DNA of 60,036 nt from Parabacteroides distasonis (GTDB lineage: Bacteria > Bacteroidota > Bacteroidia > Bacteroidales > Tannerellaceae). Shown one piece after another: positions 1 through 60,036 of the stretch. Where the stretch lies: assembly GCF_004793765.1 (NCBI RefSeq), contig NZ_SRYM01000023.1, forward strand, positions 1-60,036. The letters run 5' to 3'. The notes under the pieces were generated by a model. The model saw nothing but the letters and a program-made list of their open reading frames with translations, was not told the origin of the DNA and made no database searches. The position numbers were made by a program, and so were the translations under genes. Positions within the stretch are counted from its first letter, which is position 1. Each line of letters opens with the position of its first letter.

Positions 1-21
1 TTACACACGTTCTTTTAATTG

Positions 22-1611
22 TTAATTGCGTGTGAAGTAAATCTGTATCATGTCACACTTCTCGATATTGCGGGTCTCGGAAGAGAAGTTCACGCCGATC
101 TTGAAGACTTCCCGGTCGTCTCCGGCGAAGGGTAGGGCGTAGCCTTTCTCCTCGATCTGCCGCAGGGCCTCCTCGGCGGTTCCGTTGAGCTTGAACTCCA
201 TGATATAGATGTATTGGTTGGTTTGCAATACGAGGTCTATACGCCCGTTCGAGGTATGGTACTCCACTTGCGTGTACAGGCCGACCAGCTTGAAGACGAT
301 GAAGAGGACGTTCCGGTAATGCAGCTCCGTGTCTCGCTCCGGCTTTTGCCCGGCGATCACCTCGTAGGGTGTGTCGGCGAAGAAGCTTTGGAGGCGGTGG
401 AAGAAGGCGTCGTAATTGCCAGACCGTATCTCCCGAACGAACTGTCCGATCTCGAAGGGGGCCTTAGAGGCTTGTATGCTCGTATAGAAAGGAAGTAGGT
501 ATTTGACGAAACCTTCTTCCACCTCCTTGTTCGGGAAACCCAGTCGATAAATGCCAAACTCAGGATCATAGCCCTTGATGGTCAGATACCCGCTTTGGTA
601 GATGACGGGTATGGGATTGTTCGAGGCGGAGTCGATGCTGTTCAGCACATCGGCGTCGGTCTCCGTGTTGGCCATCTCGTAGAGGTCGTAATGGGTGTGC
701 TTGAGCAGCTCCACGAGGTAGGAGGGTGTTCCGGTCTCGAACCAGTAGTCTCCGAATTCCATCTTAGCGAAGGTATTCAATAGGCTGAATGGATTGTATA
801 TACCCTCGGACTTGGCGGTGAAATGGTATCCGTCATAGCGTTGCTTGAGTTTTAGGCAGGTTTCCTCGTAGGTCGTCATTTGGGTATCAGCCAGTTCCTT
901 CACTTCGTCTTCCAGATAGGCATGTATCTCTTTTTCTGTGATGCCGCATATCTCGACGTACCGATTATCCATCGACAGGTCCATGAGGTTGTTGAGGTCG
1001 CTGAATACGCTTACCTTGCCGAACTTGGTCACGCCGGTCAGGAACGCTAGGCGGATATATCCGTCCATGCTCTTCAGAACGCCGTAAAACGCTTTCAGTA
1101 TAGAGCGGTAGGCCTCCTGTAACTCCGGATTCCCGATCGCCTGTAGCAAAGGCTTGTCATACTCGTCTACCAGTATGACCACTCTCCGTCCTGTTCTCTC
1201 ATAGGCACGGCGTATCACGCCGGTGAAACGATCGGATGGTGTTATCTCTCTCTCGTCTTTCCCCCACAGGTCTTCCCAAAGGTTCAGATAACGTCGTAAT
1301 ATACTCTCTAATGCCCCAGGGTCAGAATATCTCTCCGCATTTAAATCCAAATGTAAGATGGGGTATCTTATCCAGTCTTTTTCCAATTTCTCCATTGCCA
1401 GTCCCTCGAACAGCTCCTTCTTTCCTTGGAAATAGGCCTCCAGCGTGGACAGCAGCAAGCTTTTCCCGAAGCGTCGGGGGCGGCTGAGGAAATAATATCG
1501 TCCGGTTGTTACTAATTGGTAGATTAGGGCGGTCTTATCAATATAGAGATAACCATCTTTGCGAAGGCTCTCGAAGTTCTGTATGCCGATGGGATAAATT
1601 GTCTGGTTCAT
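22..1611 (-). CDS. AAA-ATPase-like protein with C-terminal PD-(D/E)XK nuclease domain
   Basis: This 529-residue protein has the two-domain layout of a family abundant in Bacteroidales (AAA-ATPase-like Pfam PF09820 plus a DUF1703/PD-(D/E)XK domain). The N-terminal half has a Walker A-like loop, RPRRFGKS (about residues 44-51), and a Walker B-like strand, VVILVDEYDKPLL (about 143-155). The last 80 residues hold the nuclease core: GRIDLVL, then YIYIMEFKL, giving the D...ExK arrangement. Cellular role is not established for the family; nucleic-acid cleavage tied to ATP use is inferred from the domains. It starts at an ATG four bases below a 14-bp inverted repeat that brackets its likely promoter. 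A shrunken paralogue lies at 18705-19175, so the family has duplicated and decayed locally. Family assignment is secure; function is not. Confidence 0.9.
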   Translation of the reverse strand: MNQTIYPIGIQNFESLRKDGYLYIDKTALIYQLVTTGRYYFLSRPRRFGKSLLLSTLEAYFQGKKELFEGLAMEKLEKDWIRYPILHLDLNAERYSDPGALESILRRYLNLWEDLWGKDEREITPSDRFTGVIRRAYERTGRRVVILVDEYDKPLLQAIGNPELQEAYRSILKAFYGVLKSMDGYIRLAFLTGVTKFGKVSVFSDLNNLMDLSMDNRYVEICGITEKEIHAYLEDEVKELADTQMTTYEETCLKLKQRYDGYHFTAKSEGIYNPFSLLNTFAKMEFGDYWFETGTPSYLVELLKHTHYDLYEMANTETDADVLNSIDSASNNPIPVIYQSGYLTIKGYDPEFGIYRLGFPNKEVEEGFVKYLLPFYTSIQASKAPFEIGQFVREIRSGNYDAFFHRLQSFFADTPYEVIAGQKPERDTELHYRNVLFIVFKLVGLYTQVEYHTSNGRIDLVLQTNQYIYIMEFKLNGTAEEALRQIEEKGYALPFAGDDREVFKIGVNFSSETRNIEKCDMIQIYFTRN

Positions 1612-1615
1612 ATCG

Positions 1616-1662
1616 TCCTATATTTTATGCGACTTATAAGCAAAGTTACATAAAATATAGGA
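1616..1662 (-). promoter_or_regulatory. Promoter inside a 14-bp perfect inverted repeat
   Basis: The minus-strand box TAACTTTG (1648 down to 1641) fits the Bacteroidetes -7 consensus TAnnTTTG. It sits in the 19-bp gap between perfect arms TCCTATATTTTATG (1616-1629) and CATAAAATATAGGA (1649-1662). The lower arm would lie in the mRNA leader just before the ATG at 1611. This could be an operator for autoregulation or a leader hairpin; the sequence alone does not decide. Confidence 0.6.
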
Positions 1663-1775
1663 GAGGAACCGTATCTTTAGAAGTAAATTTTCAACAATAA
1701 TATCTTACTATGAAGTCGATTTATAACTCGCTGATAGTAAGATGGATAAATATGCTTGTCGGATTTCCGTAAAAA

Positions 1776-1851
1776 CACGTACATGTTTTCACGGATTCAC
1801 GTACGTGTTTTTGGGGATTCACGTACGTGTTTTCCGAAAAACATGTACGAA
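1776..1851. repeat. Array of four CACGTACGTG-type units, 22-bp spacing
   Basis: Near-palindromic cores start at 1776 (CACGTACATG), 1798 and 1820 (CACGTACGTG) and 1842 (CATGTACG), exactly 22 bp apart, each flanked by runs of A or T. The same family recurs at 19243 and 43264. The array fills much of the 282-bp space between the start of the AAA-ATPase gene and the end of the propeller lipoprotein gene. The rest of that space is A/T-rich with nothing else I recognise. Confidence 0.85.
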
Positions 1852-1893
1852 TAAAAAACAAGTCTGGAAAAATAGACAATAAGTAAGAAGTTT

Positions 1894-3069
1894 TTATTCC
1901 TTATACTTAGCCACCATAATCACGGGGTTGGATTCCTCATTCAATCCCGCTGCGATCTCATTCAAGCGGCCTTTCAGCTTACCTTTCCCGTAGGCTTCCA
2001 CCAACTCATTGGCTTCTAGTTTCTTTATGAAAGCGATCCCATCGTTATTGATGATCTTTAGTATTCCATGTTCGTACCACATATTAACGGGTGTCTGATC
2101 TACGAAATCGTTATTATACACGACACACTCAAAGATAGCGTCCTCTTGTTTATCATATACCAAGTCGGTTCTGGGGAATCCGGTTTCTTTCTCAAAATCC
2201 CATTGTTTCTTTGTTGTTTGCATGAAATAATACCGGTCGGTAAGAATACTTGGATAAAGAAATACTTCCGGGGCCATAGTGCGGATAGGTGGAGTCCTTA
2301 CGATAAAGGGTTTGATAGAGTGATCTTGCGAATAACTATAAATCGTATCTGTAGATGGCTCTACTAAGACCCAACTTCCATTTTGGGAAATTAATTCGGT
2401 ATTACGAGGTCCCGCGGCCCAACCTCCTTTCGATAAAAACGGTGATATCTTATGCTCATAAGGGAGTTCGATTTCCTTGACAATGCTTCCGTCTTGTTTG
2501 GACAGGAGCCAAAATGCGCTTTTTCTCAACTTTTTATAATTGCCAATCTCATCGTAGCAGATTAAGTTGTCTTGATCGAAATTGTATATCTTCCCGCTAT
2601 TGAAATTAAAATCTTTATCGTACTTTAAAGTTCGCTTAAAGTTTCCGGACAGATCGTATACGATAAACTCGCTCGAATAGTAGTTGTTGATAAACAGCTC
2701 ACCTTTCTTCTCATCGAGGGCAATAGACCCGATATTCGTGTATTCTTGGCTACCTTGGCCGCTGCGGTTGATTTTTCTCTGGCCTTTTCCGGTCCGGTCG
2801 AAGATAAATATATCTCCGTCTTGTCCGTTCTTGTTTCTAAGGATTATGAGATTTTTGCCGATGGCTTGCATGCTGGCTGAGGTTATGAATTCCTCATTCG
2901 TTTCTAATGGGATGTATTCCACATCCAAAAAGTCTTGAAGAATCAGTTCCTTCTTCGGATAATTTGCCGTGATATCCACGGTTAAAAAGTCGTTAGCCGG
3001 TTGCTTGCCACTTTCGCATCCCGTTATCAGGAACAGGATCATCGCAGAGATTGTGAGTATAAGTTTCAT
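1894..3069 (-). CDS. 6-bladed beta-propeller lipoprotein
   Basis: A 391-residue exported lipoprotein. The N-terminus has a hydrophobic signal ending in the lipobox LITGC, with Cys near residue 18. The body matches the Bacteroidales 6-bladed beta-propeller family (PF17170-like): the early motif DVEYIPLET, then repeated strands of the type LIILRNKNG...IFIFDRTGK, ELFINNYYSSEFIVYDLSG and LICYDEIGNYKK, spaced as propeller blades. These proteins are usually surface or periplasmic lipoproteins of unknown ligand. It reads alone on the minus strand with its own promoter at 3101-3108. A decayed relative of this general type may be the remnant at 22883-23104. Confidence 0.85.
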   Translation of the reverse strand: MKLILTISAMILFLITGCESGKQPANDFLTVDITANYPKKELILQDFLDVEYIPLETNEEFITSASMQAIGKNLIILRNKNGQDGDIFIFDRTGKGQRKINRSGQGSQEYTNIGSIALDEKKGELFINNYYSSEFIVYDLSGNFKRTLKYDKDFNFNSGKIYNFDQDNLICYDEIGNYKKLRKSAFWLLSKQDGSIVKEIELPYEHKISPFLSKGGWAAGPRNTELISQNGSWVLVEPSTDTIYSYSQDHSIKPFIVRTPPIRTMAPEVFLYPSILTDRYYFMQTTKKQWDFEKETGFPRTDLVYDKQEDAIFECVVYNNDFVDQTPVNMWYEHGILKIINNDGIAFIKKLEANELVEAYGKGKLKGRLNEIAAGLNEESNPVIMVAKYKE

Positions 3070-3100
3070 GGTAGTATGTTTTTAAAGGTGTCCCTTTAGC

Positions 3101-3108
3101 AAACATAT
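3101..3108 (-). promoter_or_regulatory. -7 box for the propeller lipoprotein gene
   Basis: TATGTTTG on the minus strand fits TAnnTTTG, about 32 bases before the ATG. The upstream element is only a T-run about 20 bases away, so the call rests on the -7 box. Confidence 0.55.
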
Positions 3109-3146
3109 GCTTTTCTCACTGTCAGAAAAATATTTTATACATCTAT

Positions 3147-3178
3147 TTTCGTGAATGTGTTGTTTAACATTATCTTTG
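3147..3178 (+). promoter_or_regulatory. Promoter of ruvB
   Basis: TATCTTTG (3171-3178) fits the -7 consensus, with a weak TTTC (3147-3150) 20 bases upstream. Transcription should begin near 3185. That leaves no leader for an ATG at 3186 but about 13 bases for the ATG at 3198, which favours the second start. Confidence 0.65.
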
Positions 3179-3197
3179 CAAGACAATGAACGTGAAT

Positions 3198-4223
3198 ATG
3201 GAAGATGATTTTGATATAAGGGATGCCCGGATGCCGGAAAACGAGCGAGAGTACGAGAACGTGCTTCGGCCGCTTTCGCTCCGTGACTTCAGCGGACAGG
3301 CGAAGGTGGTGGAGAACCTGAAGGTGTTCGTCATGGCTGCCCGCATGCGTAAGGAGGCGCTGGATCATGTGCTTTTGCATGGACCTCCCGGGTTGGGAAA
3401 GACGACGTTGTCGAATATTATAGCGAACGAGTTGGGGGTTGGTTTCAAGGTCACGTCGGGGCCGGTGCTGGATAAGCCGGGAGATCTGGCCGGGGTATTG
3501 ACCTCGCTGGAGAAGAACGACGTGCTTTTTATCGATGAGATTCACCGGTTGAGCCCGATCGTGGAGGAATACCTGTATTCCGCTATGGAGGATTACCGGA
3601 TCGATATCGTGATCGATAAAGGACCGAGCGCCCGCTCGATACAGATCGATTTGGCTCCGTTTACATTGATTGGCGCTACGACCCGTAGCGGCTTGCTGAC
3701 TAGTCCGCTGCGTGCCCGTTTCGGTATCAATATGCACTTGGAGTATTATGATATGGAGACGCTGACGAAGATCGTGCTCCGTAGTGCTAATATCTTGAAT
3801 GTAAAATGTGAGTTGAACGCCGCAAGGGAGATCGCTTCCCGTAGCCGGGGTACGCCTCGTATCGCCAACGCTTTATTGCGCCGTGTGCGTGATTTCGCTC
3901 AAGTGAAGGGGAACGGAGATATCGATAAGGCGATCGCTTGCTTCTCTCTGGAGGCGTTGAATATAGACCGGTATGGCTTGGATCAGATCGATAATAAGTT
4001 GCTGACGACGATCATTGATAAATTCAAGGGAGGCCCGGTCGGATTAACGACGATCGCCACGGCTTTGGGCGAGGACCCCGGAACGCTAGAAGAAGTGTAC
4101 GAGCCTTTCTTGATCAAAGAGGGCTTTATCAAACGCACGCCCCGTGGCCGTGAGGTCACCGATTTAGCTTATACCCATCTGGGACGTAGCCGGGTGGGGG
4201 AACAAGGTTTTTTATTTGATTAG
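3198..4223 (+). CDS. ruvB: Holliday junction branch migration helicase RuvB
   Basis: RuvB is the ring-shaped AAA+ motor of the RuvAB complex, which moves Holliday junctions during recombinational repair in the cytoplasm. From this start the protein is 341 residues, the usual length. Visible motifs: Walker [10 protein letters not shown], the conserved [12 protein letters not shown] segment, Walker B LFIDEIHR, sensor 1 GATTRSG, arginine finger SPLRARFG and a C-terminal winged helix containing [10 protein letters not shown]. An in-frame ATG at 3186 would add four residues. I prefer 3198 because the promoter leaves no leader for 3186 and because Bacteroidales RuvB proteins typically begin MExDFxIRD. 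It is followed 11 bp later by the flippase gene, so the two are probably co-transcribed. Confidence 0.97.
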
Positions 4224-4234
4224 ACAGATACGAT

Positions 4235-5731
4235 ATGGCAGGAGGAATGAAGCGGCTCGCTAAAGAGACAGCCGTTTATGGATTGAGTAGTATAGTGGGG
4301 CGTTTCTTGAATTGGATGTTGGTGCCGATGTACACACGTGTGTTGGCCGGAACAGGGGATTATGGGATCGTGACGAATTTATATGGTTGGACAGCCCTGT
4401 TGCTGGTCTTGCTTACTTATGGCATGGAGACGGGGTTCTTCCGTTTCATCAATAAGAAAGAGGAGCAAGAGCCGATGCGGGTGTACGCTTCCGTGCTGTA
4501 TTGCCTGCTGGGAAGTTCGGCGCTGTTTAGCGTAGCGGTTTTCGCCTTGTTACCATCTATTAGTGCCGGCTTGGGATATGGTGACCATCCGGAGTATATC
4601 GGGATGATGGCGGGTATCGTGGCGGTAGACGCTTTTTGTTGCATTCCGTTCGCTTATCTTCGGTATAAGGGGAAAGCATGGCGTTTCGCCGGGATTAAGT
4701 TGCTGAGTATTTTCTTGAATATTATCTTGAATATATTCTTCTTGATCACTTGTCCGTGGTTGCATTCGCACTATCCGGAGGCGATAAGCTGGTTCTATCG
4801 TCCGAATTATGGGGTAGGCTATGTATTCGTGGCGAACGTATTTACGACACTGATAACCTTATTGCTTTTGATCCCGGATATCTTGCCGGGCATACGGGCG
4901 AAAGTAGACGGAACGGTATTGAAACAAATCTTGCGTTATTCCTTCCCGATCCTCATTCTAGGTATTGCCGGTATCTTTAACCAGACGGCAGATAAGATCC
5001 TGTTTCCATTCTTGTTTGATGATAAGGAGTACGCGAACGAGCAATTGGGTATATACGGCGCATGCTTCAAGATCGCCGTGGTGATGGTGATGTTCACGCA
5101 GGCTTTCCGGTATGCCTATGAGCCGTTTATTTTCGCTAAAAACAAGAGCGATGATAATAAGAAAGCCTACTCGGAAGCGATGAAATATTTCATCATATTC
5201 GCCTTGTTTATCTTCCTCGGGGTAATGTTCTATATCGATATCTTGAAGTACTTTGTCGGGCCGGCTTATTATCCCGGATTACGGGTAGTGCCGATCGTGA
5301 TGCTGGGCGAGTTGTTCTTCGGTATTTATTTCAACCTCTCCTTATGGTATAAGCTGATCGACCAGACACGATGGGGCGCCTATTTCTCCACGATCGGATG
5401 TGTGGCCACGGTCTCTATCATCTTGCTGTTTGGTCCCTCGCAGGGTTATATGGCTTGTGCGTGGGCATCGTTCTTTTGTAATTTATTGATGATGCTTCTG
5501 TCTTATTTTGTGGGACAAAAGAAGTTCCCGATTGAGTACGACTTAAAATCCGCGTTTCTTTATTTTGGGGTGGCGGCGGTGTTATATGTGGCTGGCATGG
5601 CATTGCCGATACAATCTGAATGGCTCCGGTTGGGATACCGCACGATCTTATTAGGCGTATTCATCTCATTTATGGTTAAAAGGGATTTACCCTTACGGGA
5701 AATCCCTTACATAGGACGTTATTTTCAATAA
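4235..5731 (+). CDS. Polysaccharide/lipid-linked oligosaccharide flippase (Wzx/MATE-like)
   Basis: A 498-residue polytopic membrane protein of the polysaccharide biosynthesis/oligosaccharide flippase superfamily. The N-terminus carries the typical LAKETAVYGLSSIVGRFLNW followed by LVPMYTRVL, and about 12-14 hydrophobic segments cover the length. Such proteins move undecaprenyl-linked sugars across the inner membrane for capsule, LPS or glycoprotein synthesis; the substrate cannot be read from sequence. No glycosyltransferases are adjacent, so this is not inside a visible capsule locus. It follows ruvB by 11 bp. A second in-frame ATG at 4247 preceded by AGGAGG is an alternative start. Confidence 0.88.
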   Translation: MAGGMKRLAKETAVYGLSSIVGRFLNWMLVPMYTRVLAGTGDYGIVTNLYGWTALLLVLLTYGMETGFFRFINKKEEQEPMRVYASVLYCLLGSSALFSVAVFALLPSISAGLGYGDHPEYIGMMAGIVAVDAFCCIPFAYLRYKGKAWRFAGIKLLSIFLNIILNIFFLITCPWLHSHYPEAISWFYRPNYGVGYVFVANVFTTLITLLLLIPDILPGIRAKVDGTVLKQILRYSFPILILGIAGIFNQTADKILFPFLFDDKEYANEQLGIYGACFKIAVVMVMFTQAFRYAYEPFIFAKNKSDDNKKAYSEAMKYFIIFALFIFLGVMFYIDILKYFVGPAYYPGLRVVPIVMLGELFFGIYFNLSLWYKLIDQTRWGAYFSTIGCVATVSIILLFGPSQGYMACAWASFFCNLLMMLLSYFVGQKKFPIEYDLKSAFLYFGVAAVLYVAGMALPIQSEWLRLGYRTILLGVFISFMVKRDLPLREIPYIGRYFQ

Positions 5732-5738
5732 ATTGGAA

Positions 5739-5746
5739 TATCTTTG
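5739..5746 (+). promoter_or_regulatory. -7 box for the DUF389 gene
   Basis: TATCTTTG fits TAnnTTTG and lies 26 bases before the ATG at 5773, just beyond the flippase stop. I see no good upstream element. Confidence 0.5.
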
Positions 5747-5772
5747 CGAGACAGAATTAATTATGTTATCGT

Positions 5773-7131
5773 ATGGAAAAAGGATTGCTACATAAACAGA
5801 TTATGGATTTTTTTGTCCGTAATTTCGATGTCAGGCAGGACAAAGAGGATGAACTGGACACGATAGAATCTATTGAGAAGGGAGTCGAATTTAAGAGGAC
5901 AAATTTATGGGTACTTATTTTCGCTACGTTTGTGGCCTCTCTCGGATTGAATACGAACTCTACAGCCGTGATTATCGGTGCTATGTTGATTTCGCCGTTG
6001 ATGGGACCGATCATGGGCTTCGGTTTGGGATTGGGAATCTCCGATTTTGAGTTGATCAAGCGTTCGTTTCGTAATTTTGCTACCGCTACTATTTTTAGCG
6101 TAATTACCTCCACCTTATATTTTTTGATTTCTCCGATCAGCGAGGCACAAAGCGAGTTACTCGCCCGTACGCAACCTACGGTATACGATGTATTGATCGC
6201 TATTTTCGGCGGTCTGGCCGGAATCGTGGCGAGCTCGACAAAGAGTAAGGGTAACGTGATTCCGGGTGTAGCTATCGCTACGGCTTTGATGCCTCCGCTT
6301 TGTACAGCTGGATTTGGGTTGGCGAGTGGCAATTTGTATTACTTTTTCGGTGCTTTTTATCTGTATTTTATCAATACGGTTTTTATTAGTTTGGCTACGT
6401 TTGTCGTTGTTCGCTTGCTGAAATATCCGAAGAAAGTTTTCTTGGATAAACAACGGGAAAAGATCGTGACTCGTTACGTGGGTATCATTGTTTTTTTCAC
6501 GATCGTGCCGAGCCTTTTCTTGAGTTATAACTTGATTCGGAGTAGTTATTTCAATGAACGGGTACGTAACTTCGTATCGGAGGAGTTGACTTTCCCGAAT
6601 ACGCAAATCTTGAATAAGGTCGTTACGGATACGAGCGAGAAAAGGGAGGTGAAAGTAGTCTTGATCGGCCAGACAGTACCAGATGAGATGATCGCTAACG
6701 CCCGGGCTAAATTGCCTAAGTATGGATTGAAAGATGTGCATTTAGTCGTACAACAAGGTTTTGGACAAGAGGCCACGGATATCAATGAGTTGAAAAGCCT
6801 CTTGATGCAGGATTTATATAAGAATAGCGAGGAGGTACTACGTGCGCAGACCATCCAGATAGATTCGTTAAAACGACAAGTTGACAAATATCAGAGTTAT
6901 AGGCGTTTGACATCCGAGTTGATCCCGGAGATGAAGGTTCTTTTCCCCTATGTAGTTGAGGCTTCTTGCTCGAATACGTATATCGTAAATACGGAGACGG
7001 CGAAGCCGGATACGGTTATGCTGGTTTATCTGAAAAGTAAGACGATCATTAAAGAAGCGGAACGTAAGAAGATCAAGGAATGGCTATCGGCTCGTGTGGA
7101 AATGAAAAATATTAAATTACTAATCGAATAA
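5773..7131 (+). CDS. DUF389 integral membrane protein
   Basis: A 452-residue member of the DUF389 (TIGR00271/TIGR00341-like) family. Family landmarks are clear: NSTAVIIGAMLISPLMGPIM near residues 76-95 and GVAIATALMPPLCTAG near 174-189, with about six or seven hydrophobic segments in the first 260 residues. The C-terminal ~190 residues (from about 265) form a soluble region that includes a predicted helix around 365-385. Function is unknown for the family. It has its own -7 box and is followed 20 bp later by the S46 peptidase gene; whether the two share a transcript is unclear. Confidence 0.85.
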   Translation: MEKGLLHKQIMDFFVRNFDVRQDKEDELDTIESIEKGVEFKRTNLWVLIFATFVASLGLNTNSTAVIIGAMLISPLMGPIMGFGLGLGISDFELIKRSFRNFATATIFSVITSTLYFLISPISEAQSELLARTQPTVYDVLIAIFGGLAGIVASSTKSKGNVIPGVAIATALMPPLCTAGFGLASGNLYYFFGAFYLYFINTVFISLATFVVVRLLKYPKKVFLDKQREKIVTRYVGIIVFFTIVPSLFLSYNLIRSSYFNERVRNFVSEELTFPNTQILNKVVTDTSEKREVKVVLIGQTVPDEMIANARAKLPKYGLKDVHLVVQQGFGQEATDINELKSLLMQDLYKNSEEVLRAQTIQIDSLKRQVDKYQSYRRLTSELIPEMKVLFPYVVEASCSNTYIVNTETAKPDTVMLVYLKSKTIIKEAERKKIKEWLSARVEMKNIKLLIE

Positions 7132-7151
7132 TTTAGACTAATAAGAGTAGA

Positions 7152-9293
7152 ATGAAGTTGATGAAAAGAGTGTGGGCGGTTTTGTTGCTTTTAGCCGCTT
7201 CCGGCCAGTTATATGCCGATGAGGGCATGTGGGTGCTGAAGGAATTAAATAAGCAGAATTTGGCAAGAATGGCCGAGTTGGGTTTTACCCCATCCTATGA
7301 TCAGTTGTATAGTGAGACGGAGCCTTGCGTGGCGAACGCAGTGGTAATCTTCGGTGGGGGATGTACCGGTATTACGGTCTCTAACGAGGGGTTGATCTTC
7401 ACGAATCACCATTGTGGTTTCGGAGCCATCCAGCAGTTGAGTAGTGTGGAGCACGACTATCTGAAAGATGGTTTTGTCTCTCAAAGTAAACAGGAAGAAC
7501 TTCCGGTTCCGGGCTTGACGGTACGTTACCTGAAAGAGACCGTAGACGTGAGCGATCGTATCAACAGCCAGATCTTCGGTATCGAGGATGAGTTCCAGCG
7601 TTTGTCGGCGGCTGATTCTATCGGTCGTGTGATTTGTGATTCCGTGGGAAATAATGAGTTCCTAGCGGCTGATGTCGTTCCTTTCTATAGTAATAACAAA
7701 TACTTCTTGGTGGTGTACGATGTTTATCGTGATGTGCGTATGGTTTTCGCTCCACCTAGTTCTATTGGTAAGTTTGGTGGCGATACGGATAACTGGATGT
7801 GGCCCCGTCATACCGGTGATTTTTCCGTATTCCGTGTGTACGCCAACGCGGATAATAAACCGGCGGAATACAATGTGGATAATAAGCCTTATACCCCGAG
7901 ATATGTAGCGGAGGTGTCTATGCAAGGCTATCAAGAAAAGGATTATGCTATGACAATCGGTTTTCCGGGAAGCACGGATCGTTATTTGTGTTCTTGGGGC
8001 GTGCAACAGCGTATCGAGAATAGTAATAAGCCCCGTATCGAGGTGCGTGGCATCAAGCAGGGCATCTGGAAAGAGGCGATGTTGGCTAGCGATGCTGTAC
8101 GTATCAAATATGCCTCTAAGTATGCGGGAAGCTCCAATTATTGGAAGAACTCGATCGGTATGAATAAAGGATTGGCGAATCTAAACGTGATCGAACGTAA
8201 ACGTGCGGAAGAGACGGCTTTTGCTGATTGGGTAGCGAAAGATCAGGCCCGGGGAGCTAAATATGGCGAGGTCTTGAATTTGTTGGAAAAAGGATATACC
8301 TCGACCAATAAGTATAGGGAGGCGTTGACCTATTTGAATGAGGCGTTTTCCAGTGGAGCGGAGATTATTCGTTTGGCCCGTATGGTGCAATCGGTGGATA
8401 TAAACGGAGCTACTCCGGAAGAGATTACTGTCTTTTTAGAGGATCGTATCCAACCGTTCTTCAAGGATTACGAACCGTCTTTGGATCAGAAGGTACTGGC
8501 CGCAATGATGAAGATCGCGAAAGAACGTGTATCTCCGGAGTTCTTGCCGGATATTTATACGAGCGTTGATAAGAGATATAAAGGGAATTATGAGAAATAT
8601 GCGGCGGATGTATTTAAGAAGACTTCCTTATTGTCGTACGACAAGATCGCCGGGATGCTGAGAAATCCGAAGCAATATGAGAAATTGAGAAAAGACCCGG
8701 CGGCGGAATTGAGCTTGTCCGTATTGGTATCTATCTTCCAGTTACAGCAGTTGATGGGCGATGCGGAGTATGATATCGCTAAGGGAGAACGTTTGTATTT
8801 CGCGGGCTTGAAGGAGATGTATCCGGAGAAAGCTTTGTCTTCCGACGCTAATTTCACGATGCGTTTGAGTTATGGTTCTATCGGAGGGTATCGTCCTTAT
8901 GATGCCGCATGGTACAATTATTACTCAACGGATAAAGGTATCCTAGAGAAAGAGGACCCGACGAGCGATGAGTTCTGGGTACAACCGGAGATACTGGATC
9001 TGGTTCGTAGCCGTGATTTCGGACCTTACGCGAATGAAAAAGGGGAATTGCAGCTGTGCTTCCTCTCGAACAATGATATCACCGGGGGTAATTCCGGTAG
9101 CCCGGTATTCGATAAGAACGCCCGTTTGATCGGACTTGCTTTCGACGGTAACTGGGAGGCGATGAGTGGTGATATCGCTTTTGAACCGGATTTGCAACGT
9201 TGCATCGGCGTAGATATCCGCTATGTCCTTTTCATGATCGATAAATGGGGTAAATGCCCGAGGTTGATTGAAGAGTTGAAGCTGGTTCGATGA
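7152..9293 (+). CDS. dpp7: S46 family dipeptidyl-peptidase, DPP7 type
   Basis: A 713-residue secreted serine peptidase that removes dipeptides from the N-termini of peptides in the periplasm. The signal peptide ends near SGQLYA. S46 motifs are visible: catalytic His in TNHHCG (about 84-89), the Asp region in GGDTDNWMWPRHTGDFSVF, and the nucleophile Ser648 in TGGNSGSPVFD. The residue 18 positions after that Ser is Gly (in FDGNW). In characterised S46 enzymes Gly there goes with DPP7-like hydrophobic preference, while DPP11 has Arg and prefers acidic residues; on that basis I call DPP7 type. It ends convergent with the C1B peptidase gene across a repeat array, and belongs to a local cluster of five peptidase genes. 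Confidence 0.92.
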   Translation: MKLMKRVWAVLLLLAASGQLYADEGMWVLKELNKQNLARMAELGFTPSYDQLYSETEPCVANAVVIFGGGCTGITVSNEGLIFTNHHCGFGAIQQLSSVEHDYLKDGFVSQSKQEELPVPGLTVRYLKETVDVSDRINSQIFGIEDEFQRLSAADSIGRVICDSVGNNEFLAADVVPFYSNNKYFLVVYDVYRDVRMVFAPPSSIGKFGGDTDNWMWPRHTGDFSVFRVYANADNKPAEYNVDNKPYTPRYVAEVSMQGYQEKDYAMTIGFPGSTDRYLCSWGVQQRIENSNKPRIEVRGIKQGIWKEAMLASDAVRIKYASKYAGSSNYWKNSIGMNKGLANLNVIERKRAEETAFADWVAKDQARGAKYGEVLNLLEKGYTSTNKYREALTYLNEAFSSGAEIIRLARMVQSVDINGATPEEITVFLEDRIQPFFKDYEPSLDQKVLAAMMKIAKERVSPEFLPDIYTSVDKRYKGNYEKYAADVFKKTSLLSYDKIAGMLRNPKQYEKLRKDPAAELSLSVLVSIFQLQQLMGDAEYDIAKGERLYFAGLKEMYPEKALSSDANFTMRLSYGSIGGYRPYDAAWYNYYSTDKGILEKEDPTSDEFWVQPEILDLVRSRDFGPYANEKGELQLCFLSNNDITGGNSGSPVFDKNARLIGLAFDGNWEAMSGDIAFEPDLQRCIGVDIRYVLFMIDKWGKCPRLIEELKLVR

Positions 9294-9305
9294 GAGAAAA
9301 AAGAG

Positions 9306-9406
9306 ATGGGCATCCGTGATTTCCGCGGATGCCCATTCTAAGGAGCTAATAATGCCCATTGTAAGGTGCTTTGAATGCCTATTCTAACAACCTTACGATG
9401 GGCATT
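9306..9406. repeat. Array of five ATGCCCAT/ATGGGCAT units, 23-bp spacing
   Basis: The word ATGGGCAT or its complement ATGCCCAT (one copy ATGCCTAT) starts at 9306, 9329, 9352, 9375 and 9398, always 23 bp apart, in both orientations. The first two units form a hairpin with an 11-bp stem (9306-9316 with 9326-9336). The array lies between the convergent ends of the S46 and C1B peptidase genes, so it may act as a two-way terminator, but there is no T-run. The same family recurs at 48009 inside the fimbrial operon. Confidence 0.85.
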
Positions 9407-9432
9407 GTAATATCCTATACGATAGGAAAGTT

Positions 9433-10602
9433 CTAAATGCCTAATTTAGACTTGATTGCCTTTGGTATCGCATCCTTATGTACCATGATATAGATCGTCT
9501 TGGCACGGACAAAACTATCGGACATGTTCAAGTAACCTCCGAAAGTATTACGCTCAGTTCCCCAAGAATTCTTCGTGATATAATATTTCGTGCCGTTCTG
9601 GTCCTTGGCGATACCGGTAAGGTGCATCAGGTGATCGTCGGTCGTGACGAATGCCTCGAAGCCCTCTTGACGGACCTGCGGGGTGACGTTTACTTCCGGG
9701 AAAGGTTTCTCGAATTTGTAGACTTCCTCCAGACGTTCCTTCTCGTCCATTTTCTCGAAGCGGGCACGGTCGGTAGTCGAGTAATCTTCCACCTTCTTTA
9801 CCTCCGGGTTGATCGCTACACCGTTCTTGAAAGAGAAACCTTTCTCGCTCACGTCGCCATCCCAACATACCGTGTAACCATTATTTAAAGCGTAATCCGC
9901 AACCTGCATCAGCTCATCCAACGGGAGGTTATACATTTGCGCATGCTCCCAGTTATCGGGAACCTCTACCTCGAATTTCTGGTAATACGGATGATGCGTG
10001 AAGCTCGTCAGCTCGATATAATCATCCATATTCAGTCCAAGGGAGGCGGCGAATGTCTTCGGAGTATACTCCTTGCCTTGATAGGTGAATTTCTCCGGGA
10101 ACTTGCCTAGATAAGTATCGAATAGGTTATCGATCAGTTTGTAATATTCCGGGCTCCGTTTCTTCATATCCACGGCGGTTGTGGCGATCGCCTTAATATA
10201 TTTTACCATCTCGGCGTGGTTATGTCGGTCAGAATCGTAGTTGATACCCGAGTACACTTCTTCCGGAACAATACCCACTTGATTGAAAGCGTTCATGAAG
10301 GTGTGGGAGAGACTTCCTTGGCCGATATTACCTCTACCGTGGCGGATGTAATTATCCTGTAACTGGTTCATGTATTTTTGGCGGACGATAAACATCTCGG
10401 AGAGATCGTACGTCCCTTTTCCCATACGGAGTAATTCCGACTCCATGAAAGAGGTCGTGGCAAAGCACCAACAGGTTCCCGTGGATGCTTGATTCTTGAC
10501 TGGCGTGGCAGGTACCTTTACTACATCCGTAAATTGGTAACCTTGTGCGAATGCGCTCAAAGAACCTAACGCTAAGGCGCATGATAGAATGAATGTTCTC
10601 AT
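9433..10602 (-). CDS. Secreted C1B-family cysteine aminopeptidase (PepC/bleomycin hydrolase-like)
   Basis: A 389-residue papain-fold aminopeptidase with a cleavable signal (MRTFILSCALALG...AFAQ), so it acts in the periplasm or outside. Catalytic residues are visible: Cys in QASTGTCWCFATTS, His in TDDHLMHLTGIA and Asn in TKNSWGTERN, as in bleomycin hydrolase-type C1B peptidases. A reading frame continues upstream for 16 codons to 10650, but the signal peptide places the start at 10602. It lies 75 bp downstream of the C69 dipeptidase gene on the same strand; an operon is likely, giving sequential breakdown of short peptides. Confidence 0.9.
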   Translation of the reverse strand: MRTFILSCALALGSLSAFAQGYQFTDVVKVPATPVKNQASTGTCWCFATTSFMESELLRMGKGTYDLSEMFIVRQKYMNQLQDNYIRHGRGNIGQGSLSHTFMNAFNQVGIVPEEVYSGINYDSDRHNHAEMVKYIKAIATTAVDMKKRSPEYYKLIDNLFDTYLGKFPEKFTYQGKEYTPKTFAASLGLNMDDYIELTSFTHHPYYQKFEVEVPDNWEHAQMYNLPLDELMQVADYALNNGYTVCWDGDVSEKGFSFKNGVAINPEVKKVEDYSTTDRARFEKMDEKERLEEVYKFEKPFPEVNVTPQVRQEGFEAFVTTDDHLMHLTGIAKDQNGTKYYITKNSWGTERNTFGGYLNMSDSFVRAKTIYIMVHKDAIPKAIKSKLGI

Positions 10603-10677
10603 CGTATATGAATTTAAGTTTATATTATTATTGTTATAGAGACGGGGCATGCCCTGCCTCTACTATCGGATGGGTGG

Positions 10678-12288
10678 TTAAAAGCCTCTTTCGAATTGGG
10701 TCCAGAATGAGTCTCCCATTTCTCTCCAGCGTAGCATCGTGGCTCCGGCGAAATCGGCGGTATATCCGGTCAGGTATTCTTTTGCGGCCTCCTCACCTTG
10801 TTGGGTAAGAATCTCTTTGTAACGGCTCTCTATGAAAGGAAGCTCTGTCTGCCCTTTCTCTGTAAAGTGAGCGATAGATGTTTTCATACGATCTTTAGTC
10901 GCTCCCCAACGTACGGTAGCGAGTTTGTTGGCACGACGGAAAGTCCATACGGCGGCATCTTCCCGATAACGGTGCTGTCCGCAAACCTTGAAACAGGCCG
11001 GGAGGTCTTTCGTGCCACAGAAGATAGGGATACGGGGGCTTTGTCCGGGATTATCATAGGCCATCCAAACCACACCGCCTATCGCGTCGGGTAACCAGTC
11101 ACGTAACTGGATCACGGTAGAGTAGGAGCATTGTGGCACGGCAACCAAACGGTAGCTTTTTACGGCATCCGGTTTTAACCCATTCAACATGTTTACCATA
11201 TCCCGGGTCATCCAAGGATTGGCTACCGGACTGATAACCGTATCAGTCTCGTTACTATCTTTTTTCTTTACGGCTACTTTCAAGTTTCGGGTCATGTCGT
11301 ATTCCGTACCCTCGTACGTTTCGGAGAGGAGAGCCATCACATCCGTTACGGATACTTGCTGATCCGGTTTTACGCTGATGGGAAGTTCTTCCGCGTCATA
11401 CGATAAATGTAAAGAAGGAGCTAATTTATTCAATATAAAGAATTCACGGATACTGAAGGATTTCATCTCACCGGAATAATTTCCGCCTCCATACGCTTCC
11501 CAAAAGCGGAACGGTTTCTTTCCGTCCCAGAAGCCTATGCGCTTGGCTACCTCGAATACGTTGGCGGAAGCCATGCAATTGTCCGTATCTTTCGGATCGA
11601 CCTTAGAGATACGCGGGATATTCGCCGATACGCCTACATGATCGTCGGGGATACGGATCGCCGCCCATACGCCACCGATCTTATCCGGACCCTCGCCGAA
11701 GACCTCGAAATGCCATACCTCTTTCGGATCCGCTATCGTAAGGCACTCGCCCCAGTCGCCATATCCGTATTTCTCGATCAACTCGCCCATCAAACGGATG
11801 GCATCACGGGCGGTTGTGCAACGTTGTAAGACGATTCGCTGAAGTTCTTCGATCATGAACATTCCTTTCTTATTGACGAGGGCTTTCCGTCCGGTGATCG
11901 TAGTCTCGCCGATACCCAGTTGCTTCTCGTTCAGGCAAGGATAAGCGGTGTTTAGGAATTGATACGTAGACCGGGCTTCGGGCAGCGTTCCTTTCGCGAT
12001 CATCCCCCGGGTTCCCTCGGCGTATTCGGTGTGCATACGCCCGGTATAGACCGTTGTTGTCGTATCGTGATCGTACGAGGTGGAAGGTACTATATCCATC
12101 CAAGTACGGTAATTACTATCGCAGGTGTGGCTGGTCATCACGGAGCCATCCGTCGAGGCTTTTTTCCCGACCATGATACTTGTACAACTCTCCGGGTTCA
12201 ACACCGGCTCCGGATACTGGATCTGTTGCGCCACGGAAACGGATAGGCTGGCGCAAAGCATAAGAACATAGGTAAAAAGTTTCTTCAT
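10678..12288 (-). CDS. Secreted C69 family dipeptidase
   Basis: A 536-residue C69 (U34, PepD-like) N-terminal-nucleophile peptidase that cleaves dipeptides. The signal peptide MKKLFTYVLMLCASLSVSVA is followed by NPESCTSIMVGKKASTDGS; the Cys of ESCTS is the expected nucleophile exposed by processing. Family motifs such as SHTCDSNYRTW follow. The open frame runs upstream to 12591, but that part overlaps the helicase gene in another frame and looks like shadow sequence, and the signal peptide fixes the start at 12288. Its upstream region has only a poor -7 box. It is probably co-transcribed with the C1B peptidase downstream. Confidence 0.9.
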   Translation of the reverse strand: MKKLFTYVLMLCASLSVSVAQQIQYPEPVLNPESCTSIMVGKKASTDGSVMTSHTCDSNYRTWMDIVPSTSYDHDTTTTVYTGRMHTEYAEGTRGMIAKGTLPEARSTYQFLNTAYPCLNEKQLGIGETTITGRKALVNKKGMFMIEELQRIVLQRCTTARDAIRLMGELIEKYGYGDWGECLTIADPKEVWHFEVFGEGPDKIGGVWAAIRIPDDHVGVSANIPRISKVDPKDTDNCMASANVFEVAKRIGFWDGKKPFRFWEAYGGGNYSGEMKSFSIREFFILNKLAPSLHLSYDAEELPISVKPDQQVSVTDVMALLSETYEGTEYDMTRNLKVAVKKKDSNETDTVISPVANPWMTRDMVNMLNGLKPDAVKSYRLVAVPQCSYSTVIQLRDWLPDAIGGVVWMAYDNPGQSPRIPIFCGTKDLPACFKVCGQHRYREDAAVWTFRRANKLATVRWGATKDRMKTSIAHFTEKGQTELPFIESRYKEILTQQGEEAAKEYLTGYTADFAGATMLRWREMGDSFWTQFERGF

Positions 12289-12333
12289 ATTTCTTGTGTT
12301 ATCTAGATGTTTTTCGGCTGTAAATATACAATA

Positions 12334-12372
12334 AAAGAAGCGTGATCCGTAATAAACGAACCACGCTTCTTT
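12334..12372 (-). terminator. Rho-independent terminator of the DEAD-box gene
   Basis: Arms AAAGAAGCGTG (12334-12344) and CACGCTTCTTT (12362-12372) form an 11-bp stem with a 17-nt loop. Read on the minus strand the stem ends in a T-rich run (CTTCTTTTATT). It starts 25 bp after the helicase stop codon. Confidence 0.8.
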
Positions 12373-12397
12373 GATAAATGTATGTATAAGTTGTATG

Positions 12398-14209
12398 TTA
12401 CTTACGTTTCTTCTTATTGCGAGGAACGTCCTCGTAGAATTTACGCTTCGGTTTATCATCGCCACGGTCGGAACGTTTGCCGCCACGGTCTCTTTCCCGA
12501 CGGCTATTTTTGCCTCTTCTACCGCTATCCCGTCTATCTCTGAAACCGTTTCCGCTACGGCTACCTCCACGACCGCCTTTGCCGCCTTCACCTTTCGCTT
12601 GCGCCGGTTCCACGGAGATACGTCGTCCGTCTATCTCGAAGCCGTTCATCAAGTCCATGACACGGTTGGCTTCTCTCTCTTCTACCTCGAAGAATGAGAA
12701 ATTATCACGTAAGTCGATACGACCGATACGAATCTTGCCCGGTACGCACTTGTTGACTAACTCGATGAGTTGAGGAGGCGTAAGTTCGTCTGTCTTTCCA
12801 AAGTTGATAAAGAAACGGGTGTAACCTTCTTCCGCTTCGCCTTTGCCGCCCCGTTTGCCTCTCTCTCGGGGAGCGTTCTCGTCTACGACCTCGATATCAT
12901 CGTTATCTTTATAATAGTCGATCATCCGGTTGAACTCCAAGGATACGACACGTTTGATGATATCTTCCTTATCCAGCCATTCCAATTTACGGTAGATAGA
13001 AGGCATCAAACTGGCGATTTCCTCCTCGTTCACTTTCACTTTCTCGATTTGGTCTACCAAGTTGAACAATTGCTTCTCACAGATTTGCTCACCGGTAGGC
13101 ATCTCGCCCCTGTCGAATTTCTTGTTGATGATCCGTTCGATCTCGCGAATCTTGCCTTTTTCCCTTACGTGGCAGATAGAGATAGCGATACCCGTTTTTC
13201 CCGCACGGCCCGTACGTCCGCGGCGGTGGGTATAAGATTCTACCTCATCCGGCAGACCGTAATTGATTACATGGGTTAAGTCATCCACGTCCAAACCACG
13301 TGCGGCTACGTCCGTAGCGACCAATAACTGGATATTCTTGATACGGAACTTCTGCATCACGTAATCACGTTGCGCTTGGCTCAGCTCGCCGTGCAAGGAA
13401 TCGGCGTTATAGCCGTCTTGAATCAATTTATCGGCAATCTCTTGTGTCTCCTTACGGGTACGGCAGAAGATGATACCGTAGATGTTCGGGTAATAATCGG
13501 CTAGACGTTTTAAGGCGAGATATTTATCCTGCGCACGAACCATATAATAAATGTCGCGGATATTCTTGTTTCCCTCGTTCTTCCTGCCAATGACGATCTC
13601 TTTCGGATCCTTCATGTATTTCTTGGTGATAGAGGCGATCTCTTTCGGCATGGTTGCAGAGAAGAGCAGCATATTGCGGTTCTCAGGTACAGCTGCCAAG
13701 ATCTCGTTGATACTGTCGGTGAAACCCATGTTCAACATTTCGTCCGCCTCATCGAGAATGACGTTCTTCACGTTCCCCAGATCAACCGTCTTGCGGTTCA
13801 TCAAGTCGATCAGACGTCCCGGGGTAGCCACTACCACGTGTACGCCTCTCTTCAGTGTCTTGATCTGACTCTCTATACTAGAACCTCCGTATACAGGGAG
13901 AACCTTCAGGTTATCGATGTATTTAGAATAATCGTTCAAATCGTCCGCTATTTGTAGGCAAAGCTCGCGTGTCGGACAAAGGATAAGCGCTTGAGGCTGA
14001 TATTGAGAGACATTGATCTTTTGCAGGATCGGCAGGCCGTAAGCGGCTGTCTTGCCGGTTCCTGTTTGTGCCAATGCGATTACGTCGTTATCTTCTCCCA
14101 GTAAGAAAGGAATCACTTCTTCCTGTACGGGCATGGGCGATTCGTAGCCCATCTCTTGAATTGCCTTTAATATCGGTGCGGCAACTCCTAATTCTTCAAA
14201 TGTTTTCAA
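12398..14209 (-). CDS. DEAD-box ATP-dependent RNA helicase (DeaD/CsdA-like)
   Basis: A 603-residue RNA helicase that remodels RNA duplexes in the cytoplasm, probably in ribosome assembly and cold adaptation. Motifs in order: Q-motif region GYESPMPVQ, Walker A AQTGTGKT, PTRELCLQ, TPGR, DEAD in ILDEADEM, SAT in LFSATMP, then HRRGRTGRAG (motif VI). A DbpA-type RNA-binding domain spans about residues 462-540 (TRFFINFGKTDELTPPQLI to the ISVEP strand). The last ~60 residues are a basic, Gly/Arg-rich tail typical of CsdA-like proteins. It is monocistronic, with a -7 box at 14254-14247 and a good terminator. Confidence 0.94.
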   Translation of the reverse strand: MKTFEELGVAAPILKAIQEMGYESPMPVQEEVIPFLLGEDNDVIALAQTGTGKTAAYGLPILQKINVSQYQPQALILCPTRELCLQIADDLNDYSKYIDNLKVLPVYGGSSIESQIKTLKRGVHVVVATPGRLIDLMNRKTVDLGNVKNVILDEADEMLNMGFTDSINEILAAVPENRNMLLFSATMPKEIASITKKYMKDPKEIVIGRKNEGNKNIRDIYYMVRAQDKYLALKRLADYYPNIYGIIFCRTRKETQEIADKLIQDGYNADSLHGELSQAQRDYVMQKFRIKNIQLLVATDVAARGLDVDDLTHVINYGLPDEVESYTHRRGRTGRAGKTGIAISICHVREKGKIREIERIINKKFDRGEMPTGEQICEKQLFNLVDQIEKVKVNEEEIASLMPSIYRKLEWLDKEDIIKRVVSLEFNRMIDYYKDNDDIEVVDENAPRERGKRGGKGEAEEGYTRFFINFGKTDELTPPQLIELVNKCVPGKIRIGRIDLRDNFSFFEVEEREANRVMDLMNGFEIDGRRISVEPAQAKGEGGKGGRGGSRSGNGFRDRRDSGRRGKNSRRERDRGGKRSDRGDDKPKRKFYEDVPRNKKKRK

Positions 14210-14246
14210 AATGCGATTGTGTATATATGATAATATTCAGTGGCCG

Positions 14247-14254
14247 CAAAGGTA
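14247..14254 (-). promoter_or_regulatory. -7 box for the DEAD-box helicase gene
   Basis: TACCTTTG on the minus strand fits TAnnTTTG, leaving a leader of about 30 nt before the ATG at 14209. A TTGA lies about 21 bases upstream. Confidence 0.6.
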
Positions 14255-14275
14255 CGTAAATAATTCGGATTCATA

Positions 14276-15331
14276 TCAATAAAGTAATATATCTTTTAGC
14301 CTTTCACGTTTCTTATCAGTAAGACGTAATCCTTTCGACAAATATTTCTCGGTGGAACCGTACTCTTTCTTGATTTTATGGAAAGCTAGGTCCATGAGCC
14401 CCTCGTTGGCCGTAAGGAATACCGTAATGCTTTCTTGGGCGTCTGTGGAGAGATGTTTCACGATATCAGCTAAATGACTCGTATCGATATATTGATTGGA
14501 AGTCAAGTAGTCTTCCATGATGGCATCCCGGGGAATATCCAAGGCGGCGAGTAACATGGCGGTGAGAAACCCGGTACGATCCTTTCCGTAGGAACAACTG
14601 ATGAGAATGGGGTAATTATCCTCGTTCTGGAACTGTTCCAGTACCTTGGCGAACTGATCGGTATTATCTGTCACGAATTGCAGGTACTCGTCTTCCATAT
14701 ATACCCCGGCGTCTCCTTTCCGCATTCGTCCCTCGATAACACGTTGGGGGGCATCGGCGATCTTGCCGACCGGGATGGGGATTTGCAGGATATTTGCTTT
14801 TGTATATTTGATAGGGGCAGTGAGAGTTTCTTGGTTCGTGCGGAGGTCGATGATGGTCTTGATCCCTAGGTTATCCAATCGGATGGAGTCCCATTCGCTT
14901 AAACTGCTTAACTCGCCGGAGCGAAATACCTTGCCCCATTTCACCGTCTTCCCGTTTGTAGAGGTATAACCGCCTAGATCCCGGAAATTCTGTACGCTAT
15001 CCATAACCGCCGAGCGTGCCCCGATAATCCGTGCGTATTTATCATTAAAAGAAAGGCGGAAATACTTACGTGATATATTATCGTTCGTGATGTAAGTAGC
15101 CACACCATCCTTGATGTTGGCGTAAATGATCGGGGACTCGTTGGTGAAAAGATCCGGGTTGTCGGACACGGTCATCTTGACAATCCCCTCCGTTACCGGA
15201 TCGGTTTCCCATTTTATCACGTAATTTCCGATGTCATCGCGTAGGCAAATAGCTCGTATGTCGGGTGCGTTAGAGGAACAACCCACCAACATGGTTACAC
15301 TGGCGAATAGAGAGAGAATCTTTCCTAACAT
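14276..15331 (-). CDS. Tyrosine-phosphatase-like lipoprotein (Y_phosphatase3 type)
   Basis: A 351-residue exported lipoprotein (lipobox LVGCS near residue 18). After a ~90-residue Ig-like N-terminal region comes a phosphatase domain of the Y_phosphatase3 type (PF13350): NFRDLGGYTS near 115-124, then GIKTIIDLRT and the P-loop SCSYGKDRTG around 246-255. The Cx5R signature is intact; the residue before Cys is Ser where His is usual, which may alter activity. Because it is exported, substrates are likely phosphoproteins, phosphosugars or phospholipids outside the cytoplasm; which is unknown. It has its own -7 box at 15360-15367. Confidence 0.85.
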   Translation of the reverse strand: MLGKILSLFASVTMLVGCSSNAPDIRAICLRDDIGNYVIKWETDPVTEGIVKMTVSDNPDLFTNESPIIYANIKDGVATYITNDNISRKYFRLSFNDKYARIIGARSAVMDSVQNFRDLGGYTSTNGKTVKWGKVFRSGELSSLSEWDSIRLDNLGIKTIIDLRTNQETLTAPIKYTKANILQIPIPVGKIADAPQRVIEGRMRKGDAGVYMEDEYLQFVTDNTDQFAKVLEQFQNEDNYPILISCSYGKDRTGFLTAMLLAALDIPRDAIMEDYLTSNQYIDTSHLADIVKHLSTDAQESITVFLTANEGLMDLAFHKIKKEYGSTEKYLSKGLRLTDKKRERLKDILLY

Positions 15332-15359
15332 TGTCTTCTATGATAATAAGCTTTCCTTA

Positions 15360-15367
15360 CAAAGATA
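15360..15367 (-). promoter_or_regulatory. -7 box for the phosphatase lipoprotein gene
   Basis: TATCTTTG on the minus strand fits TAnnTTTG and lies 28 bases before the ATG at 15331. There is no clear upstream element. Confidence 0.55.
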
Positions 15368-15404
15368 GTAAAACAAGTTTTCCCCGCTTCCTCATTAATG
15401 ATAT

Positions 15405-16334
15405 TTAAGACTGGCTAACATACTTCGCTGCGAACTCCTTGGATATATAATTATCATAGCTTTGGCAAACCTCGGAGGCGAGGTCCATTCCGCAACGGAT
15501 GATTTTTTCCCAAGTTTCCTGATCCAAAGACGGAAGGTCCGCATGGCGTACGTCATACTTTAGAAGTCCATAGACAATACCCGCGTTAAAATTGTCGCCG
15601 GCGCCGATGGTACTAAGCGGCTGGATTTGCGGGGAATCGAAATGCCGTGTGAAATTACGGGTGTGGAGATTGACTCCGTTCGCCCCGTGAGTTGTTAAGA
15701 AACGATCACAATAAAACTGGATATGCTCCTTGTAGATCTTCTCTGCGTCGGTCTTGCCATAGAGGTTCTGGAAGTCCTCGTCCGAGCCTCGGACGATGTC
15801 GGCGAATTCCAGGTTTTCCAGTACGGTAGGCATGAGGCGGATCGCCTCATGAGCGTGCGCCTTGCGGAAATTGGGGTCGTAATAGATGATCGCTTTCCGT
15901 TCTTGGGCGTATTGCAGAAATTCTACCATACGGGCCCGTAAGACCGGATTCAGGGAATAATAGGAGCCGAATACGAAAATATCGTCTTTCTCGATCTTTG
16001 GCAGGGGCACTTCCAGCCGTTGCGCCGGGTAATCCTTGTAGAAGATATAATTGGCGTTTTTATCATCGTCTAGGAAAGCGAGTGATATAGGACTTTTCCC
16101 ATCGGGAAAACGGTCTACAAACTCGGTCGTGATGTGGTTATCCTCCATGAAATCCCGAATCATGTCGCCCACCCGGTCGTTGCCCAGCTCGCTGATAAAA
16201 GACACGGGGACATTCAATCGACCTAATGATATCAATCCGTTGAAGACGGAGCCACCGGGAACGGCCTTCTGTGGTTGGTCGTTCCTGAAAATGATATCGA
16301 GGATGGTTTCTCCTATACCAAAGACTTTTCTCAT
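15405..16334 (-). CDS. PfkB-family sugar kinase (fructokinase-like)
   Basis: A 309-residue ribokinase-fold (PfkB) carbohydrate kinase. The N-terminal part has the substrate strand GETILDIIF and the glycine-rich KAVPGGSVFNGLISLGRL. The C-terminal signature STIGAGDNFNAG carries the catalytic Asp of GAGD. Substrate is not readable from sequence; fructose or a related sugar is the common case. The gene follows the SIS isomerase gene by 18 bp on the same strand, so the two probably form an operon that handles phosphosugars. Confidence 0.87.
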   Translation of the reverse strand: MRKVFGIGETILDIIFRNDQPQKAVPGGSVFNGLISLGRLNVPVSFISELGNDRVGDMIRDFMEDNHITTEFVDRFPDGKSPISLAFLDDDKNANYIFYKDYPAQRLEVPLPKIEKDDIFVFGSYYSLNPVLRARMVEFLQYAQERKAIIYYDPNFRKAHAHEAIRLMPTVLENLEFADIVRGSDEDFQNLYGKTDAEKIYKEHIQFYCDRFLTTHGANGVNLHTRNFTRHFDSPQIQPLSTIGAGDNFNAGIVYGLLKYDVRHADLPSLDQETWEKIIRCGMDLASEVCQSYDNYISKEFAAKYVSQS

Positions 16335-16352
16335 GATCTATACACTGGTTTA

Positions 16353-16964
16353 TTATTCATTCTTGCTTTGCTCACGGCTCTTGGAGCCTAAGTAGCCCCC
16401 GTGATGGCGCTTGGCGTAATCCTTGTTGGTGAAATGGATACGCTTCATGGTTCCGACCACGAGGATATCACCTATTACCGTCATGACGGTCGTGGAGGTA
16501 GTGGGCGTAAGGCCCAGCGGACAAACTTCCTTGGGGGCGCCGGTCAACAGGCATACGTTTGCCTCAGCAGCTAGGGGACTATCGGGGTTGCTGGTGATGA
16601 CGATAAATTTCATGTCCGGCACCAAACCTCTCGTGAGATCTACCAGTTCCACCAGCTCGCGTGTCTTTCCTGAGTTGGAGATCAATAACATGATATCGTT
16701 TTCGCGTACGATTCCCAGATCTCCGTGTTGTGCCTCGCTAGGGTGCAAGAAGAAGGCAGGCGTACCGGTCGAGCTAAAGGTGGTAGCTATATTCAAGGCG
16801 ATTTGCCCGGCTTTCCCCATTCCACTCATGATCAGTTTTCCACCTAGGTCGTGTACATGTTTCACTATAAGCGATACCGCTTCCTCATATCCGGGCGTAA
16901 CGGGTATGTTGCGAACCGCTTCCGCTTCCTGCTCCAATAAAGAGGTGATATTTTCGTTTACCAT
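16353..16964 (-). CDS. SIS-domain sugar-phosphate isomerase, KdsD-like (no CBS domains)
   Basis: A 203-residue single SIS-domain protein. Landmarks are SGMGKAGQIALNIATTFSST, HPSEAQHGDLGIV, LISNSGKTREL and GLTPTTSTTVMTVIGD, which match arabinose-5-phosphate isomerases of the KdsD/KpsF family. It lacks the CBS pair found in E. coli KdsD; CBS-free arabinose-5-phosphate isomerases are known, including one from Bacteroides. The likely reaction is ribulose-5-phosphate to arabinose-5-phosphate, the first step towards Kdo for LPS. A near-consensus minus-strand -7 box (TACTTTCG, 17013-17006) lies upstream. It heads the operon with the PfkB kinase gene. Confidence 0.82.
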   Translation of the reverse strand: MVNENITSLLEQEAEAVRNIPVTPGYEEAVSLIVKHVHDLGGKLIMSGMGKAGQIALNIATTFSSTGTPAFFLHPSEAQHGDLGIVRENDIMLLISNSGKTRELVELVDLTRGLVPDMKFIVITSNPDSPLAAEANVCLLTGAPKEVCPLGLTPTTSTTVMTVIGDILVVGTMKRIHFTNKDYAKRHHGGYLGSKSREQSKNE

Positions 16965-17053
16965 ATTGTTGATTGTTTACGGCATTCCTGCCTGAATAAC
17001 GATCGCGAAAGTATTTATATTTACTGATATTGGCATCATCTATTTCAGACAAT

Positions 17054-18700
17054 TTATCTTTTTAAGACGTTTGCGAACTCTGACTTCGGCTTCCATTTCG
17101 GGTATCCGGTATCTTGTGCCAGTTTATAACCGAGGTCGAAGAATAATTGTACTTCTTGTAACAGACCACTGTAATCATCCGTGTCGGGATAGGTCTGGTC
17201 GGTCGGTTTGTGGTAAGTTTCCGCCCAATAGCGTGCGATATGCTCTTTGGCCCACTCCTTGCCCTGTTTGCGGTTGTCGTTCCAACCTTTGGCGAACATG
17301 GCCGGGATGCCTTTTTGTACGAAAGGGAAATGGTCGGAGCGGTAGAACATCCCGTTGTAAGCGTCGGGGTCGGGCATGATGTAACGGTTGTATTTCTTCG
17401 CTAGCTCGGCTAAGGTATCATCCAGCTCGGAGTTGCCGTATCCGGTGATCGTGACATCGTTGTTCTCGCCCCATAGCGGGAAGACATCCAGATTGATTAC
17501 GGCGGCTATCTTATCGATCGGGAACAACGGGTGCTCCACATAGTATTTCGTACCGAGGAATCCGGTCTCCTCGCAAGTAGGGGAGAGGAAGACGATATTC
17601 CGGCGGGGTTTCTCTTTCAAGGCATTGAAACAACGTGCCATCTCGAGCATCCATGCGATGGCTACGGCGTTATCGGTAGCGCCGTTGATGATACTGTCGC
17701 CGTTGATCGGTACTCCATAGCCTAGATGGTCCCAATGGCCTAGATAAATAACACTCTCATCCGTGTTCCCGCTACCGGGAATATAACCGATTACGTTGGG
17801 GCTTTGTTGGCGGTCGAAGGTGTTCCTCATCGAGACGGTTACCGTAGATTTCAAGGAGATGGGCTTGAAGTCTGGCGATTTAGATTGCTCGATCAGTTGG
17901 TCAATGTCGTAGCCATTATCGGCTAGCAATTGCTTGGCGGCATTGAATTGGATCCAGCCGTTTAGCGGGCAATGATAAGCATCGCTATCGCTGTCCACAT
18001 ACATCTTAGATTGGGCGGAAGCTCGTACGACCGACCAAGGGTAGCCCGCTCCCCGGTCTTCATGGATGATCAAGACTCCTTTCAATCCCTGCCGGGCTCC
18101 TTCCTCGAATTTATACATCCAACGTCCGTAATAGGTCATGATATCACCGTTGAAATAATCCGTGTTGTCGCTTCCGAGCCCCGGATCGTTAACGATAACG
18201 ACCGCTACTTTATCCCGCGGGTTCTCGATTCCCTCGAAATCATTTTTCCCATACTCGGGGGCTACGATCCCATAGCCGGCGAATACCAGTTCCGCGTTGT
18301 CTATATCGATCTCCGGCTCGATCCGTGCGGAGAAAGCGGTGTAACCTTCCAACCAATCTAAGGGGATTTTCCCTTTCGGGGTCTTTAGGACCATCGGGTT
18401 CGGGCATCGTGTGCGTGAGGATATGATATTAACCTGTTGGAAATAAGAATCGCCGTCTATGGGTTTCAGCCCAACCTCTTTCATCTGGCGAGCGATATAG
18501 TTCACCGCACGGTCGGCCCCTTCCGAGAATGGTTTACGGCCTTGGCAGGAGTCATGCGAGATGGCCTCGGTGTATTGCTTTAGATGTTCCGTGGTCGCAA
18601 GGCTTTTCGCTTTCTCTATATCGTTGCCTCCTCCTCCACAGGCGGAAAGAACCAAGGAGGTGATCGTTAGTAAACAGGTTGCTATTTTCATGTTTCTCAT
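17054..18700 (-). CDS. M28 family zinc aminopeptidase lipoprotein
   Basis: A 548-residue exported metallopeptidase. The signal ends in LVLSAC, a lipobox, so it is probably outer-membrane anchored. After a PA-like insert (about 115-300) the M28 zinc ligands appear in order: LGHWDHLGYG, GATDNAVAI, CEETGFLGTKYY (Glu pair), NLDVFPLWG and RSDHFPFV. It should release N-terminal amino acids from peptides. The frame extends back to a TTG at 18721, overlapping the upstream pseudogene; I prefer the ATG at 18700 (or 18691) because of the signal peptide. It lies only 4 bp after the shrunken AAA/nuclease gene, so it may now depend on that gene's promoter. Confidence 0.88.
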   Translation of the reverse strand: MRNMKIATCLLTITSLVLSACGGGGNDIEKAKSLATTEHLKQYTEAISHDSCQGRKPFSEGADRAVNYIARQMKEVGLKPIDGDSYFQQVNIISSRTRCPNPMVLKTPKGKIPLDWLEGYTAFSARIEPEIDIDNAELVFAGYGIVAPEYGKNDFEGIENPRDKVAVVIVNDPGLGSDNTDYFNGDIMTYYGRWMYKFEEGARQGLKGVLIIHEDRGAGYPWSVVRASAQSKMYVDSDSDAYHCPLNGWIQFNAAKQLLADNGYDIDQLIEQSKSPDFKPISLKSTVTVSMRNTFDRQQSPNVIGYIPGSGNTDESVIYLGHWDHLGYGVPINGDSIINGATDNAVAIAWMLEMARCFNALKEKPRRNIVFLSPTCEETGFLGTKYYVEHPLFPIDKIAAVINLDVFPLWGENNDVTITGYGNSELDDTLAELAKKYNRYIMPDPDAYNGMFYRSDHFPFVQKGIPAMFAKGWNDNRKQGKEWAKEHIARYWAETYHKPTDQTYPDTDDYSGLLQEVQLFFDLGYKLAQDTGYPKWKPKSEFANVLKR

Positions 18701-18704
18701 AGAA

Positions 18705-19175
18705 TTACAATGTTTTTTCAATCAGCCATTCACCTAAGTTGCGAGTGGCTGCGTCGAAAGCGACCCCCACTTTGACTACTTCCCGTTCGTCGGCCGTATA
18801 AGGAATCAGATAGCCTCGATCGTCGATTTGCCGGATCGCCTCTTCCGCCGTACCTCTCAGCTTAAACTCGAATACGTAGATGTAGCGAGGAGTTTTTACG
18901 ATGGCCTCGGCACGTCCTTGGGCCGAACGTACCTCGGCCTCTAGTTTCTCTATGGCTAATCCCCGGAACAATTCTTTCTTCCCCTCGAAATGAGCCTTGA
19001 ATGTCGATAGCAGCAAGCTTTTCCCGAATCGCCGGGGGCGGCTTAGGAAATAAGGGACACCTTGGTATGCCATTTGATAAATGAACTCGGTCTTGTCAAC
19101 ATACAAATAATTCTCTGTACGTAGTTTGTCAAAACTCTGTATGCCGATCGGTAATTTCCGGACGATATATCCCAT
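18705..19175 (-). pseudogene. Internally deleted AAA-ATPase/PD-(D/E)XK gene
   Basis: An intact 156-codon frame that joins the first ~79 residues of the family of 22-1611 (MGYIVRKLPIGIQSFDKL to RPRRFGKSLLLS and GLAIEKLE) directly to its last ~76 residues (AQGRAEAIV, then YIYVFEFKLRGTAEEA). Compared with the full-length relative, about 370 residues are missing in frame, including Walker B and the whole central region. The catalytic Asp of GRIDLVL has become Glu in GRAEAIV. A -7 box (TACATTTG, 19205-19198) is still present. Most likely a deletion derivative without ATPase function, although the frame is open and a small protein may be made. Confidence 0.8.
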
Positions 19176-19197
19176 AGCCTTATCTGTTTAATTTACA

Positions 19198-19205
19198 CAA
19201 ATGTA
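19198..19205 (-). promoter_or_regulatory. -7 box upstream of the shrunken AAA gene
   Basis: TACATTTG on the minus strand fits TAnnTTTG, 22 bases before the ATG at 19175. It may also drive the M28 peptidase gene, which starts 4 bp after the pseudogene. Confidence 0.5.
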
Positions 19206-19242
19206 GGTATTTTTTCCAAGGAGGCAAATAGATCGAAAAAAA

Positions 19243-19296
19243 CACGTACGTCTTTTTCCGGAAACACGTACATGTTTTTTGAAAAAGACGTACATG
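19243..19296. repeat. Array of three CACGTACGTG-type units, 22-bp spacing
   Basis: Units start at 19243 (CACGTACGTC), 19265 (CACGTACATG) and 19287 (GACGTACATG), exactly 22 bp apart, with A-runs before and T-runs after each. They sit between two divergent genes and end where the -33 region of the M16 promoter would be. Same family as 1776-1851 and 43264-43317. Confidence 0.85.
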
Positions 19297-19316
19297 TTTT
19301 TCCGGAAAGTCTTTCG

Positions 19317-19324
19317 TACCTTTG
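19317..19324 (+). promoter_or_regulatory. -7 box for the M16 peptidase gene
   Basis: TACCTTTG fits TAnnTTTG, 25 bases before the ATG at 19350. The position of the upstream element falls in the last T-run of the repeat array. Confidence 0.6.
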
Positions 19325-19349
19325 CGGGCTGATACAAACAAGAAGGAAA

Positions 19350-20570
19350 ATGGATTATATCGCTCATACATTGCCGAATGGACTTCGCATGGTACATCTC
19401 CCGGTTAATTCCCCGGTCTCTTACTGCGGTTTCGCTGTGAACGCCGGTACACGGGATGAGAACGAGGATGAATTTGGCTTGGCGCATTTCGTTGAGCACA
19501 TGATCTTCAAAGGTACGGAGAAACGGAAAGCGTGGCATATCCTGAACCGTATGGAGAACGTAGGAGGGGAGTTGAATGCCTATACTACGAAGGAAGAGAC
19601 TTTTGTTTATTCCATTTTTATGGAGGAGGATTTCGGCCGGGCGTTTGAGCTATTGACCGATTTGGTTTTCCATTCCCAGTTTCCGAAGCAGGAGATCGAG
19701 AAGGAGGTAGACGTTATCTTGGACGAGATCAATTCGTATGAGGATAGCCCCTCGGAACTTATATTCGACGAGTTTGAGAACTTGCTTTATAAGGGTCATG
19801 CCCTCGGGCATAATATTTTAGGGGATGAGCAATCTCTCCTTCGTTTTGACTCTGAGTCCGGTCGTTCTTTCATGCGTCGTTTTTACGCTCCGGAGAATAT
19901 GGTGTTCTTCTCGATGGGACGAAAGGACTTCAAGAAGATCCTGAAATTGGCGGAAGCCGTTTTAAGCGATATCTCTTTCCCGATGGCCGAACGGAACCGG
20001 AGAGCTCCGGACCCCATCGAGGCTCGCGTACGCCAGATTCCTAAAGATACCCATCAAGCCCACGTACTGATCGGTGGCCGGGCTTTCAGTATGCACGACA
20101 AAAAGCGCATCCCTTTATTCTTGTTGAACAATATCTTAGGCGGCCCGGGAATGAACAACCGCTTGAATGTCTCCTTGCGGGAAAAGCATGGCTTGGTCTA
20201 TAACGTAGAATCCAGCATAACCTCTTATACCGATACCGGACTAGCCAGTATCTATTTCGGTACAGATCCGAAGAACCGAGAGAAAGCGATGCGTTTGGTG
20301 CATAAGGAACTGGCCCGTTTACGCGACGTAAAGCTTTCCTCCACTCAATTAGCCGCCGCCAAGAAGCAGGTAACCGGTCAGCTGGGCGTGTCGGGCGATA
20401 ACCGGGAGGGCCTTTTCCTTGGCTTAGGAAAAAGCTATCTCCATTACAACCGTTACGATACTCTCCCCGAGGTTTTTGCCCAGATCGAGAAACTGACCGC
20501 CGAGCAAATCCTAGACGTAGCGAATGAGGTGTTCGCTCCGGAACAGTTGTTTTGCTTGATTTATGAGTGA
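19350..20570 (+). CDS. M16 family zinc peptidase (pitrilysin/processing-peptidase-like)
   Basis: A 406-residue single-unit M16 peptidase. The inverted zinc motif HxxEH is HFVEH (residues 46-50), and the distal Glu lies in the EKEVDVILDEINSYEDSPSE region. There is no signal peptide, so the protein is probably cytoplasmic. The second half (from about 190) is the inactive M16_C-like domain with GGPGMNNRLN. Homologues degrade peptides inside the cell; the natural substrate is unknown. The open frame reaches back to 19272 through the repeat array, but the -7 box at 19317-19324 and homology put the start at 19350. It ends convergent with the response regulator gene. Confidence 0.9.
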   Translation: MDYIAHTLPNGLRMVHLPVNSPVSYCGFAVNAGTRDENEDEFGLAHFVEHMIFKGTEKRKAWHILNRMENVGGELNAYTTKEETFVYSIFMEEDFGRAFELLTDLVFHSQFPKQEIEKEVDVILDEINSYEDSPSELIFDEFENLLYKGHALGHNILGDEQSLLRFDSESGRSFMRRFYAPENMVFFSMGRKDFKKILKLAEAVLSDISFPMAERNRRAPDPIEARVRQIPKDTHQAHVLIGGRAFSMHDKKRIPLFLLNNILGGPGMNNRLNVSLREKHGLVYNVESSITSYTDTGLASIYFGTDPKNREKAMRLVHKELARLRDVKLSSTQLAAAKKQVTGQLGVSGDNREGLFLGLGKSYLHYNRYDTLPEVFAQIEKLTAEQILDVANEVFAPEQLFCLIYE

Positions 20571-20660
20571 GGCTAAAAGTCCGTTCCTTTATGTATATAC
20601 ATCTTTTGTAACCCTCTTATTCTCTGTCGGATAAGTATATATCCTTCGTTCGCTGGCACC

Positions 20661-20714
20661 GAACGATCATTCAACGCCGGCGAACGATCATTCAACGGTA
20701 CTGAACGATCATTC
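20661..20714. repeat. Array of three GAACGATCATTC units, 21-bp spacing
   Basis: The near-palindrome GAACGATCATTC starts at 20661, 20682 and 20703, exactly 21 bp apart, with related linkers (AACGCCGGC, AACGGTACT, GGCGGCGTC). It lies between the convergent ends of the M16 and response regulator genes. There is no T-run, so it is not a standard terminator. Confidence 0.85.
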
Positions 20715-20754
20715 GGCGGCGTCGAATATAGAATAGATTAGGTTGTGATCGACT

Positions 20755-21450
20755 TTATATATCGGTGGTATACGGAAATTCTTTGGTTGTCAGCCTATAA
20801 CCTACCTTGGGAATCGTGGTTAGTTCCAGGGTATCGTCTTCGGACAGGTACTTGCGAAGTTTCGCTATAAAGTTATTCAAGCTCTGTTCATTCGTATAGC
20901 CATCGTCCCAGAGTTCCTGTTCCATTTCTTGTCGGCTGATGGTTTCATCCGGATGATTGGCGAGGAGTGTCAATAATTTACCCTCGGATAGGGAGAGCTT
21001 CTTTACGATCTGTTCTCCCTTCATCAGGATATGGTCTTGCGTATATAGAGTGAGCTGTCCTACCTGTAGATAGGACGCCTGTGATGAGGTATTCGTATGT
21101 CTCTTGATATAAGCCACTAACTCATCGATCTCGAAAGGTTTCTTCAGGTATGCGATCCCACCGGCATCCAATGCCTGTGTCACAAAAGAGCTTTCGGTAT
21201 GCGACGATACGAAAAGGACGGGTATATCCGGTAGGATAAGTCTCAATTCGGACGTAGCTTCGATACCATTCTTTTGCCCGATCTCTACATCCAGTATGAG
21301 GATATCCGGACATAATTCTTTAATGACAGATTGGATGGCTACAAGGGATGTCTGGTAATAAGTCTCATAACCAAGGCTATTCAATGCTACCGTAACGACA
21401 TTTCCCAATGCTATATCATCATCGATGAATAAGACTTTTATTTTTCCCAT
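20755..21450 (-). CDS. OmpR-type response regulator, now without a sensor kinase
   Basis: A 231-residue regulator with an N-terminal receiver and a C-terminal winged-helix DNA-binding domain. The receiver has the acidic cluster FIDDD (8-12), the phospho-acceptor Asp in LILDVEIG (about 54), the Ser of VLFVSS and the Lys of YLKKPFE. The effector contains LSLSEGKLLTLLANHP and VGYRLTT. The last ~20 codons of a histidine kinase lie just upstream in the same orientation (21471-21533), so the gene was once the second gene of a kinase-regulator operon. The kinase body and the original promoter appear lost, and no TAnnTTTG box is visible in the 250 bp upstream. The protein looks intact; whether it is expressed or phosphorylated is open. 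Confidence 0.9.
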   Translation of the reverse strand: MGKIKVLFIDDDIALGNVVTVALNSLGYETYYQTSLVAIQSVIKELCPDILILDVEIGQKNGIEATSELRLILPDIPVLFVSSHTESSFVTQALDAGGIAYLKKPFEIDELVAYIKRHTNTSSQASYLQVGQLTLYTQDHILMKGEQIVKKLSLSEGKLLTLLANHPDETISRQEMEQELWDDGYTNEQSLNNFIAKLRKYLSEDDTLELTTIPKVGYRLTTKEFPYTTDI

Positions 21451-21470
21451 GATCGATTGTTTTTCTTGAT

Positions 21471-21533
21471 TTATTGAAGTGGGACCGTAAAGGTGAATAG
21501 GCTACCTTTATTTTCCTCGCTGCTTACCTTTAT
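21471..21533 (-). pseudogene. C-terminal remnant of a sensor histidine kinase
   Basis: Read on the minus strand, the frame ending at the TAA of 21473-21471 gives IKVSSEENKGSLFTFTVPLQ, the characteristic last strands of a histidine kinase ATPase domain (…G-x-F-T-F-x-x-P-L). Upstream of about 21533 the kinase similarity stops and the sequence matches an outer-membrane barrel gene on the opposite strand. The tail ends 21 bp before the response regulator ATG, as expected for a former operon. Confidence 0.8.
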
Positions 21534-22881
21534 TGATTTCGATGACGCTAACTGGCTGTACCTCTCCGGATCTGCCACGCATTATAAGTTTGATCACCAT
21601 TATAACGGTATGCTCCGTACAGACGATCGTGTCACGCCATTGAGCTATGATAATATTGAGCGGTTGGGCAAGTATCGGGGCAATTTACTCTATCGGCATT
21701 CCTTCTCGAAAACCTCCCTGCTTGACGTGAAGGCTCGTTACTTCGATTATTCTTCGGATTATAAGAGCGAGATTGATTCACGCTCGAAGATGCGTGAGGG
21801 GAGTGGCGAGATCCTGTATCAACGGCGTGCTATCGACCTTTGGGAAAATCCGCTGGACTTGACTTTCGACTATAAGGGCATCTATCGTAAGAATTTTACG
21901 GGCAAGGAGCGAGAGTGGCTCTCCACGCAATGGATCCATGCCGTCAACGCCTCGGCCTCGTATGGGGTAGGTAACCTGTCGGGGTACCTCTCCCTCTCGT
22001 ATGATTACATGCATCAAAAGTTGGAGGGGGGAACCTCGATCGATCGTCATTCCGTCCTTCCGGTGGCCTCATTGCTCTATAAGAATCCCACGTTGTTCGA
22101 CTTAAGTGCGAATTATTCTCGCAAGATCACCCGTCCTAGCATCGATTATCTGAATCCGGAGGCCTATGTTTTCAGTCCGCTTTATATCCGGACTGGTAAT
22201 CCGGGGTTGGATACGCAGGTAAATAATGAGGTGTCGTTGCGGGTAAGTCGTAGCCTTCCCCATCAGCATACACTCTCGTTGAACGGTTATCATCTTTTCA
22301 ACAACAAAGTGATAGGCGAGGTAATCTGTGAAGAGGGCGACCGTACGTTTTACAGCTATGACAATATCGGCAAGATGTGCGTGAGCGGCGTGAGTTTGAG
22401 CTGGTTCGCCTCGTTGCCCAAATCGTTTTATCTGAATGTGATGTTGGGACCCAGCCATCATAAGTATGCGGCACCGTCAGGGACTGCGTTGGTGCGTGAG
22501 AACGGGGGTTGGTCATTTATGAGTTATTTGGGTGTGGGTACTACGATCAAGGACTTCCTGACCATTGATCTAGACTATAGCCATAACTCCCGTATGTATC
22601 AATTGGTAAGTACCGTGAAGATGCGTCCGATGGTGAACCTCAATGTTGAGGCCAGTCTGTTGAAAGATAAATTGAAGTTGGGGCTGTATTGCATGGATTT
22701 GGGCGGCTGGTCAACCACGACTCGCTCGTCGGTATGCGGGGAGTCGTTTGAGCAAGATGCGGTCACGAGGAATAAGGTCATGAATTTCACCTTTTCTGTA
22801 CGTTACTTGTTTGGCAAGAAATTCAGTAATAATGGCTCAACTGGTTCCGTGATCGACAATTCGGATATTATAACGAAATAG
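21531..22881 (+). pseudogene. Beta-barrel remnant of an outer-membrane TonB-type receptor
   Basis: About 450 codons encode only the barrel of an outer-membrane beta-barrel protein of the PF14905-like type. Strands alternate throughout (FDDANWLYLSGSATHYKF, NLSGYLSLSYDYMHQKL, TFYSYDNIGKMCVSGVSL), and a barrel end, FTFSVRYLFGKKFS, lies near the C-terminus. The signal peptide, carboxypeptidase-like domain and plug are missing, and the frame simply opens inside the kinase remnant at 21493. The intact relative at 25914-28241 shows what is lost. Without a signal sequence the product cannot reach the outer membrane, so I call it a pseudogene. Confidence 0.8.
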
Positions 22882-22882
22882 G

Positions 22883-23104
22883 ATATATATCAATGATTTT
22901 ATATATGTTCTTTCTTATCGTTCCGATGATTGGGATAACGTAGTGTTGGATAAGTATTCCATGGCTACTGGTGAGTATGTAGGGAGTTTTGAGATTCCGG
23001 AACTTCCTGTCCGTAATAACCATGTGGATGAGATACTACAAGCGGGGGACAGGATCTTATTTTGTGCGGAAGGCAAATTTTACCTGTTTTCTATAAGCGA
23101 GTGA
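22883..23104 (+). pseudogene. C-terminal remnant of a beta-propeller-like protein
   Basis: A 73-codon frame with no start codon begins just after the barrel remnant and ends at a TGA near 23104. It contains FIYVLSYRSDDWDNVVLDKY, then ATGEYVGSFEIPELPV and RILFCAEGKFYLFSISE, the strand-turn-strand pattern seen at the end of 6-bladed propeller proteins. With the kinase and barrel remnants it marks this stretch as decayed sequence. Assignment to the propeller family is by eye only. Confidence 0.5.
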
Positions 23105-23105
23105 G

Positions 23106-24317
23106 CTATTTATTATGGAACCTATACCCAACTCCCAGCATCAAGTTATTCGGATTATGGAATTTGTGCAGTTGGTATCCGACATGCAGGAATAAATTTC
23201 GTGTGACCGATACCTTGAGGGCTAGGATCTGGTATAATCCTTTCAGGTCGCCCTTGTTGTAAAATAAATTATGTCCGACTCCTATATTGATCGAGAAGAA
23301 GGGCATGGTGAATTCGCCACGGGCAGAGAGACCGATACCGATTTGCTCGTGTAGGGGCGGACGGTAGAATCGGGGTTCTTCGCCGATTTGGATGATCTCG
23401 TCGGAATAAATATTGGCACTTTCGTCATATTGGCCGTCTAGAGAGATACCTGCTTTTAGGAATCGGTTGAATCTGTACATTGGGTTGAGGTTGAATCCAA
23501 GGATGCCGAACTGACCTGGAAAAATATGGGCCTCATCACCTAGCATAACCCCCTTAGCACGGGTCGCACCGTATAGGATGACATCGTAACTGACACGTTG
23601 CCAAAAGCTGGAGAGGTATAATTGATTTGCCGGTAAGGAACGTGCGGTACCTATCTCATGATGGCTTTCCTCGATCGGATTGAGCGTGTAGACGAGTCCG
23701 ATCCGGCCACCAATCGTATTCAATCCCGCATTCGGAAGATGAGTATTTCCGTTTGAGTAGTGCGTTAAATCCGCCCCGACGAGCAGGTTGCAATAACGAG
23801 ATAGTTTCGCGTTGAGGAAAAATCCCAGATTGATATAGGCATTGATCTTAGAACCGATGATCTTATTACGGTAATTATTGTTTTCATCATACGGATGCCA
23901 CCTGAATGAGGCTCCGAAATTCCATTCATAATCGAAAGATAGCCGGGAAGATATTTGGGCGATGCGGGAGCTTTGGAAAACATACGCCGCCCAAGGATTA
24001 CCTACTTCCTGCCGGTTCCCAAAGGTATTATAAGAAACGCCTATTCCTTGGTACGTGTGCGGATAGAGCAGGCCCTCCTTAGAGTTCGGATTCTGTTGGA
24101 ACCCGTATTTCAAATGGAATGAAGCCGCCTTTCGTAAAGTAAGCCTGTTTCCATAGCCGTCATCTTTGAGGAATTTGCTAGTAGGGGCGACATACGAGGG
24201 ACGTATGTCGAATCCTATTTTGTGGACTAGGGATTTATCGTCATCTTGAGCTTTTACCGTACAGGCCCATATCATCAGGACCGTTATGTAAAAGCTTATC
24301 ATCTTGCTTTTTATCAT
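23106..24317 (-). CDS. PagL-like lipid A deacylase (acyloxyacyl hydrolase family)
   Basis: A 403-residue exported protein with a predominantly beta-strand body ending in LMLGVGYRFHNK, so probably an outer-membrane barrel. The motif LTHYSNGNTHLPNAGLNTIG near residues 195-214 matches the active-site region of PagL-type 3-O-deacylases, where His and Ser of HxS are catalytic. If active it would trim an ester-linked acyl chain from lipid A. It is more than twice the length of Pseudomonas PagL; long versions annotated as acyloxyacyl hydrolase occur in Bacteroidetes. It lies 20 bp downstream of the alanine symporter gene on the same strand. Confidence 0.75.
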   Translation of the reverse strand: MIKSKMISFYITVLMIWACTVKAQDDDKSLVHKIGFDIRPSYVAPTSKFLKDDGYGNRLTLRKAASFHLKYGFQQNPNSKEGLLYPHTYQGIGVSYNTFGNRQEVGNPWAAYVFQSSRIAQISSRLSFDYEWNFGASFRWHPYDENNNYRNKIIGSKINAYINLGFFLNAKLSRYCNLLVGADLTHYSNGNTHLPNAGLNTIGGRIGLVYTLNPIEESHHEIGTARSLPANQLYLSSFWQRVSYDVILYGATRAKGVMLGDEAHIFPGQFGILGFNLNPMYRFNRFLKAGISLDGQYDESANIYSDEIIQIGEEPRFYRPPLHEQIGIGLSARGEFTMPFFSINIGVGHNLFYNKGDLKGLYQILALKVSVTRNLFLHVGYQLHKFHNPNNLMLGVGYRFHNK

Positions 24318-24337
24318 ACTTCAATACGTTTGTCTGA

Positions 24338-25738
24338 TCACCAACACTGCGCTTTGTCTTTCAACTCGGGTATCTTGTTCTTATCGAATACAGGGCTTTT
24401 GATACCCGCTTTCTTTTGGGCTACGTAATCCTGTAATAATAGGAATGCCTGACGGCTCAACAATGAGATCGCAATCAAATTGCAGATCGTCATAAGTCCC
24501 ATAGTCACGTCCGCTAGGCTCCAAGCCAAGTCTAAACTAGCCAACGCACCGAACATGACCATTCCACCGACTAATATACGATAAATAAACAAGACGCTTC
24601 TTTTGGATGTGATAAAACGAATGTTCGCTTCCCCGTAATAGTAATTGCCGATAATACTGCTGAATGCGAACAAAAGGATCGCTAAAGCGACAAACGTACT
24701 GCCAGTGCTGCCCACCTCGTTGCTTAAAGCTTGTTGTGTGAGCTGGACTCCATTGATGGAGCCGTCTAATGGCACTCCGCTAAATAAAATAATAAACGCC
24801 GTACAGGTACAGATAATCAACGTGTCGGTAAATACGCCTAACGCTTGGATCAACCCTTGTTTGACCGGGTGGGAGACATGTGCGGTAGCCGCTACGTTCG
24901 GTGCCGATCCCATACCCGCCTCGTTACTGAACAAACCTCGTTTAATCCCTTGCATCAACGCCGCTCCGACACTGCCGCCTATCGCCTGTTCCCAACCGAA
25001 TGCGTTTGACAGAATGGTTTCTATAACAGCAGGTAGGCGGGTAATATTAAACAGTACAATTCCCACCGCCAATGCTATATATCCTAATGCCATGACTGGT
25101 ACGACAATACTACTTACTCTTGCGATACGATGAATGCCTCCGAATATGACGATCAGTGTTAGTACCGTAAGAATCGCTCCGATCCAGGCATGATCGATAC
25201 CGAAAGCACCTTCCCATGCGGCGCAGATCGTATTACTCTGCACGGAATTGAAAGCGAAACCAAAAGTGATGGAGATCAATGCGGCAAACAAAATCCCCAT
25301 CCATCGTAATCCTAAACCGTGTAACATATAGTAAGCGGGACCACCGATGAACGAATCTTTCCCTTTTACCTTATATAATTGCGCTAACGTAGACTCCACG
25401 AATGCGCTGGAGGAACCAAGTAAAGCGATCAGCCACATCCAAAATACGGACCCCGGTCCGCCAATCGCTACAGCTGTCGCTACTCCTGCCAAGTTCCCGG
25501 TCCCTACACGGCTGGCTAAAGATACGGCGAAGGCTTGGAAAGAGGAGATATGCTTTTCCCCTTTTTCCCCTTTTCCGGCAGAATCGCCTAATAACCGGAT
25601 CATCTCACCAATCATGCGGAATTGTACGAACCTGCTCCGTATCGTAAACCATACGGCGCATCCCAATAGCATGATGATAAGGATGTATGACCATAATATA
25701 TCGTTGATTCCGCTGATCCAATTATTCAATAGCTCCAT
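24338..25738 (-). CDS. Alanine/glycine:cation symporter (AgcS family)
   Basis: A 466-residue inner-membrane transporter of the AgcS family, importing small amino acids with Na+ or H+. Family motifs are visible: SFQAFAVSLASRVGTGNLAG, GGPGSVFWMW, FIGGPAYYM and RGLFSNEAGMGSAPN, over about 10-11 hydrophobic segments. It has a -7 box 25 bases upstream (25770-25763). It fits the amino-acid/peptide theme of the region (five peptidases, a second symporter at 40678). Confidence 0.93.
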   Translation of the reverse strand: MELLNNWISGINDILWSYILIIMLLGCAVWFTIRSRFVQFRMIGEMIRLLGDSAGKGEKGEKHISSFQAFAVSLASRVGTGNLAGVATAVAIGGPGSVFWMWLIALLGSSSAFVESTLAQLYKVKGKDSFIGGPAYYMLHGLGLRWMGILFAALISITFGFAFNSVQSNTICAAWEGAFGIDHAWIGAILTVLTLIVIFGGIHRIARVSSIVVPVMALGYIALAVGIVLFNITRLPAVIETILSNAFGWEQAIGGSVGAALMQGIKRGLFSNEAGMGSAPNVAATAHVSHPVKQGLIQALGVFTDTLIICTCTAFIILFSGVPLDGSINGVQLTQQALSNEVGSTGSTFVALAILLFAFSSIIGNYYYGEANIRFITSKRSVLFIYRILVGGMVMFGALASLDLAWSLADVTMGLMTICNLIAISLLSRQAFLLLQDYVAQKKAGIKSPVFDKNKIPELKDKAQCW

Positions 25739-25762
25739 GACTTATAATATGTTGTTTGGTTA

Positions 25763-25770
25763 CAAAGATA
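25763..25770 (-). promoter_or_regulatory. -7 box for the alanine symporter gene
   Basis: TATCTTTG on the minus strand fits TAnnTTTG. There is no clear upstream element at 19-21 bases. Confidence 0.55.
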
Positions 25771-25913
25771 CGTATCTACGAGGCAAAATCATCGAAATAT
25801 TATTTTTTTATTATTTTCTTGTAACGTTTTCCAAACTACTTTCGTCTTATAGATAGAAACAAATGATAAGCGGGAAAGGCCACCCTGCTATATTCGGAAA
25901 AAATACGATAAAA

Positions 25914-28241
25914 ATGAAACGGATGATGATTTGGATCATACTACTAGGTGGTATGATACAGGGAGCTTTTGCTCAAAACTTGGAGATAAAAGGAATGGTG
26001 CGGGATGCTCGCAACAAGGAAATCCTGGAATTCGCGAATGTGGTATTACAAACGATGGATTCTTCCTTTGTGGCAGGCACGACTACGGATATGAAGGGCC
26101 ATTTTTTATTAAATAAGATTAGAAAAGGGAGCTATATTCTATCTGTCTCTAGTTTAGGCTTTAAGACAGAGTATATTTTCTTGGAAGGCTTGTCCGAGAA
26201 TACTTCTTTGGGAGAAATATCCTTACATGATGATGCGGTATCTTTAGAAGGCGTAACGGTTAGTGCCTCTGCCCAGACGAGCCATGCCGATAAAAAAGTG
26301 GTCTTCCCTTCGGATCGTCAGGTGAAGGCTTCGGGAAACGGTATGGATTTGTTGCAACAGATGATGCTGCCGAGAGTGCAGGTGGACTTGTTGAACAGCG
26401 AGATCAAGATGGCTGGAAATGGAGTCGTTCAGGTACGTATCAACGGCGTGAAGGTGGAACAGGATGAGGTCAAGGCTTTGAATCCTTCGGATATCATCCG
26501 TATAGAATATCATGATAATCCGGGTTTACGTTATGGCAATGCCGATATCGTGCTGGATTATATCGTTCGCCGTCCGGATACGGGGGGTAGCTTCGGCCTG
26601 GATATGGCGCAAGGTATCAATTCTATGTGGGGCGAACATAATGTCCGGGGAAAGATCAATCATAAGAATTCGGAATGGGGTGCTTCTTATCGGATCGGTC
26701 CTCGTGATTTTTATGGAATGAAACGGAATAATGAGGAGGAGTTTCATTTAGCGAATGGAACGACCTTGAACCGTGTGGAAGTAGGCGAACCTTCGCGCGC
26801 TCGTTTATTCATGCATAACCTGAATGTGAACTATAGCTATCAAAAGCCGGATAAGTATCTGTTTAACGCTACGTTCCGCTACCGGAATAATCACCAACCG
26901 CATTGGGATTATCAAGGGGTCTTGATGAATAAGGCGAATCCGGAGGACAAGGTGGATATGATTGACTTATCGGGATCCGCTTATCAAGCTCCTGCGCTGG
27001 ATTTGTATTACCAACGGGATTTGAAGCATAATCAAATCTTGGTATTTAACGTGGTTGGAACTTACAACCAAACGAAATCTACCCGTATCTATCAAGAGAG
27101 TAAGCAAGAACAATTGTTGACCGACGTAAATAATATAGTGGATGGTGATAAATACTCGATTATCGGCGAGGCTATCTACGAGAAGAAATTAACGAACGGT
27201 AATCGGTTGAGCGGCGGTTTACGCCATAACCAATCTTTCTCGGATAACAGTTATATCAATGGGCATAACTATAAGACGCATATGGAACAGATGGAGAGTT
27301 CCGTATATGCGGAATTCAAGGGAAAGGTGAAAAAACTGGATTACTCGTTGGGTGTGACCGTGAATCGATCGTCTTATAGCCAACGGGGTGAGGATGCGGA
27401 TTATGAACGTTATACGGTGAGTCCTCGGTTGACCTTGTTTTATGCTTTGCCCGGGGAATCTTCCATCCGTTTGAAATCAACGATGGGGAATGTGACTCCT
27501 TCTTTGGGTGAGTTGAGCGCTATCGACCAAGTGATCGATTCCTTGCAAATACAGCGGGGTAATCCTAATTTGAAGTCTTATATGAGTTATTATACGGAAT
27601 TGAATTACGAGTTTCGCAAAGGTCTGTTTTACGTGAATGCCTTGGGTGCTTATGAGTATCAGCCGGACGCTATCATGGACGAGAAATATTTGGAAGGAAA
27701 TAAGATCATCCAGACTTGGGATAATCAGAAAAACTGGCAACGGGTTGTCGCTTCCGTCAACTTGCGGGTCGGTCCGATCAAGGACATCTTGCAATTTTCT
27801 GTCAATGGTGGTATGAACCATTATATGAGTAACGGCAATACCTACACGCATCGATATACGAATTGGTGGTGCGAGGCGAATGTTTCCGCTACATGGAAGA
27901 AATGGTCGCTTTGGTATATGGTAATGACAAATTGGAACTGGTTTAAGGGCGAGACGATGAGTGGGGGTGAGAATATCCAAGGAATTCAACTCGGTTATCG
28001 GCATAAGGACTTGATGGTTGGCCTGCGTGTCATCAATCCGTTTACGGATAATTATAAGCAAGAGACGGAGAACTGGAACCAATACGCCTCTTTCCGCCGT
28101 TCGAATTATATCAAGGAAAGTTCTCGCTTATTCATCGCGACGATCTCCTATAATTTCTCCTTCGGCCGTAAGTTCAGCGCCGGCCAGAAGAAGGTGAATA
28201 ACGCTGATAATGACTCCGGTGTGATGAGTACCGGTAAGTAA
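25914..28241 (+). CDS. Outer-membrane TonB-type receptor (CarboxypepD_reg + barrel)
   Basis: A 775-residue outer-membrane protein. Order of parts: signal peptide ending GMIQGAFAQ, a carboxypeptidase-regulatory-like domain (about 25-105, with LEIKGMVRDARNKEILEFAN), a plug-like region (KKVVFPSDRQVKASGNGMDLL, then IKMAGNGVVQVRINGVKVE and IIRIEYHDNPG), and a large barrel to the C-terminus. This is the PF14905-like 'outer membrane beta-barrel' type rather than a SusC, and no SusD gene is adjacent. Ligand unknown. The frame opens at 25863, but the signal peptide sets the start at 25914. A near-consensus -7 box (TACTTTCG, 25837-25844) lies upstream. Confidence 0.88.
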   Translation: MKRMMIWIILLGGMIQGAFAQNLEIKGMVRDARNKEILEFANVVLQTMDSSFVAGTTTDMKGHFLLNKIRKGSYILSVSSLGFKTEYIFLEGLSENTSLGEISLHDDAVSLEGVTVSASAQTSHADKKVVFPSDRQVKASGNGMDLLQQMMLPRVQVDLLNSEIKMAGNGVVQVRINGVKVEQDEVKALNPSDIIRIEYHDNPGLRYGNADIVLDYIVRRPDTGGSFGLDMAQGINSMWGEHNVRGKINHKNSEWGASYRIGPRDFYGMKRNNEEEFHLANGTTLNRVEVGEPSRARLFMHNLNVNYSYQKPDKYLFNATFRYRNNHQPHWDYQGVLMNKANPEDKVDMIDLSGSAYQAPALDLYYQRDLKHNQILVFNVVGTYNQTKSTRIYQESKQEQLLTDVNNIVDGDKYSIIGEAIYEKKLTNGNRLSGGLRHNQSFSDNSYINGHNYKTHMEQMESSVYAEFKGKVKKLDYSLGVTVNRSSYSQRGEDADYERYTVSPRLTLFYALPGESSIRLKSTMGNVTPSLGELSAIDQVIDSLQIQRGNPNLKSYMSYYTELNYEFRKGLFYVNALGAYEYQPDAIMDEKYLEGNKIIQTWDNQKNWQRVVASVNLRVGPIKDILQFSVNGGMNHYMSNGNTYTHRYTNWWCEANVSATWKKWSLWYMVMTNWNWFKGETMSGGENIQGIQLGYRHKDLMVGLRVINPFTDNYKQETENWNQYASFRRSNYIKESSRLFIATISYNFSFGRKFSAGQKKVNNADNDSGVMSTGK

Positions 28242-28253
28242 GGGAATATTTTA

Positions 28254-28261
28254 TATCTTTG
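28254..28261 (+). promoter_or_regulatory. -7 box for the flavin reductase-like gene
   Basis: TATCTTTG fits TAnnTTTG, 19 bases before the ATG at 28281. There is no good upstream element. Confidence 0.5.
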
Positions 28262-28280
28262 AGGAAAAATAAAATGAGAT

Positions 28281-28787
28281 ATGAAAGCGATTAATCCGAA
28301 TGAGATCAAAGACAACTTTATCGAACTTATCGGTAAGGAATGGATGCTGGTAAGTGCCGGCGACAAGGAGAAGTTCAATATGATGACCGCCAGTTGGGGC
28401 GGCATGGGCGTTTTGTGGAACCGTCCGGTAGTGTTTGCTTTTATTCGTCCGGAGCGTTATACCCGTGAGTTTATCGACGCTAGGAATGAGTTCACGATTA
28501 CTTTCCTAGGACCGGAGCACCGGAAAGCCCATAGCATTTGTGGCTCTAAATCCGGCAGGGAGATTGATAAGGTAGCCGCCACGGGATTGACACCGTTCTT
28601 TACGGAGGCTGGTAATCCTGTATTCGAAGAAGCTCGCCTTACGTTGGAATGCAAAGTGGTCTATAAGTCCGAGATCGAGGAGGCCAAGTTTTTAGATCCT
28701 AGCGTTTTCCCTCGTTGGTATGATGAGAAGAACGGTAACGCGCATCTCGTATATATCGCCGAGATCGTGAACGCTTGGGAGAAATGA
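28281..28787 (+). CDS. Flavin reductase-like domain protein
   Basis: A 168-residue cytoplasmic protein of the flavin reductase-like/FMN-binding split-barrel family (PF01613). Visible landmarks are NMMTASWGGMGVLWNRPVV, FIRPERYTREFID and FTITFLGPEHRKAHSICGSKSGRE, corresponding to the FMN-binding strands and loop. It likely binds FMN and transfers electrons; the partner is unknown. It is probably monocistronic, with a -7 box upstream and a 9-bp hairpin that overlaps its stop codon. Confidence 0.85.
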   Translation: MKAINPNEIKDNFIELIGKEWMLVSAGDKEKFNMMTASWGGMGVLWNRPVVFAFIRPERYTREFIDARNEFTITFLGPEHRKAHSICGSKSGREIDKVAATGLTPFFTEAGNPVFEEARLTLECKVVYKSEIEEAKFLDPSVFPRWYDEKNGNAHLVYIAEIVNAWEK

Positions 28788-28799
28788 TATCTCCCAAGC
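28773..28799. terminator. Two-way terminator-like hairpin
   Basis: GCTTGGGAG (28773-28781) and CTCCCAAGC (28791-28799) form a perfect 9-bp stem with a 9-nt loop that contains the flavin reductase stop codon. It lies between convergent genes. There is no T-run on either strand, so termination is inferred. Confidence 0.5.
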
Positions 28800-28810
28800 C
28801 GTTCATCCGG

Positions 28811-30457
28811 TTATAATTTCACGCGGAAAGGACCTCCCACGGAGTTGAATAACAAATCCCCGTCTTCTAAGTATTGGATGATGGCGTAGGCGCCGTTTCC
28901 ACGGTTGCCCTGTCCGAAGACCACCCGGTGGATAGTGGCGCCCGTATCCCAATCCAAGCCGCTTACTTCCCAGCCGTTGGCTGTTGTATAGCCGTTTACG
29001 AATACCATATTGGATATCGAGCTTACGGAAGGTATCATGCTGATCGAGCTTACGTCTGGCCGTGTCCATACTGAGTTCCATTGGTTCTTTTCCGTATCCC
29101 ATTGGACTCGTTCCACTCCGTAAGGGGGTGTTACGAGCGGGCCGATGGATAATACGGCAACGATCTTATCGGCTACGGTATTCGGGATCACGTTGTTCAC
29201 GACAAAAGCGCCATAGCCGGAGACTGCCACGGACTGCTCGGACTGGACCCATTCGGTTGACGAGGGCAGTCCGCAAGAAATTTCCAGTTGCCCGGCGATA
29301 CGCGGATTCCCAGCATCGACGCTGACGGCGTCTTCCGGAATCTCGTCCCGCCAGAAAGCGACTAGCTTCATTCGTTTGGAGCCGTCGGTGATCACGACTA
29401 GCTTATCCTCGTCGTCGCCAAACCCCATTAAGGTAGGGGTCGACCCCGTACCGTATCCCATCTTGATGGCGGGAGCCTCGGGACCTCCGTCGTAGTGTGC
29501 CGTCCATGCCCCGTCGTTCTCGTCTTCAGACAGCTTGCCGTCTTTCCAGATATATTTGTGCATAATGCCTTTGCCCCCGGGCGTACGGCTGTTGCTGGCG
29601 ATGTAGATGCCATTCTGTTCGTCGACAGAGGCCGAGTTGGTGATCACTTGATCGTCGGGAAGTAGCTTGACGACGGGAGTTTTGCTGAACTCTCGATCGA
29701 TTATAGCGATACCGTTTCCTGCCGCTACCACGAGATAGCCATCGTATGTCATTACCATTCCGACCAATGTCTGAGGGTTCTCCATGTAGGGAGACATATC
29801 GATTTGTTTATCAAGGATGATGCCTGCCGCAGGATTTCCCGCCTCTTTTAGCTTATAACGGCAAATGACTGTCCGGGCATTCGTGTATGCGTAGTTGTCC
29901 TTGTCGCAAAGTACGTAATTTCCGTTGGACATGGCCATTTGCGGATAACGCCCCAAGATTTCCGTGGCGTCAGCGTATAATTGCTCTGTCGAGGTGTACT
30001 GCGTGTTCACTAGTTTCTTTAGACCCTCTTCCGAGTTCATCTGGATTCCATTGGGTAATGCCGCTTCGGCTACCCGCTTGAAACCGCCGTCTGCGATCCG
30101 GATATAAGATACCCGGTCGCTACACATTCCCCACATATAATCGGGGTCGGTGGAGGAGAGCGTCATCAGGTTGACGGGGCCGCTCCATATCCCGTCGCAT
30201 TCATCCGGATTTATAGGGTAAGTGCCGCTTTTTACCGCATAGGGGAAAGCGTCTGTTTGCGCCGAGTTGAAGTGGGTGATGCTGTAATGCTCGGCTGCCA
30301 AATAGGGATTGGGAGTCGGGACGGAGATTTCCGTTACCGGAGGTTCCTCGTCATCTATCTTCGGAACATCGTTGTCGTCTGAACAAGCGGATAGGGCATA
30401 GGCCGCGAACAGGCAAAGTGCCATTCTCCATTTACTTTCTTTTTGTCGTAGTGTCAT
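28811..30457 (-). CDS. Lipoprotein with propeller-like repeats, function unknown
   Basis: A 548-residue exported lipoprotein (lipobox ALSAC, about residues 21-25) followed by an acidic linker SDDNDVPKIDDEEPP. The rest is mostly strand with propeller-like turns: GYLVVAAGNGIAIIDREF, NGIYIASNSRTPGGKGIMHK and KLVVITDGSKRMKLVAFW. I do not recognise a specific family and make no functional claim. It is the last gene of a four-gene lipoprotein operon on the minus strand, 12 bp after the preceding gene, and so is likely part of the same surface assembly as the GLUG proteins. Confidence 0.75.
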   Translation of the reverse strand: MTLRQKESKWRMALCLFAAYALSACSDDNDVPKIDDEEPPVTEISVPTPNPYLAAEHYSITHFNSAQTDAFPYAVKSGTYPINPDECDGIWSGPVNLMTLSSTDPDYMWGMCSDRVSYIRIADGGFKRVAEAALPNGIQMNSEEGLKKLVNTQYTSTEQLYADATEILGRYPQMAMSNGNYVLCDKDNYAYTNARTVICRYKLKEAGNPAAGIILDKQIDMSPYMENPQTLVGMVMTYDGYLVVAAGNGIAIIDREFSKTPVVKLLPDDQVITNSASVDEQNGIYIASNSRTPGGKGIMHKYIWKDGKLSEDENDGAWTAHYDGGPEAPAIKMGYGTGSTPTLMGFGDDEDKLVVITDGSKRMKLVAFWRDEIPEDAVSVDAGNPRIAGQLEISCGLPSSTEWVQSEQSVAVSGYGAFVVNNVIPNTVADKIVAVLSIGPLVTPPYGVERVQWDTEKNQWNSVWTRPDVSSISMIPSVSSISNMVFVNGYTTANGWEVSGLDWDTGATIHRVVFGQGNRGNGAYAIIQYLEDGDLLFNSVGGPFRVKL

Positions 30458-30469
30458 ATGTCATTTGAA

Positions 30470-31783
30470 TTAATAAGTTTTCTCCTTGAATTTCTCATCC
30501 AGAAAATCGTTTGCGGCGTACTTGAACCCGTGGGGACCGTAATCGCCGAGCGCTTGGTGCGCCAATTGCTTGTCCGGGTCTGTCACTTTCTCCAGCGGCT
30601 CGCCTTCTTCGTCTGCGTAATTCGTGGGTGTCATCCGGGCAATGGAATGTTCCCAGTCTTTGTCCGGCAAGATATTGCGATACATGATCGCAATGACATC
30701 TCCGATCGGCTTCCCGTCTATGTCTGTTTTCTCGCTATCCCAGATAAAAAGATTCCAATGACCGCCTAATTTGTTTAAAGAATCCACCTTGCTCTTTATC
30801 GCCTCTAGTCTGGAGTTCTGTTTTCGACAGATTATGAAAGAGGTTTTTTCATTCTCCTGCGTATTCGCCGCTTGGTCGTAAACGGAGTAGTAAGAACGTG
30901 TGTTAGAGGCAGCGCCGAGGCAGATCGACCAATAGCGAGCTTTGGCGTTCTCATACGCTTCCACTTTTTGAGGGATCGGCACCGGGATAAAACTGAATAT
31001 CAATACCGAGTCGGCAGCGAGGCGAGTACGTGCATAGAGATAGCTGGTGGAGTTATTGGGGTAGTATTCACTGCGTGGCGCAAGAAGAAAGGGAACGTTG
31101 CGGTTGTCGTCAGACTTTTGCGTGAAGGATTTGCCCGTCACTTTGTCTATATTCGATTGAGTACGTTCCGGAGCTTCTATCTCTTCCAGAGAATGGATAT
31201 CGATGCCTTTTATTACGGGTAGCTCGACACCTCCATATTCATCTTTCTCCCCGTTCATGTCCGTTCCGAGATAATGCCGGATGCAAATGGCAAGCCGATT
31301 GACACCGGCAGCCACCCTGCGAACGTTTCCCGAGGGGAGTTTTGCTACCTGCGACTCATCCATAGAAGCGGGTACGACATATAGGGTAAAGCGGTTCTCT
31401 TTCGCCGAGGTCACCACGAAAGGATTCTCGTCGGTATCGTCCGGCTGGATCTCGTAATCATTGATACCGCCGATGGCGGAGCCGGTCTCGTCATCGTAAA
31501 ATGAGAAACTGAAATAGCGGGCGTGGGGGAAGTGTCCTTCGATACGTAGGGCGACATCCGGATATTCGGTCATGTTATACGTATATTCCCAATAGTTACT
31601 GAACAGATCCGGATACGCTCCCAAGATTTCGCCATCCCCTCGCAAGGTGGCGCTCCATTGCTCTTTGGGGTTGATAATTTCTTTGTTCTCTTTAGCGTCA
31701 TCGGAACAAGCGGCGAAAGCCGCACATAAGAGAGCCGTGAATAAGATTGATTTCATTCTTTTTTGTTTCATGGAAAATTTCAT
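30470..31783 (-). CDS. Lipoprotein of unknown function, operon with GLUG proteins
   Basis: A 437-residue lipoprotein with a signal ending AAFAAC and a polar linker. The region YPDVALRIEGHFPHARYFSFSFYDDETG (written here as a description of about residues 74-101) and the later FTLYVVPASMDES recall DUF1214/DUF1254-like folds, but this is weak. A second part (about 240-360) carries LAPRSEYYPNNSTSYLYARTR-type strands. The start overlaps the stop of the upstream GLUG gene by 4 bp, indicating translational coupling. Function unknown; its position suggests a common cell-surface role. Confidence 0.72.
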   Translation of the reverse strand: MKFSMKQKRMKSILFTALLCAAFAACSDDAKENKEIINPKEQWSATLRGDGEILGAYPDLFSNYWEYTYNMTEYPDVALRIEGHFPHARYFSFSFYDDETGSAIGGINDYEIQPDDTDENPFVVTSAKENRFTLYVVPASMDESQVAKLPSGNVRRVAAGVNRLAICIRHYLGTDMNGEKDEYGGVELPVIKGIDIHSLEEIEAPERTQSNIDKVTGKSFTQKSDDNRNVPFLLAPRSEYYPNNSTSYLYARTRLAADSVLIFSFIPVPIPQKVEAYENAKARYWSICLGAASNTRSYYSVYDQAANTQENEKTSFIICRKQNSRLEAIKSKVDSLNKLGGHWNLFIWDSEKTDIDGKPIGDVIAIMYRNILPDKDWEHSIARMTPTNYADEEGEPLEKVTDPDKQLAHQALGDYGPHGFKYAANDFLDEKFKEKTY

Positions 31784-34746
31784 TTATAGATGGATTGGAA
31801 CGGGCAATTCCTTAGATAGGGATAGCCGTTGTTTATGCTGTTCGTATCGTCGGTGACCCAATCGTCGTTGAAGTTGAAGCCGTGGAACGTGCTCTTATCT
31901 TTCTTCTTGCTTTCCGGGAAGGAGTCGGCGCACCAGCCTTTTCCGGAATTTTCCAGATAGTACAGGTCGTGATGGTGCCAGATAGTCCCGTGGTGGGTGC
32001 CTACTACTCCGTTCCCGTATGATACCTTGCCGATATTAATGCATCGAACCACTTCCCCGTAATGGTCTACGCAGCCGAGGATTCCCCCGTTGTCTGCGTT
32101 CTGGTCGGAAGTGACAGTTCCGGTATTGTAGCAATCATGGGTCATCCAGCGCTGGTCGTCGTAATCGTTTCCCTCTTCCTGATAGCCCAAGAGTCCCCCT
32201 ACGTGTGAGTCTTTGTTGCCCGAAGAGATTGTTCCCCGGTTACAACAATAAGCCAGTTCCATGTTTTCACCGATCGTGAAGCCGACCCCTCCCGGGTCTT
32301 TGCCCAGCCTTCCGGCGATACCGCCCACTTTAGATGCTCCGTTGCTTCCGGCTATCTCGCCGTGGTTGGCGCAATACATGACGGCCATGCGGGAAGCGTC
32401 TCCTTGCCCGATAATACCGCCGATGTTACCATCGTCACCAGAGTTGGTTACTTTCCCATAATTGGCGGAATAGGCGATCGTATGCTTGATGCTCTTGTCA
32501 TGCCTTAGAAGCCCGACACAGCCTCCTACGACCTGTCCGCCGGTAATATCCCCTACGTTCACGGCAAACTCCAGCTTGAAGTCGGAGGGAGCGCTCTCGA
32601 ACTCTATATAGCCTACGATGCCGCCAGTGAGGTTGCCGCCATCTACATTTCCGTAATTGATGATACCCTCATATGAGCCGGTCGACATGCTGAGTCGCCC
32701 TATGACACCCCCCGTGTAGATACCTTGCAGGTTCTTTACGGCAGCCGTGTTGCCCACGCAGTTCTTCACGTGGCCCCGGCTCTTGTTCCGCAGGTGTCCC
32801 ACGATTCCGCCTACTTTCTCGCGACCGAATACCTTTCCGGTTACGCAAAGGTTCTCTAAGTAGGTATCTAGGGCGTATCCTACGATACCTCCCATGGAAG
32901 TCCCATTCTCCGCCTCGGCGTTTCCGTCGTTGTCTTTCGTCTTCCCGGAGCAGACCGTACCAGCGAAATCGCTCTTAAAGCTATCGGGAGATGGGATGGA
33001 GGAGAGATCTATCGCCTTCACCACGCTTCCCCGAATGGTACTCGACTCGGCAAAACCGACTAATCCCCCGATGGCATCCGCTCCTTGCACACGCATGTTC
33101 GCATCGATCTCGAAGGATTTTCCTTCCAACGTATTATTCTGTTGTTTCCCTATCACGCCTCCACCGAAATTCTCGTTGGCGGTGACATTTGCGTTGATGA
33201 GGCTAATCGACTTTGCCTGTATGTCGCCTTCCAGAAGGCCGAACATACCTCCTACGTATTTCGTACCCTCTATGGCGATATAGCCATTGTCTATTTGCAC
33301 GATGCGGTTTGCCTTATCTCTCCCATTCAGAACCAAATGATTCCGACTGTTAAGATTACCGAAGAATCCGCCGATATTATCTTTTCCTTTGACCAAGGAA
33401 CCTACGGTGCAGATTTGTATAGTTAGGTCAGCGGATAAATCAGTTTTTCCCATAAGCCCTCCGACCTCGTTTTGCTCCGACCGGACTGGGGCGAGTATCT
33501 TGATGTTACGCAGGGAGCTGGGTTGGCTGATTCTCGCCTCGCCAGCGATGCCTCCCGCTAGGCCGGAGCCGGAATAGATGACTCGCAGATTGACCTCTTC
33601 CTCGGAAATAGCGTGCTGGAGCGTGATATCGCTAAGTTCGCAACCGCTATTGATGATTGCTCCGGCTATGCCTCCAGCTCCTTGCGCACTTGCATTGATC
33701 GTGAAGAGGGAAGGAGAGTAGTCGTTGCGTAGGTTGGAGAAATCGTTCACTTTCAGTTGCCCGTTCTCCATAAAGCCGACGAGTCCACCTACGTATCTCT
33801 CGCCGTTTATCTCGGCGAAGAGTCGGCATCCGCTGATGGAGAGATAACCTGTAGCGTAGCCGATGAAACCGCCGATACGCTCACCGGAACCGGTGATGCT
33901 GCCGTCTACGGTGACGTTGCTGATCGATACGGAGTCTTGCGAGATACCGGCTAACGCCCCGCCATTGGACTTGATGCCTTGCATACGGGGTTTAAGGATA
34001 AGATCCTTGATCACTGCCCCGTTGTACAATTTTTTGAAAAGGCCGATCGAGTTGTCGCTTTCTTCCCGGGATCCGATGTAGGGGAGCGTGATGCTGTGAC
34101 CTGTCCCATCGTAGTATCCTGCGAATCGGCATCCTGCGTAATAACGCCCCTCGTATGCGTCGCTGCGGGGTGGTGCCTCGAAATCGGCGGTTTGCCGGAA
34201 ATAAAGCCCCACTCCATGTGCGATGGAGTCGCGGCTGAGGTCATACTCGAAGATATCGAAGTCCTCTTTCGAGCCGATCAGGTAAGGGTTTTCTGCCGTA
34301 CCTTCTCCTTGTAGGGAAAACTCGATGGCGGAAGATATGATCCTGTGCAACATCTCATCCCGGAAGGTTACCTTTAGCTTGGTGCCTAATCCCTTGCCGT
34401 TCGAGAGGAAGGCGGTCAGGTCGTAATCGCTGTTGGGTATTTCCCGGTTTTTGGGAATATAGAGGCAGATCGAGAGAGCGTTGTCCCTATTTTCCACGGA
34501 GGCGTCATATTCCTGTACGGAATTATCCGTATGCGATTGCAAGCGGATCTTGATTAGCCGGTCTGTATCGGGAATTACCCAGATACCTTTGGTCAGCGGG
34601 AAGGTACTTAGCTTAAAATTGTTATTTTCCGTGAGCAGGGAGCCTAAATGGTTCGAGCGATATAGCTCATCGTCAGCGCAACCTGTCCAGAGAAAGGTTG
34701 ACAGGACCATGGATAGCCCTAGTATATATATTGCTGTTCTTTTCAT
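31780..34746 (-). CDS. Large GLUG-repeat surface lipoprotein
   Basis: A 988-residue lipoprotein (lipobox LWTGC) made largely of GLUG-type repeats (PF07581-like), each with a core such as GGLVGF, GGIAGA, GGIVGY, GGIVGH or GGIIGQ followed by a turn and a short strand. I count at least a dozen such cores between about residues 260 and 900. This predicts a long beta-helical rod, a shape common to adhesins. The N-terminal ~150 residues are a separate domain with the phrase FSLQGEGTAENPYLIGSKED, often seen before GLUG arrays. The stop overlaps the next start by 4 bp. The homologous gene 34776-37751 lies upstream, so the pair probably arose by duplication. Confidence 0.85.
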   Translation of the reverse strand: MKRTAIYILGLSMVLSTFLWTGCADDELYRSNHLGSLLTENNNFKLSTFPLTKGIWVIPDTDRLIKIRLQSHTDNSVQEYDASVENRDNALSICLYIPKNREIPNSDYDLTAFLSNGKGLGTKLKVTFRDEMLHRIISSAIEFSLQGEGTAENPYLIGSKEDFDIFEYDLSRDSIAHGVGLYFRQTADFEAPPRSDAYEGRYYAGCRFAGYYDGTGHSITLPYIGSREESDNSIGLFKKLYNGAVIKDLILKPRMQGIKSNGGALAGISQDSVSISNVTVDGSITGSGERIGGFIGYATGYLSISGCRLFAEINGERYVGGLVGFMENGQLKVNDFSNLRNDYSPSLFTINASAQGAGGIAGAIINSGCELSDITLQHAISEEEVNLRVIYSGSGLAGGIAGEARISQPSSLRNIKILAPVRSEQNEVGGLMGKTDLSADLTIQICTVGSLVKGKDNIGGFFGNLNSRNHLVLNGRDKANRIVQIDNGYIAIEGTKYVGGMFGLLEGDIQAKSISLINANVTANENFGGGVIGKQQNNTLEGKSFEIDANMRVQGADAIGGLVGFAESSTIRGSVVKAIDLSSIPSPDSFKSDFAGTVCSGKTKDNDGNAEAENGTSMGGIVGYALDTYLENLCVTGKVFGREKVGGIVGHLRNKSRGHVKNCVGNTAAVKNLQGIYTGGVIGRLSMSTGSYEGIINYGNVDGGNLTGGIVGYIEFESAPSDFKLEFAVNVGDITGGQVVGGCVGLLRHDKSIKHTIAYSANYGKVTNSGDDGNIGGIIGQGDASRMAVMYCANHGEIAGSNGASKVGGIAGRLGKDPGGVGFTIGENMELAYCCNRGTISSGNKDSHVGGLLGYQEEGNDYDDQRWMTHDCYNTGTVTSDQNADNGGILGCVDHYGEVVRCINIGKVSYGNGVVGTHHGTIWHHHDLYYLENSGKGWCADSFPESKKKDKSTFHGFNFNDDWVTDDTNSINNGYPYLRNCPFQSIYK

Positions 34747-34775
34747 TATAAATATGTCGTGTTAATGATTAAAAT

Positions 34776-37751
34776 CTAATTTTCTTCGTCAATAGCTTCC
34801 TCCATCTCCGAGTGGTGGGGAACCGGGAAGTGTCCGGCACTCTCCGTTACGTGCCAGCGGGAATTTGTACCGTTTATATCCCAGTTCCTATAGCTTCCGG
34901 GGTTCTTGAGCTCGTCAATGGAAAGGCCTCGTAAGTAATTGACACTGTTATCGTCTATCCCCGGATAAAGCGTATCGTAATAATAGAGATCGGAATGCTC
35001 CGGGAAATCACCGCTGCTATGTTTCATAGGATCTCCCCATCTATTTCCTACACTTAGGCAGCGCTCCATCCCGAATCGTGAGTCCCCTCGTCCGATGATT
35101 CCTCCAGTCTTGCTGGAGTTGCCTTCATAAGATCCGGCGTTGAGGCAGTCCTTGATGAGGCAATATTGTTGCAAGTGGCCCGCTATGCCTCCGACACGGT
35201 CGGAGTTGTCGGCCTTCACTTTTCCCATGTTGACGCATTGGGAGATGATGACTGCGTTATTCTGGTAATCAGTCGCTCCTTCTACAATGGCGTTCGCTCC
35301 CCCGATGATCGTGGCCATGGATCCGATGGCGGTGAGTGCGATGGCTGTCGAGGTGCCCCCTGTTACGAATCCCGAGGCTACGGCGGTGGTTGCGGCTACG
35401 CAGATACAGGCTCCGGCGATTACTTTTTGGATGATCTCCTGTATGTGCTTGCTATGCTCGATATGCTCGTAACGCTCTTCTCGCTTATGGTTGATATTGT
35501 AATTGATCGTTGCGTTATTGTCGTCCGAGGTCTCGTAAAAGGTGAGTACCTTGCCGAGATTGCCCATGTAGGCTGGGAGCGTCCCCGCATCCAGTCCGGG
35601 GGGTAACAGCCCGGCGGCTAGGCTGAAGCCTCCTCGTAGGCTTTCCATTTCGGCCTTGACGGATGTGTCGATCTCCGATACTTTCGCGTCGAGGGACGCT
35701 TGTAAGAGTTCGGTCTCCTTCTCGGTTAGCATCTCTACGATCCCTTCCCGGAGGATGACTTTGTCAGTAATCATAAGCGACCAGTCTACCCCGGTTTCCG
35801 CTATATGTAAGACGTGAACGAGTTTCCCGAAGGCTTTTCCTGCGGTCGTGGTCGCTTTCTCCAACGCTTCTCCCGTTACGGCTATCACAGGACCTAAGAG
35901 TCCCAATACGCATTCTACGCTACCCAAAACGCAACTCACGATGTTCATCGCCGACCATTCTCTCGGATCACCGATCTCGCCGACCAATCCTCCTGTCGGC
36001 CCTTTACCACCGTTTTGTATGAAACCCGTGTTGCAACAATAATTGATCATTGTATAATTACCCGCTAGTCCGATGATACCACCGGCGTAATTGGCATTTG
36101 CGTTCATGTCTCCGAAGTTTTGGGTGGCGAAGATAGCGCCCCATGTGGTCTTTCCTACCACCCCGCCGGCACTCTCGGCGTTTTGTCCATACATCTTTCC
36201 CGTGTTCAATGCGTTGTGGACTACGGCGATCGAGGAGTTGCCTACAATACCCCCTATGTATGAGTTATGGGCATGGGCAGTTACTTCCCCGGTGTTGTAC
36301 ACGGCATAGCATCCGAACTGCGCCTCGCCGCATATGCCGCCTACAGCCGATTCTCCTTCGACATGGCCGGTATTGCCGCATGATTTTACCAACGTGTTAT
36401 TGAAAAGCAATTCATCCGACCCCAGTCGGGTACTTCCGATAAGACCTCCTACACCGGTATGCCCGCTGATGTTCCCCCGGTTGTAACTTGCGTAGATGTA
36501 AGATATTCCCGTTCCTCCGGCGATGCCTCCAGTGCCGAAGCCTCCCTGACTCTCATCCGTTCCGCTATAAGCTCTCGCTCCGGTGATGTAGCCGGTATTC
36601 AAGCATCCTAATACGAAAAGGGAATCGACCGAGCCTACCAGCCCGCCTGCTCCCGTATAGTCGGACGTTACGGTGGCGTGGTTTTCACATCGTTGCAAAT
36701 AGGACTGGGAATAAAGCGATCCGACTCCGAGTAACCCGCCTATACCGTAGGCTCCGGATACGGTGGTGCTAACGTTTACGCAACTATCCAGTAAGATCAT
36801 ACCATAGGTGTCTACCTCGCCGACCAATCCTCCGGCTCCTACACTCCCGTCGCTTGCGGCGATGTAGCCTTCCCGGGTCGTGCAGTTGAAAAGGGAGGTT
36901 TTATCTCGGTTATCTCCGGCCGATACCGCTCCTCCTACTAATGCCCCTACGGCGAAATTGCCTTCCATCCGGGGATTCTCTATCTGGATATTTTTAAGAA
37001 TCGCTTTTTCCGTATAGCCGAACAGGGCGATGCCGGCGGAGTTTTTCCGTTTGGCCCAAAGGTTCTTAATCATGTGTCCGTTGCCGTTGTAGATACCGCG
37101 GAACGGATTGTTCGGGAGATTACCGATCGATAGCCAGCCAAACTCGTGGTCACTATCCCAAGATGCTTTGTCCATGTCGATATCTGCGGTTTGCAAGAAA
37201 TGGGTCTTGGGCAGTAGGAGATTATTTTTCGTTTGGTCGTTTGTCACGTTTCGGATTCGTTTCAGGTGATCGGAACTGGATACGATAAAAGGATCCTCTT
37301 CTGTCCCGCTCCCGGACAGTTTCATGGCCTTGCTGTATAGATCAAGTATTTTTGCCGTATCTATCTCCGAGATTTCTACCCGGCATCCCAACCCGTATTC
37401 GATCCAAGTCGTGTCTGCCCCGGTTTCCGGCATGATTGGGGCCATGAGGTAAAGTAGCCGGTAAATACCTTTTTTCAAGCCGGTATCGAGTGTTAAGATA
37501 GACTTGCCTTCTATGCGTATATGTTCTCCTTTGCGGGAGATGATTGTACCATCCTCGGTACTCATTGTGCAAGTGAAGTTGGAATAACGGAAATCCTCCG
37601 TCTCATCCCGTAAGGTGATGACATGCTGGTCACCTACGAATGTGTCCTCGTTTTCCGAAGGCGTGATTTTTGGATCGTTATCGTTTTGACAAGCGAACAA
37701 TAAAATAGCGCATAAGCTATAGAGGTAAAACGGCCAGTTTGTTTTTCTCAT
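34776..37751 (-). CDS. GLUG-repeat surface lipoprotein with a hydrophobic helical insert
   Basis: A 991-residue lipoprotein (signal ending ILLFAC) and the first gene of the four-gene operon. Two blocks of GLUG-type beta-helix repeats (about 170-590 and 830-930; cores GGLVGE, GGLLGV, GGIVGN, GGIIGL) flank an insert of about 220 residues with quite different composition. The insert holds an Ala/Gly-rich hydrophobic stretch (CVLGLLGPVIAVTGEALEKA), a likely amphipathic helical region, and a second long hydrophobic hairpin (CVAATTAVASGFVTGGTSTA and the Ala/Ile-rich residues after it). Such an insert is unusual in a rod-like surface protein and could reach into a membrane. The frame opens 30 codons upstream at 37841; the signal peptide sets 37751. 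A good promoter lies at 37809-37779. Confidence 0.82.
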   Translation of the reverse strand: MRKTNWPFYLYSLCAILLFACQNDNDPKITPSENEDTFVGDQHVITLRDETEDFRYSNFTCTMSTEDGTIISRKGEHIRIEGKSILTLDTGLKKGIYRLLYLMAPIMPETGADTTWIEYGLGCRVEISEIDTAKILDLYSKAMKLSGSGTEEDPFIVSSSDHLKRIRNVTNDQTKNNLLLPKTHFLQTADIDMDKASWDSDHEFGWLSIGNLPNNPFRGIYNGNGHMIKNLWAKRKNSAGIALFGYTEKAILKNIQIENPRMEGNFAVGALVGGAVSAGDNRDKTSLFNCTTREGYIAASDGSVGAGGLVGEVDTYGMILLDSCVNVSTTVSGAYGIGGLLGVGSLYSQSYLQRCENHATVTSDYTGAGGLVGSVDSLFVLGCLNTGYITGARAYSGTDESQGGFGTGGIAGGTGISYIYASYNRGNISGHTGVGGLIGSTRLGSDELLFNNTLVKSCGNTGHVEGESAVGGICGEAQFGCYAVYNTGEVTAHAHNSYIGGIVGNSSIAVVHNALNTGKMYGQNAESAGGVVGKTTWGAIFATQNFGDMNANANYAGGIIGLAGNYTMINYCCNTGFIQNGGKGPTGGLVGEIGDPREWSAMNIVSCVLGSVECVLGLLGPVIAVTGEALEKATTTAGKAFGKLVHVLHIAETGVDWSLMITDKVILREGIVEMLTEKETELLQASLDAKVSEIDTSVKAEMESLRGGFSLAAGLLPPGLDAGTLPAYMGNLGKVLTFYETSDDNNATINYNINHKREERYEHIEHSKHIQEIIQKVIAGACICVAATTAVASGFVTGGTSTAIALTAIGSMATIIGGANAIVEGATDYQNNAVIISQCVNMGKVKADNSDRVGGIAGHLQQYCLIKDCLNAGSYEGNSSKTGGIIGRGDSRFGMERCLSVGNRWGDPMKHSSGDFPEHSDLYYYDTLYPGIDDNSVNYLRGLSIDELKNPGSYRNWDINGTNSRWHVTESAGHFPVPHHSEMEEAIDEEN

Positions 37752-37778
37752 GATTAAGAAGAATTTATTTTTGTGGGT

Positions 37779-37809
37779 CAAAGATATTTGGGATGGGAAA
37801 TTCGCACAA
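37779..37809 (-). promoter_or_regulatory. Promoter of the GLUG lipoprotein operon
   Basis: Minus-strand TTG (37809-37807), a 20-bp gap, then TATCTTTG (37786-37779): a close match to the Bacteroidetes consensus. The leader to the ATG at 37751 is about 20 nt. The promoter lies in the gap after the AraC-type regulator gene, so the operon can be expressed separately from it. Confidence 0.7.
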
Positions 37810-37888
37810 GGAAAGGGTGGCGACAATTCTGACGGAAGCAAGCGACAAATTTGATTCTTTGCGAAAAGTGCGATGGATTCGTTCTTTT

Positions 37889-39577
37889 TTATTCTTTTCC
37901 AGCAATGATCTCCCGGTATCGTGAAGGAGGCATTCCATATCTTTCCCGAAAATAACGTTGGAAAGTACGTAAGGTTCCGAATCCGCTTCGCTCGGCAATT
38001 TCCTTTAACGTATCGGTGTTTCTCAGTGAAATCAGGTGTCGGGCATTCTCGAGGCGGTACATGGTGATATACTCTAATACAGTTTGATTGTTCACTTCCC
38101 GTAGTGCATTCGCTAAGGCACGTTCGTTCAATTGCAGGGCTTTGGCCAGTTCCTTGCGGTCTAAGGCCGGGTTTCGGTAAGGTTGCTCGTTGATCATGAA
38201 CGTATTTAAACGCTGTATAATTTCAAGGGATACTGATTTTGCCGAGGTACTATCTGCCGGTTGTTCTTGATCGTTTTGTTCCAAAGGCAAAAAATACTGG
38301 GCCCATTTATCACGTTCCTCCAGCCGAGTGACGAGTAAGTGGTTTTTGGCATTCAATGTATGGGCATATATGATATATAAAGATAATAGAAGGGTAATAA
38401 GGGCAATGATGATAAAGGCGAATTGCAGATAACGTGTTTTTCGCAGGTTCTCTTGTTGTGTCTTCTCCACTTGGTATTGGACTTGTAATTCGTTTAGCTG
38501 GCGGGCGATCTCCTCTTTGGCGATGGAATCGTTCGCATGGATATAAGTGCGGTAAAGCCCTATACTTTGTTGGGATTGACCGCTTAATGACAATAATTCG
38601 GCTTTGGAGAGTAAATCTTGTAGATAAAAGGAGAAATAGTATTGATGTGTATTCAATAACGTATCGATATCAGCGATCGCTTCTTTGTATTTTCCTTCGT
38701 CGTATCGGAGCATATAACGTGCCTCGTAGAAATGCTCATAGGCTCGGGCGGGAAAGTCGGGGCGCATATAGGAGAGTGCCTTATTCAGGCAGTCGCTTGC
38801 TTCTCCGGTCCGGCCGGTTTTCAGTAAGCCGATAGCACGGAAAGAAAGATGAGTAACGGGATAATGTCCGCTGGGATCCTTCCAGCCTTGTCCGTTCCAG
38901 TAGTCCAGCATCTCTCCGTATAGGTCGGCAAGGGGAAGTATCTCATTGTACGCTTCTCGCTTTATGCAAGTCATCATTAACCATTCACATACACTTTGCG
39001 CCGTAGAGAATGCGTTAAGATTTTCTTGATAAGGAGGACAGGTTTCCAGACTTTCTTGCAAGGTGGCATACGCCTTCTCGTATAGGTTGAGTTTATAGAA
39101 GATCTGTCCTTGTACCCGAAGGGCCATGGCTACGCAAATCGGCAAGTCTAACTGTTTAGCTTGCGAATACATTCGTGCCGCCTCTTGTTCTGCCTTCCGG
39201 TAGGCTTGGTTTGAGAATAACCGGCTTATGAGCAAGTTGTAAGAAGCGAAATAGTAATCGTATTGCCGGGTTTCATACAGGAAGGATAAGATTGGGCGTA
39301 ACTCTTTATCCAAGTCTCCGGTCGGACACTTGTTTGCGAAAGCTTGGGCATACAAGATGTAGGCGTAGCCTATATCAGCAGTGTCTTTTCGCGATTCCGC
39401 ATTATGGATCACTTTTTTCCAATCTTCGAATGCTTCGCTTTCCTGGGCCTTTTTCTTCAGTATCTCAAAAGAGTCACGTTGATTGGTCTCTACACGTTGT
39501 GCTTTTATACATGAAAGCCCCATGAATAAAAGGACTATGATGGAAAGGCAATGTTTTACATATATATAATATGGCAT
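37889..39577 (-). CDS. Membrane-anchored TPR/AraC-type transcription regulator
   Basis: A 562-residue regulator with an unusual layout seen in Bacteroidetes: N-terminal signal/anchor (about 8-26), a TPR-rich helical region (about 40-350, with repeats such as MALRVQGQIFYKLNLYEKAY), one transmembrane helix (about 383-405, FAFIIIALITLLLSLYIIYA) and a C-terminal AraC HTH domain (about 470-560, ending EIAERSGFGTLRTFQRYF and the RYGMPPSRYR signature). The TPR part should face the periplasm and the HTH the cytoplasm, so it could pass an envelope signal straight to DNA. It lies just upstream of the four-gene GLUG lipoprotein operon on the same strand, the natural candidate target. Confidence 0.87.
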   Translation of the reverse strand: MPYYIYVKHCLSIIVLLFMGLSCIKAQRVETNQRDSFEILKKKAQESEAFEDWKKVIHNAESRKDTADIGYAYILYAQAFANKCPTGDLDKELRPILSFLYETRQYDYYFASYNLLISRLFSNQAYRKAEQEAARMYSQAKQLDLPICVAMALRVQGQIFYKLNLYEKAYATLQESLETCPPYQENLNAFSTAQSVCEWLMMTCIKREAYNEILPLADLYGEMLDYWNGQGWKDPSGHYPVTHLSFRAIGLLKTGRTGEASDCLNKALSYMRPDFPARAYEHFYEARYMLRYDEGKYKEAIADIDTLLNTHQYYFSFYLQDLLSKAELLSLSGQSQQSIGLYRTYIHANDSIAKEEIARQLNELQVQYQVEKTQQENLRKTRYLQFAFIIIALITLLLSLYIIYAHTLNAKNHLLVTRLEERDKWAQYFLPLEQNDQEQPADSTSAKSVSLEIIQRLNTFMINEQPYRNPALDRKELAKALQLNERALANALREVNNQTVLEYITMYRLENARHLISLRNTDTLKEIAERSGFGTLRTFQRYFRERYGMPPSRYREIIAGKE

Positions 39578-39590
39578 GACGAAATGAAGT

Positions 39591-39836
39591 TCATGATTTC
39601 CTAATACGAATATAAGAATAATTTGTCTGGGGCAAACCCGTTGAAGTTATCCAAGCTGTTCCTTCATCATTTGCTCCATATGCGTGAGGAAATTTCGGGT
39701 AAGACATTGGCGTAAATCTTGTATGCTTCGATTCTGCGAAACGTACAGCCGGAGCTTTATAAGGATGCTTTAACTCCTCGGGATTACCGGTTACCAAGTC
39801 CGGGTCTAGTAATTTTACTTGCTTCAGATAGATCAT
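39591..39836 (-). other. Short open frame, coding status uncertain
   Basis: An 81-codon frame (MIYLKQVKLLDPDLVTG... ending SYIRIRKS) lies in the 294-bp space between the AraC-type gene and the helix-hairpin-helix gene. I recognise no domain, and there is no signal peptide. The same space should hold the regulator's promoter: a near-consensus TATATTCG lies at 39614-39607, inside this frame. It may be chance or a remnant. Confidence 0.2.
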
Positions 39837-39871
39837 ACAGGATATGTTTTGTTGCAAACATAATGAAAATA

Positions 39872-40600
39872 TCAATGGAATAAAAGATAATATTGTAATC
39901 GTTGTTGTTCATGCTCCGGAAACTCTTCCAATAGGGATAAATCCTCCCAGCCCTGTAATTTTCCTTTTTTCCGGATCATTTTCTCGATGATCCTAGCTTG
40001 TTTATAGCTGATATATGGGTGACTGGCCAGTTCTTTAGCTGACAGTTGGTTGACAAGTAGCTGACGGATAGCTGACAGATCTACGGAAAACCACGATTTC
40101 ATCGCTTCATAGCGTTCCTCGTCGATGCCATATACTTCTCCCAGTTGTTCCACGGAATAAAAGCCTCCTAATAAGTCTCTGTATTTAATGATCCGCTTAG
40201 CAAAAACACTACCAATTCCCGGAACTTTCTTAAGGGTGGTGGTATCGGCCGAATTTAGTTCGACAACCGTTCCTTGCGGCCATTTTTCTACCTTGGGATA
40301 AGGGGGGGAATCGGACTTTGACTCCCTTCGGATGCGTTTGGATTTCCATTCGGAAGGGATTTTAGTTTCTTTCGAGTGGGATTCGTTTTCTTTCCGAATG
40401 GAATTTGAAGTTGTTTTATTCGGATAGATCCGTGTGGAATCTTGTTTGATTCCGGTGTTTGCCAATGGGACTGTTTGAATTTGGGAACGGTAAAAATCCG
40501 TCCCGATAATTGCGATCCATGCCATCGTTATCAAGGAAAGGAGTAGGGTAAGAGCTTGTCTTTCCCCCTTGGAAAAATAAAGTAAATCACGCCATTTCAT
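39872..40600 (-). CDS. Helix-hairpin-helix protein (ComEA-like), membrane anchored
   Basis: A 242-residue protein with one N-terminal transmembrane segment (about 16-34, LTLLLSLITMAWIAIIGTDF), a polar charged linker, then a ComEA-type helix-hairpin-helix: VVELNSADTTTLKKVPGIG SVFAKRIIKYRD in about residues 112-145. A second, weaker HHH-like unit follows (LVNQLSAKELASHPYISYKQ). HHH units bind DNA without sequence preference; in ComEA they receive incoming DNA during transformation. Bacteroidales commonly carry such a protein, but a role in uptake here is inference. Its -7 box (TACCTTTG, 40642-40635) lies inside a short palindrome. Confidence 0.8.
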   Translation of the reverse strand: MKWRDLLYFSKGERQALTLLLSLITMAWIAIIGTDFYRSQIQTVPLANTGIKQDSTRIYPNKTTSNSIRKENESHSKETKIPSEWKSKRIRRESKSDSPPYPKVEKWPQGTVVELNSADTTTLKKVPGIGSVFAKRIIKYRDLLGGFYSVEQLGEVYGIDEERYEAMKSWFSVDLSAIRQLLVNQLSAKELASHPYISYKQARIIEKMIRKKGKLQGWEDLSLLEEFPEHEQQRLQYYLLFH

Positions 40601-40620
40601 AGTCTTATGTTTTGATTTGT

Positions 40621-40650
40621 GGAACTTCTGCCGGCAAAGGTAGAAGTTCC
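40621..40650 (-). promoter_or_regulatory. Palindrome spanning the -7 box of the HHH gene
   Basis: Arms GGAACTTCT (40621-40629) and AGAAGTTCC (40642-40650) flank the minus-strand box TACCTTTG (40642-40635). The position suggests an operator. On the plus strand a T-run follows, but no plus-strand gene needs a terminator there. Confidence 0.45.
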
Positions 40651-40677
40651 GTTTTTATAAGCAAGGGATTGTCGGTA

Positions 40678-42042
40678 TTATTTACTGGTAATCCATCTCA
40701 GGACCCCTAATTCGTTCAGGAATACGATACCGATGGCGATTGGGGCCACATATTTCATAAAGAATACGTAAGCGCCGAAAAGACGGAACTTAAGAGTTCC
40801 CTCATTGGTCAACTCGGCTTTCAATACTTTTTTATCGACACGTGTACCTACGAAGATACAAGTGAGCATACCTCCCAGCGGCAGCATGATCTTAGCGGTC
40901 AGATAATCCAGCGCGTCGAAAAAGGGCAAGCCTCCGATCGTGAACCCTTTCATCACCCCGAATGAGAGTGAACTGAAAATACCTAAGAAAAAGACTCCTA
41001 AGGAAACGATCCAAGCCGCTTTCTTCCGTGTCATATGAAACTCCTCGAGAACGTAGGCCGTAGCCACCTCATGCAGGGAGATCGTGGAAGTCAGTGCCGC
41101 CATCGCCAGTAAAATATAGAAAATACAAGACCATAAGCCACTTAACGGTAATTGCCCGAATACGTTCGGTAACGTGATAAACACGAGTTCCGCACCGGCG
41201 GAAGGGGTGATACCGAAACTGAATACCGCCGGGAATATCATGATACCGGCCAATACGGCGACAAACGTATTAATGATTGTCACCTGCCAAGCGGTGGCTT
41301 GCATATCCGTATCTTTCCCGAAGTAAGAGGAATAAGTGATCAGGCAGCCCATGCCCAAACTCAATGAGAAGAACGCCTGTCCGAGTGCGCTCAAGACTAC
41401 CGAGGAAGTCAATTTGCTAAAATCCGGCTTGAAAAGGAAAAGTAATCCAGCCTCAGCGTTTGGTAAGGTCACGGAACGTACGCACATTACCAATAAGATC
41501 AAGAATAGAAGCGGCATCATGATCTTAGAGGCTCGCTCGATACCTTTCTCTACACCCGAAATAATCACGAAGTGAGTCAATCCGATAAAAGTCCCCATCC
41601 AAAAGATCGGACGGAAGACATTGGAAGCGAAATCTTGAAAATCGGCCGTATAGTCTATATCCGGCTGTCCATACAAACGGCCACTTAGCGTTTGCCAAAC
41701 ATATTCGAGCGTCCAACCGGAGACAACCGAGTAATAACTTAAGATCAAAAACGCGGCCAAGATTCCATTGTATCCGATCCAGCACCATTTTGTACCGGGA
41801 GCCATCTTCTTGAAAGAACCCACCGTATTACTACGGGAATACCGACCGATGAAAAACTCGGTTATCATTACAGGAATACCTAGAAATATCATGAAAAGTA
41901 TGTAGACCAGTAGGAATGCCGCACCTCCATTAGCTCCTAGCATATAGGGAAAGCGCCATACGCTTCCCAGTCCGACGGCGCATCCTACGGTAGCTAGTAC
42001 TACGCCCAATTTACTACCGAATGTGACTCGATTGTTTGCCAT
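40678..42042 (-). CDS. Sodium-dependent neurotransmitter/amino-acid symporter family (SNF)
   Basis: A 454-residue SNF-family (LeuT/MhsT-like) inner-membrane transporter. The Na+ site and helix-break region GSKLGVVLATVGCAVGLGSV WRFPYMLGANGGAAFLL near the N-terminus (about 8-45) is diagnostic, and SLSLGMGCLITYSSYFG near 228-244 is the second unwound-helix region. It likely imports a hydrophobic or aromatic amino acid with Na+. It is monocistronic with a -7 box at 42107-42100. Its position matters: if the invertible segment at 43170-43635 flipped, transcription would run leftward through the recombinase gene towards this gene in the sense direction. Confidence 0.93.
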   Translation of the reverse strand: MANNRVTFGSKLGVVLATVGCAVGLGSVWRFPYMLGANGGAAFLLVYILFMIFLGIPVMITEFFIGRYSRSNTVGSFKKMAPGTKWCWIGYNGILAAFLILSYYSVVSGWTLEYVWQTLSGRLYGQPDIDYTADFQDFASNVFRPIFWMGTFIGLTHFVIISGVEKGIERASKIMMPLLFLILLVMCVRSVTLPNAEAGLLFLFKPDFSKLTSSVVLSALGQAFFSLSLGMGCLITYSSYFGKDTDMQATAWQVTIINTFVAVLAGIMIFPAVFSFGITPSAGAELVFITLPNVFGQLPLSGLWSCIFYILLAMAALTSTISLHEVATAYVLEEFHMTRKKAAWIVSLGVFFLGIFSSLSFGVMKGFTIGGLPFFDALDYLTAKIMLPLGGMLTCIFVGTRVDKKVLKAELTNEGTLKFRLFGAYVFFMKYVAPIAIGIVFLNELGVLRWITSK

Positions 42043-42099
42043 ATTATTTATTGTTGCTTTTATGCTTTTAATTGTTACCTATTTTCTTATTTTCGGGGA

Positions 42100-42107
42100 C
42101 AAAAGTA
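42100..42107 (-). promoter_or_regulatory. -7 box for the SNF symporter gene
   Basis: TACTTTTG on the minus strand fits TAnnTTTG. The upstream element is not at the ideal spacing. Confidence 0.5.
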
Positions 42108-42160
42108 ATAATTTGAATTAATTTGTTCATGCAAAGTATAAATAATTTAGTGAAAGGAGT

Positions 42161-43120
42161 ATGAAACGAGGACGTAAGAAAAAGTTAGCAATCTCATTGA
42201 TGGATTATATGGGAAAACGAAGAGACATGAAACGGCAGTTAAAGAAAGAAGGGACGGCCGAGTTGTATGAGGTGGCCGTAAGGCATTTTTTAAGATTCGT
42301 GAAGAACCCGGGGTTCTGTTTGGCCGATTTGAATCGTGCGTTGGTGATAGATTTCATCACGTATCTTCAGGGAAAAGGATTGGCTACTAATACGGTAAAT
42401 ACGTATATCAGTAGTTTGCGGGCACTTTATAATACGGCATGCCAAGAGTCGTTGATTCCTGCGTCGTATTATCCGTTTGAGAATTTGAAACTCCGGCGTG
42501 CGATGACGGCGAGGCGTGCGATTCCCGCATCTTTGTTCCAGCAAATCGCCCAGATCAAGGTGGCGGATGACCCGCAAGTGGAATTATCGATAGATCTTTC
42601 CCTATTCAGTTTTATGGCTTGCGGGATGCCTTTTGTGGATATAGCGTACTTGACGAGGCAGAATATCCGGGGTAATGAGTTGGTATATCACCGTCATAAG
42701 ACAGGACGTATGATCCGATTGGAGATAACCAGTAGTATGTGGCAGCTGATCCGGAAATACGCAGATCGGCAACGAACGACCGGATCGCCGTATTTGTTCC
42801 CGATTCTTCCGCCCAGGAATCCGGACCATTTGAGGTATAAGCGTAGCTTGGCTCGACATAATGCCCGGCTGAAACGGATCGGGCAAGCTTTACGGTTACC
42901 GAATCCGTTTACGTCGTATGTTGTTCGCCATAGCTGGGCATCGGAAGCTTTACGTTGCGATATGCCGATGGCCTTGATCAGCCAAGCGTTGGGGCATTCT
43001 TCGGAGAAGACGACTCGTTTTTATCTGGAAGAACTGGATATATCACGTTTGGCTCATGCGAACATGAAGGTGATAGGTTCTGTAAATCGGATTCTAGAGA
43101 AAAGGATGGATGGTTTGTGA
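42161..43120 (+). CDS. Tyrosine-type site-specific recombinase (DNA invertase)
   Basis: A 319-residue tyrosine recombinase. The N-terminal SAM-like arm/core-binding domain spans about 30-110, and the catalytic domain about 120-300. Catalytic residues: Lys180 in RHKTGR, Arg256 and His257 in SYVVRHSWAS (Tyr at the usual His position, common in Bacteroidales invertases), His279 in ALGHSS and nucleophile Tyr288 in TTRFYLEEL. The position of the first catalytic Arg is Cys154 (MACGMPFVD); close relatives have RGM there. The CTnDOT integrase also lacks this Arg, so activity is possible. The stop codon directly abuts the left inverted repeat of the invertible promoter, so this is the obvious enzyme for that inversion. 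A GGAG only two bases before the ATG suggests the start could lie slightly downstream. Confidence 0.92.
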   Translation: MKRGRKKKLAISLMDYMGKRRDMKRQLKKEGTAELYEVAVRHFLRFVKNPGFCLADLNRALVIDFITYLQGKGLATNTVNTYISSLRALYNTACQESLIPASYYPFENLKLRRAMTARRAIPASLFQQIAQIKVADDPQVELSIDLSLFSFMACGMPFVDIAYLTRQNIRGNELVYHRHKTGRMIRLEITSSMWQLIRKYADRQRTTGSPYLFPILPPRNPDHLRYKRSLARHNARLKRIGQALRLPNPFTSYVVRHSWASEALRCDMPMALISQALGHSSEKTTRFYLEELDISRLAHANMKVIGSVNRILEKRMDGL

Positions 43121-43169
43121 ACTTATTTATGGAATAAGGAGCCTCATAGAACTTATTTATGGAATAAGG
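43121..43169 (+). repeat. Left inverted repeat of the invertible promoter (IR-L)
   Basis: 49 bp that reappear exactly, inverted, at 43636-43684. It contains two direct copies of ACTTATTTATGGAATAAGG (43121-43139, 43151-43169) separated by 11 bp. Each copy is itself a partial palindrome, CTTATT-TATGG-AATAAG, the form of a tyrosine-recombinase core site. The two bases before it (the GA of the recombinase TGA stop) extend the internal repeat. Confidence 0.95.
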
Positions 43170-43263
43170 TTTAGCATTAATGTTAGTGAAGAATAAACAT
43201 TAAGCGGCATCTTATTGTCATTTTTATAGTATATCATAGATCATACGAAACGTATTGGAAAAA

Positions 43264-43317
43264 CATGTACGTGTTTTTCTGAAAAGACGTACATGTTTTT
43301 TGAAAAACACGTATATG
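43264..43317. repeat. Array of three CACGTACGTG-type units inside the invertible segment
   Basis: Units start at 43264 (CATGTACGTG), 43286 (GACGTACATG) and 43308 (CACGTATATG), 22 bp apart, flanked by A- and T-runs. Same family as 1776 and 19243. Hairpins with T-runs on both strands could stop transcription crossing the segment in either direction, insulating the fimbrial operon from recombinase transcription. Confidence 0.85.
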
Positions 43318-43560
43318 AAATCCAGTAAATAGTATCGTGTCTCTACACAGTTATCAATCAATGGCTTAAATATAGACCTGCCCAAACGAACTTATTGTAT
43401 TATTTATTTTTGATATTCAAGATGAGTATATTAAAGTGTAGAAATTCTATCTTAGTTTAGAATGTGAATCACGAGGGTAGACATGGCTAGTTTTAGAGGC
43501 ATATCTTCCCCTAAATCCCTTATTCAGTGGAAGGGACTTAACAATTTTAACACAAAAAAG

Positions 43561-43593
43561 TTGTGACAATAAAATATTTATTATGTACTTTTG
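43561..43593 (+). promoter_or_regulatory. Fimbrial operon promoter on the invertible segment
   Basis: TACTTTTG (43586-43593) matches TAnnTTTG, with TTGTG (43561-43565) upstream; the TTG is 22 bp away, slightly long. Transcription should start near 43600, so the leader (~187 nt) crosses the right inverted repeat before the first fimbrial gene at 43787. AGGAGGA just after the start (43604-43610) precedes only a five-codon frame. Confidence 0.78.
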
Positions 43594-43635
43594 TAAACTA
43601 ATGAGGAGGAAGCTATAACTTTAACGCTAAAAACT

Positions 43636-43684
43636 CCTTATTCCATAAATAAGTTCTATGAGGCTCCTTATTCCATAAATAAGT
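43636..43684 (-). repeat. Right inverted repeat of the invertible promoter (IR-R)
   Basis: Exact reverse complement of 43121-43169, again with two copies of the 19-bp site. Imperfect inverted similarity continues inward (TTAACGCTAAA at 43621-43631 against TTTAGCATTAA at 43170-43180). In the ON state the repeat is transcribed as part of the fimbrial leader and can form two small hairpins. Confidence 0.95.
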
Positions 43685-43786
43685 CCACGGGCCATTCTTG
43701 CCGTTAGTTGATTTTAGGAGGTTGGGCCTTGAGGGGCAGAAGGGTGAGAAGATATTAAGATTAACAACCATAATGAATAAGAAAGA

Positions 43787-44377
43787 ATGAAGAAGACGAT
43801 TTTCATGCTATTCTTGTTGGCAGTCCCGTTTCTTTCGAGAGCGCAGGGGGTGCCGGTCGAAGGGAAAGGCTCTATGATTGGGATCAAGAGCAATATTCCT
43901 TATTGGGCTACTGCCACGTTTAATTTGGGGGCCGAGGTTTATCTCGCCCGTCATTGGACACTTGAGTTGGAGGCAGGCTTGAATCCGTTCAGCGGCAAGA
44001 ACGATGATGGGAGTTATGGCCGCTCACTGAAGCATTTGCGTCTGCACCCGGAGTTGAGGTATTGGTTTTGCGAGACGTTTAACGGCCATTTCCTCGGTGT
44101 GCATACGCCGTACCTATTATATAATGTAGCCGATATCAAATGGCTGGGTACAGAGGGCGAGCGTCATCAGGGATGGGGCGCGGGAGCTGGTGTCAGTTAT
44201 GGATACTCTTGGCTGCTGTCTCGCCATTGGAACTTGGAGGCCACGGTGGGCGTAGGCTATCTGTTCTTGAAGTCGGATAAGTATCCCTGTGCGAATTGCG
44301 GCCGCAAGCAAGAAGGGATCAAGAAGCATTACTTCGGGCCTACGCAGGCGGCGATCAATCTCATTTACCAATTTTAA
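43787..44377 (+). CDS. DUF3575 family envelope protein, first gene of the fimbrial operon
   Basis: A 196-residue exported protein (signal ending PFLSRAQ) of the DUF3575 type, predicted to be a small outer-membrane barrel. Amphipathic strands fill the body (ATATFNLGAEVYLARHWTLE, LEATVGVGYLFLKS) and it ends in a strand with C-terminal Phe, AAINLIYQF, typical of outer-membrane proteins. Genes of this type commonly precede Mfa/Fim fimbrial clusters in Bacteroidales; their exact role is unclear. It is the first gene under the invertible promoter, about 187 nt from the predicted transcription start, and 19 bp ahead of the next gene. Confidence 0.83.
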   Translation: MKKTIFMLFLLAVPFLSRAQGVPVEGKGSMIGIKSNIPYWATATFNLGAEVYLARHWTLELEAGLNPFSGKNDDGSYGRSLKHLRLHPELRYWFCETFNGHFLGVHTPYLLYNVADIKWLGTEGERHQGWGAGAGVSYGYSWLLSRHWNLEATVGVGYLFLKSDKYPCANCGRKQEGIKKHYFGPTQAAINLIYQF

Positions 44378-44396
44378 ATCGATGGAGGACTGAAAA

Positions 44397-45857
44397 ATGA
44401 AGAATCTACAAGGATGGATGATACTTGGGATCGCCTGTTTGGCCGGTTGTGTTGGCTCTACGATTCCCGTACAGGCGCAGCAGGCGGCTACCGCCATCGT
44501 CGTGAAGGAGCGGTTGGTGGAACATGTGGGCGATCGCTTGATAATTGATATGAAACTAGCGTTGGACGAGTTGTCGCTACCTGCCAACCGGAGTTTGGTT
44601 TGTACGCCGCTGATCGAGCGGGACGATAGCGTAAGGGCTTTGCCTCCTGTGATCGTGAACGGGCGCAACCGCCAGATCCAGTACGAGCGATCCAAGCGTG
44701 ATGCGATGGCGAACGAAGAGTTTGTCTTACGCCGTTACAACGGGAAGGAGCAGACGTTCGATTACCATGCCTCCATTCCTTTCGTCAAGTGGATGGAGCG
44801 TTCGGAGGTGTCGCTGGTAGCCGATTTTTGCGGTTGCGGCTGGGAGGCGTTGAGTAATGATAAGTCGCCGCTTTTCCCGATCCGAATCGCGGAGCCTGTG
44901 GTATTGCGTCCGCTTTTGGCCTACGTCACGCCGGAGGCGGAACGTGTGAAAGAGCGTGTGAAGGAAGGAAGCGCCTTCCTCGACTTCCCGGTAAACCGCA
45001 CGGAGATATATCCCGAGTATCGCGACAATCCCTCGGAGTTACGTAAGATCCTCGAGACCGTGTCGTCGGTGAAGGAGGATCCTTACGCTACCATCACGGA
45101 GGTATATATCAAGGGTTTCGCATCGCCGGAAGGTACCTATAAGCATAACACTTATTTGGCCGAGCATCGCGCCAAGGCGTTGATCGAATACGTGAAGGGC
45201 CTTTACCACTTCGAGCAGGCCCGTTTCACGGTGGATTTCGAGCCGGAGGACTGGGCCGGATTGGAGAAACGGGTGGAGAACTCCTCGCTTGCGGACAAGG
45301 AGGAGCTGCTGGCCATCATCCGTGCGGACGAGCCGAAGGATTACGACCGCCGCGAGGCGAAGCTGAAGGCGTTGAACGGAGGAGCCTCGTATCGGGTACT
45401 CTTGCGTGATATTTATCCCGCCTTGCGCCATTCGGATTACGCGGTGCGCTATACGATCCGTTCGTTCACGGTGGAGGAGGCGCAAGACTTGATCTACAAG
45501 GACCCCAGGCAGTTGAGCCTGAACGAGATGTTTCAGGTGGCGCAGACGATGGAACCGGGTAGCGACGCTTACCGCGAGGTCTTCGAGATCGCTGTGCGTA
45601 TGTATCCGGACGATCCGGTGTCGAATCTGAACGCCGCCCTTACGGCGATCGACGCAGGTCGCTTGGAATCGGCTCGCCGTTATTTGGCGAAGACTTCCGA
45701 TTCTGCGGAGCGTACCTTGGCAGAGGCGGCCATCGCCATGCTGGAGAACCGCTTGGACGAGGCGGAGGCCCTGCTGGGCAAGCTGTCCGGTGATCCTTCC
45801 GTAGCCTCACAGGTGGAGGAGAACTTGAGGCAGATCGCTGAGAAACGGCAAGAGTAA
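44397..45857 (+). CDS. DUF3868/OmpA-like domain protein of the fimbrial operon
   Basis: A 486-residue exported protein. The N-terminal ~160 residues match DUF3868-type sequence (VVKERLVEHVGDRLIIDMKL, SLVADFCGCGWEAL). From about 215 an OmpA-like segment follows (ITEVYIKGFASPEGTYKHNT, LAEHRAKALIEYV), which in OmpA proteins binds peptidoglycan. The C-terminal ~110 residues look like TPR helices (FEIAVRMYPDDPVSNLNAAL, LESARRYLAKTSDSAERTLA). The likely role is linking the fimbrial assembly site to the cell wall. It is paired with the DUF3575 gene, as in other Bacteroidales fimbrial loci. Confidence 0.83.
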   Translation: MKNLQGWMILGIACLAGCVGSTIPVQAQQAATAIVVKERLVEHVGDRLIIDMKLALDELSLPANRSLVCTPLIERDDSVRALPPVIVNGRNRQIQYERSKRDAMANEEFVLRRYNGKEQTFDYHASIPFVKWMERSEVSLVADFCGCGWEALSNDKSPLFPIRIAEPVVLRPLLAYVTPEAERVKERVKEGSAFLDFPVNRTEIYPEYRDNPSELRKILETVSSVKEDPYATITEVYIKGFASPEGTYKHNTYLAEHRAKALIEYVKGLYHFEQARFTVDFEPEDWAGLEKRVENSSLADKEELLAIIRADEPKDYDRREAKLKALNGGASYRVLLRDIYPALRHSDYAVRYTIRSFTVEEAQDLIYKDPRQLSLNEMFQVAQTMEPGSDAYREVFEIAVRMYPDDPVSNLNAALTAIDAGRLESARRYLAKTSDSAERTLAEAAIAMLENRLDEAEALLGKLSGDPSVASQVEENLRQIAEKRQE

Positions 45858-45894
45858 AAATAGGAATAAGATAACAGACATAAATTTTAATATT

Positions 45895-47982
45895 ATGAAA
45901 AAGAAAAAATGGTACGTAGCGATGGCAACGGCGCTTTTATTGGCGGCCGGTTGTTCCGATGATCTCGACAACGGGAAAAATAACACCGGGGCGGAAGAGG
46001 ATGGCGAGAAGGTCTATATGACGGTGAACGTCTCTACGGTTTCGCAAGGAACGCTAACGAAAGCAGATCCTACTCCTTCTAATCCTAATTCGGGGGGAGC
46101 CGGTTGGGGCGAAGATGGTAATGGTTCTCTTGGTGAGCTTTCTGGCTCTAAAGAGGGTATGGTATATGATGTTAATATATTCTTGGTGCCAACAAAAGAA
46201 GAGGTTTTGGAGGCTAACAATCAGCTGGAGTTACTGAATACTAACAATGGTAGTAGTATACAGATCGCAGGCCAAGGTTATTATTCGAATCTGGAAGGTA
46301 TTGATGCGAGTCTAGGTGGAAGTGAGCCTGGTCATGGTGACGGAAAGGTTACGATGAAAGTAACCATGAAGAATCCTCTGACACAAGATAAGAGCAATTA
46401 TCAGGTATTTGCCGTTATTAATGCGGGAGGAAGGTTGACCGGTATTATTACGTTGGCAGACTTGCGCGATAGAGTTGCCGCAAACGATAGGGCATTGTGG
46501 ACTCCTGCTAGTAATATGGCGGAGTACCATCATTTTGTAATGTCTACACATAAGATGATAAGTGGTGCTATTCCTTCTAACGGCAGTTCTATCGTTGAAC
46601 TTTCTGCTGCGAATATGGATGAGACAAATCCGGCTCAGACAACGGTGTTCGTAGAACGTTTAGCCGCTCGTATTGATTTGGCATACTCCTCGAATTTAGA
46701 TCTGACTAATATACCGGGAACTTCTCCTGTAAAGAATAAGGGTACGTTCACGTTGAAGAGGTATAAGGTAGTGAATCAGTGGAAGGGCGAGAGTTATCTT
46801 TTTAAGCAAGTTTCTCCTACGGTACAGTATAACTATGGTGCTAATGCGGTATTGCCGGCAGATGGTACCAACGATCCTGTTCGATATTTAGGTGATGAGA
46901 AATGGATATGGAGGAATAATGACACTGGTGCCGGATCGTACAATTATGTGTTAGATCCGAATATCCGGGAAAAGAAATTGCCGGAAGGGGAAAGTTCTTC
47001 TTGGGATCAATTTAAAGATTCATATGTCAATTATTTTAATCCGAGCAATTCAACTGATTTGAATAACTTGGATAAGATGGTGTCTATGCCTACTTCCGGA
47101 TTAAGCTATACACAGGAAGTAAGTGGTGATAGTCGGACATATTACCCGGTTGTTTATACCAAGGAAAATACGTTGGATCTGAACTCGCAGGTACATGGCT
47201 ATACTACCGGTGTAATCTTCGAGTCTGAATTTACTCCGAGTAACAACTTTAAGGTGAGTTCCTATGAAAATGGGGAGATCAAGTCTGTGAATTTGCCTAA
47301 TGGTGATAAAACGTTTCTTTCCGCGGCTCATTATAATAGTAATGGTTCTGTGTCACGTCTTGTTTATAAAGATGTGAAGAGCGTTGCCGCCCGTGCGTTC
47401 AATTTGGAAAACGACAAGGCAAATTTGTTGAAAGGCTTTATGGATGGTTGGGATGGTATGACTGTGAATGTCGATGCTATGAAGAATGCGATTCAAGGTA
47501 TGTCTTCCCAAAATGGATTAGAAAGTGCGTTTAAGGAATATTTGGAGAAGGCTTTGGCTGATAACGCTACTCTTGATGAGGATCTTAAACAGAAATTGAC
47601 TTATGCGGCTTTTAGGAGACAAGCTGATCATCTTCCTTCTAATGTTACCCCTGTATCTCAATTCAGCTCAGAGCAGATCGGCAATTTATACCAATTCTAT
47701 AATGTTTCCCTATACAAAAGCGGAAGAAGCTATCACAAGTTTTGGATCCGTCATGATGATAACGGAAACGATGGTCTGATGGGCGTGATGGAATTCTGTA
47801 TCGTACGCAATAACGTGTACCAGTTGTATGTGAAAGGTATTCGCGGCTTGGGCGATCCGTTACCTTATACCCCGGGTAAGGATGATCCCGGTACGCCGGA
47901 TGAGAGTGATGATGTCACCATCGACGTCACTATCTACGTGAAGGATTGGGTAAAACGTACGAACAAAGACATTATCCTATAA
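45895..47982 (+). CDS. mfa1: Mfa1-family major fimbrial subunit (fimbrillin)
   Basis: A 695-residue lipoprotein precursor (lipobox LLAAGC) resembling Mfa1/type V pilus shaft subunits, which are exported as lipoproteins, cleaved and polymerised at the surface. The N-terminal half has the fimbrillin pattern EKVYMTVNVST...VYDVNIFLVPTKEE and FVERLAARIDLAYS. The C-terminal domain has FWIRHDDNG, MGVMEFCIVRNNVYQLYVKG and ends VTIYVKDWVKRTNKDIIL, the strand expected to serve in donor-strand exchange. It is longer than P. gingivalis Mfa1. Two hairpins follow its stop codon before the anchor gene, which could keep subunit mRNA in excess. Expression depends on the orientation of the invertible promoter. 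Confidence 0.9.
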   Translation: MKKKKWYVAMATALLLAAGCSDDLDNGKNNTGAEEDGEKVYMTVNVSTVSQGTLTKADPTPSNPNSGGAGWGEDGNGSLGELSGSKEGMVYDVNIFLVPTKEEVLEANNQLELLNTNNGSSIQIAGQGYYSNLEGIDASLGGSEPGHGDGKVTMKVTMKNPLTQDKSNYQVFAVINAGGRLTGIITLADLRDRVAANDRALWTPASNMAEYHHFVMSTHKMISGAIPSNGSSIVELSAANMDETNPAQTTVFVERLAARIDLAYSSNLDLTNIPGTSPVKNKGTFTLKRYKVVNQWKGESYLFKQVSPTVQYNYGANAVLPADGTNDPVRYLGDEKWIWRNNDTGAGSYNYVLDPNIREKKLPEGESSSWDQFKDSYVNYFNPSNSTDLNNLDKMVSMPTSGLSYTQEVSGDSRTYYPVVYTKENTLDLNSQVHGYTTGVIFESEFTPSNNFKVSSYENGEIKSVNLPNGDKTFLSAAHYNSNGSVSRLVYKDVKSVAARAFNLENDKANLLKGFMDGWDGMTVNVDAMKNAIQGMSSQNGLESAFKEYLEKALADNATLDEDLKQKLTYAAFRRQADHLPSNVTPVSQFSSEQIGNLYQFYNVSLYKSGRSYHKFWIRHDDNGNDGLMGVMEFCIVRNNVYQLYVKGIRGLGDPLPYTPGKDDPGTPDESDDVTIDVTIYVKDWVKRTNKDIIL

Positions 47983-47987
47983 CCCTA

Positions 47988-48040
47988 CCCCTTCGGGGGA
48001 TTCTTACGATGCCCATTCTAAGAACCTTATAATGGGCATC
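47988..48040 (+). terminator. Two hairpins between mfa1 and mfa2 (attenuator or mRNA stabiliser)
   Basis: First, CCCC-TTCG-GGGG (47988-47999), a UUCG tetraloop hairpin 6 bp after the mfa1 stop. Second, ATGCCCATT (48009-48017) pairing with AATGGGCAT (48031-48039), two units of the ATGCCCAT repeat family set 23 bp apart. Neither has a T-run, so partial termination or 3'-end protection is more likely than a full stop. Confidence 0.55.
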
Positions 48041-48097
48041 ATGGTTTACCTCCATCCCCGGTAGTACGGGCGGAGGATTACTGTGTATTTTAATAAA

Positions 48098-49231
48098 ATG
48101 ATTATGAACCGTTTATTTCATACCTGCAAACAGTTGATTGGCATAGCTGCCTTGTCCGTGGGGCTATACGCTTGCGATTGGATACACGACGACTCGCTGC
48201 CGCTTTGCGAGTTCCGCCTGTATTTCAAGTACGACTATAATATGAAATTCGCCGACGCTTTCCAGCATGAGGTAGACTTCGTTACGCTCTTCTTCTGCGA
48301 CCAAGAAGGAAACTTCCTTTTCCAGCGGCGGATCGAGAAGAGCGAGCTGGACGAGCGGAACTCCATCGCCCTCGACATGGAGCCGGGTACCTATCAGGTA
48401 GTCACTTGGGCCGGGCTGGACAAGGGCAGTTACGCATGGAACGACCCTGCCGAGACGTCGCAGGCTGTCGGGAGGGCGCAAGACGTCAAGGTACGTACCT
48501 TGCGCGAGGCCAATACGACACAGCCCAACGAGCTGCACCCGCTTTGGCATAGCCTTGATACCTTCACCGTGACGCGCGATAGGCCCGAGGCCGACACCAT
48601 CTCACTCGCCAAGAATACCAACAAGCTGCGGGTCGTGCTGCAAAACGTGATGGGCGAGGACATGGACGTGAATAACTTCTCCTTCCGGATCGTGGCCGAC
48701 AACGGGTATATGGATTTCGACAACTCCTTGCTGCAAGATCCCACCATCCACTACCTGCCCTATTATACGGAGAACGTGGAGATCGGGGCGGATCCTACCC
48801 CGGGAGCTACCGTGGGCGGGCAATACGTGGCCGTGGCCGAGATGAACACCATGCGCCTGATGGCGGGACGCAATTACCGTCTTATCATCCGTCACCACGG
48901 ATGGGAGAAAGACGTGCTGAACGTGAACCTTAACGATTACCTCCTCCTCACCAAGATGGAGGGACATCGTATCTCTGCGCAAGAGTATCTGGATCGGCAG
49001 GATGAGTACTCTATCATCTTTTTCCTTACGCCGAAGGTATGCCCCGATTGTCCGGATAAGCCTACGCCTCCGGACCCACCGGGACCGGATAATCCTGACA
49101 ACCCTGACAATCCGAATAACCCGGATAACCCCGATGGCCCTGATCCGGAAGATCCTACGATCGTGGGGTACGCCTGCTTCAAGATACAGGTGAAGGATTG
49201 GGTGATTCGTATCAACGATGGCATATTGTAA
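48098..49231 (+). CDS. mfa2: Mfa2/FimB-family fimbrial anchor lipoprotein with extra C-terminal strand
   Basis: A 377-residue lipoprotein (lipobox VGLYAC) of the FimB/Mfa2 family, which caps and anchors the fimbria in the outer membrane. Family features are LPLCEFRLYFKYDYN, VDFVTLFFCDQEGNFLFQ, LDMEPGTYQVVTWAG and LLLTKMEGHRISAQEYLDRQ. After the usual domain come a Pro/Asp/Asn-rich linker (PDNPDNPNNPDNP type, about 335-352) and a final strand, FKIQVKDWVIRINDGIL, that closely resembles the C-terminus of the neighbouring Mfa1 protein. A GTG at 48083 has a GGAGG 6 bases upstream, and an ATG at 48104 is also possible; the signal peptide fits 48098 or 48104. Confidence 0.85.
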   Translation: MIMNRLFHTCKQLIGIAALSVGLYACDWIHDDSLPLCEFRLYFKYDYNMKFADAFQHEVDFVTLFFCDQEGNFLFQRRIEKSELDERNSIALDMEPGTYQVVTWAGLDKGSYAWNDPAETSQAVGRAQDVKVRTLREANTTQPNELHPLWHSLDTFTVTRDRPEADTISLAKNTNKLRVVLQNVMGEDMDVNNFSFRIVADNGYMDFDNSLLQDPTIHYLPYYTENVEIGADPTPGATVGGQYVAVAEMNTMRLMAGRNYRLIIRHHGWEKDVLNVNLNDYLLLTKMEGHRISAQEYLDRQDEYSIIFFLTPKVCPDCPDKPTPPDPPGPDNPDNPDNPNNPDNPDGPDPEDPTIVGYACFKIQVKDWVIRINDGIL

Positions 49232-49255
49232 ACTGAGATTTATTAAATATCGCTA

Positions 49256-50887
49256 ATGATGAGACGCTATACCATATATAACTTATTGACGGCGGTCGTC
49301 TCCGGCCTTTGCCTCTGTGGGCTTTTTACGGCCTGCGGCGAAGACCGGGGTGGCGATTTCCCGGATGACGACCCGAACCATTGTGTCGTAACCATCACTT
49401 TGCGGACTTCCCGCTCGGTACGACCGCCGCAGACGAAGGCCGGCGAGACAATTACTTGGGAAAATGATGATGAATACGAGCGAGACATCACGAACTGGCT
49501 GGTGGTGGCGTATGATGAGAGTGGCGTATTGGCGGGATATACCTCCAGCGAAGGTACCTATAATAAGGATGATGTTGATTCCTGCACGTCGGTGGATATG
49601 AGGTTGCCGGTCGGCACGTACCGTTTTTATGCGTTCGCCAACTTGGAGTCGTTGGAAGGTGGCGAAGCGCTTCTTGAACAGATCAAAAACACGAACCCCG
49701 CCTCGGGAGATCTGGGCTTGTCGGAAAAGGCTTTGGTAAGGGCGGTGAACATCCTGGCCTCGGGCAATAGCAGCATAGATGGGCGGAATGGTACACCGGG
49801 CAAGTTCGGTGGAGCGGATGGTATCGGAAATAGATTGCGTATCCCCATGAGCAGCTATGCCCAAGAGCATACGCTGCGACCCGCTCCGGCAGAGAACACA
49901 TTCGGGATCCCCTTGATCCGCATGATCGGCAAGGTACGAGTAGAGATAACGAATAACTTGCCCCAAGCGATAATCGTAAGCAAACTGGACATCATGAACC
50001 TCCGCAAGGGAAGCCTGCCGATCTGGCTCTTGCCTTGGGGAGCGGATAAGTATTTGGAATTTGAGGGCGACGTGGACTTGGAGCAGCCTTTGGCGCCCAA
50101 TTTTCCGAATGACGCGACTCCTCCGACGGTAAACTCGAAGGATCTTTTTGCAGAAGAGATCTTGCCTGGGGCAGATGAAAAACAAATACCGGGTAAAACG
50201 GACGGTAGTGCGGATGGTAATGTAAAAGTTTACACCCGCTATATCCCCGAGACCAACGCGGCCGTCGGAGAGAACGGCGGTGGCATCCACCTCGGTGTAG
50301 AGATCGAAGGCCGCCCTCGTACGGAACACCTCACGGGCTTCGACTTCGTACGCCGCAATGACCTGCTGGTCATCCCTGTCGTGATAACCAACATCACGAC
50401 GAAATTGGAAGTAGCCGAGCAACGCCTCCCCATCGGGGTCTACCCGACCGCCTTGGTCTATGGTGAGAAGACGGGCGTGCAAATACTGACGCCTGTTGAG
50501 CATACCCTGCAAGCCGCCGGCGACTTGTCGATCCGTTTCGAGATATCTAGCATAGAAGGCGTGACAGGAGATTTCACGATCAAAGGTCTCCCGCAGGATG
50601 AAACGGTTACGGAAACAGCGAAAATTAGTTCGATCCAAGTAAAAAGCGACGAGAAACGTCTCATTACGGCCGTAAACGGAGAGGATTGTGACAAGAAACA
50701 GCGTTTCTACCTTCCCGAGGCTTCGGTCAAGGAAGGAAAGAAAGGTTCCTTCACGATCCGCACTCGGGAACTGGGTGGAAACGTGGATGCTACAGTCATC
50801 CTCACGCTCATTATAAACTATTATGTGGGTCAGGAGAAGCAAGAGATGCAAATCCCCTACACCATCAAGATAAGAAACTACAAATAA
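49256..50887 (+). CDS. Fimbrial accessory/tip subunit (fimbrillin-like lipoprotein)
   Basis: A 543-residue lipoprotein (lipobox LFTAC) with fimbrillin-like features: an N-terminal strand CVVTITLRTSRSV, the segment DITNWLVVAYDESGVLAGYT, the phrase LPVGTYRFYAFANLESLEG and IRMIGKVRVEITNN, typical of N-terminal fimbrillin domains. The second half carries VRRNDLLVIPVVITN and a strand-rich C-terminus ending IPYTIKIRNYK. Its place after the anchor gene corresponds to accessory tip subunits (Mfa3-5 or FimC-E positions) in Porphyromonas. A long open frame on the opposite strand is a by-product of codon bias. Confidence 0.78.
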   Translation: MMRRYTIYNLLTAVVSGLCLCGLFTACGEDRGGDFPDDDPNHCVVTITLRTSRSVRPPQTKAGETITWENDDEYERDITNWLVVAYDESGVLAGYTSSEGTYNKDDVDSCTSVDMRLPVGTYRFYAFANLESLEGGEALLEQIKNTNPASGDLGLSEKALVRAVNILASGNSSIDGRNGTPGKFGGADGIGNRLRIPMSSYAQEHTLRPAPAENTFGIPLIRMIGKVRVEITNNLPQAIIVSKLDIMNLRKGSLPIWLLPWGADKYLEFEGDVDLEQPLAPNFPNDATPPTVNSKDLFAEEILPGADEKQIPGKTDGSADGNVKVYTRYIPETNAAVGENGGGIHLGVEIEGRPRTEHLTGFDFVRRNDLLVIPVVITNITTKLEVAEQRLPIGVYPTALVYGEKTGVQILTPVEHTLQAAGDLSIRFEISSIEGVTGDFTIKGLPQDETVTETAKISSIQVKSDEKRLITAVNGEDCDKKQRFYLPEASVKEGKKGSFTIRTRELGGNVDATVILTLIINYYVGQEKQEMQIPYTIKIRNYK

Positions 50888-50933
50888 CAACCATAATATA
50901 ACAACAATAAACTAAAAAAGGAGGACCTGACGG

Positions 50934-53900
50934 ATGAGACCATCAATCAACCTACGATATAAATCCCTGTTATTAACTTGCTTGCTGATCCTGTCCGCCG
51001 GTGCGGTTGCGCCGGCGTGGGGGCAACAGTACACGATTATTCCTAGTACACAAACTAAAGTCACTGAACGTGTGGATACAGTGTATGTAAAAGATGGGGT
51101 AGAGAGGGAGTTGTTTGTGCCGGAGTTGAGGAATAATGATGGGGGTAATGTCGATTCACGTTATAAATGGTATGTACGTTGGTATTTGGGAAATGGAAAG
51201 GATGTAAGCTCTTCACTAAAATCAACACCGGTTGACGTTACCACCGATAAACTAGTGAAAGGAGGTACTGCAAAAGTAGGATTCCATAATGCTTCATTAA
51301 AATTAGCAAATAATGGTAAATCGTTATTTTGGTATGATGGATTTTACAAGGAGTTTACATCCACCGCAACAGGAGCATCTACGGTTTCATACTTCTCATC
51401 TAAAGTGGAAGATGGTGACATTGTTGTATGTGATGTTAGTTTAAATAAGGTGAACGTTTCAGGATCTACAATTACAGAACCAGTGATTTCCATGCGTTAC
51501 AAATTTGTCATTCAGCGTGCAGAAAATATAGCTAAGCGAATAGCGGCAATGAGTGGCTCTCCTTTTATTGAGGAAAATATATGGACTAGTGAGGGTGATG
51601 AGAATATTAACGTACAATTGGGAATGACTGCTAATAATTATGCGTGGTATAAAGATGGAACTACTCAAATTGTGGTAGGAGACTCTTATCGATATCAGAT
51701 AAATGGAGGATCGTATCAGACTCTGAAATCTTGGGAGCAGATAATAGATTCTTTAAAGATTACGAATGAAACGACATTGCAAATTTGGGCTATTAATGAT
51801 ACGGAAATAAGCCCTTTGCTTTATAAGTATACACTTGCTCCAATCAGTGGTTCAGGCTTTATGCTGGAAGATAGCATGTTGGTACAGCAACAAGAGAATC
51901 GGCTGGATATGAGGCGGGAACCGGATAAACATAAGGATGTATATGAAATGATTGGTTATATTAATTTCGATAGGAATGATTCGATAACCCTTAGCGAATT
52001 AATGGCTGATAAATCAAAGAATATCGTATCCTGCAGTTTCGCAGAAAATGCATCAGATAAAAGCAAATGGTTGGATCCGGAAGTTACGGGTTATGCACCG
52101 TATAATTATAATACACAATATGAACAATATTCTCGTATACAAACACTGCAGAACCAATATGGATTGTTCCGTACGGCCAATTTGAAAGATTGTTCTAGGG
52201 ATGGTCTATCGTTTGGCAATACAAATAAGTATTATTGGTTTGTAGCCAAAAAATATACTAATAACGATTTCAAAAACTCGCCAGAAATATATGACCGGAC
52301 TTATTATAATACGGATAAAAAATCATTAGGGTATTTCTTTTATGTGGATGCGGCAAATTTGCCGGGACGTTTGGTGAAGATTAAATTGGATGGTATTATG
52401 TGCGCTCATACGGGTATCCTAGTAAACTTTTGGGTAAATGATATGACAACAAGAGCGAATGAGACTCATTCAGGTTCAAAAGGAGGTAAGCCTCTTCCTC
52501 CAAATATCAATATGAATTTCATTGGACGGGATAATCAAGGAAATGATGTTGTCTTGCACCGTTTTACTTCAGGAGATGCGCTTACGTACTATTCGATGAA
52601 GGATCCCTATAATGTTACGACTAATATTTCAGATAATCAGCCTCATTCGTATGAGACCAATGAATACATCGGCAAATGGCAACAGTTGGTTTATTCTTTC
52701 AACCTATTAGGGGATTTGAGTAACTATAAAGAGTTCTATTTAGAGGTACAAAACAACACCATTCATGCGAATGGTTCCGATTACGCTATCGACGGCTTGC
52801 GTATCTATCGTACCAAGCCGCAGATCGACGTGAAGCGAGTAGACGTGTGTTCTTCTGCCAACCTGACCGTTGCCACGGATTACGAACTTCTGCTCAAGAA
52901 TATGGGTTGGAGCATTAATCCGGATGTATTGTCCGATCTGAATATGGGGAATGAAATAACGGAAGATTCAAAGCATATATGGAAATACCGCTATGGTTTG
53001 ATGGGTGGAGATCCAACGAAAAGAAAAGATAATCTTAATAAAACGATCGGAAACGTTTATATTGGAGCTACCGATAAAAAGGAAAAAGGGAATATAAAGG
53101 ATCCTGAAGATTGGATTACATTAAATACGGATTTGAAGGATTATAGTAATGAGCGCTATAACAACCGAAGCAAGGTGTATCGTATTATCGTTCCGACTAA
53201 AGAAGGGTTGAAGCATCAAGGATTTGAGGATCTGACAAATTATGAAACTGCGATGCGACGACAAATTGTCGTAAACCTGCGTATGGTCAATGATTTCTTA
53301 TATGATGCAGCTAAGCGAGGAGTTTGGGATGAAGACATAACCGCACATGCCCAACAAACAAATGGGGAATCGTTCCCGAAAGAAGAGTATATCGCATATT
53401 TGAAACAACATTTGAGAGATCTTTGTGACAAATCAGAGTGGGACTATAAGATTCCTGATCCGAAAGACCTGGAGAATCAGATAGATCAAATAATGAATGG
53501 ATATGACAATAGATATGAAGAACTGATACGAGCCGTATGTTCCGTGGTGGGTATTTCTCGTCCTCGTGTGCCTTGGTGGGATGAAGAAAATAGCAATACC
53601 ATCCATTTGAGTGCCATTGATGTGGACAAGACTGAGTTGAGATATAAAGGTGAGAAACCTTACGGAAGCGGGACGAAGGTAGAGCCTGCCTCCGGTAAGT
53701 ATGATGTGGTAATCTTTAGTGCGACCGCGACAGTTACTAGTAATCAAGGGGTGGATTTCCCGAATGCCTCTGCGGGAGATAGTTTCCAAGATCCTTGCTT
53801 GCTGACTACCCCTTTCACCGTACTCCCTTCCTTCACGGTCGTAGCGAATACCAAAAGTGATTTGCCGGAGGGCATGATCGCTTGCGAGGGACGGATCAGT

Positions 53901-56873
53901 CAGATCGAGAAAGCGACCGTATGGGTTGAACAGTTGGATGGTGACCAAAATCCAACCGGGGAACTGACGGAGTTTGAAAAGATAGACGCTTTCAAAGATC
54001 ATTCATATACGTTCGATTGGTTCTTGGGCGACTCGCTGGAATTTGCGGCGTTCCATGAGAGGCATGGGGTATCATTAGAAGAGATATTGAGCTCTTATAG
54101 AAATCAACTTTCTAATGGAAATAATGCTTTGCCTTTCCAAGCAGAAGCTTTGATTGAGTATTGTAAAAACAATGACGAATATAAGGCTCTTGATTTAATT
54201 GAGGAATTGAAGACATTGCTCTTAGGTGATGTGGACACAGAGCCGAAATTAGTGATTGGCGGGAAGTTTGGATATGCGGAATTCCGTTGGGTAAAAAAAG
54301 TGGTAGCGATTCCTTATCTACCGGAGAGTATTCTTGAGGGTGAACAACGCAAATGGCTCTTCTGCGACAAACCTCAGGAAAAAGTATTGGAAGCTGCTCC
54401 CGCCCCGAAACTACTTGTTGGTTTCCCGGATGTGGAGTATCCGGAAGGAATGGAGCACTATCCCAATGTTCCCCTGCGTATCGGCTTGCCGAATATCGTA
54501 GAAGGAAGCATAGAGAATATTCCTATTCAAGGAAAAGGTTTGACGATGGGTATGAAAGAATCTAACCAATTGGGTCTGCCTGATGGTAATGCTAAGACTA
54601 TATTCTTGCGGCAAGGGCAGACTTATATAGAGGTAGGTGATTTGACGGCTTTGTTTGCGAAAGCTAAAACTGAAACTGAAACTGATAATGGCGGCGGGTT
54701 ATTCTCGATGACCTTTAAGAAGGATGCCTATAAAGAATTTGCCGAAGGCCAAATCTATTCACTTTATATCCCATTCGGTGAATATAAGGATGGAAATTTC
54801 GTAGCAGGCTCTTGCGAGGGATATGCTACCTTACTTATCAAGATCGTGCCGGAATACTTGACTTGGACGGGTAAGAACATCGGTGAGGATGCTGCGGCAT
54901 GGTATAATGATGCGAACTGGCAGCAGTCTACGAAAGGGGAATTGTACATTCAAACGGGAGCAAGCGATGAGGATGCCAATGGTAACGATGATGTGACCGC
55001 CGCCTTCGCCCCGCTTCATTTCACCCGTATCACGATCCCGGGAGGGCAGACACTGGAATTGGAAGACTTGAAAGAGGATAAGAATTTACTGCAAGGAATT
55101 GATACGACATCTGAAACAAAGGCTACCCAATATATCCAATACGATATGGCGGTAGACAAAAAGGAAGATAATACGATCGTAGCTCCGTACTATATAAATA
55201 AGGTAAAGGCTATCTATTTCAAACCCGAGGCGCAGTTACGCCGTCAGCAATTCCTGACGTACGACACCGCCCGTGTGGAATTCGAGATGACACCTGACGC
55301 GAAATATTGGATGGCATCGCCCCTGCAAAGCGTATTCGCCGGCGATATGTACACCGTAAAGAACACGGGCCGTCAGAACACCTATGCTTTCGACGATATC
55401 ACTTACCGCACGGCCAACAACGACCGCCAAGCCCCTGCCTTCTACCAGAAAGCCTGGGACAAGGCGATCACGATGTACGTGCCGAAGAGTGAGGTCGATC
55501 CGGTAGATCTCAATCTGATTTTGGGGAACGATGAATTAGACAAGAAGAATTACGAGATAGTCCAATCCAATTGGAGCCGTGAATACAATGATGTGAACGT
55601 CCCCTACGCTTTGGGAAAGGGATTCTATGCCAGCGTAGAAAAGAAGAATGCGACCGGCTTGGGCGAGAAAGTATTGGTACGCTTACCGAAAGCGGATACG
55701 GAGTACAAATACGAGCCATTGACCAAAGCCATGACCAAAGCCCCGACTTTGGCGGAACGGATCAATGCCGGCAAGCTGGCGGATGAGAAGCCGATCGAGG
55801 TGGTATTGACAGATACGAATGGAACGGAAGAATGGTGGAATACGGATAATGGAACCGTCCGTGTCATCGCCGATGGTGACGGTAAGCACTTCCTGTTGGG
55901 TAATCCGTATATGTATCCGTTGGATATCGTTCGTTTCTTGAAAGAGAATGAGGCTATCTTAGCGCAAAAATATTGGACATTGGATGTGAAGGAGGGGCTT
56001 GTTGTCGGTACACCTGATGTGGAATGGGAAGGTGGAAATGTTACTGATGCTACATCCGGAGCCGTTATCGCCCCCATGCAAGCCTTCTTCGTAGAGCTGA
56101 AAGATGCGGCTCAAACAAAAGCGGAAGGTACGGCAACCGGTACCGATCTGAAGGTGGTTCATTTCGATCCCTCCATGATGCAAGGAGAGCCGGAGAAGGT
56201 CTCTTCTTCCTTGCGTACCGCTACGGCCAAGAACCCGGTATTGAGGCTGACAGCGGAGCGAGATGCATATCGCAGCACGGCCTTGCTGACGCGGCAGGAT
56301 GATGCTGCGAATAGTTATGAGGCAGATAAGGATGCCGTAATCTTGCTGGATACGGAACTGGAGGAGATCCCGCAAGTGTACACCATTGCCGGGACTCGTG
56401 CCGTAGGCGTGAACGTAGTACGACGGATCGACCAAGTGCCCCTTGGCGTATATGCCGGCGAGGGTAAGGGCGAGGTTACGCTGACGATAGAGGGTATTGG
56501 CGATTGGGCGGAGACGCTTTACCTGTACGATGCCGTGACCCGTAAAAGTACGGAGCTGTCGGGCGATACCTACACCCTGCGTCTGGACGGCAGCAGCCAT
56601 GGACGTTACTTCCTAAGCGCAGGCTCGCCTACCGGCAATGAGGGGGTAGACAACGTAGAATCTATCTCTGTCTATTCCGCCGTATCGGGTAGGGTAGTGG
56701 CCAGCGCAAGCGAGGCATTGAAGCGGATACAGGTGTTTACGCCGATGGGTCGTTTGGTACGTACCTTATATCCCGCCCGTCCGACTTATACGTTCGATCT
56801 CCCGGCAGGCATCTACATCATCCGCGCGGAGATCGCCCGCGACCAGAAGACGGTGAAACTACGGGTTCAATAA
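50934..56873 (+). CDS. Giant (1979-residue) surface protein with C-terminal sorting-like domain
   Basis: The last gene of the fimbrial operon, with a strong AAGGAGG site 10 bases before its ATG. It has a signal peptide (ending APAWGQ) but no lipobox. Most of its length shows no domain I can name. Around residue 1310 is WTGKNIGEDAAAWYNDANWQ. Towards the end come LGNPYMYPLDIVRFLKENEA and IAPMQAFFVELKD, motifs seen just before C-terminal sorting domains. The last ~75 residues (SVYSAVSGRVV, IQVFTPMGRLVRTLY, YTFDLPAGIYIIRAE, TVKLRVQ) resemble a type A sorting domain of the type IX secretion system. It may be the fimbrial tip adhesin or a separately secreted adhesin sharing phase control. Function is unproven. 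Confidence 0.85.
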   Translation: MRPSINLRYKSLLLTCLLILSAGAVAPAWGQQYTIIPSTQTKVTERVDTVYVKDGVERELFVPELRNNDGGNVDSRYKWYVRWYLGNGKDVSSSLKSTPVDVTTDKLVKGGTAKVGFHNASLKLANNGKSLFWYDGFYKEFTSTATGASTVSYFSSKVEDGDIVVCDVSLNKVNVSGSTITEPVISMRYKFVIQRAENIAKRIAAMSGSPFIEENIWTSEGDENINVQLGMTANNYAWYKDGTTQIVVGDSYRYQINGGSYQTLKSWEQIIDSLKITNETTLQIWAINDTEISPLLYKYTLAPISGSGFMLEDSMLVQQQENRLDMRREPDKHKDVYEMIGYINFDRNDSITLSELMADKSKNIVSCSFAENASDKSKWLDPEVTGYAPYNYNTQYEQYSRIQTLQNQYGLFRTANLKDCSRDGLSFGNTNKYYWFVAKKYTNNDFKNSPEIYDRTYYNTDKKSLGYFFYVDAANLPGRLVKIKLDGIMCAHTGILVNFWVNDMTTRANETHSGSKGGKPLPPNINMNFIGRDNQGNDVVLHRFTSGDALTYYSMKDPYNVTTNISDNQPHSYETNEYIGKWQQLVYSFNLLGDLSNYKEFYLEVQNNTIHANGSDYAIDGLRIYRTKPQIDVKRVDVCSSANLTVATDYELLLKNMGWSINPDVLSDLNMGNEITEDSKHIWKYRYGLMGGDPTKRKDNLNKTIGNVYIGATDKKEKGNIKDPEDWITLNTDLKDYSNERYNNRSKVYRIIVPTKEGLKHQGFEDLTNYETAMRRQIVVNLRMVNDFLYDAAKRGVWDEDITAHAQQTNGESFPKEEYIAYLKQHLRDLCDKSEWDYKIPDPKDLENQIDQIMNGYDNRYEELIRAVCSVVGISRPRVPWWDEENSNTIHLSAIDVDKTELRYKGEKPYGSGTKVEPASGKYDVVIFSATATVTSNQGVDFPNASAGDSFQDPCLLTTPFTVLPSFTVVANTKSDLPEGMIACEGRISQIEKATVWVEQLDGDQNPTGELTEFEKIDAFKDHSYTFDWFLGDSLEFAAFHERHGVSLEEILSSYRNQLSNGNNALPFQAEALIEYCKNNDEYKALDLIEELKTLLLGDVDTEPKLVIGGKFGYAEFRWVKKVVAIPYLPESILEGEQRKWLFCDKPQEKVLEAAPAPKLLVGFPDVEYPEGMEHYPNVPLRIGLPNIVEGSIENIPIQGKGLTMGMKESNQLGLPDGNAKTIFLRQGQTYIEVGDLTALFAKAKTETETDNGGGLFSMTFKKDAYKEFAEGQIYSLYIPFGEYKDGNFVAGSCEGYATLLIKIVPEYLTWTGKNIGEDAAAWYNDANWQQSTKGELYIQTGASDEDANGNDDVTAAFAPLHFTRITIPGGQTLELEDLKEDKNLLQGIDTTSETKATQYIQYDMAVDKKEDNTIVAPYYINKVKAIYFKPEAQLRRQQFLTYDTARVEFEMTPDAKYWMASPLQSVFAGDMYTVKNTGRQNTYAFDDITYRTANNDRQAPAFYQKAWDKAITMYVPKSEVDPVDLNLILGNDELDKKNYEIVQSNWSREYNDVNVPYALGKGFYASVEKKNATGLGEKVLVRLPKADTEYKYEPLTKAMTKAPTLAERINAGKLADEKPIEVVLTDTNGTEEWWNTDNGTVRVIADGDGKHFLLGNPYMYPLDIVRFLKENEAILAQKYWTLDVKEGLVVGTPDVEWEGGNVTDATSGAVIAPMQAFFVELKDAAQTKAEGTATGTDLKVVHFDPSMMQGEPEKVSSSLRTATAKNPVLRLTAERDAYRSTALLTRQDDAANSYEADKDAVILLDTELEEIPQVYTIAGTRAVGVNVVRRIDQVPLGVYAGEGKGEVTLTIEGIGDWAETLYLYDAVTRKSTELSGDTYTLRLDGSSHGRYFLSAGSPTGNEGVDNVESISVYSAVSGRVVASASEALKRIQVFTPMGRLVRTLYPARPTYTFDLPAGIYIIRAEIARDQKTVKLRVQ

Positions 56874-56879
56874 CACATC

Positions 56880-56931
56880 CGGCAGCACTGTCGTACGACC
56901 TTAGACAGTGCTGCCGAATGACCTTAGACAG
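56880..56931. terminator. Hairpin and 23-bp repeat after the fimbrial operon
   Basis: CGGCAGCACTGTC (56880-56892) and GACAGTGCTGCCG (56904-56916) form a perfect 13-bp stem. GACCTTAGACAG occurs at 56897 and 56920, 23 bp apart, so the spacing matches the other intergenic arrays. It starts 6 bp after the stop of the giant gene and probably ends the fimbrial transcript, though no T-run follows. Confidence 0.65.
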
Positions 56932-56971
56932 ATCGTATGTAATAGGAACGTTTCTTATTTGTTCCATCTTT

Positions 56972-57002
56972 TTTGGCAATCTGATATAAATCCCTACCTT
57001 TG
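56972..57002 (+). promoter_or_regulatory. Consensus promoter of the Rpn-family gene
   Basis: TTTG (56972-56975), a 19-bp gap, then TACCTTTG (56995-57002): a full match to the Bacteroidetes consensus. Transcription should start near 57009, giving a leader of about 27 nt to the ATG at 57036. Confidence 0.8.
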
Positions 57003-57035
57003 CCCGAAACGAGACATTACATAAAACATATCGTC

Positions 57036-57992
57036 ATGACACTGATAGCCAATCCGATTTACGACTCCGTGTTCAAGTTTCTCTTGGAGGATGAACGTGC
57101 CGCCAAGATCCTGCTCTCCGCCTTGTTGAGGCAGGAAGTCCGCGATTTGAAAATGCGCCGGAACGAATACACCAATTTACAACAGACCCGTATATCTCTT
57201 TTCCGGGTCGATTTCTCGGCGAAAATCGTGGATACCTCCGGTACGGAGCGTCTTGTCTTGATCGAGTTGCAAAAGACGTGGCTTGCCACCGAGACACTTC
57301 GTTTCCGTCAATACTTGGGAACCCAGTATCTGAGTAAGGAGAATATCGTGGAAGAGAGTACCCCGGGCGGTTTTGGCTTGCCGATCATCTCCATCTATAT
57401 TTTGGGTCACAAGGTAGGTGATTTGGAGCAACCGGTGGTTTACGTGCGTCGTCGTTACTTGGATTATGACGATAATGAAATCTGTAAGGGGGTTCCCGAC
57501 CCGTTTATCGAGAGCCTTACCCATGACAGTATCATCGTGCAAATACCGTATCTGAAAAAGAATGCCCGGAATCATCTTGAACGTATCCTTGCTATTTTCG
57601 ACCAGGGCTTGCGTATGTCGTCCGACGATCATTTGCTTAATATAGATGAGGGGAAGATGGAGTTGGAAGAGCTTCTTCTTGTCAGGCGTTTGACTCTTGC
57701 CGCTGCCTCTCCTGAGATTCGGCGAGAGATGCAGGTTGAGGACGAAATCCTCTCAGAGATAGAAGCCCGTGATACGACCATCATGTTAAAAGATAAACTG
57801 ATCGAACAGAAGTCCCAAGAGATCGAACAGAAGTCCCAAGAGATCGAACAGAAGTCCCAAGAAATCGAACGGCAGAAAGATATCTTGTGCTCAACGGTTA
57901 AGAACCTTTCTGCCCGCGGTTTGTCAATTTGTGAGATAGCGGATATTTTATCTATATCAGAATATCATATCCAAGAGCTGTTATCCAAATGA
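57036..57992 (+). CDS. Rpn-family PD-(D/E)XK nuclease (recombination-promoting nuclease/transposase-like)
   Basis: A 318-residue protein of the PD-(D/E)XK 'transposase' family (PF12784/Rpn). It begins with the typical [20 protein letters not shown], in which the Asp of YDSVFK is a core residue, and continues with [12 protein letters not shown] and [10 protein letters not shown], giving the D...ExQ/K nuclease core. A central helical part is followed by a coiled coil of near-identical heptads (IEQKSQE three times, then IERQKD, about residues 256-280), encoded by 21-bp tandem DNA repeats. The end ([20 protein letters not shown]) resembles a short HTH. The frame opens at a TTG at 57000, but that overlaps the -7 box, so 57036 is the start. 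It overlaps the convergent ATPase gene by 12 bp. Confidence 0.88.
57801..57863 (+). repeat. Three 21-bp coding tandem repeats
   Basis: The 21-bp unit beginning ATCGAACAGAAG runs at 57801-57821, 57822-57842 and 57843-57863 with only the last base differing, and a partial fourth copy follows. Each unit encodes one coiled-coil heptad, so copy number can change by slippage without breaking the frame. Confidence 0.93.
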
Positions 57993-58646
57993 ATCTACTT
58001 CTACCATGCCATCCTTGATATGGATCACCCGATCCGTGTTTGTAGCCAGCTGTTCGTCATGCGTCACGATGACGAATGTCTGGTTCATCTGGTCTCTTAA
58101 CTCGAAGAAGAGGGCGTGCAATTCTTCCTTGTTCTTGGTATCGAGACTTCCGGAAGGTTCGTCGGCTAAGATAACCGCCGGATTGTTGATAAGCGCACGG
58201 GCTACCGCTACCCGCTGTTTCTCTCCGCCGGATAACTCGGCAGGCTTGTGTGCCATGCGATCGGAGAGTTTCAGGAAGTCCAGTATCTCTTTCGCCCGCT
58301 TTTCGGCCGCCGCCGATTTCTCCTTGGCGATCAGTGCCGGGATCATCACGTTCTCCAAGGCCGTAAACTCCGGCAGTAATTGATGGAACTGGAAGACGAA
58401 CCCGATATTCCGGTTGCGGAAAGCCGCCAGCTCCTTATCTCCCAATCGTCTTGTCTCCGTGCCATTGATAACCAGCCGCCCGCTATCCGGTGCGTCGAGC
58501 GTGCCGATGATTTGCAACAAGGTTGTCTTACCCGCTCCGCTGGGGCCTATGATAGCGACAACCTCGCCCTTGTTTATCGTGAGGTCGATACCTTTCAATA
58601 CTTGTAAGGCACCGAAACTTTTCGTTATTCCTTCGGTTTGTATCAT
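57981..58646 (-). CDS. lolD: ABC transporter ATP-binding protein, LolD-like
   Basis: A 221-residue ABC ATPase. Motifs: Walker [10 protein letters not shown] (about 34-42), Q-loop in [19 protein letters not shown], signature LSGGEKQR, Walker [13 protein letters not shown] and switch His in VIVTHDE. The [16 protein letters not shown] segment and the short length are typical of LolD/MacB-type ATPases, which drive release of outer-membrane lipoproteins or export with FtsX-like partners. No permease is adjacent, so the substrate is inferred from family only. The start overlaps the tcdA stop by 4 bp, so the two are translationally coupled. Confidence 0.88.
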
Positions 58647-59359
58647 ATCAAGTTTCTTAGGACGTGCGAGGCAAGGAAACAGCCGAACGTAGCCGGCATA
58701 TAAGAGACCGTTCCCGTGGTCGTACGTTTACATGTTTCGTTTTCAATTTCGATCACGGCGTCCGGATCAGCGAACTCGGTGGAAAATACGACGGGAATTC
58801 CCTTGCTTACGCCTAGAGGACGCAACCGTTTCCGCACCGCTTTCGCAAGGGCGCAATTGATTGTCTTGGAGATATCCGCAATCCGTACCAAGGACGGGTC
58901 TACCTTAGCTCCCGCCCCCATGGAGGACACGATAGGAATCTTATGGATATATGCTTGGTACATCAGGTATACCTTGGGACTTAGGGAATCGATAGCATCT
59001 ACCACGAAATCGAGAGGAGCCGATAGGAGTACCTCCTCCGTCCGCTCGTCTCGCAGGAATTCATTCAGGACGGTTAATTGCAACTGGGGATTGATATCGA
59101 GCAAACGCTTGGCTACGACCTCGGCTTTTGGTATCCCTAGGGTGGAATGAAGGGCGGGCAATTGGCGGTTGATATTACTCTCGTTTACCGTATCGGCGTC
59201 TATGATCGTCATCTTTCCTACTCCGGCCCGGCAAATCTGCTCAGCGGCATAAGCTCCCACACCTCCCAGTCCAACTACCAATACATGGCTACGGGATAAG
59301 CGCTCCATACGCTCCGCTCCGAACAAAAGTTCTGTCCGTGTATTCCAATTGTAACTCAT
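58643..59359 (-). CDS. tcdA: tRNA threonylcarbamoyladenosine dehydratase TcdA (ThiF/E1-like)
   Basis: A 238-residue E1-like ATP-binding enzyme that cyclises t6A at position 37 of ANN-decoding tRNAs. Nucleotide-binding [19 protein letters not shown] (about 31-49), then [20 protein letters not shown] and a C-terminal PMATFGCF-like end ([20 protein letters not shown]) match the TcdA/CsdL family. It begins with [18 protein letters not shown], as usual for this family. It has a good promoter upstream (59407-59377) and is coupled to the LolD-like gene. Confidence 0.9.
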
Positions 59360-59376
59360 TTATCTATTTTTGAGCA

Positions 59377-59407
59377 CAAAAGTAATCAATTGTTCCGGTT
59401 CCTCCAA
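59377..59407 (-). promoter_or_regulatory. Promoter of the tcdA-lolD operon
   Basis: Minus-strand TTG (59407-59405), a 20-bp gap, then TACTTTTG (59384-59377), a close match to the consensus, 18 bases before the ATG. Confidence 0.65.
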
Positions 59408-59439
59408 TACTTGCTTTTATCCGAAAGCTTTTTGTCTTG

Positions 59440-59526
59440 TTACTGCACGGTCGTTGCAGCGTTACTGCATGGTCGTTGCAGTATTACTGCATCAGCCTTG
59501 CAGTATTGCTGCACCCCGGGTTGCAG
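59440..59526. repeat. Array of four TTACTGCA...TTGCAG units, 22-bp spacing
   Basis: TTACTGCA starts at 59440, 59462 and 59484 and TTGCTGCA at 59506, exactly 22 bp apart. The partly inverted TTGCAG follows each at 59454, 59476, 59498 and (one base shifted) about 59521. It lies upstream of the tcdA promoter in a gene-poor stretch. Confidence 0.85.
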
Positions 59527-59623
59527 TGGATGTTTACGTCAATTTTGATCGCTTAGGCAGTACTTTACATTGTTCTTATCAAGGGGGTTCCGGTTCTTTT
59601 TGACGGTCTTACGTGCATCGACC

Positions 59624-59685
59624 AAGTATCTTAGTTGCGTTGGCAACGTATCTTAAGATACTTGGTCGATGAAGTTAAGATACTT
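59624..59685. repeat. AAGTATCTTA repeat cluster, 22-bp spacing
   Basis: AAGTATCTTA at 59624 and ACGTATCTTA at 59646 point one way; TAAGATACTT at 59654 and 59676 point the other. Each like-oriented pair is 22 bp apart, and the middle two overlap as one palindrome. The linker GGTCGATG also repeats in inverted form nearby. Same architecture as the other arrays, different word. Confidence 0.75.
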
Positions 59686-59847
59686 TGCTGACAAGGGAAT
59701 TATGGTGCGGTTGCCCTCCTCTTCCTTCGGGTTAGGCGTGAATCCGATGTCAAGGCAGAAATCGTCCGTGTATCGGACGTAATAGCCCGTGGTCCCATAC
59801 GCTTCGCTCAGGATCGCCGTGTAGGTGGAACCTTCGCATTCTTCCAT
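59653..59847 (-). other. Short open frame, coding status uncertain
   Basis: A 64-codon frame (MEECEGSTYTAILSEAYG... ending KYLNFIDQVS) whose last codons fall inside the AAGTATCTTA repeats. I recognise no family, and it has no clear promoter. The rest of the ~680-bp end of the window holds only repeat clusters and the outward promoter at 59968. Confidence 0.3.
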
Positions 59848-59967
59848 CTCTATTTGGCTGCGAACTTAATTATTTTAGATGAATTTGAACTCTAAATAGG
59901 GTATCCTATATTATAATGTACCCGAAGTCGGTTGCCGTAAAAAACTTGAAAAATAATGCCGGAAAAG

Positions 59968-59999
59968 TTTGGAGTTTATGCTTTATAGCATTACTTTTG
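59968..59999 (+). promoter_or_regulatory. Strong outward promoter near the window end
   Basis: TTTG (59968-59971), a 20-bp gap, then TACTTTTG (59992-59999), a full consensus match behind an A-rich stretch. The following GCACCCGC start and long untranslated-looking leader resemble promoters of rRNA or tRNA operons in Bacteroidales, but the transcribed gene lies outside the window. Confidence 0.7.
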
Positions 60000-60036
60000 C
60001 ACCCGCATTCGAGAGAGAACGGCGCTTCAGGAATGA

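What the first reader, a model, noticed from the sequence alone, without database searches (positions are those of the whole stretch)
42161..56873. Phase-variable Mfa-type fimbrial operon under an invertible promoter
Seen: perfect 49-bp inverted repeats at 43121-43169 and 43636-43684, a single forward promoter between them (43561-43593), a tyrosine recombinase gene ending directly at the left repeat, and six co-oriented surface genes starting 103 bp past the right repeat. Known: Bacteroidales switch capsule and other surface loci with invertible promoters. Inferred: the promoter flips, turning the whole fimbrial operon on or off. The cluster includes a giant 1979-residue protein, so one flip would change both fimbriae and this protein.
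Basis: partly seen in the sequence, partly recalled or inferred. Interest (0 to 1): 0.88.

Follow-up and report, generated by a model that had tools for sequence, protein, structure and literature searches.

The report
Flip-switch for a gut-bacterial fimbrial operon
A short piece of DNA carrying the only recognisable promoter of a fimbrial operon sits between two recombination sites beside a gene for a flipping enzyme, and a sister species carries it the other way round, so this gut bacterium can probably switch its fimbriae and a giant secreted surface protein on or off together.

Summary
The window is from a Parabacteroides close to P. distasonis. A tyrosine recombinase gene abuts a 49-bp perfect inverted repeat; the repeats enclose 466 bp with the only full Bacteroides-type promoter match on the coding strand between 42.1 and 56.9 kb. 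Six genes follow: DUF3575, DUF3868, Mfa1-type stalk, Mfa2-type anchor, another lipoprotein, and a 1979-aa protein. In P. distasonis the orthologous segment is inverted between conserved flanks (promoter OFF there, ON here), and the junctions place the crossover within 19 bp shared by the arms. Three further homologous segment pairs in the genus are opposed. In 41 of 41 loci with both arms resolved, the right site core is the reverse complement of the left, although cores differ between loci. The giant protein carries a type IX secretion C-terminal domain, as P. gingivalis Mfa5 does, and a jelly-roll resembling carbohydrate-binding modules. Switching within a strain and its effect on transcription were not testable. 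Tyrosine-recombinase switches of Bacteroidales surface loci, one fimbria-related, are known, so this is a well-supported new member of a known kind.

The parts
42161..43120 (+). Tyrosine recombinase gene (319 aa), presumed inverter of the adjacent segment
   Evidence: Pfam Phage_int_SAM_5 1.4e-17 and Phage_integrase 1.6e-10; R178, K180, R256, H279 in 43 of 43 and Y288 in 42 of 43 aligned site-associated homologs
43121..43169 (+). Left inverted-repeat arm: two tandem recombination sites
   Evidence: Perfect reverse complement of 43636-43684
43122..43138 (+). Site L1, CTTATTTATGGAATAAG
43152..43168 (+). Site L2, CTTATTTATGGAATAAG
43170..43635 (.). Invertible segment (466 bp), here in the presumed ON orientation
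   Evidence: Orthologous segment in P. distasonis lies in the opposite orientation between collinear flanks
43562..43593 (+). Promoter: -33-like TGTG, 20-bp spacer, -7 TACTTTTG, facing the operon
   Evidence: Only full hit of this model on the plus strand, 42.1-56.9 kb; the homologous element is on the minus strand in the P. distasonis locus L095
43636..43684 (-). Right inverted-repeat arm: two tandem recombination sites
43637..43653 (-). Site R2
43667..43683 (-). Site R1
43787..44377 (+). DUF3575 protein
   Evidence: PF12099 8.1e-68
44397..45857 (+). DUF3868 protein
   Evidence: PF12984 5.3e-8, 33.3 bits against cut-off 27
45895..47982 (+). Mfa1-family fimbrial major (stalk) subunit, lipoprotein-like N-terminus
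   Evidence: NF038041 169.8 bits against cut-off 130; Fimbrillin_C 5.2e-22
48083..49231 (+). FimB/Mfa2-family anchor subunit (true start probably an ATG slightly downstream)
   Evidence: PF08842 3.5e-73
49256..50887 (+). Further lipoprotein-like fimbrial subunit, possible tip
   Evidence: weak PF08842 match, 22.6 bits against cut-off 21.2; position in the operon
50934..56873 (+). Giant 1979-aa secreted protein, predicted type IX secretion cargo
56880..56916 (+). Strong stem-loop after the last gene, likely end of the operon
   Evidence: -28.6 kcal/mol, z -6.6

Best explanation
This is a self-contained promoter-inversion switch. The tyrosine recombinase encoded next to the segment recombines 17-19-bp sites (CTTATT-TATGG-AATAAG) in the two inverted arms and so inverts the 466-bp segment. 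In the orientation seen here (ON) its promoter reads out through the right arm into a six-gene Mfa-type (type V) fimbrial operon that ends in a giant type IX-secreted surface protein. In the other orientation (OFF) the promoter points back towards the 3' end of the recombinase gene and the operon is silent. Shown: the anatomy, inversion between close relatives, crossover inside the shared site, promoter orientation, gene identities, and the presence of type IX components. Inferred: that this recombinase catalyses the flip, that flipping happens within a strain, that transcription follows orientation, and that the giant protein acts as a fimbria-associated adhesin.
For: Sister-species locus (G004): flanks collinear at 97% and 96%, segment inverted at 82%. 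Flipping it in a script gives 600 of 688 aligned bases identical against 421 of 650 unflipped. Outer flanks of the sites stay in place while inner flanks swap, so the crossover lies within ACTTATTTATGGAATAAGG. Three further opposed pairs: L098/L108, L114/L122 (94% over 390 bp), L118/L161 (83% over 102 bp). The 17-mer with at most 1 mismatch occurs 107 times in 38 genus genomes against 7 for the reversed control pattern. By my reading, these form 43 inverted clusters, 42 with a recombinase match beside them; the 43rd (L122) is cut by a contig end. Of 48 distinct recombinase entries, 41 have both arms; in 41 of 41 the right core is the exact reverse complement of the left, and in 40 of 41 the first site begins between -31 and +21 bp of the recombinase stop (many of these loci were chosen by their sites, and the scan demands intact half-sites). 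The site occurs nowhere else in the window's genome. TAnnTTTG in 42 segments is directional: 28 reverse and 7 forward, 4 segments having both, against 11-12 each in shuffles. SprA and the T9SS sortase are encoded in the same genome. PMC5903667 (passage) reports numerous inversion sites in P. distasonis, without naming this locus in the passages seen.
Against: No second strain of this species could be examined for the alternative orientation. Of six well-aligned pairs of fimbrial-type segments two are in the same orientation (L109/L110, L125/L133), and all 41 pairs among the other segments are, judged by the stronger strand; the short L101/L102 match (30 bp, same strand) was left out. The recombinase lacks an Arg at the canonical Arg I position (CGMPF where XerC/D-type enzymes have GLR; motif recalled), and its activity is unproven. 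The promoter call is a consensus match with an imperfect -33 element. The strict -33/-7 model hits 15 of 42 segments in reverse and 3 forward, against 2.8 and 2.6 in shuffles.
Confidence: 0.87

Rival explanations
1. Inversion happened rarely in evolution and is fixed in each species, so it is not a live phase switch.
For: Inversion was seen only between species or between paralogous loci, never within one strain. Most homologous segment pairs are in the same orientation (43 of 45).
Against: The arms are identical over 49 bp although the segment itself is only 82% identical to that of the sister species. Arm cores match in all 41 resolved loci. Four draft contigs end 64-149 bp past a recombinase stop, just after the left site (L169, L173, L175, L177), as expected if both orientations were in the sample, though repeats alone can break assemblies.
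Confidence: 0.08
2. The segment flips but another recombinase of the genome does it, and the adjacent gene is incidental.
For: The genome encodes many tyrosine recombinases of this family (37 matches to the protein, itself and some gene pieces included). B. fragilis uses a master invertase acting on distant sites (passage in PMC5903667).
Against: Recombinase and site pair stay together in 42 of 43 inverted clusters. Recombinase lineages sort by the type of operon: 17 of 18 that I labelled fimbrial-type fall in one group, with two of unknown cargo (FastTree, midpoint root, support values not examined). No other copy of the site exists in the window's genome.
Confidence: 0.06
3. The inverted repeats are transcriptional or mobile-element features and the opposite orientation is an assembly error.
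For: Assemblers can mis-orient segments between long inverted repeats (general knowledge, no call).
Against: The P. distasonis arms are only 23 bp with one site each, in a one-contig assembly, short enough for ordinary reads to span. Four opposed pairs exist. No terminator-like site was found in 42900-44000.
Confidence: 0.02

Closest known systems
Tyrosine site-specific recombinase switches of B. fragilis outer-surface protein loci (Weinacht et al. 2004; paper not seen, known here only through the review PMC12632263, section 14 and passages)
   Same: Tyrosine recombinase, DNA inversion, outer-surface protein locus; the review cites that paper for a phase-variable locus encoding a protein that matches a B. 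fragilis fimbrial N-terminus
   Different: Different genus; the review says fimbriae could not be shown for that locus. Whether it has this site, gene order or a type IX cargo was not tested
Phase-variable surface glycoproteins and capsule loci of P. distasonis (Fletcher et al. 2007 and genome work; papers not seen, cited in PMC8400631, PMC2943079, PMC4030854, passages only)
   Same: Same genus, phase variation of surface genes; capsule loci described with a tyrosine-type recombinase gene upstream of the UpxY homolog; C-terminal similarity of the putative S-layer glycoproteins to Tannerella S-layer proteins, themselves likened to CTD proteins
   Different: The operon here is a Mfa-type fimbrial set. 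Whether the giant protein is related to the Dgp glycoproteins could not be tested
P. gingivalis mfa1 cluster with Mfa5 (PMC7835359, passages)
   Same: Type V fimbrial genes; a fifth, exceptionally large protein that depends on type IX secretion
   Different: No invertible promoter was mentioned in the passages read. The giant here is 1979 rather than 1228 aa, and no von Willebrand domain was found. DUF3575 and DUF3868 genes lead this operon
E. coli fim switch (mechanism recalled; named in PMC5903667 passages)
   Same: Works alike: a small invertible promoter segment beside tyrosine recombinase genes controls fimbriae
   Different: Unrelated fimbriae and site; here one recombinase gene and tandem sites
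B. fragilis Mpi system (PMC5903667 passage)
   Same: Invertible promoters of surface loci
   Different: Mpi is a serine recombinase acting on many loci; here a tyrosine recombinase with one local pair of arms in the genome

Membership tests
Recombinase-linked invertible promoter of Bacteroidales | Inverted repeats flanking a promoter | tested here: met
   (promoter by consensus only)
Recombinase-linked invertible promoter of Bacteroidales | Tyrosine recombinase gene beside the repeats | tested here: met
Recombinase-linked invertible promoter of Bacteroidales | Both orientations exist in nature | tested here: met
   Between species and paralogous loci: 4 opposed pairs; within one strain not testable
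Recombinase-linked invertible promoter of Bacteroidales | Orientation controls transcription | not testable with these tools
   Needs RNA data
Recombinase-linked invertible promoter of Bacteroidales | The recombinase catalyses the inversion | not testable with these tools
   Only adjacency and matching arm cores
Type V (Mfa-type) fimbrial operon | Mfa1-family stalk subunit | tested here: met
   NF038041 169.8 bits against 130
Type V (Mfa-type) fimbrial operon | Mfa2-family anchor | tested here: met
   PF08842 3.5e-73
Type V (Mfa-type) fimbrial operon | Tip subunit with ligand-binding domain | tested here: inconclusive
   543-aa protein has only a weak Mfa2 match and no convincing PDB sequence relative
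Type V (Mfa-type) fimbrial operon | Polymerised fimbriae on the cell | not testable with these tools
   Needs microscopy
Type IX secretion cargo (type A CTD) | C-terminal sorting domain | tested here: met
Type IX secretion cargo (type A CTD) | Type IX machinery in the genome | tested here: met
   SprA 3171 bits, T9SS sortase 1147 bits; other components not tested
Mfa5 of P. gingivalis | Very large protein of an mfa cluster with a type IX CTD | tested here: met
   PMC7835359 passages
Mfa5 of P. gingivalis | von Willebrand A domain with MIDAS and isopeptide | tested here: inconclusive
   No Pfam match at 1e-3; not among the listed fold matches, which does not exclude it
Dgp glycoproteins of P. 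distasonis | Sequence relation to DgpA/DgpC | not tested
   Paper not held; named sequences not at hand
Mpi-type global invertase system | Serine recombinase with many genomic targets | tested here: not met
   Tyrosine recombinase; one pair of arms in the genome

The most novel reading that the evidence does not exclude
The switch is a self-regulating module that has diversified together with its cargo. In the OFF orientation the promoter fires antisense into the 3' end of its own recombinase gene, which in 40 of 41 loci ends within about 30 bp of the first site. OFF would then silence the inverter and be stable, while ON releases it. That would explain why -7 elements face OFF in 28 of 42 segments and ON in 7. 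Each flip would jointly set two export routes, type V fimbriae and a type IX-secreted giant adhesin. Tandem extra sites in the arms (8 of 41 loci) could tune the flipping rate.
Probability: 0.22. Interest if true: 0.68.

Novelty: new member of a known kind. Interest (0 to 1): 0.47.

Why it matters
A paper on 26 P. distasonis genomes reported no complete mfa-like cluster (PMC9409006, passages). Here is a full Mfa-type operon, present in P. distasonis too (L095), beside a flip switch and ending in a giant predicted type IX cargo. A population of this gut commensal would contain fimbriated and bare cells, which bears on adhesion, phage sensitivity and immune contact. The genus-wide site motif lets anyone find these switches by sequence and score their orientation in existing reads.

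Tried and rejected
Serine-recombinase (Mpi-like) reading: rejected, the gene is a tyrosine recombinase and the site occurs in this genome only in these two arms.

Other strains through IMG/VR: the 47-base arm pattern and a 23-base flank pattern found 0 contigs.

Rfam over 41500-57500 at gathering thresholds: 0 matches. The giant and the 543-aa protein have no convincing sequence relatives in the PDB.

von Willebrand domain in the giant: not found in Pfam at 1e-3 nor among listed fold matches. This does not exclude it; parts outside residues 333-630 and 1909-1979 were barely tested.

Arg I-less active site of the IntDOT kind: considered from memory; the paper search gave a listing only and I read none of those papers, so it is left as recall.

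Searches for a printed description of this locus. Nothing in their listings, or in the passages I read from some of the listed papers, describes it; but most subscription papers are not held, and Fletcher 2007 and Jiang 2019 could not be read.

Full report
What is there. The recombinase gene (42161-43120) ends with its stop codon against a 49-bp perfect inverted repeat (43121-43169 / 43636-43684). Each arm is two tandem copies, 30 bp apart, of a 17-mer made of palindromic half-sites around an asymmetric core (CTTATT-TATGG-AATAAG). Allowing 2 mismatches, these are the only 4 copies in the 4.2-Mb genome (reversed control 3). The 466-bp segment between the arms holds one full Bacteroides-type promoter match facing right: scanning 42.1-56.9 kb on the plus strand for TAnnTTTG with a TTTG-like -33 element gave that hit alone; a second bare -7 element lies at 43405. 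That Bacteroides promoters have -33 and -7 sites is stated in PMC12632263 (passage); the consensus letters are recalled.

The operon. The first gene starts 103 bp past the right arm. The order is DUF3575, DUF3868, Mfa1-family stalk (NF038041 169.8 bits, cut-off 130), Mfa2-family anchor (3.5e-73), a 543-aa protein with a weak Mfa2 match, and the 1979-aa protein. Gaps are 19, 37, 100, 24 and 46 bp. A strong stem-loop follows the last gene (z -6.6), and the stalk-anchor gap also folds strongly (z -4.1).

The organism. All 10 named loci that one search returned for the recombinase come from Parabacteroides records, so I take the window's genus to be Parabacteroides. The nearest relative, G004, is a single contig of 4,811,379 bases. 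Its giant protein is 98% identical to P0042, labelled Parabacteroides distasonis and found on 234 contigs. The length matches the P. distasonis type strain as I recall it.

Inversion. In G004 the query pieces 1-981 and 1506-1740 align on one strand at 97% and 96%, and the piece between them, 991-1496, on the other at 82% (repeated). After flipping the G004 segment, 600 of 688 aligned bases agree, against 421 of 650 before. Unflipped, its promoter faces the recombinase. The G004 arms have one site each. Comparing junctions, the bases outside each site stay with the chromosome and those inside swap, which places the crossover in the 19 bp common to both arms. Three more homologous pairs are opposed: L098/L108 (two loci of one genome), L114/L122 (94% over 390 bp) and L118/L161 (83% over 102 bp). 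Against this, one search found 45 homologous pairs among 39 segments and only 2 were opposed; by my reading the 41 pairs not of the fimbrial type are all in the same orientation by the stronger strand (3 of them identical copies in one genome). Of six well-aligned fimbrial-type pairs (counting L118/L161, whose second contig ends before its cargo, and leaving out the 30-bp L101/L102 match) four are opposed.

A genus-wide module. With one mismatch the 17-mer occurs 107 times in 38 genus genomes, with a match in 19 of the 38, against 7 for the reversed control. By my reading of that list 95 sites form 43 inverted clusters and 12 lack an inverted partner nearby; 5 of those 12 lie within 150 bp of a contig end (one search gives contig lengths). 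A recombinase match lies beside 42 of the 43 clusters; the other, L122, is cut by a contig end. Of 48 distinct recombinase entries (a few are gene pieces), 41 have both arms: 33 with 1+1 sites, 4 with 2+1, 3 with 1+2 and this one with 2+2. In 41 of 41 the right core is the exact reverse complement of the left, although cores differ between loci. The limits: the scan demands intact half-sites, many loci were picked because they match the pattern, and for L111 the arms were set by hand. Matching cores in the two arms are what live recombination between them would maintain. The operons served include the Mfa/giant type, polysaccharide loci, other fimbrillin-like operons and a HU/DUF4469 gene. The Mfa/giant module recurs: 19 of 40 fetched stretches carry DUF3575, DUF3868, Mfa1, Mfa2 and giant homologs together, two of them with a broken giant gene and some cut by contig ends. 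Giant homologs occur in 22 of 35 genus genomes and, weakly, in 2 of 24 outside the genus. In a FastTree tree of 43 recombinases, 17 of the 18 that I labelled fimbrial-type group together, with two of unknown cargo; L159 lies outside (midpoint root, support not examined).

Promoter orientation. In 42 segments (two identical copies dropped) TAnnTTTG occurs in the reverse (OFF) direction in 28 and forward in 7, 4 having both; shuffles give 11-12 each. Related segments share orientation by descent, so these are not independent. The stricter model gives 15 reverse and 3 forward, 2 having both, against 2.8 and 2.6. The window is one of the few ON cases.

Verdict. The mechanism is known in kind: the review PMC12632263 (section 14 and passages) cites a tyrosine-recombinase switch of a fimbria-related B. 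fragilis locus, and P. distasonis phase variation is cited in PMC8400631 (passages). What I did not see described in my searches is this fimbrial switch, its conserved site motif, the grouping of recombinase lineages by cargo, and the coupling to a type IX cargo. Not shown: flipping in one strain, transcription, catalysis.

Noticed in passing
G000:C116:18275-21070 (contig outside the window; L127): Remnant of a second such locus: a 70-residue recombinase piece followed about 1.1 kb later by two giant-protein pieces.
   Followed up: partly
window 43255-43317: A palindromic element of about 59 bp inside the invertible segment recurs elsewhere in this genome (window 19238-19303 and several other contigs) and in G004, G023 and G032: a dispersed repeat.
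   Followed up: no
window 48008-48040: Strong hairpin between stalk and anchor genes (whole gap z -4.1), possibly setting more stalk than anchor from one transcript.
   Followed up: no
L151, L156, L162: The same kind of invertible segment and recombinase lies upstream of a gene that in L151 is a HU-like DNA-binding/DUF4469 protein, followed by one with a DUF6383/sorting-type C-terminus; L156 and L162 look alike from their first residues.
   Followed up: no
window 43170-43635: The invertible segment is 82% identical to that of P. distasonis while its flanks are 96-97%: fast divergence for its surroundings.
   Followed up: no
window 57000-57992: ORF after the operon with no Pfam match above cut-off and a repeated QKSQEIE stretch.
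   Followed up: no
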